DNA of 64,000 nt, from NCBI GenBank assembly GCA_016841605.1, contig JAENYV010000007.1, positions 62,001 to 126,000 on the forward strand, written 5' to 3'. Under the pieces are notes generated by a model, which did not search any database, was not told the DNA's origin, and saw only the letters and a list, made by a program, of their open reading frames with translations. The stretch comes from Dethiobacter alkaliphilus (GTDB lineage Bacteria; Bacillota; Dethiobacteria; DTU022; UBA8154). Below, piece after piece: positions 1 through 64,000 of the stretch. Each line of letters starts with the position of its first letter. The first letter of the stretch is position 1. Both the position numbers and the translations under genes were made by a program.

Positions 1-21
1 CTGGGATGACGAATTAGGTAA

Positions 22-516
22 GTGCCGAGAAGAAGAAAAGTTAAAAAAGGGGGTCCGACATTGAATTATATCGAAGAAGCAGAAAAGTATCTCAGACATT
101 ACAATGATTTATACAGAAGTCTTAGAAATATGAACAAAGAAAGGGCTCGCTTAATAGGCCATGCCGGACCGAAAGGTTATCCAACGCTTGACTATACGCA
201 ACCTATAGGCAGCGGTGGCAGTGGGCAGGACGATGCTTACAATATTTTATTTAAAATAAAAACATTAACAGAAAATATTAAAAAAACTGAACAAAAATTA
301 GAAGAAATAGAAAAAGTATTGTCTGAAATAAGCCGTGAACCAGGCTCAGAATTATACGGAGACATTTTAAAGAAATGGTATATTGAAAAAGTTTCCAGAG
401 AAGAAATAGCGCTTGAATCGCAATACTGCGAACGTAATATCTATAAACTTAAAAATAAAGCTATTCGCAAGTTTGCAATTAATTTGTTTGGACTCGATGC
501 AGTGAATATTTTATGA
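22..516 (+). CDS. Phage protein, possible late-transcription regulator (sigma-like/ArpU-like C-terminus)
   Basis: Position immediately upstream of packaging genes; helical C-terminus 'KKWYIEKVSREEIALESQYCERNIYKLKNKAIRKF' resembles an HTH region. Confidence 0.4.
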   Translation: MPRRRKVKKGGPTLNYIEEAEKYLRHYNDLYRSLRNMNKERARLIGHAGPKGYPTLDYTQPIGSGGSGQDDAYNILFKIKTLTENIKKTEQKLEEIEKVLSEISREPGSELYGDILKKWYIEKVSREEIALESQYCERNIYKLKNKAIRKFAINLFGLDAVNIL

Positions 517-592
517 TTAAATTTTCTGATAATGAGTGCAAAAAGAGTGCATTGTTTTTAACTTAAAAAGGTGTTAATATGGTAATGGTAAG

Positions 593-616
593 CCGTCCCC
601 AAAAGGGCGGTTTTTT
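593..616 (+). terminator. Rho-independent terminator
   Basis: ccgtcccc aaaa gggcgg followed by tttttt. Confidence 0.55.
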
Positions 617-676
617 GGTTGCAGGAAAATTCATCCTTTTGGCGAATTAATTGTCGAAAAGGGGTGAATAAATGGC

Positions 677-904
677 ATGGATGCTTTAAAAATTGACAGT
701 TCCCAAACAATGCAGTTAATGACAGAATCATTTTTTATGCCGCTGATTAAGCTTGTAATTATTGAAGCTGCTATTACATTGATTTTTTATTTTATTTTAC
801 GAAACACTCCGGGCCAAGTATTGCCTGCATTAGTTAAGTTTTTGTATATAATCTGTGTTTTACTTGCTGCTGGTTATTGGTTTTTTAATATTTTTCTAAA
901 ATAA
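677..904 (+). CDS. Small membrane protein, phage
   Basis: Two hydrophobic segments in a 75 aa ORF. Confidence 0.45.
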   Translation: MDALKIDSSQTMQLMTESFFMPLIKLVIIEAAITLIFYFILRNTPGQVLPALVKFLYIICVLLAAGYWFFNIFLK

Positions 905-938
905 TTAATAAAATTTTATAATAGAACCTTACAAAGAA

Positions 939-966
939 AAGACCCGCCTGAAAAAAGGCGGGTCTT
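939..966. terminator. Bidirectional terminator
   Basis: Perfect 10-bp inverted repeat AAGACCCGCC tgaaaaaa GGCGGGTCTT between convergent genes. Confidence 0.75.
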
Positions 967-985
967 GGTTATAAAAGATATTATT

Positions 986-1162
986 TTATTTACAGAGTTC
1001 ATCCAGTGTCACCTTGAGAATAGCTGCAAGTTTTTTTGCAGTGGAAACCTTACAGTTTCCGTATCTTTCGATATCCTCTATCGTCCGAACAGGGACGCCA
1101 GAGGTCTCGGACAGTTTGCGAACACTAAATCCTTGTTTCATGCGAATTTGTTTCAGTTGCAT
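986..1162 (-). CDS. XRE/Cro-type HTH regulator, 58 aa (below the ORF-track cutoff)
   Basis: Reverse-strand translation MQLKQIRMKQGFSVRKLSETSGVPVRTIEDIERYGNCKVSTAKKLAAILKVTLDELCK; GGAGG ribosome binding site upstream. Confidence 0.85.
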   Translation of the reverse strand: MQLKQIRMKQGFSVRKLSETSGVPVRTIEDIERYGNCKVSTAKKLAAILKVTLDELCK

Positions 1163-1163
1163 A

Positions 1164-1325
1164 TTACTTCCTCCTAATAATGTTGCAGATGGTTATACCG
1201 ACTGCCACAGACAAGATTACTAATGCTATCAGCGATATCTTGCCGGAGACAGCAGCCGGCCAGTCAAAAAATATTAGCGTTAATAGCCAGATAGCAATAA
1301 CTAAAGTGTTTATCCATTTGACCAT
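1164..1325 (-). CDS. Small two-TM protein, 53 aa, just upstream of the XRE gene
   Basis: Reverse-strand translation MVKWINTLVIAIWLLTLIFFDWPAAVSGKISLIALVILSVAVGITICNIIRRK; its stop lies just upstream of the XRE start. Confidence 0.55.
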   Translation of the reverse strand: MVKWINTLVIAIWLLTLIFFDWPAAVSGKISLIALVILSVAVGITICNIIRRK

Positions 1326-1385
1326 AGTTTAAAAAGTGGATATAATATAATTAAGGGGAGGGAGGTTTCCCTCCCCTGTGGGGCC

Positions 1386-1526
1386 TCACTTCCGCTTGTG
1401 CTTGCGGCTTTTGCGGTTGTGGGGCTTTTGTTTTAGTTGGGGCCTTGTCAGTGTGAGTAGCAGTGCGATTAATGATGTTGCCAACTCTATCACTGATTTT
1501 ATAAGCTCCAACCTTTCTTTATCCAC
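1386..1526 (-). CDS. Small single-TM protein with very basic C-tail (type I toxin-like/holin-like)
   Basis: GTG start with gggggtg SD; MDKERLELIKSVIELATSLIALLLTLTRPQLKQKPHNRKSRKHKRK; promoter directly upstream. Confidence 0.5.
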   Translation of the reverse strand: MDKERLELIKSVIELATSLIALLLTLTRPQLKQKPHNRKSRKHKRK

Positions 1527-1554
1527 CTTTTCGTCACCCCCTTTCCATGATTTA

Positions 1555-1583
1555 ATTATAGCACGTTCAGGCGTGGAAGTCAA
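1555..1583 (-). promoter_or_regulatory. Vegetative sigma-A type promoter
   Basis: Reverse strand TTGACT-N17-TATAAT (plus-strand AGTCAA 1578-1583, ATTATA 1555-1560). Confidence 0.65.
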
Positions 1584-1701
1584 TAGTTTTTTAGGAAATT
1601 TTTTATTTTTTTTCAAATTTTTTTATGAAATGGTTAATGTTGTTTATAAAAAAGGATAATAAAATTATGCGGTTAAATAAAAATAGAATTGAATTTTTAC
1701 T

Positions 1702-1998
1702 ATGAAACCCTTCGCTGAACAGTTTTACAAAAGTAAAGCATGGCGGCAGTGTCGCTATGCTTATTTTATTTCACAGCATGGTATCTGCGAACGGTGTGGC
1801 GGGGCGGGGAAAATAGTTCACCATACGATTGAGCTTACGCCGGAGAATATAGATGATCCATATATCACTCTTAACTGGGAACTACTTGAGTTGTTATGCC
1901 AAGACTGTCATAACGTTGAGCATATGAGTTCAGAAGTAACAGAAGAAGGGTTAATGTTCGATGAAAACGGGGACTTGGTGCAGATAGATGCATACTAA
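1702..1998 (+). CDS. HNH endonuclease
   Basis: CERCGGAGKIVHHTIELTP...LNWELLELLCQDCHNVEHM. Confidence 0.85.
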   Translation: MKPFAEQFYKSKAWRQCRYAYFISQHGICERCGGAGKIVHHTIELTPENIDDPYITLNWELLELLCQDCHNVEHMSSEVTEEGLMFDENGDLVQIDAY

Positions 1999-2141
1999 CC
2001 TATTCAATACCCCCCCCTATTTTCCCTCGGAACCTTTCGAGAGGATACCGTAAGCGGGACATTCTTTTGACACGCAAACCGCTCCATGACGGGGTGTAGT
2101 ATATTTTTCCATTTTTAAAATTCTAAGACGGTGAAAAATGA

Positions 2142-2516
2142 ATGACAATAAAAAAGGATTTAACCAAAGAACAAAAGATTAAGGCTGAGATGCGCAGACT
2201 TAACAGCCTTTTCAAGAATATGCCAAAAGATACCAAGAAGGTTGTTAAGTCGCTTATCGAAAATGCTGCCTTTATGAGCGTCACTTTGTCTGAGCTTCAA
2301 GAGCATATCAACCTGAATGGCGTTACTGATAAATACCAAAACGGAGCCAACCAATGGGGAACGAAGAAATCGCCAGAAGTTGAAATTCATATTTCAATGA
2401 CTAAGAATCATACTGCAGTAATGAAGCAGTTGGCGGACCTGCTGCCAAAACACGCACCACAACCAAAAAATGATGGGTTTGACGAGTTCGTAGCAAGACG
2501 TGATGACATTGATTAA
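2142..2516 (+). CDS. Phage terminase small subunit-like (P27-type) protein
   Basis: Immediately upstream of and overlapping terL; size and position. Confidence 0.6.
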   Translation: MTIKKDLTKEQKIKAEMRRLNSLFKNMPKDTKKVVKSLIENAAFMSVTLSELQEHINLNGVTDKYQNGANQWGTKKSPEVEIHISMTKNHTAVMKQLADLLPKHAPQPKNDGFDEFVARRDDID

Positions 2517-4197
2517 ATACCCGGCAGACTATAACCCCATACTTAAATACTGGGAAGCAATCGAAACCGGCAAAGAGATAGTTGGTCAGAAGATTTATAA
2601 GACTTACAAATACCTGAATTACAAACTAAGCGACAATACCAGCTCATACTATTACAGTCACAGTAGGGCTAATCACATTATTGAGTTTATCGAAAACTTC
2701 TGCAGGCACTCTAAAGGCAAGATGGGCGGGAAGCCTGTAGCCCTGGAGTTATGGGAAAAAGCTCTCCTTGCAACTGTGTTCGGCTTTGTTGATATAGAGG
2801 GAAACCGGCAATACAGAGAGTCCATTTTAATTGTCGGCAAAAAAAATGGAAAATCGCTCATTGCTTCATGCGTCGGTCTATACCTGCAGGTTGGAGATAA
2901 TGAACCGGGGCCTGAGGTTTACGCTGTTGCTACAAAGCGAGATCAAGCCAAAATTATTTGGCTTGAATCTAAGCGCATGGTTAGGAAATCGCCGTCGTTG
3001 CTAAAAAGGATAAAACCTTTAGTGGCTGAGTTAAGTAGCGAACTATTCAACGATGGCGTATTTAAGCCGCTGGCCAGTGACAGCGATACCCTTGACGGGC
3101 TCAATGTCCATGGTTGCCTTATGGACGAAATTCACCAGTGGAAAAACGGCAAAGCTTTATTTGACATCATGGCTGACGGTGTATCAGCCAGGGAGCAGCC
3201 GCTAATATTCGTAACATCAACTGCTGGAACTATCCGAGAGGATATATACGACCAAAAATATGACGAAGCAGAGCGAGTCATCAACGGATATTTTGACTCT
3301 AACGGCTATAAAGACGAACACTTTATAGCTTTTATTTACGAGCTCGATGACAGAAAGGAATGGACAGATCCGGCAAAGTGGAAAAAAGCAAACCCCGGTC
3401 TTGGAACCATAAAAAATAAGAATACACTGCAGGCAAAGGTAGAAAAAGCTAAAGCGAATCAGGCTCTGGTAAAAAACCTTGTTTGCAAAGAATTCAATAT
3501 CCGGGAAACATCAACTAAAGCTTGGTTAACCTTTGAACAGCTAAACAATACGGCAAACTTTGACCTTAAGTCATTAAAGCCACGGTACGGCATTGGAGGC
3601 CTCGACCTCTCTTCTACTACGGACTTAACTTGTGCAACTGTAATTTTTAAAGTTCCTGGCGATGAAATATTGTATGTAATACAAATGTATTGGCTGCCTG
3701 AAGATTTGCTTGAGAAAAGAACAAAAGGGGATAAAATTCCTTATTCGACATGGCACGATAGAGGTTTATTGCGCGTTAGCCCTGGGAACAAAGTAAATTA
3801 CAAGGATGTAACTAACTGGTTTTTGGAAGTTCAGAACGAATTGGATATTTATATCTACAAAATAGGGTATGACTCATGGAATAGCACCTATATTGTAGAC
3901 GAACTAAAGCAAAATTTCGGGCAAGAAGTTCCAGAACCTGTAATTCAGGGCAAAAAAACGATGAGTTCTCCTATGAAAAATTTTGCAGCTGATTTAGAAG
4001 CGAAGAAAATAAATTATGGTAATCATTCGATTTTAAAATGGAACCTTTCTAACGCTGCGATAGATGTGGATAAAAACGACAATATTTCTTTGATCAAAAC
4101 AAGTAATCAGAGGCGGCGAATTGATGGGGTAGCAAGTCTGCTTGACGCTTTTGTGATTCTGGAAAGATACTATGAAGACTATATGAATATAATTTGA
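2500..4197 (+). CDS. Phage terminase large subunit
   Basis: Walker A-like 'ILIVGKKNGKSLIAS', 'VHGCLMDEIHQW', 'FVTSTAGT', nuclease 'GGLDLSSTTDLT'. Confidence 0.95.
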   Translation: MMTLIKYPADYNPILKYWEAIETGKEIVGQKIYKTYKYLNYKLSDNTSSYYYSHSRANHIIEFIENFCRHSKGKMGGKPVALELWEKALLATVFGFVDIEGNRQYRESILIVGKKNGKSLIASCVGLYLQVGDNEPGPEVYAVATKRDQAKIIWLESKRMVRKSPSLLKRIKPLVAELSSELFNDGVFKPLASDSDTLDGLNVHGCLMDEIHQWKNGKALFDIMADGVSAREQPLIFVTSTAGTIREDIYDQKYDEAERVINGYFDSNGYKDEHFIAFIYELDDRKEWTDPAKWKKANPGLGTIKNKNTLQAKVEKAKANQALVKNLVCKEFNIRETSTKAWLTFEQLNNTANFDLKSLKPRYGIGGLDLSSTTDLTCATVIFKVPGDEILYVIQMYWLPEDLLEKRTKGDKIPYSTWHDRGLLRVSPGNKVNYKDVTNWFLEVQNELDIYIYKIGYDSWNSTYIVDELKQNFGQEVPEPVIQGKKTMSSPMKNFAADLEAKKINYGNHSILKWNLSNAAIDVDKNDNISLIKTSNQRRRIDGVASLLDAFVILERYYEDYMNII

Positions 4198-4198
4198 C

Positions 4199-5479
4199 TT
4201 GAATTCCTTTCTTAAGGGCGGTGATATTTTGGGCTTACTTCAGCGCTTTTTTCGTTTCCGCAATAAAACACCAACGGAACAACCAAACGAGGGGTATCGC
4301 ATAGAACTTGTCGTAGAACGCGGCAACGGATTTTATTCCTGGCGAGGGAGTCTTTATCAGTCCGACATTATTCGCTCCTGCATACGTCCTAAAGCTAAAG
4401 CAGTCGGGAAATTGGTAGCTAAGCATATCAGAGACAATGCAAACGAAACGCAAGTTAATCCTGATCCATATATGCGCTTTTTGCTTGAAGAGCCCAACCC
4501 TTATATGACTGGCCAGATGCTGCAGGAAAAAATGGCCACTGTTTTGGCGCTTAACAATAACGCCTTTGCTTTCATCGTGCGAGACGATAACAGTTTTCCG
4601 ATACAGATATATCCCATTCCTTGCCGTACTGCCGAAGCAGTTTACGATAAAAACGGCAATTTACTGTTAAGGTTTTTATTGAAAAACGGCAAGACAAAAA
4701 TTTTTTATTACCAGGATATTATCCACCTACGGCGCGACTATAACGAGAATGATGTATTCGGAGATCCGCCTGCAGAAATTTTAACTTCATTAATGGAAAT
4801 TGTAAGTACTACTGACCAGGGCATTATTAAAGCTATTCAAAACAGCAATGTCATAAAGTGGCTACTTAAGTTCAAGCAAACATTACGTCAGGAAGACATC
4901 AATAAAAATGTTCAGGATTTTATAAAGAACTATTTATCTATTGACTCTGAATCGGGCGGAGCGGCGGCTCATGATGCTAAATTCGATGTTCAACAGGTAA
5001 AACCTGAAAGCTATGTACCTAACGCGGCCCAGATGGATAGAACACTGCAGCGGATACACAGCTTTTTTAATACCAATGAAAAGATAGTTCAAAGTAAATA
5101 CGATGAAGATGACTGGATATCTTATTACGAATCTGAAATAGAACCAGACGCTATTCAGATGGCGGGCGAATATACCAGGAAGTTGTTTAGCAGGAGAGAA
5201 AGAGGATTTGGTAACAAGATTTATTTTGAAAGCGCAAATTTACAGTACGCCAGCATGAGCACTAAACTACAACTGAGCGAAATGGTTGATAGAGGGGCAC
5301 TTACACCAAACGAATGGCGCAAAACTATGAACTTAGCTCCCCTCGAAGGCGGAGATAAACCTATACGCAGGCTGGATACAGCAGTAGTAAATCAGATTAA
5401 TTCGCTAATTGACAAATTAGGCGGGGAAAATGACAAGGAAATTTTAAACACTATTAACAACATACTAAAAGTTGCTTAA
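4199..5479 (+). CDS. Phage portal protein (HK97-type)
   Basis: 'IIRSCIRPKAKAVGKL', 'LEEPNPYMTGQMLQEKMATVLALNNNAFAFIVRD', 'LQLSEMVDRGALTPNEWRKTMNLAPLEGGDKP'. Confidence 0.93.
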   Translation: MNSFLKGGDILGLLQRFFRFRNKTPTEQPNEGYRIELVVERGNGFYSWRGSLYQSDIIRSCIRPKAKAVGKLVAKHIRDNANETQVNPDPYMRFLLEEPNPYMTGQMLQEKMATVLALNNNAFAFIVRDDNSFPIQIYPIPCRTAEAVYDKNGNLLLRFLLKNGKTKIFYYQDIIHLRRDYNENDVFGDPPAEILTSLMEIVSTTDQGIIKAIQNSNVIKWLLKFKQTLRQEDINKNVQDFIKNYLSIDSESGGAAAHDAKFDVQQVKPESYVPNAAQMDRTLQRIHSFFNTNEKIVQSKYDEDDWISYYESEIEPDAIQMAGEYTRKLFSRRERGFGNKIYFESANLQYASMSTKLQLSEMVDRGALTPNEWRKTMNLAPLEGGDKPIRRLDTAVVNQINSLIDKLGGENDKEILNTINNILKVA

Positions 5480-5498
5480 GAAAGGAGCGTGATGATTA

Positions 5499-6218
5499 AT
5501 GCCTAAAAAAATAAATATTAAAGGAGTAATTATACCTAATGATTATAAATGGTTTTACGACTGGTTTGGAATGGACTGCACATGCCCCAAAGACGTAGAA
5601 ACAGCTATTAACGAAGCCAAAGGAGAAGACCTTGAGGTTTTTGTAAACAGCCCCGGGGGGGTTATTAGCGTTGGTTCGGAAATATATACGATACTTCGCT
5701 CTTACAAAGGGGACGTTAAAATTTATATTGTCGGCGAAGCTTGCAGTGCAGCCAGCGTTATCGCCATGGCAAGATATTGCGAAATGTCTCCGACTGCTCT
5801 GATGATGGTTCATTGCGTATGGACCCGTGGAAGTGGCAACCATAGCGATTTTGAACATATTGCGGAAACCTTAAGAACGGCCGATGAAGCTTTGGCAACT
5901 GCGTATATGTCTAAAACGGGGATGAGTAAAGAAGAAGTCCTATCCATGATGGAGAACGAAACATGGCTTACAGCAGAACAAGCCAAAGAAAAGGGTTTGA
6001 TAAATGCCATAATGTTTGAAGAACAAGAACCGCTTCTCTTTGTTGCGAGTTCATTTGCTCTCCCTACCGTAGAGCAAATGGATAAAGTTAAAAAAATGAT
6101 TAAAGAGCCGGATCAGCCTGGCGACGATAACGGTAGCAAAGGCGAGCCTGCTCTTTTAATACAAACAGCTAAGCATAAATTAAATCTTTTAAAATTGAAA
6201 GGAGAACTCAATGGATAA
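5499..6218 (+). CDS. ClpP-like head maturation protease
   Basis: 'VFVNSPGGVISVGSEIYTILRSYKGDVKIYIVGEACSAASVIAMA...MMVHCVW'. Confidence 0.95.
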   Translation: MPKKINIKGVIIPNDYKWFYDWFGMDCTCPKDVETAINEAKGEDLEVFVNSPGGVISVGSEIYTILRSYKGDVKIYIVGEACSAASVIAMARYCEMSPTALMMVHCVWTRGSGNHSDFEHIAETLRTADEALATAYMSKTGMSKEEVLSMMENETWLTAEQAKEKGLINAIMFEEQEPLLFVASSFALPTVEQMDKVKKMIKEPDQPGDDNGSKGEPALLIQTAKHKLNLLKLKGELNG

Positions 6219-7485
6219 GAAAGCTTATTTAGCCAAACGTAATGCGTTGATTTCGGAAGCAGAAGCTCTTTTAAATGAGGGCAACTTGGAAGAGTATGAA
6301 AAAAAAGAACAAGAAATCAAAGACTTAGACGAACAGTTTGAGAAAATATCCAAGGCTCAGGCCAATATGAATGCCTTGAAAGGTAACGCTGTTGCGTCCG
6401 ATGATGTACGTGCTATGCAGGTTAATGGCAATAACGCTGGCGCTGTAAGCACTATACCGGAAAAAGAGACAGCCAAAGACGAAAAAAAAGAATACTTGAC
6501 CGCCTGGGCAAAAGTTATGATGGGTAGACACCTTGACAGCGATGAACAAATTGTTTTTGACAAAATAAACGCTGATTTCAGGAAATCAAGCTTCAATAAC
6601 ACTCTTCAAACTGTTCAAACTCATGCGGTAGTAATTCCCGAAACTGTCGCGGATGACATCTGGAGAGAAGCAAAGGAACTGTACCCAATTATTAACGACC
6701 TTGACATAACATTTGTGCCCGGCGACTTTACAATTCTTCAAGAGACCGATTCCGGTGCCGATGCGGCATGGTACGATGAGGATACGGAAGTAACCGATGG
6801 GGATTTTGCAATCGGCGAACTAAACCTAACCGGTTGCGAACTAGCTAAAAACATTCCGATTAGTTGGAAGTTGCGTAAAATGTCTATGGAAAAATTCATC
6901 CCCTACATCACCAAACTCTTGGCCGAAAAAATGGCTGCAGCCCTGGCAAAAGGGACTGTAAGCGGCAAAGGTAAACCAGGCGTAAGCGATTCGTTTAAGC
7001 CGGAACCTAAAGGGGTCGAAACCGCCCTTACTGCTGAAAGTGGAACCCCTCAAATTGTCACTTACAGCGAAGGGGAAGAAGGCGGCTTGGGCTACGACGA
7101 AATTGCCGAAGCGATGGGCAAAATAAAGTCTGCCTACAAAACTGGAGCAGCAATGTACGCCAACAACGTAACCGTTTGGGACAAGCTTGCTAAAATTAAA
7201 GACGGCCAAGGCCGGCCAATGTTTATTCTTGACGTAACATCCGGCGGAGTCGGCAGGCTGTTTGGCTTAACCGTAAAGGAAGACGATTCTATTGGAGAAG
7301 GAAAAATTTTAATTGGAAACCTTAAACGCGGTTACGCGTGCAATGTCAATGAAAACATGACTATTTATACGGAAGATCATGTCAAAGGACGTTATACCGA
7401 CTACATGGAGTATGCTATTATTGATGGTGCTCCAAAAACTACCAAAGCGTTTGCGCTTATTAAGCCGGAAGAAGAAGAAATTTAG
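6211..7485 (+). CDS. HK97-fold major capsid protein
   Basis: N-terminal coiled-coil scaffold region then 'VVIPETVADDIWREAKELYPIINDLDITFVPGDFTI'. Confidence 0.93.
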   Translation: MDKKAYLAKRNALISEAEALLNEGNLEEYEKKEQEIKDLDEQFEKISKAQANMNALKGNAVASDDVRAMQVNGNNAGAVSTIPEKETAKDEKKEYLTAWAKVMMGRHLDSDEQIVFDKINADFRKSSFNNTLQTVQTHAVVIPETVADDIWREAKELYPIINDLDITFVPGDFTILQETDSGADAAWYDEDTEVTDGDFAIGELNLTGCELAKNIPISWKLRKMSMEKFIPYITKLLAEKMAAALAKGTVSGKGKPGVSDSFKPEPKGVETALTAESGTPQIVTYSEGEEGGLGYDEIAEAMGKIKSAYKTGAAMYANNVTVWDKLAKIKDGQGRPMFILDVTSGGVGRLFGLTVKEDDSIGEGKILIGNLKRGYACNVNENMTIYTEDHVKGRYTDYMEYAIIDGAPKTTKAFALIKPEEEEI

Positions 7486-7495
7486 GTGGATGTAG

Positions 7496-7837
7496 ATGGA
7501 AGCAATTGTAATTAGGAGATTTAAATGTAAGTTTACTCGAAAGATATACGTTCCTGGGCAAATCTACGAAGCCGCTCAGGAACGTATTAATTTTTTGGTA
7601 AGTGCGGGGTATCTTGAAGAGATTGCTCCGTGCTCTGAAAAGTCATCTCTTTCAGAACCCTTTCAAAACAAAGATATTCTAAGTTGTGGCAGCTTAAATT
7701 CAATCGCAGACTATAATGCCTGCCAGATGTTAACAAAAAAAGAGTTAGAAAAATTATTGATACAACGTAACATTGCCTTTAGTAAACGACAAACAAAAGC
7801 AGAACTTGTTAACCTGTTAATGTCTTCAAATTTTTAA
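7496..7837 (+). CDS. Phage head-region protein with C-terminal HeH/SAP-like motif
   Basis: 'LTKKELEKLLIQRNIAFSKRQTKAELVNLL'. Confidence 0.45.
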   Translation: MEAIVIRRFKCKFTRKIYVPGQIYEAAQERINFLVSAGYLEEIAPCSEKSSLSEPFQNKDILSCGSLNSIADYNACQMLTKKELEKLLIQRNIAFSKRQTKAELVNLLMSSNF

Positions 7838-7876
7838 ATTAATTTTTAAGTAAAAATTTTTTAGGAGGGAATTCCT

Positions 7877-8812
7877 ATGGGCATGGAACCTCTTGACCGT
7901 AATTTTGGTTTCCGGATTAATACCAGCGTTAAAGGGATAGCACTAAAACGTTCTTTTCTTGCTCATTTTTCTGTTGACGGAGACAATGCACCGGCCGCCA
8001 GCGCTAACGGTGTGCTTGCGATGACAAGCCTTAACGAAGAAGCGCAGGAAATTTCAGACGGCATTACCAACCCTGCTGTGCCGCGTTCACTCAGTATTGT
8101 CGGCAGCGAGCTAAACATGGCCGGCAATGTCGTTATTACCGGCAAAAATTATGCGGGAGAAGAAATTACAGAGACAATAGCTTTAAATGCTAAGACGACC
8201 GTAAATGGAAGTTTAGCATTTAAAGAAATAACACAAATTGATCTGCCGGCAGAAACCAACACTCCCCAGGAACAAACAAAAACCATTGAGGTAACTGCTG
8301 CTTGTTCTGCTGACGGAGACCTGACCGCTACTATAGCTTCTGTGCTTTTTGAAGGCGGAGAAGCAGAAGTTGTAATTGCCGTAACAGATACAATGACTAC
8401 CGCAACTCTGGTGGCTGCAGCTGTAGTTGAAGCGCTAAACGATGATGAAACTTTCAGCGAGTATTTTACAGCAAGCAACGACGGGGCTACCATAACTATT
8501 ACGGCAAACGAACCGGATTCCGATGATGATACGTTAGATATTGAGTTTGCTGTTGGGGAGACCGGGGTAACATTTGGGGCTTCCGCGGATGGGGATGCCG
8601 GAATTTTAGATAAAGTATCGATCGGCTGGGGAGACAAACTGGGTTTGCCGTATAAGTCGTCCCATAACACTGTAATGGCTGCCTACTTAAACAACGTCAA
8701 AGAGTCTACTGCTCCCACTGTTTCTGTAGATGACGATGAAATTGACAAAAACACGATTTTACTTAACAGCGCCCTTAATGGGACAGTTGTTGACGTATAC
8801 CTGATAGTTTAA
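7877..8812 (+). CDS. Head-region structural protein (decoration/stabilisation candidate) with apparent inserted beta-rich domain
   Basis: Located between MCP and connector; about 100-residue acidic beta-type segment in the middle. Confidence 0.45.
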   Translation: MGMEPLDRNFGFRINTSVKGIALKRSFLAHFSVDGDNAPAASANGVLAMTSLNEEAQEISDGITNPAVPRSLSIVGSELNMAGNVVITGKNYAGEEITETIALNAKTTVNGSLAFKEITQIDLPAETNTPQEQTKTIEVTAACSADGDLTATIASVLFEGGEAEVVIAVTDTMTTATLVAAAVVEALNDDETFSEYFTASNDGATITITANEPDSDDDTLDIEFAVGETGVTFGASADGDAGILDKVSIGWGDKLGLPYKSSHNTVMAAYLNNVKESTAPTVSVDDDEIDKNTILLNSALNGTVVDVYLIV

Positions 8813-8846
8813 GTAACCCGGGGGGAGAAGTTTCCCTTTTAATGGG

Positions 8847-9137
8847 GTGAAGATATTGTTTGATAAAATAAAACAACGCGTGCGAATAACAACATCGGTA
8901 CTTGATACTGAAATCGAGGACCTCATTGAAGAAGCAAAAGCCGATCTTGTGCTCTCCGGTGTTCTACCGGTGAAAATCGTTGATGATGATCCGCTCATTC
9001 TCAGAGCTGTATCAACTTACTGCCGGGCGTATTACGAAGCTGATAATACCAAAGCTGAGCGCCTTCAGGCTTCTTTTGAAATGCTGAAAGCTCACCTTTC
9101 AATGTCGGTTGACTACACCACAGCAGGTGATGAATAG
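8847..9137 (+). CDS. Head-tail connector protein
   Basis: 'IKQRVRITTSVLDTEIEDLIEEAKADLVLSGV...LILRAVSTYCRAYY'. Confidence 0.75.
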   Translation: MKILFDKIKQRVRITTSVLDTEIEDLIEEAKADLVLSGVLPVKIVDDDPLILRAVSTYCRAYYEADNTKAERLQASFEMLKAHLSMSVDYTTAGDE

Positions 9138-9811
9138 TGTCCTGGATGGATGTAATTGAGCTTATTACTGTTACCCACACAGATGATATTCAGCAGGATG
9201 AAAACGGTTTATCTCTCTGGTTTTATCCTTATACCAATGTTATTGTAACCGAAACAGCAAGGCAGGTTTTTGCAAATAAGAAGTCAGTTGTGAGAAGCGA
9301 GTTTTATCCGGCCATAGCCAATAATTTGAAACCCACGGCTACATTTGAAATATACGCTTTTGAATATTTGAACGAACAAAAGCTGCGGCACGAGGGCACT
9401 GACTATATCGTTATCCGTACTTACAGTAAAAATAAGAAAACCCTTGAATTAGTATGCCAGGCTTTCTATGATGTTCAGGCTAACCTTGCCAGACTTCGTG
9501 ACACCATTGAAGTCTGGCATAACACTATAATTGAGAACAGCATGAGCGAGAGGTCCCCATCTGCGGCATTGTTTTATACTCTGCCGGCGCAAATTGAATA
9601 TAAAGGCGGCGGCTCAGGGACGACCGGAGCATCTAATACTATCGTTACTGAAACAACAAACAATGCTACAGTAACTATCAGCTACCGGGACGGCATAACA
9701 CCTGATATGTTCTTGAAAATAAATGATGTGCGCTGGGATATTCAATTCATTGAGGACCCATACAATAGGCATGAGACGCTTATTCTGCACGTGGAAAGGA
9801 AACAGCCATGA
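9137..9811 (+). CDS. Phage head-tail/neck region protein
   Basis: Synteny; C-terminal head-closure-like region 'DGITPDMFLKINDVRWDIQFIEDPYNRHETLILHVERK'. Confidence 0.45.
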   Translation: MSWMDVIELITVTHTDDIQQDENGLSLWFYPYTNVIVTETARQVFANKKSVVRSEFYPAIANNLKPTATFEIYAFEYLNEQKLRHEGTDYIVIRTYSKNKKTLELVCQAFYDVQANLARLRDTIEVWHNTIIENSMSERSPSAALFYTLPAQIEYKGGGSGTTGASNTIVTETTNNATVTISYRDGITPDMFLKINDVRWDIQFIEDPYNRHETLILHVERKQP

Positions 9812-10242
9812 GTAAATTAACACGTGCCCAGATTAATAAAGCAATAAACGACTTAATCAAAGCTAAATTCCCGACCGTGCCTATTCAGAGCCGAGATATA
9901 AGCGAAGGGTTTGACCGGCCGTCTTTCTATGTGGACCTTGAAACGAACAAAACGGACACTTCCGTGTTTACTTTGGAAAGGGACATGACCTGCCGAATCC
10001 TTTTTTTTCCGACTGACCGGTATAATTACAAAGAAGAAGCCTACCAAGTGCAGGACAAGCTTGAAGCCCTGTTCGGTCTAAACTTTACGGTAGAAGATCG
10101 CGTTATAACTATTGATAACGCTGACGCAGACATTGTAGATAAAGTGCTTCATTACGATTTTTACTTCTCATACCTCGAAAATGTAGCCGAAGAAGAAGCC
10201 GGTGAGCTGATGCAGGAGATGGAATATAATGGCATGGGATGA
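9808..10242 (+). CDS. Phage neck/tail-completion-like protein
   Basis: Synteny between connector and gp10-like genes. Confidence 0.4.
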   Translation: MSKLTRAQINKAINDLIKAKFPTVPIQSRDISEGFDRPSFYVDLETNKTDTSVFTLERDMTCRILFFPTDRYNYKEEAYQVQDKLEALFGLNFTVEDRVITIDNADADIVDKVLHYDFYFSYLENVAEEEAGELMQEMEYNGMG

Positions 10243-10660
10243 TGATGTAGAACTCGATCTTAGGGAATTAGATGATTTTGTTAATGAGTTGCAAAGCCTG
10301 GAAAAGTATTTCCCCCGGCAGGCAAGGCGGCTCATTATGAGAATAGGCTCCAAAGCCCGCACGATCGTCTTAAAAAAGGCAAAGTCACTCGTTAAAAAGA
10401 AGAAAGGAAATTATTACAAGTCTATCAAGCGCGGTAAGCCTTGGAAAGACGACGGCACCAATGAACATAAAATTAGAGTTTACACACGGGCAAACCACGC
10501 ACACCTAATTGAAAAGGGCCATCGTATTGTCGGTAAGGATGGAAGTGAGCACGGTTTCAAAGAAGGTTATCATGTCTTTGACGAAGGAGAAAAAGAGATC
10601 GAGAGGCAGTGGGACAAAATGGCAAGGGATGAATTCGATAAAATCCTGGACAAAATTTAG
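10229..10660 (+). CDS. HK97 gp10-like protein
   Basis: 'LQSLEKYFPRQARRLIMRIGSKARTIVLKKAK...HAHLIEKGHRIV'. Confidence 0.7.
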   Translation: MAWDDDVELDLRELDDFVNELQSLEKYFPRQARRLIMRIGSKARTIVLKKAKSLVKKKKGNYYKSIKRGKPWKDDGTNEHKIRVYTRANHAHLIEKGHRIVGKDGSEHGFKEGYHVFDEGEKEIERQWDKMARDEFDKILDKI

Positions 10661-10681
10661 CTAACTTTAGGAGGGGATAAA

Positions 10682-11737
10682 ATGGGCCTTCCCGAGATTA
10701 CTGTAGAATTTTCTAGCTTGGCTGTATCGGCCATCCAGCGCAGCCAGCGCGGCATCGCGGCGTTGATTCTGAAAGATGATACCGGAGAATTTGATTCAAA
10801 AGAATACAGGTCAACACTTGATATTGATGAAGATGACTGGACCGATGCAAACTTGGATTTAATCCAAAAAACCTTTTTAGGCGTACCGTCTAAAATAATT
10901 GTTGAGAGGCTGGCTACTACCGCAGAGAATTATACAGCAGCGCTGACCAGGCTGGCAAGCAAGAGGTGGAACTACCTAGCTATTCCCGGCATTGGTTCTG
11001 AGGATGTTGCTACTGTAGCAACACAAGTAAAAACCTGGCGTGATACTGACAAGAAAACTTTTAAGGCCGTGTTGCCAAGTAATACTGGGGATCATGAAGG
11101 CATTATTAACTTTGCTACTGCAGATATCGTAGTAGGAGAGACAACTTATACTGTGTCTCAGTATACAGCCAGAATCGCCGGGATACTGGCCGGCTTGTCA
11201 CTGACACGGAGTGCAACTTATTATGTGCTTTCGGAAGTGGAGTCCATTACGGAAAGTGCCGACCCTGATACGGATATCGATGCCGGGAAGTTCATTCTAA
11301 TAAACGACGGCGAAAAGATTAAAATTTCTCGCGGGGTAAACAGCCTTACCACGGTGGGTGAAGGTCAAAGTGATGACTGGAAGAAAATTAAAATTATCGA
11401 AGGCCACGACCTGGTTAAGGAAGATATCCGGCGCACCTTTGAAGATGAATATGTGGGGCAGGTCAACAACAGCTATGACAACCAGGTGCTGTTTATTACG
11501 GCTGTAAACGCATATTTAAAAGGGTTGGAAGGGGATGTTTTGGATCCGTCAGCGGATAACCGTGTAAGTATTGATGTTGAGGCTCAGCGGGCAGCATGGG
11601 AAGGCAGCGGGATTGATACCAGCAGCTGGGATGACCAGAAGGTAAAAGAGACAAGTTTTGGGAGCAAAGTCTTCCTGACCGGCACGCTGAAGTTCCTGGA
11701 TGCAATAGAAGACCTTGATTTCCAAATAGCTGTTTAA
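10682..11737 (+). CDS. Phage tail sheath protein (XkdK-like)
   Basis: 'GLPEITVEFSSLAVSAIQRSQRGIAALILKDD...GVNSLTTVGEGQSDDWKKIKIIEGHDLVKEDIRRTFEDEYVGQVNNSYDNQVLFITAVNAYL'. Confidence 0.92.
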   Translation: MGLPEITVEFSSLAVSAIQRSQRGIAALILKDDTGEFDSKEYRSTLDIDEDDWTDANLDLIQKTFLGVPSKIIVERLATTAENYTAALTRLASKRWNYLAIPGIGSEDVATVATQVKTWRDTDKKTFKAVLPSNTGDHEGIINFATADIVVGETTYTVSQYTARIAGILAGLSLTRSATYYVLSEVESITESADPDTDIDAGKFILINDGEKIKISRGVNSLTTVGEGQSDDWKKIKIIEGHDLVKEDIRRTFEDEYVGQVNNSYDNQVLFITAVNAYLKGLEGDVLDPSADNRVSIDVEAQRAAWEGSGIDTSSWDDQKVKETSFGSKVFLTGTLKFLDAIEDLDFQIAV

Positions 11738-11754
11738 AAAGGCAGGTGTGATAA

Positions 11755-12186
11755 ATGGCAAAACTTGATGCAAGCAGGGTTATTAACGGTATTTACGGCA
11801 AGGTGTGGGTAAACGGCGAACTCTGGGCCGAGGTTGATGCTTTTGAAGCGAAAGTAGCGGTAAGTTATGAAGATGTTAAATTTGCCGGTGATGGTGCCAC
11901 ACATAAAAAAGCTACCGGTTGGGCCGGAACCGGAAGTATGACTATTAAAAAAGTGTATTCACGTGTTCAGCGTGCCATGGCTGAGCAAGTACGGGGCGGC
12001 GAATACCCGCGTTTTGAGGTTGTTGGAAAGCTTGAAGACCCGGATGCTTTCGGAGCAGAGCGCGTGGCATTGCACGACGTAACAATTAATGAATTTTTAC
12101 TGATGAAGTTTGAAAAGAATCTCGGTAATGAAGAAGTGCCTTTTGCTTTTAGTGATTACGAGCTTGTCGATTCCATCTCAGCGTAG
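11755..12186 (+). CDS. Phage tail tube protein (XkdM-like)
   Basis: 'SRVINGIYGKVWVNGELWAEVDAFEAKV...GTGSMTIKKVYSRV'. Confidence 0.9.
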   Translation: MAKLDASRVINGIYGKVWVNGELWAEVDAFEAKVAVSYEDVKFAGDGATHKKATGWAGTGSMTIKKVYSRVQRAMAEQVRGGEYPRFEVVGKLEDPDAFGAERVALHDVTINEFLLMKFEKNLGNEEVPFAFSDYELVDSISA

Positions 12187-12198
12187 GAGTGATTAACC

Positions 12199-12585
12199 AT
12201 GGGTAAAAAGTTAACGATAAAAGACCTTATTGCTCAAAAGGAGAAGTTAAAGAAAAAAGAACGGAGAACGCAAGATTTGTATGTTGAATCCCTGGACGCA
12301 AACATCACAATTCAGGAACCGAGCCGAGATGTAGCAATAGAAGGCATGGAAATGGCCCAGGAAGGCAAGAGTGATGAGGCTGACGTGTATATTGTTTATC
12401 ATACTGTTATCGAACCGAACCTGAAGGATCCGGAGCTTCAAAAGGAATTCGGTTGCGTGGAGCCTACAGATATTGTTCTCCCGTTATTCCGTTCCGGAGA
12501 AATAGCCTCAATTGCCGGACACGCTCTTCAACTGGCCGGATACGGCCAGGGCGTCAAAAAGGTTGACCGTGATTTAAAAAACTAA
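12199..12585 (+). CDS. Tail assembly chaperone (XkdN-like), 0-frame product
   Basis: Position between tube and tape measure; ends GAT TTA AAA AAC TAA. Confidence 0.8.
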   Translation: MGKKLTIKDLIAQKEKLKKKERRTQDLYVESLDANITIQEPSRDVAIEGMEMAQEGKSDEADVYIVYHTVIEPNLKDPELQKEFGCVEPTDIVLPLFRSGEIASIAGHALQLAGYGQGVKKVDRDLKN

Positions 12586-12731
12586 TCAAGAGCGACTCCG
12601 ACTTTTACCTAGTGCATTACTATCTTCAAAAGGGGATCGCTCCTGATTATACGTTAAATGTCGATTTTGTTACAAAAAGATTTATGATGCAGTCAATGAT
12701 TATAGCTTCAGAAGAAAAAAACAAAAGGTGA
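12199..12731 (+). CDS. Predicted -1 frameshift fusion of the tail assembly chaperone
   Basis: Heptamer T TTA AAA (12573-12579) just before the stop; -1 frame continues KLIKSDSDFYLVHYYLQKGIAPDYTLNVDFVTKRFMMQSMIIASEEKNKR* to 12731. Confidence 0.75.
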
Positions 12732-12770
12732 CGGTAAGTTCCGCTGCTTTGCTATTGGAGGTGACAGACT

Positions 12771-14525
12771 TTGGGTGCTAAAGATATAAGCAAAACGATG
12801 ACCCTGAAAGATCGTGTCACCGGCACTTTGAAAAATATTAACGGCGGGACAGTACAGTATAAGAAAAATTTAAAAGACCTGAAAAAAACTGCAAACCAAA
12901 CCTGGAAAGCGGTAAAAGTAGGAGTGGCAGCAGGTGCAGCTGCTGTAGCGGCTGCTGCAGGAGCTGGTGTTTTAGCTGCAAGTAAATTCGCAGAAACCGG
13001 TGATCGCATTGATAAATTAAGCCAAAAAATAGGTATATCCCGTCAAGCATTTCAAGAATGGGAATTTATTTTATCCCAATCCGGAACATCTGTTGAAACC
13101 CTTCAGATGGGTTTCAAGACGTTTGTAACGCAAATTGACCAGGCTGCGGCAGGGACAGGTAAAGGTGCGGAAGCTTTTAAGAGTTTAGGCATAAGTGTAA
13201 CCGGTACAAATGGACAGTTAAAAAATCAGGAAACACTATTTAATGAAGCGGTTACGGCTTTGCAGGGCATGGAAGACGGTACAAAGAAAGCACAGTTAGC
13301 AAACCAGTTACTAGGCAGAAGCGGATCTGAACTTATGCCTTTGCTTAACGGCGCGGCGGGAAGTGTTGAACAAATGAAAAAGCAGGCCTACGAACTTGGA
13401 CTTGTTATTGGAAATGAAGGCGTAGATGCTGCTGTTGAGTGGACAGATGCCGTAGACCAGGCCAAAAGAGCTATGGGCGGACTATTCAATACACTAGCTG
13501 CTTCGACTATGCCGTATTTTAATAAAGGTATCCAGTGGGTAGTAGATAAAATGCCTACGGTCAGAAAGTTTGTTGTTGGCGCTTTTGAAGCTATACGTCA
13601 GGCTGTAGAGCGCAATGTGGAGAAATTTAACCATGTAAAAGCTGCTGTAGCTGATCTCGGTGGAAAAATTTTCGGGACCTTTTCTCCTGACGGTCAGGGC
13701 GGCGGGGCTGTGTCCTGGATGATAGATACCGGTATCCCCAAGTTTATTGATGGCGTGGCTGGCGTCTTATCAGTAGCCACAGATATTTATAATTTTGTTT
13801 CCGATAACTGGTCTAAATTTGAGCCGCTTATTTACGGGATAGTAGGGGGGCTTATTGCCTATAAAATAGCAATAAAAGGTATAGCAGCGTGGAAACAGAT
13901 AGCAGCAGCCGCACAATGGGCATGGAATGCGGCTATGGGTGCCAACCCTATTGGTCTAGTTGTTTTAGGTATTGCGAGTCTTATTGCAGTGGGAACGCTT
14001 TTAATCCGTAACCTTGATAATATTAAGCTTGCCGGTCAAAAAACATGGAACGGCCTTTTGGCCGGTGCAGAATGGATGATTAACGGTGTAATAAAAGCTG
14101 TTAATTGGATGGCTGATAAAGCATTACGGCCTATAAATAAGATAATTGAAGGGGTAAACCGTATAACCGGCTCTTCAATAAAAACAGTTGAATTCGGTAT
14201 TAATACGGTTGATTTTACAGCGGCTAAATATGATATCGAGGGGAAAGAATTTGACTGGCGCTGGAAGAAAGAGCCTCGGAAAGAATCACCTGATACTATC
14301 ATGCAGCAGTTAGAAGAGCAACAAAAGAACTGTGAAATAAAACAGCAGCAGCAAGCGGAGTCACAAACAGAATTGGTATCGGCTCTTGAGGAAAATACCA
14401 GCATGCTGCAGAGCACTAAAGGCGGCGGAAACACTATTAGTATTACTGTCAACGGTTCAGATCTGACGGCCGAAGAAATTGCCGATAAGCTTGTTCCTCG
14501 GATAGAAAGGAAGCTGTTCGCATGA
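12771..14525 (+). CDS. Tail tape measure protein
   Basis: Long, Ala/Gly-rich, hydrophobic segments, position after chaperone. Confidence 0.9.
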   Translation: MGAKDISKTMTLKDRVTGTLKNINGGTVQYKKNLKDLKKTANQTWKAVKVGVAAGAAAVAAAAGAGVLAASKFAETGDRIDKLSQKIGISRQAFQEWEFILSQSGTSVETLQMGFKTFVTQIDQAAAGTGKGAEAFKSLGISVTGTNGQLKNQETLFNEAVTALQGMEDGTKKAQLANQLLGRSGSELMPLLNGAAGSVEQMKKQAYELGLVIGNEGVDAAVEWTDAVDQAKRAMGGLFNTLAASTMPYFNKGIQWVVDKMPTVRKFVVGAFEAIRQAVERNVEKFNHVKAAVADLGGKIFGTFSPDGQGGGAVSWMIDTGIPKFIDGVAGVLSVATDIYNFVSDNWSKFEPLIYGIVGGLIAYKIAIKGIAAWKQIAAAAQWAWNAAMGANPIGLVVLGIASLIAVGTLLIRNLDNIKLAGQKTWNGLLAGAEWMINGVIKAVNWMADKALRPINKIIEGVNRITGSSIKTVEFGINTVDFTAAKYDIEGKEFDWRWKKEPRKESPDTIMQQLEEQQKNCEIKQQQQAESQTELVSALEENTSMLQSTKGGGNTISITVNGSDLTAEEIADKLVPRIERKLFA

Positions 14526-14941
14526 TATCTGTTTTTTTCTCAATAAATAATAATGAGGAAGTATTTGAGCTTCCGGTAATTCCTGAAGAATTGGAAAAAC
14601 AATCGCCCTGGCAAAACGAAGAATTTGATACTATGCGACAGCAGCTTAATCTAATCGGCCTGAAGGGTTTAGAAAGCCTTGAAATAAACTCGTTTTTTCC
14701 TATTCGTGATTACCCTTTCCTGCGCAGCCGGAAGATGTGGGGGATGGAATATGTTGAAACAATTGAAAGATGGCGCGACCGGAGACTTCCTATTCGAATA
14801 GTTATAACAAACGACGATTCTCGCGGGTTTAAACTTAACGATGCTGTAACAATTGATGATTTTACTTATCGCGTCGGTAAAGACGGGGATATCTACTATA
14901 AACTGAGCCTTCGACAATTCCCCTTTGTGAAGGTGAATTAA
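14522..14941 (+). CDS. Tail protein (XkdP position)
   Basis: Synteny; 'LPVIPEELEKQSPWQNEEFDTMRQQLNLIGLKGLESLEINSFFPIRDYPFLRS'. Confidence 0.65.
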   Translation: MISVFFSINNNEEVFELPVIPEELEKQSPWQNEEFDTMRQQLNLIGLKGLESLEINSFFPIRDYPFLRSRKMWGMEYVETIERWRDRRLPIRIVITNDDSRGFKLNDAVTIDDFTYRVGKDGDIYYKLSLRQFPFVKVN

Positions 14942-14942
14942 T

Positions 14943-15947
14943 ATGTTTAAGCTTACTTTAATTAAAAACGATCAATCTGCCAGATACGATATAACTCCAA
15001 TAGTTGGCTCCCTGGCATGGGATAATGACTTTACCCTTACAACTGCTTTGGAATTTGATATAGGCTTTAGCGATGCAATTTACCCGATACCTAGAAATAT
15101 TATTGATCTAGGAGATCTCGTTATTTTAACAAAAGGTTCTGATGAAGTATTCCGGGGTGAATTAATTAAGGGGCATAGAAAAGGAAGATCTCCTAGGGGC
15201 TATACAGCTTACGATTTTTCCTGGCTACTTAACCAGTCAAAAATTGTTATACAGTTCAACAATATCTCGGCAACTCAGGCCATAATAAAGGTGCTCGAAA
15301 AGTTTGGTATAGTAATTGGCAGCATTCCAAACATGCCTACTCTTATTGATAAAGTTTATATCCAGAAGACACCTGGTAAGATTATTCAAGACATTATCGA
15401 TACTGTTGAAAAAAAAGAGGGCTATACTCTTAACGGTGAAATGCGTGAGGGTAAAATTTACTTTCAAAAACGGAAGGATCTTGTAATTCAGGGTGCTTTT
15501 CAATTGGCAGAGAATATTGCTCCCGAGGATTTGATAACAGCTATATCAGAACCGAACAGGACACTTTCCATTGAAGAAGTGCGTAACTGTATCCGGATCA
15601 TTGTTGATGATGAAGAGACGCAGTATGAGGTTACTGCAGAGGCTCAGGATGATGAGCTCATTGAAAAATATGGTCTGTTGGAAGAAACTATAAAAATTGA
15701 TGCTGAAGATGCGGCTAAAAGTCGGCAGGCAGCAAAGATACTTCTGGCCCGGCTTGGTAGAATGCACGAAACGGTTAATGTTAAGCTTCCCGGAGATATT
15801 CGTTTTCGGGCCGGATATTTATTTGACATTGAGGAACCGGTAACGGGAATAAACGGCCGATTTATGATAGTCGCGGCAAAACACAAAGTTGTAAAACAGA
15901 TTCATTCCATGGGACTCGAATTGGCTTTACCAGGAGATGTGGAATAA
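14943..15947 (+). CDS. Baseplate hub protein (XkdQ-like)
   Basis: 'SLAWDNDFTLTTALEFDIGFSD...YTAYDFSWLLNQSKIVIQFNNISATQAI'. Confidence 0.8.
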   Translation: MFKLTLIKNDQSARYDITPIVGSLAWDNDFTLTTALEFDIGFSDAIYPIPRNIIDLGDLVILTKGSDEVFRGELIKGHRKGRSPRGYTAYDFSWLLNQSKIVIQFNNISATQAIIKVLEKFGIVIGSIPNMPTLIDKVYIQKTPGKIIQDIIDTVEKKEGYTLNGEMREGKIYFQKRKDLVIQGAFQLAENIAPEDLITAISEPNRTLSIEEVRNCIRIIVDDEETQYEVTAEAQDDELIEKYGLLEETIKIDAEDAAKSRQAAKILLARLGRMHETVNVKLPGDIRFRAGYLFDIEEPVTGINGRFMIVAAKHKVVKQIHSMGLELALPGDVE

Positions 15948-16271
15948 ATGAGTAATTTGGATAAGTTGGCGAAAATGTTTACTGAAAGGGAAAATCCGAA
16001 TCATCCAGGCATTGTGGTCGGTGAAGTCTTGTCCGCTTCTCCGCTGCGAATCAAATACGGAAATGATGTTATATTGGAACAACGGCACCTGTCCGTTTCA
16101 TATTCTTTGCTGAACGGTATTTCAGGAGAATACGAGGATGATAATGGGATCACAATTGAGACCAAAACAGTAACAGTCAAACATCAGCTGCAGCCTGGAG
16201 ATAAGGTAATGATGTTCCCGGATAAAGAACTTAAGAGATGGTATGTTTTTGACAAGGTGGTAAGCTTATGA
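15948..16271 (+). CDS. DUF2577/XkdR-like baseplate protein
   Basis: 'GIVVGEVLSASPLRIKYGNDVILEQRHLSVS...LQPGDKVMMFPDKE'. Confidence 0.75.
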   Translation: MSNLDKLAKMFTERENPNHPGIVVGEVLSASPLRIKYGNDVILEQRHLSVSYSLLNGISGEYEDDNGITIETKTVTVKHQLQPGDKVMMFPDKELKRWYVFDKVVSL

Positions 16272-16705
16272 GCCTGCCGAAAATCGCTCAATTGGAATTT
16301 GCTGTAACTGAAGTGGCTGAGTCCGCAGAAACTCAAACTGTCCACAAAACATTTGCCTTCGATTTTGACGAAGGCGATTTTGTTTTAAGGGACGGCAAGC
16401 TGGTTGAATTGACGGGCATTGAATACTTAAAAACCTGGATTCGAAAAGCTCTCCGGACGATTAGAGACAGCTCATATTATGCCGGTACAGACTACGGCAG
16501 TGGTCATTATTCCCTTATCGGTCGGAACTTCCATCCAGATTATTCAAAGTCGGAATATGAGCGTTTTATCAGGGAAGCATTGCTTGAAAATGAGGCAATT
16601 ACTCAGGTGGAGAATTTTAGCTTTTCGCAGACTGGGTCCAGGCTGACTATAAAGTTTGATGTGATAAGCATTTATGGTGCTACCGAAGAGGCGGTGATGG
16701 TCTAA
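16268..16705 (+). CDS. DUF2634/XkdS-like baseplate protein
   Basis: 'KTFAFDFDEGDFVLRDGKLVELTGIEYLKTWIRKALRT'. Confidence 0.8.
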   Translation: MSLPKIAQLEFAVTEVAESAETQTVHKTFAFDFDEGDFVLRDGKLVELTGIEYLKTWIRKALRTIRDSSYYAGTDYGSGHYSLIGRNFHPDYSKSEYERFIREALLENEAITQVENFSFSQTGSRLTIKFDVISIYGATEEAVMV

Positions 16706-17763
16706 TGACAAAAGAAGAAATATTAGCCGAAATGCTTTCTGCCGTGGATGATAAATATGATAAGCGCCCAGGGAGCTTTATATATGATGCTCTGGCACCG
16801 GCTGCTGAGAAATTTGCCAAGGCGGATAATGATATTGAAGAAGTTAAAAGCAAACTCAGCGCTGAAAACCTTTCTGGGGACGAACTTGCTCAGTGGATTA
16901 AAGAGCGTTCCGGGATAGAACGACGGGAAGCCACAAAGGCAATAGGAGCCGTAACCGTAACAGGTACCGGTATCATAAATGAGGGCGATCTATTTGAAAC
17001 GGAAGCGGGCACGCAGTTTCAGACCACCGAAACGAAAAGCATCACCGGCAGCGGGGATGTCGATATTGAGGCTGTTGTGGCCGGCAGCGGCGGAGTTGTA
17101 GGGGCGGGAACAATTATTCTTTTCCCGGTGACATTGGCCGGTTTTACGGCTGTTACGAATTCCGAGGCCACCCAGGACGGCTTTGATGCGGAAACAGATG
17201 CGGATTTGCTGCAAAAATACTATGAACACATTCGGACACCTTCTACCAGCGGCAATAAAGCTCATTATATTGCCTGGGCTAAAGAAGTTAGTGGTGTTGG
17301 TCCGGTAAAAGTTTTTCCTCTATGGGACGGAAACAACACAGTTAAGGTCGTGATTATTAACTCAGACCGTCAACCAGCATCTTCAGAGCTTGTTGAGGAC
17401 GTCCAGGAATATATTGACCCTGGTATAGAAGGCTTGGGGGAAGGGGCAGCAGGGATAGGCGCTTTTGTTACGGTTGCAAGTGCGGTAGCACTTGAAATTA
17501 ATATTTCCGTCGATATTGTGCTTTCATCCGGCTTCACCCAGGAGCAGGCCGAGGAAAATATCGAAGATAGCCTGACACAGTATTTATTTGACATTGCTTT
17601 TGTCGAATCCATTGTCAGCTATGCTCGTGTTGGAGCTGCTATTTTAAATAGTGAAGGCATAGAGGACTATTCCAACTTAACGATAAATGTCGGTACTTCA
17701 AATATATCGATTGACAATGAAGAAGTTGCTACGCTGGGAACGGTGAATGTCAATGTCTCATAA
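16705..17763 (+). CDS. Baseplate J-like protein (XkdT-like)
   Basis: 'DKYDKRPGSFIYDALAPAAEKFAKADNDIEEV', 'ERSGIERREATKAIGAVTVTG'. Confidence 0.92.
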   Translation: MTKEEILAEMLSAVDDKYDKRPGSFIYDALAPAAEKFAKADNDIEEVKSKLSAENLSGDELAQWIKERSGIERREATKAIGAVTVTGTGIINEGDLFETEAGTQFQTTETKSITGSGDVDIEAVVAGSGGVVGAGTIILFPVTLAGFTAVTNSEATQDGFDAETDADLLQKYYEHIRTPSTSGNKAHYIAWAKEVSGVGPVKVFPLWDGNNTVKVVIINSDRQPASSELVEDVQEYIDPGIEGLGEGAAGIGAFVTVASAVALEINISVDIVLSSGFTQEQAEENIEDSLTQYLFDIAFVESIVSYARVGAAILNSEGIEDYSNLTINVGTSNISIDNEEVATLGTVNVNVS

Positions 17764-18295
17764 CGAAGAGATGATAAACAGGCTGCAGCCTTTCATGCGG
17801 AAGTCAAAAATATATGAAGAAATCTTTGAGACTGAGGGCACCCAATATGCCACCCGGGATGATGCCGTAGCGGATCTGCAACTGCAACTGAATGTTGATA
17901 CAGCCACCTGGGCGTTGCCGATTTACGAAACAGAATTGGGGATAGCGGTTGACCCCAGTAAGTCTTATAGCGAACGACGTGCTGTCATAAAATCCAAAAT
18001 GCGCGGGGTCGGCCAGGTTGATGCAGCACTAATAAAACTCGTTGTGGATAGCTGGACTAACGGGGATGTAAATGTATCTTTTGCTGATAGTACTATTACA
18101 ATTACTTTTACTTCTGTTATTGGGATTCCCGAAAATATAAGTGACGTTGAAATAGCCATAGAAGAAATAAAAGCGGCACACCTGGCCGTATTATACGTTT
18201 ATCTGTATAACACTTATGGGGTTTTATCGGCGTTTACTCACGGCGAATTGTCGGCATACACACATGAAGACCTCAGCTCTTCTGCTTTAAGTTAA
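17747..18295 (+). CDS. DUF2313/XkdU (YmfQ)-like tail protein
   Basis: 'LQLNVDTATWALPIYETELGIAVDPSKSYSERRAVIKSKMRGVGQVDAALIK'. Confidence 0.85.
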   Translation: MSMSHNEEMINRLQPFMRKSKIYEEIFETEGTQYATRDDAVADLQLQLNVDTATWALPIYETELGIAVDPSKSYSERRAVIKSKMRGVGQVDAALIKLVVDSWTNGDVNVSFADSTITITFTSVIGIPENISDVEIAIEEIKAAHLAVLYVYLYNTYGVLSAFTHGELSAYTHEDLSSSALS

Positions 18296-18313
18296 TCGGA
18301 AGGATGCGATACC

Positions 18314-19687
18314 TTGAATAATACATCGAATTATAACTTAAATAAGCCGGAATCGACTGATAATTATAATGTGACAGACCAGAATGAAAATATGGATACC
18401 ATTGATACCCAAATGAAAGCTAATGCAGAAGCTATTGATGCGCATTTGTCAGATTATACGTTACAGATCCCTTATGAATTGACCGCAGGGGCTGTGAATA
18501 CTTATGCTGTGACACTTACTCCAGCGCCTGAAGCTTATGTGGAAGGTATGGCCCTGGCGATAAAGATTCATGTAGATAATACCGGAGCATCCGTTATAAA
18601 TGTCAATGCGCTTGGAGCAAAGACTATCAAGAAGCCGAATGGTAACGATGTTTCGGCTGGAAATTTAAAGGTAGGAAGTATCTATACGCTGAGGTATAAC
18701 GGCACAAATTTTATCTTACAGGGTAGCGATGCCGCCGGAGACGCTATCCCTGGTGACGTACTTTCCGGCAAGACATTCAGCAATGACGAGGGTGAGCAAA
18801 CAGGGACCATGCCCAACAGAGGTGCGCACAACATTACTCCAGGAACCTCTCCCATTTTGATTCCTGGAGGCTACCATAATGGCGACGGCCAGGTGGCTTC
18901 TCTCGGCGGTGATGCTGCGGCAGCTAATGTCCTTTCTGGTAAAACATTTAGTAGTGATGTCGCCGGTAGGGCTGAGGCCGGAGCCATGGCGAACCGGGCG
19001 GGGCACGTTGCGGCTCAAAGTACTGCTGTAGATGGAAGCATTTTAAGGTTTAGGCCTGAGGCCGGTTATTACCCTGGGGATGTTGGCAATAGTGTGTCTG
19101 CTTACGATGCAAATTTTATTGCTGGAAACATTTTAAACGGAATTAGTATTTTTGGTAAAAATGGAACTTTAATTCCAGGCGCTGTTTTAAATTCAATTCA
19201 GAGTGGAGTCTGCTATCTCGATGGTAGCTACGGAAAAGACGTTACTATCACCTCCGTAGATAGGAGCAAGGCTTTTCTTGTGTTTTCCTACCAGACTCCC
19301 GTTGCTTCTCCTGCAACCTCCCTTGTTAGAGGTTCCCTTTCCAGCGATGATACAATTTCTTTCCGAACCGGGGCAATAGATCCTATCGATGTCCATGTAG
19401 TTTGGCAGGTTTTAGAGTTTACATCTAGAGTAAGTGTTCAATATGGAACAGGTTATATCCCAGCAGGTACTTCTGCTGGGTCAGAAACAATAAGCCCAGT
19501 AGACACCTCAAGGACTTTTGTAATTGCGACTTTTTCTACAGGTGAAACTTCTCCAGATTATTATTTTAATAGCTTCACACAAAACTGGATTACAGGTGCT
19601 AGTTCTGACACACTCCTATTACAGAGGCTACCAGCGTCAAGCGGGGTTACAGTTCATTATGATTTTTTTGTTGTTGAATTTGAGTAA
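18314..19687 (+). CDS. Tail fibre protein
   Basis: Fibre N-terminus 'NYNLNKPESTDNYNVTDQNENMDTIDTQMKANAEAI', then repeated 'VLSGKTFS(N/S)D'. Confidence 0.75.
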   Translation: MNNTSNYNLNKPESTDNYNVTDQNENMDTIDTQMKANAEAIDAHLSDYTLQIPYELTAGAVNTYAVTLTPAPEAYVEGMALAIKIHVDNTGASVINVNALGAKTIKKPNGNDVSAGNLKVGSIYTLRYNGTNFILQGSDAAGDAIPGDVLSGKTFSNDEGEQTGTMPNRGAHNITPGTSPILIPGGYHNGDGQVASLGGDAAAANVLSGKTFSSDVAGRAEAGAMANRAGHVAAQSTAVDGSILRFRPEAGYYPGDVGNSVSAYDANFIAGNILNGISIFGKNGTLIPGAVLNSIQSGVCYLDGSYGKDVTITSVDRSKAFLVFSYQTPVASPATSLVRGSLSSDDTISFRTGAIDPIDVHVVWQVLEFTSRVSVQYGTGYIPAGTSAGSETISPVDTSRTFVIATFSTGETSPDYYFNSFTQNWITGASSDTLLLQRLPASSGVTVHYDFFVVEFE

Positions 19688-19715
19688 TCTGACCAGATAA
19701 GGCAAAGGAGGCAGT

Positions 19716-19976
19716 ATGATGTTTTATTATGCACAGTTAAACGAAAATAAAGTTTGCACCGGCGTTTCTTCGCTTAAAGGCGAAGTCCAAGCAGCCCATA
19801 TGGTTCGAATTCCGGAATACAATACCGATTATATTTGGAAGAAATATGAAAATGGTGCGTGGTCGGAAGAAAAGTATGTGCCTGACTACGGTCAGATTCA
19901 ACTTGACCGGATGGAAGCCGTGGAGCAAGCTATTGCAGATCTGTCAATTATCTTAGCTTCTGGAGGTGGACAGTAG
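19716..19976 (+). CDS. Phage tail-region protein
   Basis: 86 aa ORF with good RBS in the fibre operon. Confidence 0.55.
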   Translation: MMFYYAQLNENKVCTGVSSLKGEVQAAHMVRIPEYNTDYIWKKYENGAWSEEKYVPDYGQIQLDRMEAVEQAIADLSIILASGGGQ

Positions 19977-20101
19977 TGTTTGATGAAAATAGCGGACTTG
20001 TAAAGATTTGGGTAAGATTAATCAAGAAAGGCAAGAGAACAATTCAGGAAGTCCCGGATTTAAGTAACTTGAAAGCGGTAATTGAAAGTCTTATTTCGTA
20101 G
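19976..20101 (+). CDS. XkdX-like small protein, 41 aa (not in ORF track)
   Basis: GTG start overlapping previous stop: VFDENSGLVKIWVRLIKKGKRTIQEVPDLSNLKAVIESLIS. Confidence 0.7.
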   Translation: MFDENSGLVKIWVRLIKKGKRTIQEVPDLSNLKAVIESLIS

Positions 20102-20187
20102 TAGAAATATTAGCTTTGAAAATGACGAAGCAAAGAATTAGAGCCTCAAGGGCTTTTTTATTTTCTTAGAAAGGACGGTGAAGAAAT

Positions 20188-21360
20188 GTGACTAATCCAG
20201 CTGACGGATTGCCCGCAGCATCGGGAAAAGCCTATGATTCAGAAGGTAATGTTGTGTGGACGGCGCAAGCCTTAAATACTTTAGCGGAGAAGATAGATGC
20301 ATTATATCAAGCCTTCGTCGAAAACAAGTCATTACTCCAGACCGGAGCGGCGACCTCAGCAAACCAAGAGACGATAGCTGCTCTTATTGGTACTCTGGCA
20401 GCTGCTGCGGTGACAGACCCAACGCTGGCGGCGACCATAATAGCACTGCTTAAGGGTCTGCTGAAGCAGCTCCAGGGGAGCGGAAACGGAGCGACCCCTG
20501 TATTGTTTCCGGATGCCGCTCACCGGCAGGTGGGTAACAACAGCGAGAATAACTACAGGGCGGGTAATTCGGAGGAGGACAACTACAGAGGAAATAATAC
20601 GGAATCAGGTAACGCTCTGACAGATAATACAATAACAGGGCTCAGCGTTGCGGGTAATACGATGTCCGGCAACAACGTTAGCAGCAATACCGTGGCCGGA
20701 AATACGAATACAGGCAATACCTTTAGTGGGAATCAAATGCAAGGTATCAACCTGAATGAATTTCTTGACGAAGTCGAATCGAGGTTTAGGGTCGTTGCTC
20801 AAGTAACAAGTAGCATTTTGGCTAATAACATTGACGACGAGGACAACCCCGCTCCGATATCATGTGTAGAAGACGACGAAGGTAAAGCCGTTATGAGGGT
20901 AGCTGATGCCGCTCCTTTTGCATATGACCCCATCACTGACTCAAAAAAAGTAACTGTGATAGGAGGTGGAAATTTACCGACAGGTACTTTTCAAAAATAT
21001 AGAAATGGAGTTTTAGCTGCGGGTGGGTCCGAGACTTTTATCGAAATTGAAGAACCTTGTGTAATACATGCACTACAGATAAGTTTTGGCGAAGACAATG
21101 CGAATTTAAATGCCCGATTAATCATGAATAGTGCTGAGTATTATCGAACTATTAGTCCTGACGGGTCCACTGTTGCTTATGAACTATATCCATCTTTGCT
21201 GACTACAAATAAAGACTCAGTTTTTGAAGTAGTAGACACTACTATTCTAAGACTGAGAAATGTTCCTTTCAGGTGCTGCAATTTTAACTTGCAATTAAGA
21301 AATAAGGACGCTGCTGATAAGAACATAGGTGCTACCGTCTTATACTCTCTTTGTTCTTAG
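20188..21360 (+). CDS. Tail fibre/appendage protein with Asn-rich 'GNxxxxN' repeat region
   Basis: N-terminus shared with 23349 CDS; repeat NNSENNYRAGNSEEDNYRGNNTESGN...GNTMSGNNVSSNTVAGNTNTGNTFSGN. Confidence 0.65.
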   Translation: MTNPADGLPAASGKAYDSEGNVVWTAQALNTLAEKIDALYQAFVENKSLLQTGAATSANQETIAALIGTLAAAAVTDPTLAATIIALLKGLLKQLQGSGNGATPVLFPDAAHRQVGNNSENNYRAGNSEEDNYRGNNTESGNALTDNTITGLSVAGNTMSGNNVSSNTVAGNTNTGNTFSGNQMQGINLNEFLDEVESRFRVVAQVTSSILANNIDDEDNPAPISCVEDDEGKAVMRVADAAPFAYDPITDSKKVTVIGGGNLPTGTFQKYRNGVLAAGGSETFIEIEEPCVIHALQISFGEDNANLNARLIMNSAEYYRTISPDGSTVAYELYPSLLTTNKDSVFEVVDTTILRLRNVPFRCCNFNLQLRNKDAADKNIGATVLYSLCS

Positions 21361-21370
21361 GAGAATCATT

Positions 21371-23317
21371 ATGTCAAAGATACTTAAAAACCCCTATAGG
21401 AAAGTAGAATGGTCTTTCAATATAGAGATAAAGTCGGGGAGCTTATATGCAGATGACATTTCTAACATAGATTTAATACTGACCAATGTTGAAAAGCTGG
21501 GACTCAATTGCTGCAACTTGCCTGTGAAAATTAATATAGATACACCAGAATCAAACATTGTTGAAGTGGATGCAGAGAGCAAAGAAGATGTTATAGCTCT
21601 TATTCAGGCGTTGAATACAGGAGGAATAAAGGTTATTCTTGAACCTTACCCATGGGTCTCTGGGGGAACTGTATCTGAAACTCTCATCGATCCGACCGAT
21701 AAGGATACATGGTTCTCAAGCTGGAAAGCTATGCTGAGCGAGCTTATTAATGATATTGCCACTCCCTACAATGTGTATGCTTTAAACACAGCTTCTAATT
21801 TTGAACTTATCGAATCCGAATCAACCCGATGGGCCGACGTTTTCACCTGGGTAAAAAATGACTGCGGATATGCGGGGTTAGTCACATACCGGACAAATTG
21901 GTGGGTAACAGCAACGTGGGACACGGGGCCAGGAAGTACGACAGAAGCGTATGAAAATAAATTGGCGAATAGCCTATTCAGCGATGCTAATTTAGATTTT
22001 ATTTCCATAGCTGCATATTTTGAACTAAATGGCGACGATGCCGTTCCATCCGTTGAGCAACTTAAAGCCGATTTTTTAAGTAGCTCTAAATTCAGTAGGC
22101 AGCAGAACATCTATCAAGAAGTTAAAAATTTCTATGATGTCCACGGAAAGCCTATATTTTTCGGTGAACTCGGCGTTCCCGCGGTAGAGTATGCCGCTTC
22201 CGAGCCATGGAATCCAGATGTATCAGAAAATGAAAGCCAGGATGCGCAGGCAAATTTATTGCAAGCCTATAAGGATATATTCTTTTTAGAGGACTGGTTT
22301 TTAGGTTTTTCTTGGTTTGTTATTAATAGGCCGGCAAGTAGCTATTACCCTGTCGGCAAAAAATCTGAAACTTTATTTGCGGGCAGTTCCTGGAATCAAT
22401 ATAAAGCAAATTTCCATACGCATACGACACGAAGCGACGGATCGTTTAATCCAGATGACGTTATTGACGAGTATCATGCGGCGGGCTACAAAATTCTTGC
22501 TTTGACCGATCATGATACTCTATCGTTACCATGGACAGACGTAGGGAAAGATCCGGAAGCTTTAGGCATGATAGAAGTGCAAGGTAGCGAACTTTTTTCC
22601 TATGGCCATCACTTGCTTAGCTGGTTCAATACTACGGCTTCAGCGACAGGAACAAGTTGGGATGATATTTTTATCGCCATTGATGAAGTAGCGGGAAATG
22701 GCGGCCTTAGCTGTTTAGCACACCCGGGAAGGTATGGTTTCGATGATGACTGGTATTTCAGAATGTATCGTGCTCATGCAGGTACATTAATAGGTTTCGA
22801 GGCATTGAACCAGGGTGACAGATATCCTAACGATAGAGAACAATGGGACAGGGTTCAAATGCTTAATATCGGCATACCTAATTTTTTGCGGCGGGGGAAG
22901 ATTTGGGGGTTCTCTGACGACGACATGCACAACTATACGCATTTATTTAGAAACTACCAATATATGATACTGCCCGAATTCACCAAAGAGGCCTTAATGC
23001 GATGCTTGAAAACCGGCTGTTTTTACTTCTGCTACGAGCCAGGCGGAAGCGGAAGCGGAAGCGGAGAAGGGAAATGTCCTGTGATTTCAGAAATTGCTGT
23101 GGATGAAGGATTAAAGACCATTACAATTAAGGGCAACCACACATCAATAGAATGGGTTGTTGATGGTATAGTAAGCGAAGAAGCAAGCAATATATTTACT
23201 TATGATGATTCGATGTCGGTTATCCGAGCAGTATTAACGAATGAATTCGGAGAGACATATACACAACCTTGGTTATTAATACCAAAGTTACAATACAACT
23301 GGGTAAAACCATTTTAA
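21371..23317 (+). CDS. Tail-associated protein: TIM-barrel-like region + PHP phosphoesterase domain + Gly/Ser linker + C-terminal beta domain
   Basis: 'NFHTHTTRSDGSFNPDDVIDEYHAAGYKILALTDHDTLS', 'LSCLAHPGRY', 'IWGFSDDDMH'; GGSGSGSGEGK linker; TIM-like 'VHGKPIFFGELGVPA'. Confidence 0.8.
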   Translation: MSKILKNPYRKVEWSFNIEIKSGSLYADDISNIDLILTNVEKLGLNCCNLPVKINIDTPESNIVEVDAESKEDVIALIQALNTGGIKVILEPYPWVSGGTVSETLIDPTDKDTWFSSWKAMLSELINDIATPYNVYALNTASNFELIESESTRWADVFTWVKNDCGYAGLVTYRTNWWVTATWDTGPGSTTEAYENKLANSLFSDANLDFISIAAYFELNGDDAVPSVEQLKADFLSSSKFSRQQNIYQEVKNFYDVHGKPIFFGELGVPAVEYAASEPWNPDVSENESQDAQANLLQAYKDIFFLEDWFLGFSWFVINRPASSYYPVGKKSETLFAGSSWNQYKANFHTHTTRSDGSFNPDDVIDEYHAAGYKILALTDHDTLSLPWTDVGKDPEALGMIEVQGSELFSYGHHLLSWFNTTASATGTSWDDIFIAIDEVAGNGGLSCLAHPGRYGFDDDWYFRMYRAHAGTLIGFEALNQGDRYPNDREQWDRVQMLNIGIPNFLRRGKIWGFSDDDMHNYTHLFRNYQYMILPEFTKEALMRCLKTGCFYFCYEPGGSGSGSGEGKCPVISEIAVDEGLKTITIKGNHTSIEWVVDGIVSEEASNIFTYDDSMSVIRAVLTNEFGETYTQPWLLIPKLQYNWVKPF

Positions 23318-23348
23318 CCTTCGAAGTTAAAAAGGACGGTGAAGAAAT

Positions 23349-24035
23349 GTGACTAATCCGGCAGACAGAATGTCCCCGGTGTCGGGGAAAGCTTATGATT
23401 CAGAGGGTAATGTTGTGTGGACGGCAGAAAAACTTAATGCCCTTTATAATGCCTTAGTAGAGAATAAAAATGCCGGTATGGAATCTGATATAAAAAAAGT
23501 AGGCGGCGCATTACAATCTGGCGTGGACCTTGCCGCAAAGATTAACGAGCTGCACCAGGCGTTAGTAGTAGACAAGAACGCCGGTGTCGCGTTAACAGGT
23601 AGAAATCTTGCAGTTGAATCAGGTGATTTTACAACAGAATCTTTATCTGTAGCACCTGCAGGAACTCATACCGTAACCATAAGCCCTAGTGCTGGAGAGT
23701 TATGGAGAATTAAATTAATTCGTTTTACTATTTCCGCTCCGTTATCTGCTGGCTCAGGAACACATTCTATAGCCATAGTTGTAGATAGCACATCTTATGG
23801 AATTTTTGCTATAGCTACTGCTCCATATAATAAATCATGTGGATTTTCTCGAAACGTTTTGTTAGCAGATAACACAGGTTCGCCGTCTACCAATCCAGAA
23901 ATACAACATAATATAGCATCGTTAATTTGCTCAGCAGACAATCCTTTAAAAATTTTGTATACAAATAACACTAATGCGATACAAACATTCCCAATACAAA
24001 TTTTTATGGTGTGGGAGGTTGAATATATTGTTTAG
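23349..24035 (+). CDS. Tail fibre/appendage protein, paralogous N-terminus to 20188 CDS
   Basis: MTNPADRMSPVSGKAYDSEGNVVWTAEKLNALYNALVENK matches the 20188 N-terminus. Confidence 0.65.
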   Translation: MTNPADRMSPVSGKAYDSEGNVVWTAEKLNALYNALVENKNAGMESDIKKVGGALQSGVDLAAKINELHQALVVDKNAGVALTGRNLAVESGDFTTESLSVAPAGTHTVTISPSAGELWRIKLIRFTISAPLSAGSGTHSIAIVVDSTSYGIFAIATAPYNKSCGFSRNVLLADNTGSPSTNPEIQHNIASLICSADNPLKILYTNNTNAIQTFPIQIFMVWEVEYIV

Positions 24036-24186
24036 AGAAATAGGAGAAAAATATGAAGCTATAACAATGACGGGAACAGCGGAATGTATAGGAGAATTTG
24101 AAGTAACTTATGTTGAAACTCAGTCTTTAGAAAGTGGAGTAATTGTAAGAAACGAAACAGCAAGATTAATTCGTTTATTAAACTAA
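24028..24186 (+). CDS. Small phage protein (TTG start), overlapping upstream CDS
   Basis: gggagg SD, LFREIGEKYEAITMTGTAECIGEFEVTYVETQSLESGVIVRNETARLIRLLN. Confidence 0.4.
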   Translation: MFREIGEKYEAITMTGTAECIGEFEVTYVETQSLESGVIVRNETARLIRLLN

Positions 24187-24228
24187 CGAGGATGCGGTAG
24201 TTACACATTAACTGCCGTTTTTAATTTT

Positions 24229-24302
24229 CAAGAACCGTCCCAGGGGTGCCAGATTACGATGAAAGGGCGTCGCTAACCTCGGAGTGCTGGCATCGGTTCT
24301 TG
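24229..24302 (+). ncRNA. Candidate structured RNA / long hairpin
   Basis: CAAGAACCG (24229-24237) pairs with CGGTTCTTG (24294-24302); nested GTGCCAG (24246-24252) with CTGGCAT (24287-24293). Confidence 0.4.
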
Positions 24303-24313
24303 ACAAAATTTAG

Positions 24314-24339
24314 ACCGCCTACCTAAGCGGTTTTTTTTT
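24314..24339 (+). terminator. Rho-independent terminator
   Basis: accgc ctacctaa gcggt then T-run. Confidence 0.7.
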
Positions 24340-24454
24340 ATTAAATGGAGATATTTACACTAAAAAGATATAGCAAAATACCTTGCTTTGGAAGGATCTG
24401 CCTAATTTTTTGGCGAAAACTTTCTCCAACTATTAAGTGGGGGGAGGCCGGAAT

Positions 24455-25951
24455 GTGAAATATAAGGTGAAGATACTTGAAGAACCGTTTAATCTTGAGT
24501 CAGAAGAGCATGATATACTTCCAAGAGCAAGCACTGTCCTGGTAACGACAACAGATAATGAAGGGGAAACAAAAGAAGAAAAATATGGATTTGTTGATCG
24601 AGAAGAGGTTTATTCTCTCATAGATTCAGGACAAAAAATTAACCTGAATCATTGTTATATAGCAGGGTTTTCGCTCTCAGAATATAGGAAAAGAAAGGGC
24701 TTAGATGGATCAGTCTCAATTAATCTCTGCGATGCTCGAAACGCTTTTTTTGATACAGGAGAATCATTTGAACGAGCGATTGGCAGAGAAATATATCCAG
24801 ATAAAAATGTATCCAGTTACAAAAACGTAGATTTTATCGGTGCTAATTTTGGTGATGGAGACATAGATTTTAGCTATGCCAAGTTTGGTAAAGGAAACGT
24901 AAAATTTGGCGATGTAAAGTTTGGTGATGGAAACATAGTTTTTATCGGTACTGAATTTGGTAAAGGGGAAGTATATTTTAGTATAGCAAAGTTTGGTGAT
25001 GGAAACGTAGATTTTCGCTGGGCAAATTTTGGTGATGGAGACGTACTGTTTAACTTTGTTAACTTTGGTAAAGGAAAAGTACATTTTAGCGGAGCTAAGT
25101 TTGGAGAATTATATTTTGTAGTGCCTAAGTTTGGTGAGATAGAGATATTGTTTGACTGGACTTATTTTGGAATGGTAAAATTTTCAAACCTCAATATATT
25201 TGAAAAGGAGAACGGACAAACTAATAGGGTAACCATTGTTTTTTCTAACTGCATTTTTAAAGATAGTGTTGACATGCAATATGTAGAATGTAATGAACTG
25301 AGAATTTATAACTGCACAATTGAAAAAATAGTAAAGCTTCAAGGGTTAAAAGTTAATAGATTTTCTTTAACAGATACAATAAACTTCGGCCAGATTTTTA
25401 TTAGGTGGAAAGAAGAAAAATTATCAGAAGTATTAACAGGTGAATCGGCACAGGATAAAGCAGATCAACTGGTGATGCTTAAAGAAAATTTTCATTCCAT
25501 TGGCAGGTATGACGATGAAGATATGGCTTATGTCGAGTACAGACGGTCTAAACGGAAAGCAACTTGTGAAGAAGTACGCAAAGAAAAAGGGTACAAAAAA
25601 ATATCCGGAATTTATAAATATTTTTTAGTTTCTATGGACTGGCTGATAGATTGGCTGAGCATGTACGCTACTAACCCGTGGCGTGTGGCTTCTCGTATGG
25701 CGGTATTTTTTACGGTATTTACAGGAATATACTTGTTATTTCCAGAATTGATAATTAAAAGTGACAAGATATCTCAACCTTATTTTTGGAAGTGCATTAG
25801 CTACAGTATTGCCACCTTTTTAACTATTGGTTACGGGAACATTACTCCTTTAACATGGGTTGCTGTTGTTTTATCCGGTTTTGAGGGATTTCTAGGAGTA
25901 TTTTTAACTGCTTTATTCACAGTAGCTTTTGCCCGGAAAGTTTTACGTTAA
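24455..25951 (+). CDS. 12-residue-repeat solenoid-like domain fused to two-TM potassium-channel (Ion_trans_2-like) domain
   Basis: Tandem 'xFG(D/K)GxVxFxxA' repeats; pore motif 'SIATFLTIGYGNITPL' between hydrophobic helices. Confidence 0.8.
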   Translation: MKYKVKILEEPFNLESEEHDILPRASTVLVTTTDNEGETKEEKYGFVDREEVYSLIDSGQKINLNHCYIAGFSLSEYRKRKGLDGSVSINLCDARNAFFDTGESFERAIGREIYPDKNVSSYKNVDFIGANFGDGDIDFSYAKFGKGNVKFGDVKFGDGNIVFIGTEFGKGEVYFSIAKFGDGNVDFRWANFGDGDVLFNFVNFGKGKVHFSGAKFGELYFVVPKFGEIEILFDWTYFGMVKFSNLNIFEKENGQTNRVTIVFSNCIFKDSVDMQYVECNELRIYNCTIEKIVKLQGLKVNRFSLTDTINFGQIFIRWKEEKLSEVLTGESAQDKADQLVMLKENFHSIGRYDDEDMAYVEYRRSKRKATCEEVRKEKGYKKISGIYKYFLVSMDWLIDWLSMYATNPWRVASRMAVFFTVFTGIYLLFPELIIKSDKISQPYFWKCISYSIATFLTIGYGNITPLTWVAVVLSGFEGFLGVFLTALFTVAFARKVLR

Positions 25952-25986
25952 CAAGTTTTGTTTAGCATAATATTTAACCGCAATTT

Positions 25987-26008
25987 AACCGCCTTCGGGC
26001 GGTTTTTT
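25987..26008 (+). terminator. Rho-independent terminator
   Basis: AACCGCC ttcg GGCGGTT tttt. Confidence 0.75.
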
Positions 26009-26033
26009 ATTGTAAGATCTCTATCAAAAATGG

Positions 26034-26062
26034 TTGCTGGGAGGCGCTGTCCATGATATATT
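26034..26062 (+). promoter_or_regulatory. Putative sigma-A promoter upstream of dam
   Basis: TTGCTG-N17-TATATT. Confidence 0.5.
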
Positions 26063-26071
26063 ATTAATATA

Positions 26072-26083
26072 GAACATTAGTTC
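26072..26083 (+). promoter_or_regulatory. LexA (SOS/DinR-type) box
   Basis: GAACATTAGTTC = GAAC-N4-GTTC, just downstream of the promoter. Confidence 0.6.
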
Positions 26084-26103
26084 GTATAAGGAGATAAAAC
26101 ATC

Positions 26104-26856
26104 ATGAACAGCTTCTTTGCTTGGATAGGTGGTAAAAATTATCTTAAAAAGACTATCGCTGCCCGCATGCCCGATAGTTTTAGCCGTTACATCGAAGTTT
26201 TTGGCGGTGCTGCATGGGTTCTGTTCTATAAAGACAGGTATGCGGAAATGGAAATATACAACGATTACAACGGCGACCTCGTAAATTTATTTCGCTGTGT
26301 TAAATATCATTGCCCGGAGCTCCAGAGAGAACTATCATTTCTACTCAATTCAAGAGAGATTTTTAATGACTTTAAGCAGCAGTATACAAAAGGAATGACC
26401 GATATCCAGAGAGCTGCCCGGTTCTACTTTCTTTTGAAAGTTTCTTATGGGTCGAACGGCAGAAGTTACGGGTGCATAAAAAAAGACATCTTAGCGATGA
26501 CCCAATACTTGTCACGCATTGAAGAAAGGCTTTCTGCCGTTATCATCGAAAAGAAAGACTTTGAGGACCTTATCTCCGTGTATGATAGGCCGGACGCCTT
26601 CTTTTACGTAGACCCACCATACTATCAGGCCGAGAAGTATTATCAGATTGAGTTTAATGAAGATGACCACATTAGGTTGTATAGGAAGCTTTGCACAATA
26701 CAAGGTAAGTTTTTATTGAGTTACAACAATTGCGATTTAATAAAAGACCTGTACAAAGATTTTTATGTTGAAGGAATAACCAGGCAGCATAATTTGATGG
26801 CAAGATACAAAGGCGAGAATAACGACTATAAGGAATTGTTGATATGGAACTATTGA
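26104..26856 (+). CDS. Dam-family adenine-N6 DNA methyltransferase
   Basis: 'FFAWIGGKNYLKKTIAARMP', 'YIEVFGGAAWVLF', 'FFYVDPPYY'. Confidence 0.92.
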   Translation: MNSFFAWIGGKNYLKKTIAARMPDSFSRYIEVFGGAAWVLFYKDRYAEMEIYNDYNGDLVNLFRCVKYHCPELQRELSFLLNSREIFNDFKQQYTKGMTDIQRAARFYFLLKVSYGSNGRSYGCIKKDILAMTQYLSRIEERLSAVIIEKKDFEDLISVYDRPDAFFYVDPPYYQAEKYYQIEFNEDDHIRLYRKLCTIQGKFLLSYNNCDLIKDLYKDFYVEGITRQHNLMARYKGENNDYKELLIWNY

Positions 26857-26940
26857 AATTTGTTAATGACTTTTTTGGGAAATAGGGAGCCGAAAGGCTC
26901 TTTTTAATTTCAGCAAAAATACGGGGGTGAAATCGTAAAG

Positions 26941-27348
26941 ATGGAGTTTAAAGTAGGTCCATTGTTTAAGACGGTAGTAGCGTTGGGCGGCGGGGCCGCT
27001 TCTTACTTGTATGGGGGGTGGAGCTCGTTGCTGGGGATTCTTTTAGCATTTGTTGTTATTGATTACATTACTGGGTTTGTGGCGGCAGGGATAGAAGGAA
27101 AGTTATCCAGCGGAGTGGGACTTAAAGGTATAGCGAAGAAAATATTTATTTTCGTAATGGTGGCAGTGGCCCACTTGGCGGACCAGGCTATTGGCACTGA
27201 GATAATTAGGAATGCAGCGATTTTTTTCTACCTGGCAAATGAACTGCTAAGCATAACCGAAAATTCTGGACGTATTGGGCTTCCAGTGCCGCCAATGCTC
27301 ACTAAGGCGGTCGCCATCTTGCAAGATAAAGGTGAGGTGAATAAATGA
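26941..27348 (+). CDS. Phage holin (toxin secretion/phage lysis family)
   Basis: 'LLGILLAFVVIDYITGFVAAGIEGKLSSGVGLKGIAKKIFIFVMVAVAHLAD'. Confidence 0.92.
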   Translation: MEFKVGPLFKTVVALGGGAASYLYGGWSSLLGILLAFVVIDYITGFVAAGIEGKLSSGVGLKGIAKKIFIFVMVAVAHLADQAIGTEIIRNAAIFFYLANELLSITENSGRIGLPVPPMLTKAVAILQDKGEVNK

Positions 27349-28124
27349 TGCGTATATGTATAGACCCGGGGCATGGTGGTGCAGATCCGGGAGCCGTGGC
27401 TAACGGCCTTCGAGAAAAAGATTTGACGTTGGACATTGCTTTAAAACTCCGTGATTATCTCCTTACCGGTTGGCAGTGCGAGGTAAAGCTTACTCGTGAA
27501 ATTGATAAGTACCTTTCTCTATCTGACCGGTGCCGTATAGCAAACGACTGTGAAGCAGATTTATTTTATTCCGTCCATTGTAACGGGCATGCGAACACCG
27601 AGAAAAACGGTTGGGAAAGCTTTGTCCATTCGGCAACATCGGAGCAAACAAAGCAGTATCAAAAAGCTATCCATGGTAGTGTTTTTAACTATCTGAAAGG
27701 CTGGGGGACTTTAGACCGTGGTATGAAGAGCGCTAATTTCCAGGTGCTTCGCGAAACTGAAATGAGTGCGATTTTAGGAGAGTATTTATTTATAAGTGGC
27801 GATATAGATAGCCAAATTTTAAAAAATCCTGAAGCCCTGAACATTATGGCCGTATCTACGGCCACAGGGATAGCGAAAGCGCTTGATCTGGAGCAGGAAC
27901 CGAAGGGAAAAGCTTCAGGTCCCTTCCCAGATGTCCCTTCCGATCACTGGGCTGCAGGTGCTATCTCTTATGTGAGTGACCCGGAGCAGCTCATCATGGC
28001 AGGCTTTGGTGACGGAACTTTCCGACCGGACGAATCTGTTACCCGGGCGCAGTTGGCCGTTGTGGTGGAACGAGTGATGCGGGGGACAATTTCTGAAGCA
28101 ATTAAAGTATTAAAGACGAAGTAA
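27345..28124 (+). CDS. N-acetylmuramoyl-L-alanine amidase (Amidase_3) with C-terminal SLH domain; endolysin
   Basis: 'RICIDPGHGGADPGAVANGLREKDLTLDIALKL', 'FYSVHCNGH'; SLH 'FPDVPSDHWAAGAISYV...GFGDGTFRPDESVTRAQLAVVVERVM'. Confidence 0.92.
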   Translation: MMRICIDPGHGGADPGAVANGLREKDLTLDIALKLRDYLLTGWQCEVKLTREIDKYLSLSDRCRIANDCEADLFYSVHCNGHANTEKNGWESFVHSATSEQTKQYQKAIHGSVFNYLKGWGTLDRGMKSANFQVLRETEMSAILGEYLFISGDIDSQILKNPEALNIMAVSTATGIAKALDLEQEPKGKASGPFPDVPSDHWAAGAISYVSDPEQLIMAGFGDGTFRPDESVTRAQLAVVVERVMRGTISEAIKVLKTK

Positions 28125-28139
28125 ACAAGCATTTATGGG

Positions 28140-28166
28140 GCGGCTCCCAAAGGGGCCGCTTTTTTT
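28140..28166 (+). terminator. Rho-independent terminator
   Basis: GCGGCTCC caaa GGGGCCGC TTTTTTT. Confidence 0.75.
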
Positions 28167-28197
28167 GTTTGTATAAATTTGTCTTTTTCAGACAAAA

Positions 28198-28232
28198 ATA
28201 ATAAGAGACCGCCGCTCTAGGTCTCTTATTAT
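28198..28232. terminator. Perfect 13-bp inverted repeat, probable terminator of reverse-strand gene
   Basis: ATAATAAGAGACC gccgctcta GGTCTCTTATTAT. Confidence 0.5.
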
Positions 28233-28236
28233 CTAT

Positions 28237-28356
28237 TTATTTATTTTTCTTTTTATCTTTTCCGCCGACGTAAATCTTAAAGGCCCGCTTTCCGTAATCT
28301 CTAGCGTAAATTTTACTACCATCGGGAAGCTTTCTGCTTGCTCTAAGAATATACAT
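28237..28356 (-). CDS. Small basic phage protein, 39 aa (not in ORF track)
   Basis: Reverse-strand MYILRASRKLPDGSKIYARDYGKRAFKIYVGGKDKKKNK; more protein-like than the 28233-28415 track ORF. Confidence 0.55.
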   Translation of the reverse strand: MYILRASRKLPDGSKIYARDYGKRAFKIYVGGKDKKKNK

Positions 28357-28539
28357 TTAGAGTTTACCTTATCCTTTCTCCGGCGAAAATTTTTCTTGCC
28401 AGGGAAAGAAGGCAATGATACAATGTTGCTGATCAGGCGTTACATTGGAGCGGCTATTAATGCCGTCTAACCCTTTGAACCTTCGCCGGTAGGCTCACGA
28501 CAAGCCCGGCGATTTTTCTTTGCCACGGCTAATCCCTCC

Positions 28540-29019
28540 TTATACTGCTTGTTCTTGATGTTCAGATAGATATTCCCGTCTTTGAATTTCATCCAAAGAT
28601 ACATTAGCTCTTTTTACTAGATCATCCACCAGGTCATCAATGGCTACTGCGAAAACAGCTTGTCCCCGACGAAGTACGTCAAAAACAACTCCTGGATTAT
28701 TACCCAGGATGAAGACTGTTTCTCCGTCTGTAAATAGCGTTAGATCTGACAGCGGCTTTCCTATTTTAAAATCTTTTTCCAATACCTCGATAGCTTTTCT
28801 GACCTTCTGTAAGGAAAGGGCTCTCTGCCGTAATGCAACCACAGTACGAATTTGCACTAGGCTTAAAAAGTTAAATCGGTATTTTTTTTTATAGCCCACT
28901 TCCTCTACGCATGCCGGCACAATGATTCCTGTATCAATCCAATGACGAAGCTGCCTTTCCGTCACACCAGTGATGTTGACTACGGATTGTGTATTGTAAT
29001 AATTTTTGGTGCCAGCCAT
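28540..29019 (-). CDS. MerR-family transcriptional regulator
   Basis: 'YYNTQSVVNITGVTERQLRHWIDTGIIVPACVEEVGYKKKYRFNFLSLVQIRTVVALRQ'. Confidence 0.88.
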   Translation of the reverse strand: MAGTKNYYNTQSVVNITGVTERQLRHWIDTGIIVPACVEEVGYKKKYRFNFLSLVQIRTVVALRQRALSLQKVRKAIEVLEKDFKIGKPLSDLTLFTDGETVFILGNNPGVVFDVLRRGQAVFAVAIDDLVDDLVKRANVSLDEIQRREYLSEHQEQAV

Positions 29020-29211
29020 TTCATTAAACCTCCTTTCATTAATTTATTTAGATGGAACCATCCGTTTCTATGTTACATTATTAGTCCATTTTTGTCAATG
29101 ATTTCTGCTCTTGGAATTTATGTTCTTGTATTAAAATATTACCCGATTTTTTTATGTATTTAACTTTAAAGTTAGAAAGTTTTTGTTGATAGCTGAAAAG
29201 GTTAGGAGCTG

Positions 29212-29239
29212 CCGGGGCCTTCAGGCTCCGGTTTTTTTT
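29212..29239 (+). terminator. Rho-independent terminator
   Basis: CCGGGGCC ttca GGCTCCGG TTTTTTTT. Confidence 0.75.
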
Positions 29240-29287
29240 GTTTTAATGCAGGATTTTCCAACTCTCACGCAGAATTGGACAGGCATT

Positions 29288-29476
29288 ATGAAATGTAATA
29301 TCAAAAAGTATCGGGAAGACAAAGGACTCACGCAAAAACAATTGGCTCAACTCCTTGACACGAATGAAGCCTTGGTCAGTCGATGGGAAAGGGGGCGCCA
29401 ATTCCCGTCCCTTGAAAGCGCCTTAAAGCTGGCCGGTGTTTTTGGCTGCAAAGTAGAGGACTTATTTTCCTTGTAA
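29288..29476 (+). CDS. XRE-family HTH regulator
   Basis: MKCNIKKYREDKGLTQKQLAQLLDTNEALVSRWERGRQFPSLESALKLAGVFGCKVEDLF. Confidence 0.88.
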   Translation: MKCNIKKYREDKGLTQKQLAQLLDTNEALVSRWERGRQFPSLESALKLAGVFGCKVEDLFSL

Positions 29477-29552
29477 AAAAAAGCAAGCACGGACAGGCAA
29501 GTGACAAGCCTCCTGGCGCATATACTTTAATATGCGAAAGGGGGTTTTATTT

Positions 29553-30680
29553 ATGGCCAAGGAAAACAATGCCTTAGCTGAGGCTATAGAAACAATACGC
29601 CACATCTGGATCCACCGCAAAAGCAATACTATCCCTGCGGCCGTTTTTGATACGATTGATGCTCTCTATGGCCGGGAAAACATGAAGCCGCTCATCATTA
29701 AAACCAATAAACTTAAAACTGAATCCGGCTACCATTTTGTAATTAATTTACCGCCAGGCGTCTCTTACCGGGAATTTGCCAAAAAGGAGCACTACTTTGC
29801 CGATTCTACCGGTGGGGCGGTGCAGATTGAGAAGCAAGGCAAAGCCGTTTACCTCACGGTAATGACCGACGAATTGAAGAAATCTTATCCTTATACGTGG
29901 GACTATGCGCCATACGATAAAATGCATCTGCCGGTGCCGTTCGGATACTCTGCCCTGGGTCCCATTGTCCGTGACCTGGCAGATGCTCCGAATCTTATTA
30001 TTGCCGGACACCCAGGCGCTGGAAAAACAGCATTTATACATACGCTAGCCGTGTCGCTGCTTCTGGCCCGGGAGATATGCTTAATCATCATTGATTTAAA
30101 AGTCCTAGAGTTTGACTATCTGAGCGGTCATGGCCTGGTGATTACGGAGTTGGAAAAGGTCAAAGTGGTATTAACGGCTATTAACAAACAGCTCGATATG
30201 CGGCTTCAAGTCCTGCGTCGTGCTGGATGCGTCAAGCTGATAGACTACCGGGGGGATGATATGCCCTTCATCGTTTTAATCATTGATGAACTGGCGGAGA
30301 TGCAGGATGAAGAATGCCAGGAGATGCTTAACCGTATTTTACGCCTGGGTAGGGCCGCGGGGATCTGTGTAGTAGCTGCCACCCAGCGCCCGAGCTCAAC
30401 CCTGTTCAAAAAATTTGGCGATAGTAAAGCCATGTTTGCAGCAACTATGTGTTTCCACGTTCGGGACGAAGTTAACTCCAGGATGCTTCTGGATAACGAC
30501 CGGGCAGCACTCATTCCAGGCAATGTTCCCGGTAGAGCAATATTCCAGTGGGATAAAGAATTAGAAGTCCAAACCATGTATCTCCCGGTACCGGGTGAAG
30601 CGACCAATATTATACGTCACCTTGAAAGACGGGAGGTGAAATGGGTTGATCAACCACGTAAAATGTTACCACCGAGATAA
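29553..30680 (+). CDS. FtsK/SpoIIIE-like DNA translocase ATPase
   Basis: Walker A 'IIAGHPGAGKTAFIHT', Walker B 'FIVLIIDELAEM', 'AGICVVAATQRPS'. Confidence 0.92.
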   Translation: MAKENNALAEAIETIRHIWIHRKSNTIPAAVFDTIDALYGRENMKPLIIKTNKLKTESGYHFVINLPPGVSYREFAKKEHYFADSTGGAVQIEKQGKAVYLTVMTDELKKSYPYTWDYAPYDKMHLPVPFGYSALGPIVRDLADAPNLIIAGHPGAGKTAFIHTLAVSLLLAREICLIIIDLKVLEFDYLSGHGLVITELEKVKVVLTAINKQLDMRLQVLRRAGCVKLIDYRGDDMPFIVLIIDELAEMQDEECQEMLNRILRLGRAAGICVVAATQRPSSTLFKKFGDSKAMFAATMCFHVRDEVNSRMLLDNDRAALIPGNVPGRAIFQWDKELEVQTMYLPVPGEATNIIRHLERREVKWVDQPRKMLPPR

Positions 30681-31311
30681 TGCTATTTCGCAAGCCGTGG
30701 AGCGGCATGGGGTTTTAAATGCAGAACAGGTGGAGTCAATGTTCTTTAATGGGCTCAGTTGCGGTAAGCGTATTGCTCAGCGCAGACTTAAGCGGCTGCA
30801 TGATACAAAGCGTTTAAAGCGCGGCAGGATGACTTTTGACCAGCCATATTATTACTACTTAGGAAAAGCTCCCGGCCAGGTTGAGCACCGCTTGGGTGTT
30901 AATTGGGTGTATATATGGATTATAAAGCAACTAAAGTCCTGGGAAATTCTTCACTCTCTGGAGTATGAAGTTGATTATAAAACATTCAGGATGGATGCCT
31001 TGGTAACAGTTAGAAACAAAGTAACAGGAAAATTAAAGCTCTTCTATATCGAAATGGACCGAAGCGATAACAATTTCAACAAGGTTCAGCAGCTTAATCA
31101 GTTTTACCAGACGAAAAAATATTTATCTGCCTGGTGGGTGGCAACTGCGGATCGTTTTCCAGCTATTATCGTGGCCACAGAAACTGAAAAAAGATACCGG
31201 CACATTCAAACAAAGATAAAAGAGGAGAACGCCGGCGGCCTTGAATTCCAGCTTTACCTTTTATCTGAATTAAGGGAGGAGTGCTTAAGTGGAAGCGTCT
31301 ACAAAGCTTGA
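30646..31311 (+). CDS. Replication-relaxation (Replic_Relax)-like protein
   Basis: N-terminal winged-helix-like region, 'LFYIEMDRSDNNFNKVQQLNQFYQTKKYLSAWWVATADRFPAIIVATETEKRY'. Confidence 0.75.
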   Translation: MINHVKCYHRDNAISQAVERHGVLNAEQVESMFFNGLSCGKRIAQRRLKRLHDTKRLKRGRMTFDQPYYYYLGKAPGQVEHRLGVNWVYIWIIKQLKSWEILHSLEYEVDYKTFRMDALVTVRNKVTGKLKLFYIEMDRSDNNFNKVQQLNQFYQTKKYLSAWWVATADRFPAIIVATETEKRYRHIQTKIKEENAGGLEFQLYLLSELREECLSGSVYKA

Positions 31312-31549
31312 TGTTGTTATCGTTCAGCTGGTCCTGGTGGGAGCTGTAGGGTGGCTTATGTATTACCTTGCCGGAGCTCTGGGCCATAAGCAGCTGGCCG
31401 GAATGGTTAAGGCCACCGCTATTATGGTGATGATTACTATCGGCGGTGGGGCTTTATGGGAGTTTGTTTCCAGTGTGGCCACCAAGGTAAGCGCCATCGC
31501 TGAAGCAATTAATAATGTCACAGATAAAATCTTCTTTTTTGTGAAATAA
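31289..31549 (+). CDS. Small two-TM protein A (pilin/coat-like paralog pair)
   Basis: 'VVIVQLVLVGAVGWLMYYLAGALGHKQLAGMVKATAIMVMITIGGGALWEFV'. Confidence 0.65.
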   Translation: MEASTKLDVVIVQLVLVGAVGWLMYYLAGALGHKQLAGMVKATAIMVMITIGGGALWEFVSSVATKVSAIAEAINNVTDKIFFFVK

Positions 31550-31563
31550 AAGGAGGGTTTAGG

Positions 31564-31818
31564 GTGCAATATTATGCTACTCCGCTTACTGATATTGCCC
31601 TGCAGACATTTGGTATAGGTGGTCCTGCAGTGGTGCTTATCCAGTTAATGCTCATAGGTGTCGTTTCCTGGTTGCTAATGTATATTGTTAATGCTGCAGG
31701 TCAAGGCACAATTGGCAGTATGATCAAAGTTGCAGCAACGTTTATTTGTATTGGAATTATAACGGCGACAGCTTGGAAAACCGTTTTAGCTGTAGCGAAA
31801 ATAGCCGGATTATATTAA
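31564..31818 (+). CDS. Small two-TM protein B, paralog of 31289 CDS
   Basis: 'VVLIQLMLIGVVSWLLMYIVNAAGQGTIGSMIKVAATFICIGIITATAWKTV' aligns to protein A. Confidence 0.65.
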   Translation: MQYYATPLTDIALQTFGIGGPAVVLIQLMLIGVVSWLLMYIVNAAGQGTIGSMIKVAATFICIGIITATAWKTVLAVAKIAGLY

Positions 31819-31824
31819 AAATAC

Positions 31825-32002
31825 TTATACGTTTGCTTATACGCTGGTGTATTCGTTAAGTTATACGTCTAAACGAACAAGAAAGGGCTGAAAAATACGA
31901 TTTTTAACCGTTATTTTTCACGAAGAAGGAGGGAACGAGAGGGAACGACGACTCCAGGCGATGGTCCACAACACCCCCTGCAATCCCGGGGGGTAGATGT
32001 TG
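31825..32002. promoter_or_regulatory. Non-coding region with TTATACG repeats and several hairpins (possible origin/regulatory region)
   Basis: TTATACG at 31825, 31837, 31861; TGAAAAATA/TATTTTTCA (31889/31912); CAACACCCCC...GGGGGG..TGTTG (31969-32002). Confidence 0.4.
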
Positions 32003-32060
32003 GCAACACAGGATTATTATGGTAAGATTTTAAAAATACTAATGAAAAGGGGGTTTTAGT

Positions 32061-32588
32061 ATGGGTCTTTTTGGAAAATCAAAAGTAACATCAGAAGAGA
32101 AGCAAAAACAAAAAGAGGAAAAACAGCAACGTGCTTTAGAAAAACAACAGCAAAAAGAAGAGAAGTTAGAAAAACTAAGAATTAAAACAACTGCTATTTT
32201 TATTGATTATCTTGGCGGCCATCCAGATTTTGAAGTAAGAAAAGCTACTAATGTTATACTTAAATTCTCAGAAGACGGCAGCGCAATACTTATCACGAAT
32301 CTTTTTAATAAAGTTTTAGCAAGCCTTCCAAAAGGAGATATAGTTAATCTTGAACTTGACCGGGCCAGCAAAAGAAGTGCTGGCAAGGCAGCGGCGGGGG
32401 CAATTATTGGCGGAGTACTCACGGGAGGTCTGGGCTTACTTGCAGGGGCTGCTATTGGCGGTCGCAGAAAAGATGATAGTATTATTGTTATGACTGTTAA
32501 GTATGGTCCCGCAGAAGTAGAGCTTTACTTTAAAGATCAGAAGGATACTAAAAAGAAATATGGTCATGTGGCAGGGCTGCTAAAGTAA
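32061..32588 (+). CDS. Hypothetical protein with Gly/Ala-rich hydrophobic segment
   Basis: Good RBS; coiled N-terminus, 'AGAIIGGVLTGGLGLLAGAAIGGRRKDDSIIVMTVKYG'. Confidence 0.6.
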   Translation: MGLFGKSKVTSEEKQKQKEEKQQRALEKQQQKEEKLEKLRIKTTAIFIDYLGGHPDFEVRKATNVILKFSEDGSAILITNLFNKVLASLPKGDIVNLELDRASKRSAGKAAAGAIIGGVLTGGLGLLAGAAIGGRRKDDSIIVMTVKYGPAEVELYFKDQKDTKKKYGHVAGLLK

Positions 32589-32624
32589 ATTTAAAAAAAA
32601 TATTACTACGACGGATAGAAATTT

Positions 32625-32650
32625 AGCCCGTAAAAAACGGGCTTTTTTAT
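32625..32650 (+). terminator. Rho-independent terminator at prophage right end
   Basis: AGCCCGT aaaaa ACGGGCT TTTTT. Confidence 0.75.
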
Positions 32651-32789
32651 TTGCCGTCAAAAATTCGTCAAAAAAATTTTTCGTTTTTATACGTTTATGT
32701 TACTTTACCCCATTTAATAAAATGTAGATGAATGCCGATTTTATGGGATTTATTGTTGTTTGTTCAGTTTCATTCAGGTAGTAAAAAAT

Positions 32790-33203
32790 ATGGGCGTAAA
32801 ACCTTACCTGCTCAATTCTTCCCTTGTGGGGGTTGTCTCGCAACGTTTGATCCGCTTAAATTGTCCCCACTGCCTGGAAAGGGTAAACCCGGGTCCCGCA
32901 GAACTTTCCCTTTTCCAGGAAGCATGGGGAAAGGGGAAAAGAGAGATGCCGTTTTTTACGGAAGGCCGGGGATGTGTGCACTGCAATTATACCGGCTATC
33001 GGGGGCGAACCGCCATCCATGAACTAATGCCTTTAGATGAAACCATACGGGAACTTATTCAGGCATCCTGCAGCGCACAGCAAATTCGTAATTATGCAAT
33101 ATCTCAAGGCATGAAAACCCTGCTGCAGGACGGAATGGAGCGCGCGGCAAAGGGGGAGACGACCTTGCAGGAAGTAATCAGAGGAACCTATTATGGTTTT
33201 TAA
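32790..33203 (+). pseudogene. C-terminal fragment of GspE/PilB-type ATPase, truncated at prophage junction
   Basis: 'MGVKPYLLNSSLVGVVSQRLIRLNCPHCLE...RGCVHCNYTGYRGRTAIHELMPLDETIRELI...LLQDGMERAAKGETTLQEVIR' aligns to the C-terminus of the intact PilB at 42347; no Walker motifs. Confidence 0.88.
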
Positions 33204-33230
33204 CTGCCTAAAAGTCCAAGGTCGGATTTT

Positions 33231-34430
33231 TCATTCCTGGTAATAAACATCCGCCTCCTTCCGGAGTTGCCTGTCAACATGCGGCCCGGCCGGTAAAGAT
33301 GAATCCGCGGATACCCAGATATCCTTACCCTGTACCGCTTCGTTTTGGGTGAAAGTGTTTTCCACCAGCTGAGGTGCAGCTCTTAACCCCACATAGATGG
33401 CTCCTCCGCCTCGCCAGCCTCCCTCATTGGCAATAAAAATATTCTCCCGGAGCAGGGGAGAGGCTTCTAAAAGCACGGCAGCCCCTCCACATTCTCCAGC
33501 TTTGTTCTGTTCAAATTTGTTACCGGTAACTTCCGGTTCTCCGCCCCGGATCATGATTCCTCCGCCCTGATAGAGAGCACTGTTTTCCCGAATCCGGTTT
33601 TCGCAGACCAGGGGCGCGGCGTTCAGCACATATATGCCTCCCCCGTCTTCAGCGCTATTGTCTGTGATAGTATTATCCCGAATCACCGGTTTTGCCCCGA
33701 CGCCGATATAGAAGGCTCCCCCCTCCCAGTGAGCCCGGTTGCCTTTAATGATATTGTTGATGATGGAGGGGGAAGCGTTATTGATATGTACCGCCCCGCC
33801 CCTGTCGGCCTTGCCGGCGGTAATGATGTTGTCTTTAATCAGCGGTGAACTTCCTTCGGCAACGAAAATAACGCATCCGGCAGCAGCTGCTGGTAAAGAG
33901 CCGGGAATTGTTTCATGGGATGCCGACCTCTCATTCGCTAAATCACAACCGGCTATGGTCAGCCCTTGCAGCATAGTCCTGCTGCTTTCTCCCCTTCGAA
34001 AGCAAACCGTTGCCTCGGTACCGTTACCCTGGATAATAGTGGATGCAACGACATCCGGTTTTTGCGGGTCAGTACTGCACAGGGTAACATCTTTACCCAG
34101 AAAATCTATATTTTCACAGTAAACACCAGGTTTAACTATGATCATTTCTCCTGTTTCGGCTCCGACGATGGCTTCTTGAATAGTGGGGAAACAGTCAGGT
34201 ACTGTAATAGACCTGGTTTCCGTATCGCTGTAGATCATCCAAAGAGCGAGCAAAGGACAAAAAATCAAAAGAAAAGAGGTAATAGAAATAAATTTCCAAC
34301 TACATGCCCAAAGGCGGCAGGAGCTCTTTCCTTGTTCGTTCTGCATATCCGCTTCCGCTTTTTGCAGACAGCGTGAACAGTAAAAATCATTATCCTCTAC
34401 ATTACGGCCGCATTTTAAACAATATGGCAT
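33231..34430 (-). CDS. Zinc-ribbon + TM + right-handed beta-helix (DUF1565/NosD-like) protein
   Basis: 'MPYCLKCGRNVEDNDFYCSRCL', TM, then repeated 'NxIxxNxAxxGGGIxI' units. Confidence 0.8.
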   Translation of the reverse strand: MPYCLKCGRNVEDNDFYCSRCLQKAEADMQNEQGKSSCRLWACSWKFISITSFLLIFCPLLALWMIYSDTETRSITVPDCFPTIQEAIVGAETGEMIIVKPGVYCENIDFLGKDVTLCSTDPQKPDVVASTIIQGNGTEATVCFRRGESSRTMLQGLTIAGCDLANERSASHETIPGSLPAAAAGCVIFVAEGSSPLIKDNIITAGKADRGGAVHINNASPSIINNIIKGNRAHWEGGAFYIGVGAKPVIRDNTITDNSAEDGGGIYVLNAAPLVCENRIRENSALYQGGGIMIRGGEPEVTGNKFEQNKAGECGGAAVLLEASPLLRENIFIANEGGWRGGGAIYVGLRAAPQLVENTFTQNEAVQGKDIWVSADSSLPAGPHVDRQLRKEADVYYQE

Positions 34431-34695
34431 ATAATAACTTCAACCTCTTTTCTGAGATCTTTTTTATTTCCCTGTTTCTGCAAAAAATTCCTGCCTAATA
34501 GAACGGCAGGATGGGATGTTTTTCGTTTATAAAGGCTGCTTCCGCCGAAATAATTGTTTAAAAGAAAGTAAAGTTGTCTTCGTATGTAAGAAATTAATTG
34601 TATTAGAAGGAAATAGAAAAAAGTTGTAGAAATAAAATTCTAACTACCTAAATAAGTTCTATATACATCTATATACAAAAAAATGGAGGTTTTTT

Positions 34696-35181
34696 GTGGA
34701 TTTATTGGGAATATTATCCACAGTTCGCAATTTTATTCAACAAAATAAAAGACTAGCCGTTCTTGTCAGTATCCTGTTAATTATCAGTTCAGCAGGTTTA
34801 CTTTTTTATATGGCTGAAAAAGGCAATAAAAATTATCCATCAATAGCTTCTCTACCGGAAAATAACGCCGTAACTTCACCTCAAGATAATATTAATGAAG
34901 CTGATAATGAAGAAGAAGTTGAAGTTTTACCGCAAGATGAGCGGATTGATGAAGAAAATCTCTTGCAGCCCCCTGATCCTTTTGCATCTCCTCCCCAACT
35001 GATGGGAGTTCTTTTGGACGGTGAAGAGGAGGCTTTGGCCATAATTGAAGCTGGAGGTCGGGCCTATATCACAGCTGAGGGGGAAACGGTAGCCGGTCTC
35101 TGGAAAGTTGAAGAAATTTACAGGGATAAAGTTAAAATGGTCTTGGGAGACGACGAAGTAGTTCTTTTTTTAGGCAGGTGA
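34696..35181 (+). CDS. PilP/GspC-like T4P assembly protein
   Basis: N-terminal TM; 'LMGVLLDGEEEALAIIEAGGRAYITAEGETVAGLWKVEEIYRDKVKMVLGDDEVVLFLG'; operon position. Confidence 0.6.
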   Translation: MDLLGILSTVRNFIQQNKRLAVLVSILLIISSAGLLFYMAEKGNKNYPSIASLPENNAVTSPQDNINEADNEEEVEVLPQDERIDEENLLQPPDPFASPPQLMGVLLDGEEEALAIIEAGGRAYITAEGETVAGLWKVEEIYRDKVKMVLGDDEVVLFLGR

Positions 35182-35235
35182 TTTAAGCTGAAAAAAATTT
35201 CGGCAAACATACGGCAAAAATTTATTTTATTAATT

Positions 35236-36900
35236 TTGCTTTTTCTGACGTTGTTTCCCATTTTTCTTTGGACTGCATCCGGAAGCGTTCTAGCTGCCGC
35301 TCAGGAGAATACCGAAGAATTGCCTCTTTATTATACGGTCAAATTGGGCGAAACGGTCTATAGTATCTCCAGGAAACTAGGCGTGGAGAAATCAGAGATT
35401 ATTAGATTAAATAAACTGGGTAACAACATGATCTATGAGGGACAAAAATTGCTGATCAAAGAAGAAATTATGGAGGAGGAAGAAGAAGAAGAGGTCAAGA
35501 AAGAAGAAGTTACGGCGAACAGGATTGCCGCTATAGACAAAGAAAATAATAAACCGGAAGCAGAACCGGAACCGGCCCTACTGTCCAACGAGCAGGAGAG
35601 AACCTCTTCCTTTGTCCTGGATGTGCGTGAGGCTGATCTACGGGATGTGCTTTCCGCACTGGCCATCAGAATGGAGAGGACAATAATTTTCATTGATGAC
35701 CCGGTAAGGGTTACCTTTAGCATTGAAGACGTTACCCCCCAGGTTGCTCTGAGACTGCTTCTGCAAAACGAAGGATTTGATTATCTGGAAGACGACGATT
35801 TCATCCTGGTAGGCACTCCGGATAAGTTAAAAAATGATTACTTCGACCATTTAGCTCTGACCAGGTTTAATTTACAATATATCAGTTCCCCTGATATTAC
35901 CGGCTTACTTGAACAGCTGGGAGTTGATTTGCAAGTATTTTCTATTGAGACGAATCCCCGGACGATCTGGGCTCAGGGGACACCACGGGAACTGGGACAG
36001 CTGCGGGAGATTATCGTTACGCTGGATCGCCCGGAAAATGCCGATCCGGAAACGGCAAGTTCTCTGGAACGCTTTGACCTCCAGTATTTAAATGCCGAAC
36101 TGGTAGGATTAGTAATCGATTATTTTGCTATTTCCGCAAGGGTTATTAGCTTTCCGGCAAATCCGCAGGTTCTTTGGGCCCAGGGGGCACCCGCTGCTTT
36201 GGAACGCCTGAAGGAGTTGATTATTACACTGGACAGACCTGAAAACTCCGGACTCGAAGTAAAGCTATCAATGACACAGTTCAAGTTAAATCATCTCTCT
36301 GCGGAAAAAATTCGGCTTGTTCTCGAGGAAGCAGGTATCCCCGGAGAATATATTATTACGGATGAAACATCCCAGCTTCTGTGGGTTTACGGTTCGCCTC
36401 AATACATAGAAATTGCCCGGGAGATTATTTCCACAATCGATCTCCCGGAAAATTCAGAACAACTGCCGCATATTTTTATTTACCAACTCCAAAACATCAG
36501 CGCTGTTGACGCTTCGGCCAGAATGGATGAAATGGGAATATTTAACGGAGTTAAAACGATGACCTTCAGTTACCCCGAAATTAGCCATGAGTTGCTGGTT
36601 ATCTGTCCTCCCCATTTAACAGAACAGGTCTACAGCGCTCTTGGCCTGCTCGACGAGGCACGCCAGCGGATTCGCATGCCTGTGGACTCCGCCGACAAAA
36701 TGAGCACTCTAGCAGCGAGACGGGAATTACTTTCGCAACTTACCGGCGTTGCCATCAGCAGAATGTTTATCTCAAGCAATCTCTCCGGGGATAGTGAAAA
36801 TCCTTACTATATACTCTGGGTGGAGGAAACGCCCGATAAGATCCAGCAAGTTCGGGATATGGTGGAAATTATTGATTCACCGCGATCCGGACGAGAATAG
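35236..36900 (+). CDS. LysM + secretin N-domain repeat protein lacking secretin barrel
   Basis: LysM 'YTVKLGETVYSISRKLGVEKSEIIRLNKLGNNMIYEGQKLLI'; N0/STN 'LDVREADLRDVLSALAIRMERTIIF'; repeated modules ending 'IWAQGTPRELGQLREIIVTLDRPEN'. Confidence 0.8.
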   Translation: MLFLTLFPIFLWTASGSVLAAAQENTEELPLYYTVKLGETVYSISRKLGVEKSEIIRLNKLGNNMIYEGQKLLIKEEIMEEEEEEEVKKEEVTANRIAAIDKENNKPEAEPEPALLSNEQERTSSFVLDVREADLRDVLSALAIRMERTIIFIDDPVRVTFSIEDVTPQVALRLLLQNEGFDYLEDDDFILVGTPDKLKNDYFDHLALTRFNLQYISSPDITGLLEQLGVDLQVFSIETNPRTIWAQGTPRELGQLREIIVTLDRPENADPETASSLERFDLQYLNAELVGLVIDYFAISARVISFPANPQVLWAQGAPAALERLKELIITLDRPENSGLEVKLSMTQFKLNHLSAEKIRLVLEEAGIPGEYIITDETSQLLWVYGSPQYIEIAREIISTIDLPENSEQLPHIFIYQLQNISAVDASARMDEMGIFNGVKTMTFSYPEISHELLVICPPHLTEQVYSALGLLDEARQRIRMPVDSADKMSTLAARRELLSQLTGVAISRMFISSNLSGDSENPYYILWVEETPDKIQQVRDMVEIIDSPRSGRE

Positions 36901-36941
36901 CTTTTCATGATAGATGATTAGGCTTTTTTAGAAAGGAGTAG

Positions 36942-38093
36942 ATGTCTTTGTCTTCGGACAGGATGACAAGTCGTAACCAACAGAGCACATATACGGCTTC
37001 AGCCGATCAGCTTTTACGTGCAACAGTGGAACTGGGCGGTTCGGATTTGCACCTTACCGTAGGGGTCCCGCCCCTGGCCCGTATCAACGGGGAACTTACC
37101 GCCCTGGATTTTCCTATTATCTATCCCAGGGATATTAAAGCCTTATTATATTCGGTTCTCGACCAACAGCAACTTCAACGGCTCCAGGAACACTGGGAGC
37201 TTGATTTCTCCTACTCTGTCTCCGGAGTTGCCCGTTTTCGCGGCAACATTATGTTCCAACGCAGCAGTATGTCCGCGGTTTTTCGGGTTGTCCCCTTTGA
37301 CATCCCTGACTTCCATAAACTGGGACTACCGCGGGCTATAAGATCCATTTGCGACCTGACCCGCGGCCTGGTCCTGGTGACCGGGCCGACAGGAAGCGGC
37401 AAATCCACCACCCTGGCGGCCCTGCTTAACATCATTAACCGGGAACGCCGTGAAAATATCGTCACGATCGAGGATCCCATCGAATTTTTACATAAACATA
37501 TTAAATCTACAATCAGGCAACGGGAAGTGGGTATTGACACCCATTCCTTTGCGGATGCTCTGCGCCACGTTTTGCGTCAGGACCCGGACGTAATCCTTAT
37601 CGGTGAGATGCGCGACCTGGATAGCATTGCTATCGCCCTGACCGCAGCAGAAACAGGCCACCTGGTCCTCTCCACCCTTCATACCCAGACAGCCCCCCTG
37701 ACCGTGAGCCGTATCGTGGATGTTTTTCAGGACCACCGCCGTGAACAGGTGCGGCAGCAGCTTGCCAATTCTCTGCGGGCCGTTGTTTGCCAACAGCTTG
37801 TCCCCACTACCGACGGAAAAGGAAGAGTCGCGGTCGTGGAATATATGGTGGATACCCCGGCAGTCCGTAACATGATCCGGGAAGGAAAGGATCATCAGCT
37901 CTACAGCGCCATCCAGACCGGTCAGGACCAGGGGATGCAGACTCTTGATAAAGCCCTTTCCGAGCTTCATAAAAACGGAAATATTACACGGGAGGTTGCC
38001 CTGGAATATTGTGTGGACCGGGCTGAGATGGAACGGCTTTTGGGTCCGGGAGGCCCCGAATTAACCCCGCGTACCAGTTCATGGCGCGGTTGA
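36942..38093 (+). CDS. pilT: Type IV pilus retraction ATPase PilT
   Basis: 'GGSDLHLTVGVPPLARINGEL', 'LVLVTGPTGSGKSTTLAALL', 'HVLRQDPDVILIGEMRDLDSIAIALTAAETGHLVLSTLHT'. Confidence 0.95.
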   Translation: MSLSSDRMTSRNQQSTYTASADQLLRATVELGGSDLHLTVGVPPLARINGELTALDFPIIYPRDIKALLYSVLDQQQLQRLQEHWELDFSYSVSGVARFRGNIMFQRSSMSAVFRVVPFDIPDFHKLGLPRAIRSICDLTRGLVLVTGPTGSGKSTTLAALLNIINRERRENIVTIEDPIEFLHKHIKSTIRQREVGIDTHSFADALRHVLRQDPDVILIGEMRDLDSIAIALTAAETGHLVLSTLHTQTAPLTVSRIVDVFQDHRREQVRQQLANSLRAVVCQQLVPTTDGKGRVAVVEYMVDTPAVRNMIREGKDHQLYSAIQTGQDQGMQTLDKALSELHKNGNITREVALEYCVDRAEMERLLGPGGPELTPRTSSWRG

Positions 38094-38166
38094 AAAGGAA
38101 ACATTTTGCCTCACGCGACCGGAGTACCGTATTTATGCATATACTTTTTCCAAGGGGTGATGCATC

Positions 38167-39372
38167 TTGGCTCTTTTTGCCTACGAGGTAATTACCAATA
38201 CAGGCGAGTTGCTCAAAGGACAATTGGAGGCAGCGGATGAATACGCCGTCTCCAGTAACCTGCGCAAAATGGGGCATACGGTCATCGAGATTAAGGAAAT
38301 GAGGCCTTCTTCTTTTCAGAATTTATTTAGAAAACCCGTTAAAGCCTCGAACGGTGACCTGAGCCTTTTCAGCCGCCAGCTGGCAGCTATGCTGGATGCC
38401 GGTGTGCCGCTAACCCGCTCACTTTTTACCCTCAGCATCCAGACAAACAACAAGGGCCTGGGACGGATCGTGGGAGAAATCGCTCGAAATGTGGAGGGCG
38501 GCATGAACTTTACCGATGCCGTCAGCGCTTATCCCCATATCTTCTCCTCTCTTTTTACCGGTATGATTAAAGCAGGGGAGGTAGGGGGGACCCTTCAGGA
38601 AGCCCTGGTGCGCCTGGCCGATCAGTTGCAAAAAGACAAATTTTTGCGTGACAGTTTACGCTCCGCCACTTTTTATCCGGCTACTATCGGTATATTTTCT
38701 ATTTTCCTGTTGCTGGGAATGCTTTTTTTTCTTGTTCCAATTTTTATAGGCTTTTTTCCTCAGGGTATCGAACTTCCTGTTCCCACAAAAATTGTGGTGT
38801 TCCTGTCAAATTCCCTGCGCAGTTCGTGGTATCTCTGGTTTATAGCAGTCTTCCTGGTGCTGATGCTTTTTCGCTCCTACCTGCACAGTACACTGGGTAA
38901 GCATCAGTGGGACCGGATAAAATTTCGCATTCCTCTTTTCGGCCCGCTGCTCCACCGGGCTGTGATCGCCCGCTTTTCCCGCACACTATCCACTCTTTTC
39001 GGCGGAGGTATTCCTGTTGTGCAGGCCTTGGAAGCTGCAGGAGCGGCCACAGGGAATATTCTGGTGGAGGAAGCGGTGAAAGAAGCAGCCGAAAAGGTCC
39101 AGGAAGGAAAAAGCATTGCCGGCCCCCTGGGCGAAAGCCCCGTATTTCCGCCGATGGTAACCCAGATGGTCTCCATCGGTGAAGAGACAGGTTCTGTGCC
39201 TGAACTTTTAAACCGTATTGCCGACTTTTATGAAGATGAGGTTGCTGTCATGACCAAAGGACTAACGGGGATGATCGAACCGGTCATGCTTATTATTGTC
39301 GGGTTATCAGTGGGAACTATGCTGCTGGCCCTCTATATGCCGATCTTTTCCGTCATAACCCAGGGGATGTGA
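38167..39372 (+). CDS. pilC: Type IV pilus inner-membrane platform protein PilC/GspF
   Basis: 'LFSRQLAAMLDAGVPLTRSLFTL', 'MIKAGEVGGTLQEAL', 'MVSIGEETGSVPELL'. Confidence 0.95.
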   Translation: MALFAYEVITNTGELLKGQLEAADEYAVSSNLRKMGHTVIEIKEMRPSSFQNLFRKPVKASNGDLSLFSRQLAAMLDAGVPLTRSLFTLSIQTNNKGLGRIVGEIARNVEGGMNFTDAVSAYPHIFSSLFTGMIKAGEVGGTLQEALVRLADQLQKDKFLRDSLRSATFYPATIGIFSIFLLLGMLFFLVPIFIGFFPQGIELPVPTKIVVFLSNSLRSSWYLWFIAVFLVLMLFRSYLHSTLGKHQWDRIKFRIPLFGPLLHRAVIARFSRTLSTLFGGGIPVVQALEAAGAATGNILVEEAVKEAAEKVQEGKSIAGPLGESPVFPPMVTQMVSIGEETGSVPELLNRIADFYEDEVAVMTKGLTGMIEPVMLIIVGLSVGTMLLALYMPIFSVITQGM

Positions 39373-40109
39373 TAACCTTGCCGGGATATCCGGAAGAAGA
39401 GGCCAGGGGTAACGGGAACTTGCCTGACCTGGAAGAGGCTGTGCGCTTTTATCTGCAAGATAAAAGCGACGAAAGCCAAAGTACCGTTATCAAAGCCGGA
39501 AGCGGCCTGGTTCATCATTTTGTCCGCCTGTATACAGCCGGGCAAGAAGACGAGGATTTGCTGCAGTCCGGGTACGAAGGCCTGCTGAAAGCCCTGCAGC
39601 GCTACGACTCTGCTCGCGGCATCCGTTTTTCCACCTATGCTTCATCCTGCATTATCGGCGAAATTCGTCACCAACTGCGGTGGAAAAATGCTTTTGACCG
39701 TCCCAAATGGGTCGTGGAATTGCAGGGACGCATCCTGGCTGCGGTGGAAAAATTGCTGCAGGAAAATGGCCGTCATCCCACCTTGCAGGAGATCTCCTCC
39801 CTAGTCAACATTCGCGAAGAAGGGGTTCAGGAAGCTCTAAGGGCCGGGCGTGTCCCTTTTGATGAAGTGGATACTAAACAGATAAGAAGCTTGCATCATG
39901 AAAGCTTCCACTTGCCTATGGAAGACCGCATCCTGCTTCAGCAGGCCTTACAGCATCTGAGCAGTATGCAGCGGCGGGTCATTTACCTTCTTTTCTATTA
40001 CGACCTGACGCAGAGCGAGGCAGCACAAAAACTGGGTACCACTCAGCGCCAGATATCCCGGCTACTGCATAAAAGCCTGGAGTCCCTGGCACGTTTTTTA
40101 TCCAAATAG
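39369..40109 (+). CDS. Sigma-70 family (group 3, SigB/F/G-like) sigma factor embedded in pilus operon
   Basis: Region 2 'DLLQSGYEGLLKALQRYDSARGIRFSTYASSCIIGEIRHQLR'; region 4 'LSSMQRRVIYLLFYYDLTQSEAAQKLGTTQRQISRLLHKSLESL'. Confidence 0.9.
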   Translation: MITLPGYPEEEARGNGNLPDLEEAVRFYLQDKSDESQSTVIKAGSGLVHHFVRLYTAGQEDEDLLQSGYEGLLKALQRYDSARGIRFSTYASSCIIGEIRHQLRWKNAFDRPKWVVELQGRILAAVEKLLQENGRHPTLQEISSLVNIREEGVQEALRAGRVPFDEVDTKQIRSLHHESFHLPMEDRILLQQALQHLSSMQRRVIYLLFYYDLTQSEAAQKLGTTQRQISRLLHKSLESLARFLSK

Positions 40110-40113
40110 GGGA

Positions 40114-41142
40114 GTGTACCATGTGGGTTTTCAATTAAGAAAAAGCAGCATCGCTGGAGTGGATATTGATTACGGTGAACTTCGTGTCGTGGAGCTGGGG
40201 GGCAGAAGAAACGCTCCTGAATTGCTGAACTGGGGGCGCGTGCAGCTTCCGGCAGAGGCTGTGGAGGGCGGTGTTATCCTGCAACCTCAGGCGGTCGGTG
40301 ATGCCCTGGCGCGTCTCTGGAACGAACAAAGAATAAAGAGCCGCGACGTTATTTTTGGTGTTTCCAACCAGAGCGTTATTGTCCGATTCGCCACCTTTCC
40401 CCAGGTACCCGAGGGGAAACTGCAAAATATGATTCGCTACCAGGCCCGGGATTTTCTCCCCGTATCTCTGGAAAATTCCATTATGGATTTTTCTGTCGTC
40501 GGCACGGTCAACAAGGGCAAGGAGAAGCTGCTGGAGGTCCTGCTGGTAGTTGCCCAACGGGAGTTGATCAACCATTATCTAACTGCCTGCAACCTGTCCA
40601 GGTTAAAAATTAGGGATATACATGTCACCTCTCTGGCTCTCACCGAATTGTTGCCTGCCGGGGCTCCGGAAGGAGCTACAGCCATACTTAGCCTGGGGAA
40701 TGGGGCAAGCAATTTCCTGCTGACCGCGGAAGAGACACCGCGGCTGGCAAGATATCTATCTTCCGGCTTAAAGGAGGCGGCAGAAAAGCTGGGATGCTCC
40801 CTGAAGGAAGTTGTGCAGCAAGCAGGAGCTGCTCCCGGAGAACCTTTCCCCGACGTTTTTGTTGACTGGGCGGAAACGATGGTGGGAGAGGTACGCTCTT
40901 CCATTCAGTATTATCAGTCTCAACCGGAGGCTGTCCCCGTAGTGCGGCTTATTCTCGTTGGACGGGGGGCACGTATCAAAGGTTTTGCCGGTCAAATGGA
41001 AAAAATTTTCGGCATTCCTGTTTCCCTTGCCGACCCGATGCAATTACTAAAAAAAGCGCCCCATAATTGTACCGGCTTTCTTAACGAGGGAACTGATTAT
41101 GGTGTCGCCTTCGCCCTGGCTCGCGGCGGACTGGGGGAATAG
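40114..41142 (+). CDS. pilM: Type IV pilus assembly protein PilM
   Basis: 'SSIAGVDIDYGELRVVELGG', 'MIRYQARDFLPVSLENSIMDF', 'VRSSIQYYQSQPEAVPVVRLILVGRGARIKGF'. Confidence 0.93.
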   Translation: MYHVGFQLRKSSIAGVDIDYGELRVVELGGRRNAPELLNWGRVQLPAEAVEGGVILQPQAVGDALARLWNEQRIKSRDVIFGVSNQSVIVRFATFPQVPEGKLQNMIRYQARDFLPVSLENSIMDFSVVGTVNKGKEKLLEVLLVVAQRELINHYLTACNLSRLKIRDIHVTSLALTELLPAGAPEGATAILSLGNGASNFLLTAEETPRLARYLSSGLKEAAEKLGCSLKEVVQQAGAAPGEPFPDVFVDWAETMVGEVRSSIQYYQSQPEAVPVVRLILVGRGARIKGFAGQMEKIFGIPVSLADPMQLLKKAPHNCTGFLNEGTDYGVAFALARGGLGE

Positions 41143-41144
41143 CT

Positions 41145-41726
41145 GTGAAAACAATCAGTCTGTTGCCTCCCGAAATAAAAGTATCCCAGCGTACCGCCCG
41201 AATAAAAGCGATCCTGTTACTGATAGGTACCGGCTTCCTTCTGCTTTTTTTCATTATCAACGGTTGTATCGCGCTTGTGGCCCAGGGCATCGAAAGAGAA
41301 GCACAGCAAATCAGGCAGCAAAGGTCTTTACTTCAGCAGGAAATTGAGACCCTGCAGGAATATACAGCCATGCAGAAACGGGTAGAAACAGTGGGAAAAC
41401 TGTTGGAACAGGCCCTGGGGACGGAACCCAATTGGCCGGACCTGCTGACGGCTTTGAGCCTGGAAGTATCGCCTCATATACAGCTTATAAATCTTTCAGT
41501 ATCTTATGAAGGCGATGAACATGAACTCTTCCTGAGAGGCATTGCTAGAGGCCACGATGCCGTAGCCTCTCTGATGGAAGGGCTGGATATGCTGCCGCAG
41601 TTGGAGAATATTTTCTGCCGTTTCACCTCCAAAACTGAAAACATGGAGCGACTTGGAGTCCAGTTCGAGATTGAGGCCTCAATCTTGCCCGGCGAGACTG
41701 CCGGCAGCAGAAAGGAGCTGCCTTGA
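41145..41726 (+). CDS. pilN: PilN-like protein
   Basis: N-terminal 'ISLLPPEIK', single TM, coiled coil, operon order. Confidence 0.85.
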   Translation: MKTISLLPPEIKVSQRTARIKAILLLIGTGFLLLFFIINGCIALVAQGIEREAQQIRQQRSLLQQEIETLQEYTAMQKRVETVGKLLEQALGTEPNWPDLLTALSLEVSPHIQLINLSVSYEGDEHELFLRGIARGHDAVASLMEGLDMLPQLENIFCRFTSKTENMERLGVQFEIEASILPGETAGSRKELP

Positions 41727-42271
41727 TTTTGCAAAATATGGTAATATTTTTGCGAAAAAAATTTCCCTTGTTTCTAACGATAATAGTGCTGCTATCTTTT
41801 TTGCTGCTTTCTTTAAACCGTTTTGTCTCCTTAAAAACCATGCGGGAAAAGCTTCGGCTTGAAGAACAAGCCCTGGTTAAAGAACAGAAGCAGCTCCTTC
41901 TCCTGCGGCAATTGGAGGAAGAGGGCCCCAGCTTTCTCCAGCGTCTGGAGCTTTTTGACAATCTTATACCAGAAAAAACTGCGGAGTATCAGATGGTGAG
42001 CCACCTGCAAAAAATTGCCTCTGTAAGCGGAATTCACCTGCTCCAGGTACAATTTGACACTGAAATTTCTTCTGACGCCTACATGGAGATACCTATGGAT
42101 CTTTCACTAAAGGGCTCTTTCCGGGCCTTACTGCAAATGCTGCACACCCTGCGGGAGGGAGAACGGGCATTCAGGGTTGACAAGATAGAGATCACCGGTG
42201 AAGAATCCGGAATTAGGGTAAATCTCAGAGTCAGCGCGTTTTACCGCGACAAGAAAGAGAGCGCAAGTTGA
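41723..42271 (+). CDS. pilO: PilO-like protein
   Basis: TM + coiled coil, 'LIPEKTAEYQMVSHLQKIASVSGIHLLQVQF', operon order. Confidence 0.8.
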   Translation: MILQNMVIFLRKKFPLFLTIIVLLSFLLLSLNRFVSLKTMREKLRLEEQALVKEQKQLLLLRQLEEEGPSFLQRLELFDNLIPEKTAEYQMVSHLQKIASVSGIHLLQVQFDTEISSDAYMEIPMDLSLKGSFRALLQMLHTLREGERAFRVDKIEITGEESGIRVNLRVSAFYRDKKESAS

Positions 42272-42346
42272 CAATTAACCGGTCCTAAACAAGGGAAGAT
42301 AAAGAAACTGTCCCCCCTGGCCGGCCAGAACAGGTGGTGTATATTA

Positions 42347-44026
42347 TTGAAAGGGTTTACCAAAAAATTTTTAGGTGATTTTCTCCTGGAGTTCGGGTAT
42401 ATTACGCCGGAACAGCTGGAGGAAGCCCTGAACTACCAGAAAGAAAAAAACCGGGAAGGAACCCATGTCCTGCTTGGTCAGGCTCTTATTTCCCTCGGCT
42501 TCTGTACGGAAGAAGCTATTACCAAAGTTATGGCCCACAAAGCCGGTATTTCTTTTCTCACCCTGCAGCAGCATCCCGTGGACAGCGCGGCTGCCAACCT
42601 TATCGAACCGGAGGTAGCTCTGCGCTACAATGCTCTTCCTATCGGTTTTGACAACGGCAAACTCCTTGTTGCCCTCAAACATCCCTCTGATGTTATTGCT
42701 GTCGACGACCTGCGTATTATAACCGGTTATGAGATCAAACCGGTTATCGTCCCGGACAGTGAACTGACAGCGGCTATTGAACAGTTTGCCCGCTCTACGA
42801 CGGAGGTGGAGCAGGAGGAAGAGGAGACAAGCGAACTACTGCAAACAGAAGAAACGGAAGAAAGACCGGCAGTGCAGTTGGCCAATCAGATTTTGCACCA
42901 GGCGGTGCGTTCTTCAGCCAGCGACGTCCATATTGAACCCCTGGAAAAAAGTATGCGCGTACGTATGCGCATTGACGGAGTCCTTCATGAAGTCATGCAA
43001 CACCAGCGCCGCATGCACCCGCCCCTTATCTCCCGTCTAAAAGTAATGGCCGGAATGGATATTGCCGAGCGCCGCCTACCCCAGGACGGGCGTATGACCA
43101 TGAAGATCGATAAACGGACCATAGACGTCCGGGCTGCTTCCCTGCCGTCCGCTTACGGCGAGAAGATTACCATGCGCATCCTTGACCGGGACGCGCGCCT
43201 CATTACCCTGCAGGAGATGGGGTTTCCACAAGATCAGCTGGAAAAGTACAGCCGGATTATGCATCTTCCCTATGGATTTATTTTGGTTACAGGTCCGACC
43301 GGAAGCGGAAAAAGCACCACCCTTTACTCCACTCTGTCGGTGCTGAATTCTGTCGACAGGCATATTATTACCCTGGAAGATCCAGTGGAGCGACGGCTGG
43401 ACGGTATCAACCAGATTCAGATTAATCTGAAAGCAGGGCTCACCTTTGCCTCAGGTCTGCGGGCCATCGTCCGCAACGATCCCGATGTGATTATGGTCGG
43501 TGAGATCAGGGATCATGAATCCGCCCGTATCGCCGTTGAATCCGCTCTTACCGGCCACCTGGTTCTCGCCACCCTGCATACCAACGATGCAGCCGGTGCC
43601 ATTACACGTCTGGGTGATATGGGCATTGAACCCTACCTGACAGCTTCCTCTGTTGTCGGCGTAGTAGCCCAGCGCCTGGTGCGTCTCCTTTGCCTCCATT
43701 GCCGGGAAGAGGAACAGTTACCTGCTACCGATCTTCTAGCCAGCGTTCCTGATTTCCCCCTGGAAGAGGGAGAAAAAACCGTAACTCTCTATCGACCCAG
43801 GGGCTGCATCCGCTGCAGCAATACCGGATACAAGGGACGCACCGGTGTTTACGAACTGCTTGCCTTCAGTGAAAATATTCGACGCCTGACCCTGGAGCGC
43901 CGTTCCACCCAGGAGATTAAAGATGCCGCCATAAGCGAGGGGATGGTTACCCTGCGCCGTGACGGACTCGACAAGGTGAAACGGGGACTTACCTCTCTGG
44001 AAGAGGTCATGCGGGTAGTCGTTTAA
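42347..44026 (+). CDS. pilB: Type IV pilus extension ATPase PilB/GspE (intact)
   Basis: 'FLLEFGYITPEQLEEAL', 'ILVTGPTGSGKSTTLYSTL', 'RNDPDVIMVGEIRDHESARIAVESALTGHLVLATLHTNDAAGAITRL', Cys4 motif. Confidence 0.95.
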   Translation: MKGFTKKFLGDFLLEFGYITPEQLEEALNYQKEKNREGTHVLLGQALISLGFCTEEAITKVMAHKAGISFLTLQQHPVDSAAANLIEPEVALRYNALPIGFDNGKLLVALKHPSDVIAVDDLRIITGYEIKPVIVPDSELTAAIEQFARSTTEVEQEEEETSELLQTEETEERPAVQLANQILHQAVRSSASDVHIEPLEKSMRVRMRIDGVLHEVMQHQRRMHPPLISRLKVMAGMDIAERRLPQDGRMTMKIDKRTIDVRAASLPSAYGEKITMRILDRDARLITLQEMGFPQDQLEKYSRIMHLPYGFILVTGPTGSGKSTTLYSTLSVLNSVDRHIITLEDPVERRLDGINQIQINLKAGLTFASGLRAIVRNDPDVIMVGEIRDHESARIAVESALTGHLVLATLHTNDAAGAITRLGDMGIEPYLTASSVVGVVAQRLVRLLCLHCREEEQLPATDLLASVPDFPLEEGEKTVTLYRPRGCIRCSNTGYKGRTGVYELLAFSENIRRLTLERRSTQEIKDAAISEGMVTLRRDGLDKVKRGLTSLEEVMRVVV

Positions 44027-44061
44027 GGTAAAAAGAGTAACAACCTGCAGGAGACGATAAC

Positions 44062-45243
44062 TTGGCAAAAGAAATGCTCATCCAAACAAAAGATCTGAAA
44101 CCGGGAATGCTTTTAGCTGAAGATTTAAAGCTTAAAACTACCGGAGAAATATTATTCCCATCCGGAATTTGCATTACTGCCGGAATCCTGGAAATTCTGT
44201 ACCTTTTCCCTGTTGGTGAGAGGTGCCGCATCGTTGTGAGCAGGCCGCAGGGAAAAAATAATGCCCCGGTAACCGCCCCCGTGCTTTTCACCCCGTTATG
44301 GCCCGATGCCTGCGGTAAAAAAGCCGGCCGTTCCTTTTTATTCACGGTCTGTATTGCCCTGGAGAGGGAAAGTACCGCTATTCTGCTGCACTTTAACGGA
44401 AATTCCGCGCGGATAAGCCTGGCAAGTTTTTCTTTTTACCTAAAATCATTCTGGATTATCTCTTTTAGCGGTTTAATTCCCAGAACCGTAACAGGTCTAA
44501 ATGAAATCTTATTGAAACCCACATCCGGTCCAGGGCGGAAAGTTATTCCCTGGAATATGTTATCTTTTCTCCTGAGAAAACACTTTTTTACTCTGCCGAT
44601 AAAATGGGGAGAACATGAAAAGTGGGAGCATCTTTTTTTGCTGACAATGCTGTACAGGCTGAGCCGATTAAGGGACCCATATCTCTCTGTTCATGAGCCG
44701 CTGCTTCTCAGGCCGTATAAGCCGGCGGGACCGGGGAGGGAAGAGTTCTCTATTATCGTTCATCCTTCCGCCACAAAAAAAGCCATTATTCTACCTTTTT
44801 GCAAAAACGAAGTACCTCCTGCCCCCCAGGTCCGCAAAAAGCATACCCGCAAATGGTGCCTTCCGGTTCTGCTGCTGGTCCTGGTTTCCGCAGCCATCCT
44901 CTTTACACAGCGCCCTTTCCCTTTTGCCCGGACGGGGACTCTTTCGACCGATTCCCCGACATCGTTCCTGCCGGACAACCGGCAGTTTGAAAACTACACA
45001 GGGGAGAAACAGTCGGGTCTGCCTCATGGAGACGGCACCATTATCTTCCCGGACGGGACCATTTATAGTGGAGAATGGCGGGAAGGGACCATGGAGGGGG
45101 AGGGAGAGATCCAATGGCCCAGCGGCACCCGTTACAACGGCCATTGGAAAGACGGCATGATGCACGGTTCCGGAACGCTCTACCTGCCCGACGGCAAGAT
45201 AATCAACGGTACCTGGGAATACGGAGAGCTGCTTTATGATTAA
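44062..45243 (+). CDS. Hypothetical protein with C-terminal MORN repeats
   Basis: 'GDGTIIFPDGTIYSGEWREGTMEGEGEIQWPSGTRYNGHWKDGMMHGSGTLYLPDGKIINGTW'; TM segment before it. Confidence 0.75.
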   Translation: MAKEMLIQTKDLKPGMLLAEDLKLKTTGEILFPSGICITAGILEILYLFPVGERCRIVVSRPQGKNNAPVTAPVLFTPLWPDACGKKAGRSFLFTVCIALERESTAILLHFNGNSARISLASFSFYLKSFWIISFSGLIPRTVTGLNEILLKPTSGPGRKVIPWNMLSFLLRKHFFTLPIKWGEHEKWEHLFLLTMLYRLSRLRDPYLSVHEPLLLRPYKPAGPGREEFSIIVHPSATKKAIILPFCKNEVPPAPQVRKKHTRKWCLPVLLLVLVSAAILFTQRPFPFARTGTLSTDSPTSFLPDNRQFENYTGEKQSGLPHGDGTIIFPDGTIYSGEWREGTMEGEGEIQWPSGTRYNGHWKDGMMHGSGTLYLPDGKIINGTWEYGELLYD

Positions 45244-45311
45244 TCTGCAGATTACATAAAATACTTTATTTCGACATAATAGGTATTAATAAGGGAAAGA
45301 GGGGGTAACAA

Positions 45312-45779
45312 ATGAAAAAAACTGTCGTCTATTTTCTGTATTTTATTTTACTTTTTTCGCTATGCTGTTCGGCAGTTGGTTGTGAGGATAAAGAGATTAC
45401 TCTGGATGGTGAATTGCAGGAAGAACTGCAAAAAGAAGGAATTATCCAGGAAATCAAAGATCTGTATGAAGGCTTCCGGGTAGCCATCCAGGAGCTTTTC
45501 TTCACCACGCCGCGCGTCGCCCATGACACCAACCTCAAGGTTATCGACAAGGCAATCGACCTTTACCGGCTGATGGAAGGAAAAGACCCTAAGGGCATCG
45601 GCGAGGAAGGAAAGAAGGGCACCCTTGTGGGTGAAGGGTACCTGAAAGAGAACCCACAGATCCCTGTTGGCCTGCAAGAAGAAGAGGGGGAATGGTCGGA
45701 ATATACCCTGAAAGGCGACCCCCCGCGCGCCTGGCCTGTGGGTGACTGGGGAGGGTACCGGGACGGAGATACGCCCTAA
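45312..45779 (+). CDS. Putative lipoprotein
   Basis: Signal peptide with lipobox-like 'CCSAVGC'. Confidence 0.6.
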   Translation: MKKTVVYFLYFILLFSLCCSAVGCEDKEITLDGELQEELQKEGIIQEIKDLYEGFRVAIQELFFTTPRVAHDTNLKVIDKAIDLYRLMEGKDPKGIGEEGKKGTLVGEGYLKENPQIPVGLQEEEGEWSEYTLKGDPPRAWPVGDWGGYRDGDTP

Positions 45780-45867
45780 AAAACAACACAAAATCACCCA
45801 TCAATGAAAGATGTTTTTCAAAAATAAACATAGGATGTTAATTTTTTAAAGTTTTTTTGGAAAAAGT

Positions 45868-45892
45868 GTCTAAAAAAATAATTTCCCGGTAT
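45868..45892 (+). promoter_or_regulatory. Candidate SigB-type promoter upstream of pilin
   Basis: GTCTAA (45868-45873)-N13-CGGTAT (45887-45892), one mismatch per box to GTTTAA/GGGTAT. Confidence 0.4.
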
Positions 45893-45971
45893 AACTAAAA
45901 ATAGAAGGGGCTTCCTTTTCAGGGGGGTTGCTCCTCAAATACCAAAGATCTGTTAAGGAGGTCAAAAAATT

Positions 45972-46349
45972 ATGTTTTCCAAGCTTATGCGCAAAGCGCG
46001 CAAGAATCAAAAAGGTTTCACTCTGGTCGAACTAATGGTCGTGGTGGTCATCATCGGGATTTTGACAGCGATAGCGGTACCGGTGTACAACAATGTGACG
46101 GCAAATGCGGCTGCAACAGCTAACGATGCTAACAGGAGAGTACTTGAGGGAGCAATTCAAATGTACCTGGCACAAAATGGTGGGGAATATAATGATGTCA
46201 CAATGTCAGCAGCTGGAGCAATCGCTGGGACAGATATTACCGCTGGCAACCTTGTTCCAAATTATGTGCAAGCAATGCCTACTCCACCAACTGGATACGG
46301 TACTTATACTAAAGCTGCAGACGGGTTTGTTACAAACACTACTCCCTAA
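45972..46349 (+). CDS. Type IV major pilin-like prepilin
   Basis: 'KNQKGFTLVELMVVVVIIGILTAIAVPVYNNVTANAAATANDAN'. Confidence 0.93.
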   Translation: MFSKLMRKARKNQKGFTLVELMVVVVIIGILTAIAVPVYNNVTANAAATANDANRRVLEGAIQMYLAQNGGEYNDVTMSAAGAIAGTDITAGNLVPNYVQAMPTPPTGYGTYTKAADGFVTNTTP

Positions 46350-46506
46350 ATAATGCTCGGGATAAAATAAGTCTTACTCCCCTTAAAGTATAAGGAAGAA
46401 AAAGCGGGCGATGTAAACTTGGGGCTAAAGTCCATGGGGACGTTTCTTTTACTTCATAGAGTCTTATTTCCCTAATTTAAAAAAAAACGAACTCAAGGAG
46501 GGGGTT

Positions 46507-46614
46507 ATGAAGCTGAAAAAGAAAACTCCCACCTTTCATAAAAATAACCCCCTCATGAACAGCGCAGTAGAGCGGTCTTGTTACCTTCTGTTAGCTTCCC
46601 AGCTTAATATATAG
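46507..46614 (+). pseudogene. Prepilin leader remnant (decayed pilin gene or leader peptide)
   Basis: MKLKKKTPTFHKNNPLMNSAVERSCYLLLASQLNI*; its RBS and N-terminus align with MKQGTAHPYRHNNPLLNCA of the downstream pilin but lack GFTLxE. Confidence 0.5.
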
Positions 46615-46804
46615 GGGACCCGAATCACAAAAGCGTAGATTAGAGGAGACGGGATCAGGCTTGAAATATTCCCTTATCGGTTAGCGGAGGGGACGCGGGG
46701 ATAGGTCTTTTATCACTACTTATGTAAAGATCTGCCCCCTTTTCTTAAAAGTTTCTTTTTGAATTAGCTTATTGAGGGAATGCGAAATCTTTAGGAGGGG
46801 TATT

Positions 46805-47173
46805 ATGAAACAGGGAACTGCTCATCCCTATCGTCATAATAATCCTCTCCTGAACTGTGCCGGATTCACCTTAACTGAGCTGATGGTTGTAGTTGTTATC
46901 ATCGCTATCCTGGTCGCCGTAGCAGTCCCGTTCTATGAAACCTTAAAAGCAGATGCCGCGGAAAAAGCTAACGAGGCGAACATCCGCATTATCCACGGCG
47001 CGGTGCAGATGTATATCGCGGACCATGGTGTCCCGGAGGGCGAACCCGATTGCGGTTGGCAGGAGGCCCTATCAGAGTACCTGCAGGAATGGCCTGAACC
47101 TCCTCCCGGCTATACGGGAACATACCAGGTTAGCGGTACTTTTCAAAACTATAAGGTTGAATTGGAAGAATAA
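46805..47173 (+). CDS. Type IV prepilin
   Basis: 'NCAGFTLTELMVVVVIIAILVAVAVPFYETLKADAAEKANEANIRI'; aggagggg SD before ATG 46805. Confidence 0.92.
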   Translation: MKQGTAHPYRHNNPLLNCAGFTLTELMVVVVIIAILVAVAVPFYETLKADAAEKANEANIRIIHGAVQMYIADHGVPEGEPDCGWQEALSEYLQEWPEPPPGYTGTYQVSGTFQNYKVELEE

Positions 47174-47400
47174 AAGCAGGATTAAAAACAAGCTCCCGGT
47201 GAAATGAAACTACCGGGGGCTTTTCCTTTTTTCCCTTCCATCGTCTTGATATGCAGGTAAACGGGAAGCAGTGGGGAAGGACACTGTTGCTTATTTGAAA
47301 CATGAGGATTCTTTCGCAAATAAAAATCAAAAATTGAAGCTGCCTGGTCAACATGTTATAATTATAACGCCAGCGATAAAATAATTGAAATGGGAAAAAT

Positions 47401-47655
47401 ATGGATACCCAAAAAGTCTTAAAAAAAATTCTGCAAGGTAATAAAAATATTAGATTTGAAGAAATGGTTGCGCTTATTTAATCTTACGGATTTACATTAT
47501 CCCGGGTATCTGGAAGTCACCACATTTTTTTTAACCCCCAAGTAAAAGAAATCATAAACTTACAAAATGTTCAAGGTAAAGCAAAACAGTATCAGATTAA
47601 GCAATTCCTAAAAATGGTTGAATATTATAGATTAACAATGAAAGATGGTGAATAA
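47401..47655 (+). pseudogene. HicA-like toxin with internal nonsense codon
   Basis: MDTQKVLKKILQGNKNIRFEEMVALI*SYGFTLSRVSGSHHIFFNPQVKEIINLQNVQGKAKQYQIKQFLKMVEYYRLTMKDGE; TAA at 47479-47481. Confidence 0.75.
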
Positions 47656-47657
47656 TA

Positions 47658-47876
47658 GTGGATTATCATATCAACATTTTTTACAGCGAAGGAGACGAAG
47701 GATACATTGCTGATATTCCTGATCTGCCGGGTTGCTCTGCATTCGGTGATACTCCTGAAATTGCCTTAAGCGAACTATCAAAAGCTAAAGATGCCTGGTT
47801 GGAAACAGCAAGGGATAATAATCTGCCTGTCCCTCCTCCCAGGTACCGTCCCATTATTTACCAGGTTAATAGTTAG
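47658..47876 (+). CDS. HicB-like antitoxin
   Basis: 'YHINIFYSEGDEGYIADIPDLPGCSAFGDTPEIALSELSKAKDAWLETA'. Confidence 0.85.
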   Translation: MDYHINIFYSEGDEGYIADIPDLPGCSAFGDTPEIALSELSKAKDAWLETARDNNLPVPPPRYRPIIYQVNS

Positions 47877-48053
47877 AAAATTTCGGGACACATTAAAAAT
47901 TATTGAAAATTAAGCAAAAAATGGACGCTGTGAAATGGCAGCCGGAACATGAAGACATTTTTTTTACTGGCGAAAGCCTTAATTCCATAACTTAAAGATA
48001 TAGCTGCCGGGGGGTTGGTTCCAACAGGAAACTCGGGAACAAGAAAAGCATAT

Positions 48054-48392
48054 TTACAGCCCCAATAATATTCTGATTCTATCTTCAATTAAAGCCATTG
48101 TTGTTGAGGGGACAATACCTGTCCGTGTTACAAGGCGTTCAGTAGAAATAGACCGTATATCCTCACATTTGATATAGCTGGTTTTTTGCAAACCGCCTTC
48201 AGGTGGTTCTAACGGAACATGTAAGGGAATGTGCTTATTTTGTGAGGTGATAGGCAAAACTACTGCCAATTCTGCGGCTCCTTGATTAAAAATGTCAACG
48301 GAAAGTACCAGGGCCGGCCTTCTGCCGGCTTCTTCGTGTCCTTTTACAGGATTTAGATCAACCAGCCATATTTCACCTCTTGAAGGCTTCAT
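48054..48392 (-). CDS. MazF/PemK-family endoribonuclease toxin
   Basis: 'MKPSRGEIWLVDLNPVKGHEEAGRRPALVLSVDIFN', 'SYIKCEDIRSISTERLV'. Confidence 0.92.
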   Translation of the reverse strand: MKPSRGEIWLVDLNPVKGHEEAGRRPALVLSVDIFNQGAAELAVVLPITSQNKHIPLHVPLEPPEGGLQKTSYIKCEDIRSISTERLVTRTGIVPSTTMALIEDRIRILLGL

Positions 48393-48670
48393 TTATTTTT
48401 CTCCGGATTATCAGCAAGTGCTTTATCCCAAAGCTCTCGTTCCTTAAGTTCTTCTTCCCATTGTTCAGGATTTTTTTTAAGGTCCCAAAAAGCATCGTTT
48501 GTTTCTTCTAATAAACGTTTACGCCGGTACTCTTCAACAGCCTTTTCCAGTATTTCTTGCATGGACATGCCGGTTTGTTCTGCAGTATCCCGCAATGATT
48601 TCCAGGTATTTCGTGTTACCCTGACAGTAGTACTACTCAATTCAAATCTCCTCCTAATAATTACCAACAC
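48389..48670 (-). CDS. Ribbon-helix-helix antitoxin
   Basis: 'SSTTVRVTRNTWKSLRDTAEQTGMSMQEILEKAVEEYRRKRLLEETNDAFWDL'; overlaps toxin start. Confidence 0.82.
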   Translation of the reverse strand: MLVIIRRRFELSSTTVRVTRNTWKSLRDTAEQTGMSMQEILEKAVEEYRRKRLLEETNDAFWDLKKNPEQWEEELKERELWDKALADNPEKNK

Positions 48671-48861
48671 CCGGTTTTAGCTTTTGTTACAATTTAGTAT
48701 ACCATATTTAAAACAATATAATCAACATGTTGATACGGAAAAAGGAATTATCACAAAAAAACCCCCGTCTGAACAGTAACAAAAAACCAGACTGCGCCTT
48801 GTTTTTTATTTTCCGTTAATTTATAATGTTCTTAGAAAGAAGAATCGGCCTTTGAGAGAAG

Positions 48862-49710
48862 GTGACCTCTTTGGTTCAGGAAGTTAAAGAAAAAGTAAGC
48901 TCTTTAGAGAAAACCTTGGAAGATTTTATTAGGCATACCAATTTAGGCTTTGCTAAGGTGCAAAATGCTCTGATTGAACAAAAGCAATCGATGGACGATT
49001 TTAAAGAAGAGATGCGTCTGGCCCGTGAACGGTCCGATAAAGAAATGCAAAAGTTCAAAGAAGAGATGCGCTTGGCTCGTGAACGCTCTGAAAAAGATAT
49101 GCTGGAATTCAAAGAAGAAATGCGCCTAGCTCGTGAACGCTCTGAAAAAGATATGCTGGAGTTCAAAGAAGAGATGCGCTTGGCTCGTGAACAGTCCGAT
49201 AAAGAAATGTATTTTGCTCAAGAACGGTCCGATAAAGAGATACAGAACTTCAAAGTAGAAATGAATAAGAGATGGAGTGAACTTGCCAACCGCTTGGGGA
49301 CGTTGGCCGAGGATTTTGTTGCCCCTAATATTCCCTTTATTGCCCAAAAATACTTTCAATGTCCGGAAGAGGCAGAACTTTTTATGGTTCGCTGCAAAAA
49401 AAGACACAGCAAAGAAAAAGCAAAGCGCCGGGAGTTTGATATCATTGCCTTGTATGAGGATAAAGTCATTTTAAATGAGACAAAATCTACTCCCCGTCAG
49501 CAATATATTGATACTTTTGCTGAGTTTCTACCCCAATTTTTTGAATATTTTCCGGAGTACAGCAGCAGGGAACTTATACCCATTTTTGCTTCCCTTTACG
49601 TTGATAAGCAAACTGTGGAATATGCGACACGAAAAGGTATTTATGTACTGGCGATAAAAGGCGATAGCATGGATCTGCTTAATTACAGCCAGTTAAAAGA
49701 CTCTGCATAA
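48862..49710 (+). CDS. Coiled-coil protein with PD-(D/E)XK-like nuclease domain (DUF3782-like)
   Basis: 18-aa tandem repeat 'FKEEMRLARERS(D/E)K(E/D)M'; 'REFDIIALYEDKVILNETKST'. Confidence 0.75.
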   Translation: MTSLVQEVKEKVSSLEKTLEDFIRHTNLGFAKVQNALIEQKQSMDDFKEEMRLARERSDKEMQKFKEEMRLARERSEKDMLEFKEEMRLARERSEKDMLEFKEEMRLAREQSDKEMYFAQERSDKEIQNFKVEMNKRWSELANRLGTLAEDFVAPNIPFIAQKYFQCPEEAELFMVRCKKRHSKEKAKRREFDIIALYEDKVILNETKSTPRQQYIDTFAEFLPQFFEYFPEYSSRELIPIFASLYVDKQTVEYATRKGIYVLAIKGDSMDLLNYSQLKDSA

Positions 49711-49808
49711 AATATAAGAAAAAGTCGCTTTAAATAGAAAGTCACAATATGGTTACAAAGATTAGCAATGCAAAATCCGTATAATATTTTTGTTAACAGA
49801 ACCAAGCT

Positions 49809-49855
49809 CCGCAGGTACAAAACCTTTTATGTTCACCTGCGGTGTTTTCTTTTTC
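49809..49855 (+). terminator. Terminator downstream of coiled-coil gene copy 1
   Basis: CCGCAGGT...ACCTGCGG followed by tgttttctttttc. Confidence 0.65.
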
Positions 49856-49918
49856 TACAAAAAATTTTAAGGCGGTTGGAACAATGTAAACATGAGGGAT
49901 AGGATTTCGAATATTAAT

Positions 49919-50226
49919 ACTACAGCAAAAAGTTGCTTTACTCTTATCTTTTGCATACACCAGGCGCTCGGGTGAAATGCCGGGCAAGGTGCGACTTTTC
50001 CCGGCCGTGCAAAGTCCCGGCGAAGCGCAGACCGAAAGCTTACCCTGCAGACAGGACGTCTGCAGCCGGCTCGCTGCCATGGAGGCAGCTTGCCGGGTAG
50101 GTAAGCGAAGGGCTAAGAAGAACCGCAGGACTTGCAGGCAGGAAACCAGAGCACCGGTCCGGCGCTTTGCCCGAGCGACCGCAAACCGTCTCCATGGCAC
50201 GCTAATTACTAGTTTCCGTTGTAGGG
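49919..50226. mobile_element. Candidate ~308-bp insertion flanked by TTAAT direct repeats, absent from duplicated copy
   Basis: TTAAT at 49914-49918 and 50227-50231; homologous copy has a single TTAAT at 52528-52532 in the same context (gaatt TTAAT ctctccccggcagccccgtcatcctaatat). Confidence 0.5.
49965..50177 (+). ncRNA. Highly structured GC-rich RNA-like element
   Basis: Closing CGCTCGGG (49965-49972)/CCCGAGCG (50170-50177); GGGCAAGGTGC (49982-49992)/GCGCTTTGCCC (50162-50172); GACTTT (49993-49998)/AAAGTC (50011-50016); GCTTACC (50038-50044)/GGTAAGC (50100-50106) enclosing CTGCAGAC aggac GTCTGCAG and CCGGC tc GCTGCC atgga GGCAGC tt GCCGG. Confidence 0.6.
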
Positions 50227-50307
50227 TTAATCTCTCTCCGGCAGCCCCGTCATCCTAATATGCAGGTAAAAGGGGAAATTATGGCGAATTATTATAAGGT
50301 GAAGGAC

Positions 50308-50358
50308 ATGAAGAAGAAGAAGAAGAAGAAGAAGAAGAAGAAGAAGAAAACGGAATAG
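50308..50358 (+). repeat. (AAG)12 microsatellite in a short ATG ORF (M-K13-T-E-stop)
   Basis: atg followed by 12 aag, aaa acg gaa tag. Confidence 0.9.
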
Positions 50359-50365
50359 AACGGGG

Positions 50366-51544
50366 TTGTTTGTACTGCTGGAAAAAAAAGAAGCGGGATG
50401 TGCCGATAGGACCAAGCAGGTAAACTCTTTCCTAGTGATGGATATACTGGAAAAAGCACAGAAAATGGAAGCACGGGGCGAAGATATCATTCACTTGGAA
50501 ATTGGGGAACCTGATTTTGACACCCCCCAGCCAGTGAAGGAAGCTGCCATGCAAGCATTGATCGCGGGAGATACCCATTATACCCATAGTCTGGGCAAAT
50601 TGGCATTGCGTGAAGCTATTGCCGGCTTTTACAAGCGTAAATACGGGGTTGAATTGTCTCCGGAGCAAATTATCGTTACATCCGGCTCTTCTCCCGGGAT
50701 GTTGCTCATCTTTTCTGTGTTGGTAGAACGTGAAGATGAGATAATACTTCCTGACCCGCACTACGCCTGCTACCCCAATTTTATCCGCTTTCTCGAGGGT
50801 AAGCCTGTTTATATTCCGGTATGGGGAGAGTACGGCTTCAAATACCGGCCTGATGATATAAAAAAAGCAATCAACGCCAAGACAGCATTCCTGATGCTCA
50901 ATTCCCCGGCCAATCCCACTGGTTCTGTCTATAACAGCCGCGAGCTGCAAGAGTTAGCGGCGCTCGACCGGATGATCGTTTCCGACGAGATCTACGCGGG
51001 GCTTGTTTACGGGGAAGAGCAGCATACCATTCTGGAATATACAAAGAAGGCCTTTGTCATCGGCGGCTTCTCCAAGGTTTATGCCATGACCGGATGGCGC
51101 CTGGGTTATGTAATCGCACCGCCGGAATATATCCGTGTCATGCAAAAGCTCCAGCAAAACCTCTTTATCTGTGCCGCATCCTTTGCCCAAGAGGCTGCTG
51201 TTACTGCTTTGAACTGTTGCGATCGGCATGTAAATTCCATGTTGGAAGTTTACGACCGCCGCCGCCACTATTTGTTGGAGCGTTTGAAAAAAGCAGGTAT
51301 TGCACCGCCCGTGGACCCCAAAGGAGCCTTTTATGTGCTGGCTGATATAAGCAAATATACTGCAGATTCCCTGGCTTTTGCCTTTGAAATTCTGGAAGAA
51401 GCAAAGGTTGCCGTAACCCCGGGGATAGATTTCGGTCAAAACGGGGAAGGCTACCTGCGGCTCTCCTATGCCAACTCCCTGAAAAATATTGAGGAAGGAA
51501 TGAACCGTTTGGAATCTTACCTGGAGAATCGACTGAAGTCCTAA
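50366..51544 (+). CDS. Pyridoxal phosphate-dependent aminotransferase (class I/II)
   Basis: 'IIHLEIGEPDFDTPQPVKEAA', 'LNSPANPTGSVY', 'VSDEIYAGLVY', 'GGFSKVYAMTGWRLGYVIAP'. Confidence 0.95.
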   Translation: MFVLLEKKEAGCADRTKQVNSFLVMDILEKAQKMEARGEDIIHLEIGEPDFDTPQPVKEAAMQALIAGDTHYTHSLGKLALREAIAGFYKRKYGVELSPEQIIVTSGSSPGMLLIFSVLVEREDEIILPDPHYACYPNFIRFLEGKPVYIPVWGEYGFKYRPDDIKKAINAKTAFLMLNSPANPTGSVYNSRELQELAALDRMIVSDEIYAGLVYGEEQHTILEYTKKAFVIGGFSKVYAMTGWRLGYVIAPPEYIRVMQKLQQNLFICAASFAQEAAVTALNCCDRHVNSMLEVYDRRRHYLLERLKKAGIAPPVDPKGAFYVLADISKYTADSLAFAFEILEEAKVAVTPGIDFGQNGEGYLRLSYANSLKNIEEGMNRLESYLENRLKS

Positions 51545-51672
51545 TAATACTTATAGCTGGTTTTTTGCAAACCGCCTTATTCAAATTTTCGCAAAATGGG
51601 TCGGACGCCTTGTTTTTTATTTTCCGTTAATTTATAATGTTCTTAGAAAGAAGAATCGGCCTTTGAGAGAAG

Positions 51673-52299
51673 GTGACCTCTTTGGTTCAGGAAGTTAAAG
51701 AAAAAGTAAGCTCTTTAGAGAAAACCTTGGAAGATTTTATTAGGCATACCAATTTAGGCTTTGCTAAGGTACAAAATGCTTCGATTGAACAAAAGCAATC
51801 GATGGACGATTTTAAAGAAGAGATGCGTTTGGCCGATATGCAGAACTTCAAAGTAGAACTGAATAAGAGATGGGGTGAACTTGCCAACCGCCTGGGGACG
51901 TTGGCCTAGGACTTTGTTTCCCCTAATATTCCCTTTATCGCCCAAAAATACTTTCAATGCCCGGAAGAGGCGGAACTTTTTATGGTGCGCTGCAAAAAAA
52001 GACACAGCAAAGAAAAAGCAAAGCGCCGGGAGTTTGATATCATTGCCTTTTATGAGGATAAAGTCATTTTGAATGAGACAAAATCGATTCCCCGTCAGCA
52101 ATATATTGATGCTTTTGCCGAGTTTTTGTTTGAATATTTTCAGGAGTACAGCGGCAGGGAACTTATACCCATTTTTGCCGCCTTTACGTTGATAAGCAAA
52201 CTGTGGAATATGCGACACGAAAAGGTATTTATGTGCTGGCAATAAAAGGTGATAGCATAGATTTGCTTAATTACAGCCAGTTAAAAGACTCCGTATAAA
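51673..52299 (+). pseudogene. Degenerate duplicate of coiled-coil/PD-(D/E)XK gene
   Basis: In-frame TAG at 51907-51909 where copy 1 has GAG (TLAED), tandem repeats collapsed, frameshift further on. Confidence 0.85.
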
Positions 52300-52398
52300 A
52301 TACAAAAAAAAGTAGATTTAAGAAGAAAGTCACAATAAGCTTACAAAAATTGGCAAAGTAAAAATCCGCATAATGTTTCCGTTAACAAAAGCCAAGCT

Positions 52399-52445
52399 CC
52401 GCAGGTACAAAACGTTTTACGTTCACCTGCGGTGTTTTTCTTTTT
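52399..52445 (+). terminator. Terminator downstream of pseudogene copy 2
   Basis: CCGCAGGT...ACCTGCGG then tgtttttctttttct. Confidence 0.65.
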
Positions 52446-52617
52446 CTACAAAGAGTTTTACAGCGGTTGGAGGGGCAGAGGAGAGGGCTAAAGACACAAT
52501 GTAAAAATGAGGCATAAAATTTGAATTTTAATCTCTCCCCGGCAGCCCCGTCATCCTAATATATGGCGAATTATTACAGGGTGTATATTTCTTTCAAGGT
52601 TAGAAGGAGTTTACAGG

Positions 52618-53328
52618 ATGGCGTATAATCCAAACAATCCCATTATTGTTCAAGGGGATAAAACCATACTCGTGGAAGTGAATAATGATTTATACGAAGA
52701 AGTGAGGAATGAGGTAGGCCGCTTTGCCGAATTAGAGAAAAGTCCGGAATACATGCATACCTATCGCATCTCTTTCCTGTCCTTGTGGAATGCTGCCTCC
52801 AGCGGCATAGACGCAAAAGAAATTGTATCTGAAGAGCCTGAAAAAGAAATGGAATTTTCCGGGATACTCATTCAGCCCAACTATGAAGTGGTCGTTGCTG
52901 CAGGTGGGATGCAGGAGGTGCATACGCTGTATCTGGACAGGTTTGCGGAAAAGGTATCCGGGGGCGTGGTTAATGTGTACAAGCTATCCTTTAAGGCAGT
53001 AGCGAGCGCTCTGGATCAGAGTATACCTGTTCAGGAGTTAATTGATTATTTTCTGGAATTCAGCGTTAATCCTCTTCCGGAGAACGTCCTTTTAACCCTT
53101 CAGGAATGGGAGAGGGACAGCAAGAAAATTCGCATCAGAACCGTGACTATTCTTGATATGGATGATCAATATTTATTGGAGGAACTTAAGAGCTATAAAA
53201 CAATCCGCAATTATATTCGCAGCGACCTTCATTATGTGCTCGAAATCGATGAAAAATCGGCCAAAAAGCTGAAGAGAGAAATTGAAAAAAAGAATCGCTT
53301 TTGTCTGATGGAACCTACCGGAAAATAA
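52618..53328 (+). CDS. Stand-alone helicase-associated (Helicase_C_3 / XPB N-terminal-like) domain protein
   Basis: 'IIVQGDKTILVEVNNDLYEEVRNEVGRFAELEKSPEYMHTYRISFLSLWNAASSGI'. Confidence 0.65.
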   Translation: MAYNPNNPIIVQGDKTILVEVNNDLYEEVRNEVGRFAELEKSPEYMHTYRISFLSLWNAASSGIDAKEIVSEEPEKEMEFSGILIQPNYEVVVAAGGMQEVHTLYLDRFAEKVSGGVVNVYKLSFKAVASALDQSIPVQELIDYFLEFSVNPLPENVLLTLQEWERDSKKIRIRTVTILDMDDQYLLEELKSYKTIRNYIRSDLHYVLEIDEKSAKKLKREIEKKNRFCLMEPTGK

Positions 53329-53566
53329 GGCCAATTTACAGGAGGGAAGAGATGTCATTTACAAATGTTTAGCTAAAGATAGTTGATGACTTTCAAAAAT
53401 TTTGTAGTTTTATAGAAACTGAAAAACCGGTTTATCACCAAAAAGGATTTTTTTAAAGGCATTCGAAAAAAATACAAAATATTTGTCTTCCAAACAATTC
53501 CTTTCTAGGATATAATAAGGTTAGAGGAATATAACCATCTAAAAGAAGGAAAGGGGTGAGGGAGTA

Positions 53567-54979
53567 ATGTTTTTCAAAAATGAAAAAGGTATTGCGATGG
53601 GAATGGCAATTATTATTGGCCTTGTAATAACGGTGTCAGGAATAGTCCTGTGGCAGGTCAGTACCAATGATACTCTCCAGGTGGAAAGGGACGAAAACAG
53701 CACCCAAGCCTTTTTTTATGCAAAATCAGGTGTGGAGTTGGCCGTAGGCCTGTTGCAAGATGATCCGGATTACCTTGCTCATGGTGAAGAAGCATCTTTT
53801 TACGGGAACCTGGATGAGCCGACATATTCTAGTACTGAGACCGATGATTACAACATATATTTTGAAATAGAGAGAGATAATAACGATTATTTTATCAGAT
53901 CAACGGGTATTGTGCGCGTCGGCAGTGCACAGGGAGCACAAGCGGCGGCAAATTCGTTAGGCTTTGTTATTAATATGCAACAACTTGAGGAAAGCGTTGG
54001 TATGGGCGGCGGAGGCGGTGGAGGCGGACAGATACCGCCCCTGGATATGATTTTTTCCTTAGGAGATATTGAGTTAACGGGCAGTTCGCAAATTGTCGGA
54101 AATACGGGAACCAACTCCGTAGCGGAGGATAGTGTTGTTTTAGCATGGTCCACCGTCATAAACGGTTTGCTTTCCATTGGGCCGGGAGGAGATCCGGCCA
54201 CTGTTATTGATACCAGAAACTATGCGGGCAATTTGCCGCAAGGCACTGCGGCCTTACCCTCTGCCCGCTCCTACCCCATGCCGGAGTTCCCGGAGTTTCC
54301 GGATCTTCCGTTTCAAGGATTTATGGATGCCGGTTGGTGGCCCATACCTCCCGGTGGACATAGAATAAGTGAAACCGGCACATATTCGTATATTAATGTA
54401 CAAAATGAACTAACCATTGATATTGGCGATGAAGATCTGTTAATTAGAACCGAAAGCCTGAGTGTTACAGGTAGTGGAAAAATAAAACTCAATAAGACGG
54501 GATCCGGGCGCTTAATTTTGTATGTTGATAATACTTTTAATATAAACGGTAGCAGCACAATTAATCAAAATGGTAACTATAATGATGTTATTATGTATTA
54601 TGCCGGAAGTGGAAATCCATCAATTGATGGCAGCACGAAATACGTGGGTTCTATCTATGCAGTTAATTCGAACTTTACCGTCGCCGGTTCAGGCGGTGTA
54701 ACCGGACATATTGTAACGGGAGGCACTACTGTTAATGTAACCGGTAATGCAGAGGCTAATGTCAGGGCGGTTTATGCCCCCAATGCTGTTTTAACTGTAA
54801 GCGGCAGCAGCCGCATCAGGGGTGCGGTTGTAGCACAGAGCATTAACGTCTTGGGCAACTCAAGAATTTTCTATGATGATTCTTTAAACTTGGAATTTTT
54901 CCAACTCCTCGATTGGGGTTCGGGAGAAGCTGGAGAGCCGGCAGATTGGCGGGCCATCGGCCAGTGGCAAAGGTTGTAA
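53567..54979 (+). CDS. PilX-like protein with polyglycine linker and long beta-solenoid-like C-terminus
   Basis: N-terminus 'NEKGIAMGMAIIIGLVITVSGIVLWQVS'; 'MGGGGGGGGQIPPLD'; repetitive 'NVTGNAEANVRAVYAPNAVLTVSGSSRIRGAVVAQSINVLGNSRI'. Confidence 0.75.
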   Translation: MFFKNEKGIAMGMAIIIGLVITVSGIVLWQVSTNDTLQVERDENSTQAFFYAKSGVELAVGLLQDDPDYLAHGEEASFYGNLDEPTYSSTETDDYNIYFEIERDNNDYFIRSTGIVRVGSAQGAQAAANSLGFVINMQQLEESVGMGGGGGGGGQIPPLDMIFSLGDIELTGSSQIVGNTGTNSVAEDSVVLAWSTVINGLLSIGPGGDPATVIDTRNYAGNLPQGTAALPSARSYPMPEFPEFPDLPFQGFMDAGWWPIPPGGHRISETGTYSYINVQNELTIDIGDEDLLIRTESLSVTGSGKIKLNKTGSGRLILYVDNTFNINGSSTINQNGNYNDVIMYYAGSGNPSIDGSTKYVGSIYAVNSNFTVAGSGGVTGHIVTGGTTVNVTGNAEANVRAVYAPNAVLTVSGSSRIRGAVVAQSINVLGNSRIFYDDSLNLEFFQLLDWGSGEAGEPADWRAIGQWQRL

Positions 54980-54984
54980 GGAAT

Positions 54985-55416
54985 ATGCGCAGATATAATT
55001 TTTTTAATTCGGAAAAAGGCCTGACCCTTGTGGAAGTACTTGTTGCCATGGCTATTCTCTCCATAGTTGTCGTGGCCTTTACTCAGCTTATGGGGTGGAG
55101 TTTTACCAATATCTTTATTCAGGGTAATAAAAGCAAGGCTACGGCTGCTGCTGCTGAAAAGATAGATTTTCTTACCTACGTTATTTCTACTTCCGACACG
55201 CCCGAGGATGTTATGGAGAGTGACGAAGAATGGGTCGCTCAGTTTGATGATCTGTTTGATATGGAACTCCCCGGGGAACGACGATTTTACTACGAGGCGG
55301 TTGAGAATTCATTAGACGAAACTATTGTTGATGGTTATAACGTGACAGTTGTTGTTTATTACCAGGATTATAGATTTCATGTCCTTTTTGAGCAATTTAT
55401 AGACAAGAAAGATTAA
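54985..55416 (+). CDS. PilV-like minor prepilin
   Basis: 'MRRYNFFNSEKGLTLVEVLVAMAILSIVVVAFTQLM'. Confidence 0.88.
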   Translation: MRRYNFFNSEKGLTLVEVLVAMAILSIVVVAFTQLMGWSFTNIFIQGNKSKATAAAAEKIDFLTYVISTSDTPEDVMESDEEWVAQFDDLFDMELPGERRFYYEAVENSLDETIVDGYNVTVVVYYQDYRFHVLFEQFIDKKD

Positions 55417-55418
55417 TA

Positions 55419-55928
55419 ATGAAACAATTAAGCTTGCTTCAGGATAAAAAAGGGTTGACCATTATAGAATTGCTCATCGCTTCCGCCATACTGCTTATGG
55501 TGCTGGCGGTGAGTTATACTTTTTATAGTTATGCCGCCCGCTCTTCCGCTGGTGCCTCCATGCAGTCGGATATGCAGCAAAATGTGCGCCTGGCGAAAGC
55601 CCTGATTGAGAATGAAATTAAAATTGCCTCTTATGTTAAAGTAGGAGCGCCGGCAGATCCGGAAAATTATCATAAAATATACTTGGAAAACGATAAGATC
55701 ATGATCCGCCATCAAGGAGAGACTGAAGAAGACCTTTTGCGCGACCTTTCCGACAATATTGCCATGAATCAGTCTTTTACCGTATGCGGAGATTCTTTTA
55801 TTGAGATTATGGTTGCTGCCGGTGATGGAGAAAATAACTACGATATAACTTCGCAAATTTTAATTCTAACGAGAAATATTGATAACGCTGACGGTGATTC
55901 GGACACCGAAATTTACTATTCAGATTAA
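55419..55928 (+). CDS. PilW-like minor prepilin
   Basis: 'DKKGLTIIELLIASAILLMVLAVSYTFYSYAARS'. Confidence 0.88.
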   Translation: MKQLSLLQDKKGLTIIELLIASAILLMVLAVSYTFYSYAARSSAGASMQSDMQQNVRLAKALIENEIKIASYVKVGAPADPENYHKIYLENDKIMIRHQGETEEDLLRDLSDNIAMNQSFTVCGDSFIEIMVAAGDGENNYDITSQILILTRNIDNADGDSDTEIYYSD

Positions 55929-56229
55929 AGGAGCACCACGTAACTGCTTGCTCGTTGGCCTTTTCCGAATCCAACCCCCTGCAAATTGAGTCTGACACGA
56001 CTCAATTTGCAGGGGGTTTCTTTTTGGCTCTTTATCTCTTTGCTCCTTCTCCTCTGATGACTTTAACTTTAACGAAACATAGAACTTTCCGATCTTTAGA
56101 CATGTTATGAATGCTTGCTTTGCCAATTTACATAACTCAACGGCAATAAGTGAAAAATAACCGGTAAGCTTTTCTGTTTTATCCGGAACATTGTAAATAA
56201 TAAAGGAGCATTTAGAAGAACTGTGAAAG

Positions 56230-56559
56230 ATGGAAAAAAATACGCTAAGTTTACAGCAAACCGCTACTTTGCGGTTTTTACTTGTGGGGGTCGCTGTCTT
56301 CAATCTGCTTGATTATCTGTTGACTCATTTTTTCTTGCAAGCAGGTTTCAGAGAGTTTAACCCCATTATAAGTCCCCTTGTTCATACACCATATTTCCCT
56401 TTCTTGAAGCTGGTTATTATTCCGCTGTTTTTATGCTTTATCTGGCAGGTTCGACAAAGCTTGAATTGCAGGAGATTAATGTTTTACGCCCGGATTCTCT
56501 TCGGTGCTTACCTGCTGCTTATGGTCTATTTTTCTTATAATCTATCTTTACTTCGCTAG
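56230..56559 (+). CDS. DUF5658-like membrane protein
   Basis: 'FNLLDYLLTHFFLQAGFREFNPIISPLV', multiple TM segments. Confidence 0.65.
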   Translation: MEKNTLSLQQTATLRFLLVGVAVFNLLDYLLTHFFLQAGFREFNPIISPLVHTPYFPFLKLVIIPLFLCFIWQVRQSLNCRRLMFYARILFGAYLLLMVYFSYNLSLLR

Positions 56560-56751
56560 TAAATTTAGTTTTGTAAATTGGATATGTCAAATTGGATATT
56601 GACAATAAATTTGCTGTTCATTATACTCAAAGTGCCATATAATGTAATGAAATTTTTGTGCAGTGTGTTCCATTACATATTACATTAAAGTTGCCTGGCA
56701 CAAATTAAATGATTTCGTGACCAGGTTTTTGCTTTAAAGGAGTGAGCAGCA

Positions 56752-57825
56752 ATCGACATCAATTTTTTTTTACATCAAGCAGTTCAACGAAGTGCTTCAG
56801 ACGTCCACATTACAGCGGGCGCCCCTCCGACACTACGAATCGACGGCGACCTGGTTCCCCTGGATGAACCCCCATTGCAACCGGACAATACGCGGCAATT
56901 GGCCAAGCAGATTCTGTCTAAAGAACAGTTCGACCTTTTTGAGAACAAGGGGGAAATTGATTTTTCATACAATGGAGCGGAAGTGGGAAGCTTTCGTGTA
57001 AATGTTTATTACCAGCGAGGTGCTGTGGGGCTGGCGATGAGAGTGGTGAGCAAACAGATACCTTCTCTTCTCTCCCTGGGATTACCGGAAACAGTAGCAA
57101 CCCTTGCCCGGCGCACCCGGGGTTTAATTCTGGTGACCGGTCCTGCGGGGAGCGGCAAGTCCACAACGATTGCAGCCATGCTTAACCTTATTAACGAAGA
57201 GACGGCCTGCCATATCATTACACTGGAAGATCCTATCGAATACCTGCATGTACATAAAAAAAGTATTATCAATCAACGGGAGATCGGCAGCGACAGTAAA
57301 ACATTTCCCGGCGCCCTGCGGGCGGCCCTGCGTCAGGATCCCGATGTTATTATGGTGGGGGAGATGCGGGATCTGGAAACTATCTCCATCGCTATTACTG
57401 CTGCGGAAACAGGACACCTGGTGCTGGCGACTTTGCATACTGTGAGTGCCCCGCAAGCAATAGAACGTATTATTGATGTTTTCCCTCCCAATCAGCAGCA
57501 ACAGGTACGTGTACAGCTTTCGGGGACACTGGCCGGTGTAATCTCACAGCGGTTGTTGCGCCGCAGGGATGAAAAGGGAAGAGTAGTAGCTTTGGAAATT
57601 TTAATCAGCACTCCGGCAGTTCGCAACCTCATGCGAGAGAGCAAACTGCACCAGCTTTATTCAGTCATGCAGACCGGCACCCGGTTTGGTATGCAGACAC
57701 TTGACAGGGCTCTTCAGGAGCTTTATAAAGACAATTTGATCAACGCTGAGGAAATCAGGAAACATGCCGCGGACCTGGATGCCATGGAGCGTTTTCTGCA
57801 GCAAAACGGTGCAGATAGTCCCTGA
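56752..57825 (+). CDS. pilT: Second PilT-type ATPase (possible ATC start)
   Basis: In-frame N-terminus IDINFFLHQAVQRSASDVHITAGAPPTLRIDGDLVPLDEP extends upstream of track start 56875; 'LILVTGPAGSGKSTTIAAML'. Confidence 0.88.
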   Translation: MDINFFLHQAVQRSASDVHITAGAPPTLRIDGDLVPLDEPPLQPDNTRQLAKQILSKEQFDLFENKGEIDFSYNGAEVGSFRVNVYYQRGAVGLAMRVVSKQIPSLLSLGLPETVATLARRTRGLILVTGPAGSGKSTTIAAMLNLINEETACHIITLEDPIEYLHVHKKSIINQREIGSDSKTFPGALRAALRQDPDVIMVGEMRDLETISIAITAAETGHLVLATLHTVSAPQAIERIIDVFPPNQQQQVRVQLSGTLAGVISQRLLRRRDEKGRVVALEILISTPAVRNLMRESKLHQLYSVMQTGTRFGMQTLDRALQELYKDNLINAEEIRKHAADLDAMERFLQQNGADSP

Positions 57826-58045
57826 TAAGGGAGCATCTGCCAAAACACAATATTTTTTTTAATTATTTTGTTTTTTTCCATCAGGGTAATACTATAGAAT
57901 AAGTAACCTTTCAAGTAACCTTTCGCTGTAATGATAGTACAAAATTTTTCAAAATAAATAGCAAGTTGGCAGGAAAATTCACCCTATCAGGCGAATTTTT
58001 TCCTTTATAGTAGAAAGATGGAGAGATAGAGGAGGCAGCTCATTC

Positions 58046-58891
58046 GTGCAAGAGAAGAAAATGAAGATAACTTTCTGGGGGGTTAGGGGTTCCCGTCCGG
58101 TACCGGGCAAAGAAACAGTGGTTTACGGCGGCAATACCCCTTGCGTAACAGTAAAGGCAGGAGAAACGCTGATTATTTTAGATGCGGGGACAGGGATCTG
58201 CAACCTGGGAAACTCTCTGGCAGAGACAAGAAAAAAAGTAAAAGCACACATCTTCATCACTCATACCCACTGGGATCATATTCAAGGGTTTCCGTTTTTT
58301 ACTCCTGCTTATCTCCCGGATAACGAGTTTTATCTCTATGGCCAGGGCAAGCTGGATCATACCTTTTCCAATCTGATGCGCGGGCAAATGATTTTTCCCC
58401 ATTTTCCCGTGCAGATTGATAAAATGAAAGCAGACATCCGCTTAACGGAAATTTCCACCGGTGAACGTCTTGAAATTGAAGAGAATCTCTTTATCAGTAC
58501 AATTCATAACAATCATCCCGGCGGCTGTCTTTCCTACCGGATAGATTACGGTGACAAGTCATGCTGTTATCTGACTGATACGGAACATTATTCCTGCATT
58601 GATGCTTATTTGCACGAGCTGGCGGCTGGTGCCGATGCAATCATTTACGACAGCAACTTTACCGATGCCGAGTATGAAGGAACAAACGAGTATAATTCCA
58701 AGATTGGCTGGGGACATTCTACCTGGCAGGAGGGAATTAAACTGGCGCGCGCGGCAGGCGTTTCACAATTAATTTTTTTCCACCATGCCACCCATCGTAC
58801 AGATAACGAACTTTTCCAGATTGAAAAAGAAGCCAAAACAATTTTTAAAAATTGTCAGGCCGCAGCAGAAGGCGGCTCCATTGTCGTATAA
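58046..58891 (+). CDS. MBL-fold metallohydrolase
   Basis: 'ITFWGVRGSRPVPGKETVVYGGNTPCV', 'HIFITHTHWDHIQGFPFF'. Confidence 0.92.
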   Translation: MQEKKMKITFWGVRGSRPVPGKETVVYGGNTPCVTVKAGETLIILDAGTGICNLGNSLAETRKKVKAHIFITHTHWDHIQGFPFFTPAYLPDNEFYLYGQGKLDHTFSNLMRGQMIFPHFPVQIDKMKADIRLTEISTGERLEIEENLFISTIHNNHPGGCLSYRIDYGDKSCCYLTDTEHYSCIDAYLHELAAGADAIIYDSNFTDAEYEGTNEYNSKIGWGHSTWQEGIKLARAAGVSQLIFFHHATHRTDNELFQIEKEAKTIFKNCQAAAEGGSIVV

Positions 58892-58982
58892 ATCTTCTTC
58901 GCGACGATAAGGTCAGAGAAAGAACAGCGCGGAAGAGGTCTGCTACAAAAAGAAAATAGTTATTGAGGGAGATAGTAATTCT

Positions 58983-60107
58983 ATGTATTACCTGTTATCG
59001 TTACTGCGACATCCCGCACCGTTCTTTTTATTCCTCAGTCGTCCCCGGACACGGGACCTGATGAACTTCTGCCACCAGTTTGCCGTCATGCTTGGTGCAG
59101 GCATTACCGTAATGTCCGCCCTGGAAATCCTGGAATGGCATTCGGAAAATCCTTTATTAAAAAAAACAATCAAGAAAGTCGGCCAACGTGTGGAAAAGGG
59201 CAAATCCCTGACCGAAGCCGTGGCTGAAGAAGAAAAAATTTTTCCTCCTTTTTTTAAGGGGATGGTTGAAGCCGGAGAAACAGGTGGCGAACTGGACAAG
59301 GCTATGCAGCAACTGGCTCTTCACTTTGAAAGAAAAAGTGATCTGGAACAAAAAATCAAGACAGCGACTGCCTATCCGATATTTGTTTTTCTTATTATTA
59401 TAGTGGTAGTCGCTTTTTTATTGGTTTTTGTCATTCCCACTTTTGCCGGAACCTTCACCGGTATGGGGGTGGATCCTCCACTGCCAACCAGACTTCTCAT
59501 CACTGCCGGGAAAGGGCTGCGAGTTTACTGGTATCTGGTGATCGCCGGAGGAGTTGCCATTTACTTACTTTTTCGCAGGTTGTTAAAGACAAAAAAGGGC
59601 GGTTATTATCGGGATCGCTTGCTTTTTCGTCTCCCCCTTTTCGGCCGGATTTATCACAAAATGATGGTAGCACGGTTTTGCCGGGCTCTTAGTTCTCTGC
59701 TCGGCAGCGGGGTAGGGTTATTAACAGCACTGGATCTGGCGAAAAATGTTGTCGATAACAATGCTTTTCGAAAGCGCATTAATCTAGTAAAAGAAGACAT
59801 TATCCGGGGGGAAGCAATTGCGGGAACCCTGTCTGCCGCCGGTTTTTTTCCTTTTCTGGTAATTGGGATGGTTGATGTGGGTGAGCAATCCGGAAAAATG
59901 GAGGAGATGTTCGCACGGGCTGCCGACTTATATGAGTCCGAGGTAAATTATGTCATAGATAGGCTCAGTTCCTTGGTTGAACCGGTTTTAATCATTTTCC
60001 TTTCTTTAGTGGTAGGAGGCATCGTTCTCTCAGTCTTCTTACCTCTTTTTAACATCTTTGACCTCTATCTCCTGCCAGCCGCGACACCTTCTCTTAAAAT
60101 CATATAA
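58983..60107 (+). CDS. pilC: Second PilC/GspF platform protein
   Basis: 'MNFCHQFAVMLGAGITVMSALEIL', 'GMVEAGETGGELDKAMQQLA'. Confidence 0.93.
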   Translation: MYYLLSLLRHPAPFFLFLSRPRTRDLMNFCHQFAVMLGAGITVMSALEILEWHSENPLLKKTIKKVGQRVEKGKSLTEAVAEEEKIFPPFFKGMVEAGETGGELDKAMQQLALHFERKSDLEQKIKTATAYPIFVFLIIIVVVAFLLVFVIPTFAGTFTGMGVDPPLPTRLLITAGKGLRVYWYLVIAGGVAIYLLFRRLLKTKKGGYYRDRLLFRLPLFGRIYHKMMVARFCRALSSLLGSGVGLLTALDLAKNVVDNNAFRKRINLVKEDIIRGEAIAGTLSAAGFFPFLVIGMVDVGEQSGKMEEMFARAADLYESEVNYVIDRLSSLVEPVLIIFLSLVVGGIVLSVFLPLFNIFDLYLLPAATPSLKII

Positions 60108-60202
60108 AACGCCAACTACCATAATAACTCTTTTCTATTTTCCATCCATCCGACTATGAAGCAAATCTACCTTGTGTGTTCTAATAATCAGGGGGCAGTA
60201 AG

Positions 60203-60655
60203 ATGACTGAGCGGTTAAAAAACAGTTATACAAGCCGCAAAGCCTTTACCCTGTTGGAAGTAGTAGTCTGCCTGGGTATCGTCAGCATCATCCTTCTTTC
60301 TTTTACAAGGCTTTTTATCAACAGTTTTGCTGCTACCGTCCAAGCCGGCCGGACCACCCAGGCCACTGCCCTTGCACAGGAAAAAATGGAAGCATTGTTA
60401 TCATACTCCTATGCTGAGTTGCTTGATTTGGGGGCTGAATTAAACGGAGGATTTTTTCACTGCCCTTCTGAAGTTTCTTCCGTCCCTGCGGCTATTGAAG
60501 GTTTTAACAATTTATTCTGCTATTATACTATTGCCTATGATACTATTGAGCTTGACGGTTGCCCGGTCGATGGGCTGCGACTGGAGGTCATAATTTTGCA
60601 GGGAGAAGAGAAACAGGTTGTCAAATTTTTATCTTTTGTTCGAGAAAAATACTAA
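60203..60655 (+). CDS. PilV-like minor prepilin
   Basis: 'SRKAFTLLEVVVCLGIVSIILLSFTRLF'. Confidence 0.88.
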   Translation: MTERLKNSYTSRKAFTLLEVVVCLGIVSIILLSFTRLFINSFAATVQAGRTTQATALAQEKMEALLSYSYAELLDLGAELNGGFFHCPSEVSSVPAAIEGFNNLFCYYTIAYDTIELDGCPVDGLRLEVIILQGEEKQVVKFLSFVREKY

Positions 60656-61163
60656 TTGTAATATTTTTTTCCGGAAGACATTTTTTTTCCGCAGCAGCTT
60701 GATTTTGGTTCCGGATAAGGGGTTCACTCTTATTGAAATCCTTGCAGCGGTCAGTATAGCCGTCCTATTGTTCTGTACTGTCTTCGGGTTGTATTTTTTT
60801 GGGGTAAATACCTTTCAGATCTGTACTGCACATCTTGATCTACAACAAAATGTGCGTATCGCGGCCGATTTTATAACCCGGGAATTGCGTTATGCCCGCA
60901 ACCTGGAAGTTGATACCGATGAAGTGCAATATGAACTTCCGGATGATGATAATGATTCCTATACGATAAAAAAAGAAAACGGGGAAATCGTCTATTTAAT
61001 CAACAGTACGGAAAACAAGATTGCCTACAATATCAACACCCTCAGCTTTACTTGGGATGGGCTTACAAAAATTCTTTCTTTTGAAATTGAGGGAGTAGAT
61101 AACAGATATTGTTATGCGGTTCGGACAGCAGTATGCCTGCAAAACCTGCAGGAAAGGCGGTAG
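60618..61163 (+). CDS. PilW-like minor prepilin
   Basis: 'VPDKGFTLIEILAAVSIAVLLFCTVFGLYF'; true start probably downstream of 60618. Confidence 0.85.
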   Translation: MSNFYLLFEKNTNCNIFFRKTFFFRSSLILVPDKGFTLIEILAAVSIAVLLFCTVFGLYFFGVNTFQICTAHLDLQQNVRIAADFITRELRYARNLEVDTDEVQYELPDDDNDSYTIKKENGEIVYLINSTENKIAYNINTLSFTWDGLTKILSFEIEGVDNRYCYAVRTAVCLQNLQERR

Positions 61164-62040
61164 GAACTATGGGGTAATTCGCTCACCAAAAGGGTATATC
61201 CTGGTCTTTGTTATTCTTGTCTGTGCCGCCTTATTGATGCTTGGAACATCCCTTCCGGAACTAAACAGCGTAGACTTGAAAATTGCAGCCAATCAGAGGG
61301 ATAGTGTTCAGGCCTATTATCTGGCGGCAACGGGGATTGAAACAGCGTTCGGCATACTGGAAGAGTATTATCCGTTCTACTGCGGAAGCGGAGAAATGTC
61401 TCTAGCCGGGGGGAGTATCAGCGTAAATGTAAACTACACAGATCAGGAAGACGGCAGCCGGCAGGTACAAATAATCTCTATCGGCCAAAAAGGTCCTATT
61501 CAGGAGAAGGTTTCTGTAAAATTTCAGTCTGTTCCTTTCTATCCCGGAGGAACAGACGGTGCTGAATTGGGATGGTATGATGAAATAAGCGGGGAAATAA
61601 TTCCCGACGTCGAACACATTGGAGATGGTGTTGTCTCCTTAGGTCATCCCGACATGACCTCCCCCATAACTTTATGCAGCCCGGAGAGCAGCGGCGCTTT
61701 TCTTTCTGCTGAACAGATTTTTTTTCAAAGCTTGCCGGTCAACCTGCTTGTAGCCAAAACTCTGGAGATCAGTGCCGATATAGTGGTTTTTCTGGGAAGT
61801 GTTTTTTTATGCCCGGAGGAAGGAAGCTTGCTCTTTTCACATCCTTCCGGCGATCCGATGCGTGTTTATTTTCGTGAAGAGGTACTGTCAACCTTCGATT
61901 ACCACTCCTTGCTTGAACCGGGGGTATATTCTTTCCCGGTTGATTGGCAAATTACCGGTAATTCTTCTCCGCAGGAAACAAGGTGCTACCGGGTTTTACC
62001 GGTTGTCCCCGGAACAATGATCCTGGAGAGCGGGAGATAA
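61114..62040 (+). CDS. PilX-like pilus protein
   Basis: 'SPKGYILVFVILVCAALLMLGTSLPELNSVDLKIAANQRDSVQAYYLAATGIETA'. Confidence 0.7.
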   Translation: MRFGQQYACKTCRKGGRNYGVIRSPKGYILVFVILVCAALLMLGTSLPELNSVDLKIAANQRDSVQAYYLAATGIETAFGILEEYYPFYCGSGEMSLAGGSISVNVNYTDQEDGSRQVQIISIGQKGPIQEKVSVKFQSVPFYPGGTDGAELGWYDEISGEIIPDVEHIGDGVVSLGHPDMTSPITLCSPESSGAFLSAEQIFFQSLPVNLLVAKTLEISADIVVFLGSVFLCPEEGSLLFSHPSGDPMRVYFREEVLSTFDYHSLLEPGVYSFPVDWQITGNSSPQETRCYRVLPVVPGTMILESGR

Positions 62041-62240
62041 TAATTGATCTATTATTTAAGCCTGCGGCAACCGGCTCAGGAGTCAGGAACAGGTTACCAC
62101 AGGAATAATGTGCAGCAGTTTACTTGAACGGCAACTTTTGAAAATGCAGGAAATTATTTATACCGTATAGAAATATATATGACAGTGAAACTAACCATTA
62201 CGGGAACTTTAGACTGATTATTATTAAAGGAGGAATCCTG

Positions 62241-63293
62241 ATGATTAATAAGATTACTGAATTACTGGGGAAAGAAGCCGATTACCTATTAAACCATTCC
62301 TGCAAGACAGTTTCCAAGGATCTTCTCTGCGTACCCTCTCCGGATTATGTTGACCGTGTATTGGTCGTTTCCGATCGTCCTGCACCAGTCTTGCGCAATA
62401 TGCAGCTTTTATTTTCAACCGGACGTCTGGCCAAAACGGGTTACCTTTCCATTTTACCGGTGGACCAGGGAGTAGAACACTCGGCCGGAGCATCTTTTGC
62501 TCCCAATCCGATCTATTTTGATCCGGAAAATATTGTCAAACTGGCTATTGAAGGAGGTTGCAACGCAGTTGCTTCTACTCTGGGAGTTTTAGGAAGCATG
62601 GCACGGAAATATGCACATAAGATCCCCTTTATTCTTAAAATTAATCATAATGAACTTCTGACCTATCCGAATAAGTTTGATCAAATTCTCTTTGCCGATG
62701 TTGATCAGGCTTTTGAAATGGGAGCAGTTGCCGTGGGAGCCACAATTTATTATGGTTCGGAAGAAAGCAGCAGGCAAATACAGGAAATTTCCCAGGCTTT
62801 TCATTATGCACATTCCCTGGGATTGGTTACTATTCTCTGGACATATTTACGTAATGATGCTTTCAAAAAAGATAATGTCGATTATCATGCCTCAGCTGAC
62901 TTAACCGGCCAGGCCAATTACCTGGGAGCCACAATAGAAGCAGATATTATAAAACAGAAACAGGCTGAAAACAATGGCGGTTTCCTTGCCATAGACTTCG
63001 GCAAGACAAATAAGAAGGTTTATTCCGATCTTTCCACAGACCATCCCATTGACCTGACCCGTTACCAGGTTGTGAATTGTCTGACTGGGCGTGCGGGGTT
63101 GATAAATTCCGGGGGACCTTCAGGGGAAAATGATATCCAGCAGGCGGTAAAAACGGCTGTCATTAATAAGAGAGCCGGAGGTATGGGGCTTATCTCCGGA
63201 AGAAAAGCCTTCCAAAAACCCATGAAAGAAGGCGTGGAAATTCTGCAGGCTATCCAGGATGTTTACCTTTGTAAGGAAATCGATCTGGCCTGA
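62241..63293 (+). CDS. Class I fructose-bisphosphate aldolase
   Basis: '[49 protein letters not shown]', '[10 protein letters not shown]'. Confidence 0.93.
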
Positions 63294-63777
63294 TTATTTA
63301 AAAGAAAGCGGCAGTAGGAGAAACCGGAAAGGTTTTACTTTTCTGGAGCTGGTTATTGTCCTGGCATTATTCGGTGTCATCCTGGCAATTGCCTTGCCCC
63401 GGCTCCCTTCACTTTCCCGCCGGCAGTTGGAGACAGCAGCCCGGAAAATGGCCGGAGATCTGCGTTTGACCAGAAGCGAAGCCATTTCATCCGGAGAAAT
63501 ATGCAAAGTTAAATTTTTTGTGTATGGAGACTGTTATCTGCTAATTTTAACGGAAAAAAATCAATCAGTTCACTTGCCGGAGGGAATTCACTTTTCGGGT
63601 CTGACAACTTTTTTGACAGAAAATGGTGTTCCTTTTGTTCATTTTAATGCCCTGGGCCGTCCCAGCGGAGGGGGAACGGCCATTCTCCAATCCCAAGATG
63701 GGGACGAGCGTTATATTATTGTTACTCCGGTAACAGGGAGGGTAAGAATAGCAAATGAACCGCCTCAACACTGGTAA
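63259..63777 (+). CDS. GspH/FimT-like prepilin
   Basis: '[54 protein letters not shown]'. Confidence 0.9.
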
Positions 63778-64000
63778 AACTGTTTATTAACCGTTTATTC
63801 CCCATAATACGGTTGTATTGTGCAATTTTTAAAAAAACGGCGTTATTTTCCTTTGTAGCAGGATTTTTTCCCCAGAAGTTGAATTTAGATATTAATAGAG
63901 GAAATAGTAAAAAATAAGGCTGTACAGAGCAAGGGAGGTGAAAACATAGAAAATAAAAGCATACAAAAACGGATAACAAAACTTCGTTCGAAACTGGATG

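Follow-up and report, generated by a model that had tools for sequence, protein, structure and literature searches.

Two prophages with integrases of different classes very probably divide one pilus motor gene of Dethiobacter alkaliphilus

Why does a pilus ATPase gene that lacks its front part stand directly behind the end of a prophage? The question is raised by the window, the whole 64-kb stretch of DNA analysed here (contig C21, positions 62001-126000; the genome comprises 4.07 Mb in 36 contigs). Plain coordinates below refer to the window, and those with the prefix C21 to the contig.

The right end of a prophage adjoins the C-terminal part of a pilus ATPase gene

The open reading frame at 32760-33203 encodes the last ~138 amino acids of a GspE/PilB ATPase, with homology starting at the codons of MGVKPYL. 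The gene is named pilB2 here, because its rejoined product (see below) fell short of the NCBIfam cut-offs for GspE, PilB and ComGA alike. The following features were located around the junction.

32625..32643, + strand: hairpin resembling an intrinsic terminator, near the right end of the prophage (prophage 2)
32655..32678, + strand: arm-type direct repeats CGTCAAAAATT and CGTCAAAAAAATT, probable arm sites of the integrase; counterparts on the left arm, at C21:20825
32788..32806, + strand: attR core ATATGGGCGTAAAACCTTA of prophage 2; identical attL copy outside the window at C21:20762-20780
32788..33203, + strand: C-terminal piece of pilB2, the third of three (416 bp, ~138 aa), placed by tblastn with PilB and by in-frame joining
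42347..44026, + strand: intact paralogue pilB (559 aa; MshEN and T2SSE domains)

A preliminary description of this DNA had named a terminator at the prophage end, an AT-rich stretch with repeats, a GspE/PilB C-terminal part beginning at MGVKPYL and an intact pilB at 42347. All four were confirmed, the AT-rich repeat sequence being CGTCAAAAATTCGTCAAAAAAATT at 32655-32678. The repeat CGTCAAAAATT had one exact match in the 64-kb window, where 0.10 were expected, and it recurred on the other arm of prophage 2. An Rfam search near the junction returned nothing.

The adjoining piece of the gene lies 74 kb upstream, next to a tyrosine integrase

When the genome itself was searched with PilB, the missing neighbour piece of pilB2 was found at C21:20434-20787, in the same orientation and 74 kb upstream. 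The 3' end of this left fragment (from C21:20762) and the window from 32788 have the 19-mer ATATGGGCGTAAAACCTTA in common. Each arm also carried the 20-mer CGTCAAAAATTCGTCAAAAA, at about 60 and 130 bp inward from the ends. The prophage and its integrase were delimited as follows.

1..32787, no strand assigned: part of prophage 2 within the window; the whole element runs from C21:20762 to C21:94788 (about 74,025 bp)
C21:20860-21939 (= L009:8860-9939), upstream of the window: tyrosine integrase of prophage 2 (359 aa), directly inside the left end

The integrase contained the Pfam domains PF00589 and PF14657 (arm-binding) and a SAM-like domain, and PHROGs assigned terminase, portal, head, tail, tape measure and endolysin genes to the element. 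An integrase with an arm-binding domain, identical core and arm repeats, and structural and lysis genes together mark prophage 2 as a temperate phage of the tyrosine-integrase type. Judged by its gene content, it is a tailed prophage with all main modules.

The proposal that a prophage was integrated in a pilus ATPase gene was thus borne out by the integrase at the left end, the upstream PilB fragment, the 19-bp att core and the relatives in which the gene is intact and syntenic (see below). The left junction had been expected upstream of the window, together with an integrase and a short repeat of the sequence around 32785-32810, and all three were found there. The expected N-terminal PilB fragment was recovered in part: a fragment does stand at the left end, but it starts at Walker A and does not comprise the whole N-terminal part. 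A simple attR with a single left fragment was therefore ruled out, because the left fragment is itself headless.

A second prophage with a large serine integrase is inserted at Walker A

The left fragment of pilB2 begins inside Walker A, and a different set of phage genes precedes it. The N-terminal 167 codons of the gene were found on another contig, C4, from 48759; they end with VTGPT, and the gene of a large serine integrase with Resolvase, Recombinase and zinc-ribbon domains (Pfam) follows right behind. The two junctions of this second element (prophage 1) have only AC in common, as expected of a serine integrase. When the two phage-side halves were rejoined, the attP read CGCAGTTTCGTTCC-CTGCGCT-AC-TGCTCCC-GGAACGAAACTGCG, with a perfect 14-bp inverted repeat and symmetric spacing; its dyad score was 20/30, against a null mean of 7.9. 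The three integrase domains, the 2-bp core AC and the inverted symmetry of attP identify prophage 1 as a phage of the serine-integrase type.

The halves of attP lie on different contigs and become symmetric once joined, which by itself points to a link between C4 and C21. The order of the late genes agrees with this: terminase, portal and head-morphogenesis genes are the last on C4, and the first on C21 are scaffold-like, major capsid and tail genes. The contig ends themselves, 55 bp on C4 and 54 bp on C21, have matches in prophage 2 at two places 556 bp apart, so that a repeated module of ~610 bp would explain why the assembly broke there. This module apparently occurs in both prophages; the copy in prophage 2 (23593-24202) is part of a tail gene, and that in prophage 1 stands between head genes. 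We infer that the ends on the two contigs of this draft genome belong to one element, in which case prophage 1 would span ~57.5 kb plus a short gap.

The three pieces rejoin to an open pilB2 gene that is undivided in relatives

The pieces of 501, 319 and 416 bp joined to 1236 bp without an internal stop, giving 411 amino acids; this open frame is restorable by precise excision only with both elements gone. A T2SSE domain (PF00437) covered residues 21-405 of the product, and the N-terminal MshEN domain that the intact pilB has was absent. Undivided copies of pilB2, with 69-74% identity, were found in the nearest relatives, from the same genus and family. It lies between pilD and the type IV pilus (T4P) operon in G002 and G014, and after pilD in G001. 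The genome with the split gene has 4.07 Mb, compared with about 2.1 and 2.4 Mb in two congeners. The operon stands downstream of pilB2 in the window.

34696..46349, + strand: T4P operon with a secretin-like gene, pilT, pilC, a sigma factor, pilM, pilN, pilO, pilB and a pilin gene

Its gene order was the same in G002 and G014. The sigma factor gene between pilC and pilM (39369-40109) was recognised by eye as sigma-70-family-like, and its position was also kept in both relatives.

The dN of the pilB2 pieces against the relatives was the same as between intact copies, so that this measure gave neither a sign of decay nor an age signal. Such undecayed pieces would fit a recent insertion and continued selection equally well.

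These data also bear on whether the arrangement could be an artefact of assembly, or a set of decayed pseudogene fragments without any link to prophage integration. The genome is a draft, both C4 and C21 end inside prophage 1, and their join is the one that had to be deduced. An artefact would, however, have to account for in-frame joining, for arm sites that occur in pairs, for integrases where they are expected and for a 19-bp core that is in register, as well as for a symmetric attP divided between the two contigs. Parallels were moreover found in other genomes, and in two of these a single contig carries both junctions. We consider this explanation extremely improbable.

We concluded that the feature in the window is very probably the attR of a 74-kb tyrosine-integrase phage in pilB2, a gene also split at Walker A by a ~57.5-kb serine-integrase phage. 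Prophage 2 would have been inserted by its tyrosine integrase at the DMGVKPY codons of a short PilB/ComGA-like ATPase gene. For prophage 1, the large serine integrase would have acted within the threonine codon of Walker A, at AC (GPT^GSGK). The proposed order on the chromosome is as follows.

pilD - pilB2 (N-terminal piece) - prophage 1 - pilB2 (middle piece) - prophage 2 - pilB2 (C-terminal piece) - T4P operon

The lysogen would have no working PilB2, because each piece lacks essential motifs: the N-terminal piece is separated from the remainder of Walker A, and the C-terminal domain is no longer attached. The preliminary description had further supposed that precise excision of the prophage in the window would restore a second ATPase. 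This failed, because prophage 1 also splits the gene at Walker A and separates the middle piece from the N terminus; both prophages would have to excise to restore PilB2. The loss may matter little in this genome, because the intact pilB paralogue and comEC remain.

Restoration by double excision could in principle be a regulated event, in which conditional excision of both prophages (active lysogeny) restores PilB2 like the Listeria comK prophage or the sigK-skin elements. The preliminary description had already drawn the comparison with comK, which for pilB2 is an analogy. The sigK-skin elements have a developmental role. Those of Clostridia resemble prophage 1 in that a large serine recombinase is placed in conserved coding sequence; the integrases are 44-49% identical, and the integrase family takes in the sigK-skin elements, although these differ in target. 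In the Listeria monocytogenes comK prophage (A118/10403S; discussed in PMC7029219), restoration of comK by one excision was demonstrated. That case is like pilB2 in that a gene of the DNA-uptake pathway is interrupted and could be restored by precise excision, but two excisions would be needed for pilB2. In-frame joints, pieces free of decay and two prophages that each carry an integrase and full structural genes would fit a switch. Such joints, however, also result from insertion alone, undecayed pieces also from recent insertion, and the gene is uninterrupted in relatives; the two excisions would moreover have to be independent. A switch therefore appears quite improbable to us.

Related serine integrases occupy Walker A codons of pilus motor genes

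In a tree of 92 integrases, the integrase of prophage 1 belonged to a six-member clade with a support of 100, and the sigK-skin integrases formed a separate group. All six elements of the clade lie in a pilus motor gene (pilB or pilT), and every junction seen was at Walker A. In the Syntrophomonadaceae MAG G078 (PWHX01000082.1), a related integrase stands at the same codons of a full-length pilB, the remainder of which was found on a separate contig, where an HTH gene of the same type precedes it. In Clostridium sp. Cult1 (NZ_PPXW01000001.1), the N part of pilB (2521981-2522958) and its C part (2565753-2566466) have the integrase between them, and in G718 the two parts are 69 kb apart. The IMG/VR record UViG_2901126171 begins with a pilB C part, and UViG_2913810304 abuts a pilT N part; only one junction is in each record. 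In the four complete cases, in-frame joining gave an attB that encodes VTGPTG[SC]GK[ST]TTLY, with AC at the centre.

Cult1 and G718, unlike the window genome, yielded no further intact pilB. Among the other genomes of the phylum that were sampled, no relative of the serine integrase was found at E<=1e-150. Candidate breaks near Walker A in the relatives G064, G047, G046 and G038 were rejected as contig ends, which left G078 as the only real second insertion among the relatives considered. The reading frame of the Cult1 integrase (L042:10001-11656) stops a few codons short of where the match ends, which makes its C-terminus slightly shorter than those of its relatives. A related HTH regulator gene was seen opposite the integrase end in the Walker A elements examined (L009:7990-8394; L033:267-767; the starts of L169 and L170), and this shared position suggests a conserved element layout.

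Integrases of other lineages are also found in pilus and DNA-uptake genes

On the single contig of G433, comEC is split by an element that has the same arm repeats, a 17-bp core and a tyrosine integrase sharing 60% identity with the one of prophage 2: the DUF4131 part adjoins the integrase, and the Competence domain is ~42 kb away. In UViG_2823502015_000007, a relative with 48% identity lies in pilB at the LRQ-DPD codons. Further relatives occupy a spoIID-like gene, a gene of the AIM24 family and the end of guaB (spoIID and guaB were named by eye). No relative of the tyrosine integrase was found in the other 97 genomes of the class.

Distant serine integrases (32-36% identity) were found in provirus records together with ATPase fragments. 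The cut was at Walker A in UViG_3300011841_000040 and in UViG_2791354918_000002 (a comGA-like gene), and at ALTGH in UViG_3300017651_000084. In UViG_2617271079_000001, a tyrosine-integrase element of ~52 kb interrupts a comGA-like gene at HDPD. The gene is interrupted again 90 bp beyond this cut, at ALTGH, and a serine integrase is nearby. The record thus adds a second motor gene that is split twice; its C-terminal piece lies outside the record. Further scans of IMG/VR with comGA- and pilB-type fragments yielded no more recognisable split records (the hit L253 was left out). At L241, a GspE-like match adjoins serine integrases.

Motor genes as possible preferred docking sites

The target would be favoured through conservation of its codons across hosts, and the site preference may be simply this. 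In its strict form, such neutral docking means that the phages gain nothing from the loss of PilB2 or of pili. All sites are indeed in highly conserved motifs (Walker A, HDPD, ALTGH and MGVKPY), other relatives use other conserved genes (sigK, spoIID-like, guaB), and the window genome keeps another pilB. On the other hand, the same gene family was chosen by several unrelated integrase lineages, and comEC was split by a close relative of the window integrase. The main text of a survey of large serine recombinases likewise reports target genes enriched for DNA competence genes, though it names no pilus ATPase target to set beside the Walker A clade (Durrant et al. 2022, PMC10083194). We regard neutral docking as possible, if somewhat doubtful.

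Alternatively, a disabled pilus or uptake motor might protect the prophage from removal by transformation, or might exclude pilus-dependent phages; such an advantage is proposed here from what is known of other species. Transformation can delete prophages, and in the parts of two reports used here this is given as the reason for mobile elements in comYC, comFA, comK, comM and radC (PMC4774983; PMC12637031). The first of these (Croucher et al. 2016) deals with prophages that lie in comYC, comFA, comK and radC, and with elements that lie in comM. These are like the present elements in that integrases target transformation genes and related integrases use the orthologous site across species. They differ in their target genes, and the same parts of that report describe no PilB, PilT or ComGA motor and no gene with two prophages.

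Prophages that break competence genes, comGA included, are already known. SpST71A is reported at bp 509 of comGA in Staphylococcus pseudintermedius ST71 (PMC7029219), and phiAI14-Pro1 is a further comGA case in this species (PMC8297860). As in pilB2, the disrupted gene encodes a PilB-family ATPase of a competence/T4P system and the element is a tailed prophage, but SpST71A is one prophage with one cut. In a partial search of the literature, with survey supplements outside its range, we found no double split of such a gene by two integrase classes, no Walker A clade and no pilT target, which suggests that these three are new.

We tentatively offer a wider generalisation that we think unlikely to hold in full: phages of several integrase lineages may have converged on pilB, pilT and comGA as a docking hotspot, one serine clade being dedicated to Walker A, and stacked insertions may act as a double lock on pilus or uptake function that only double excision would open. 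Independently of this, the analysis provides integrases that form one clade, have mapped att sites and were observed in type IV pilus motor genes only; it also provides two motor genes that each hold two phages. Whether prophages disarm the DNA-uptake machinery of their hosts thereby becomes testable beyond streptococci and Listeria. Since the Walker A codons are nearly invariant, integrases acting there could serve as integration tools for hard-to-engineer Clostridia.

Further genes of prophage 2 in the window

In the tail region, the gene at 21329-23317 (662 aa) appeared by eye to fuse a glycosidase-like part to a PHP-type part (HTHTTRSDGS). A 504-aa protein encoded at 24437-25951 has, also by eye, pentapeptide-like repeats followed by a C-terminal potassium-channel-like TIGYG motif. 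Near the right end (29532-31818), an FtsK/SpoIIIE-type ATPase and a Replic_Relax protein (Pfam) are encoded together with two ORFs for small membrane proteins; plasmids or conjugative elements are the more usual place for such a set.
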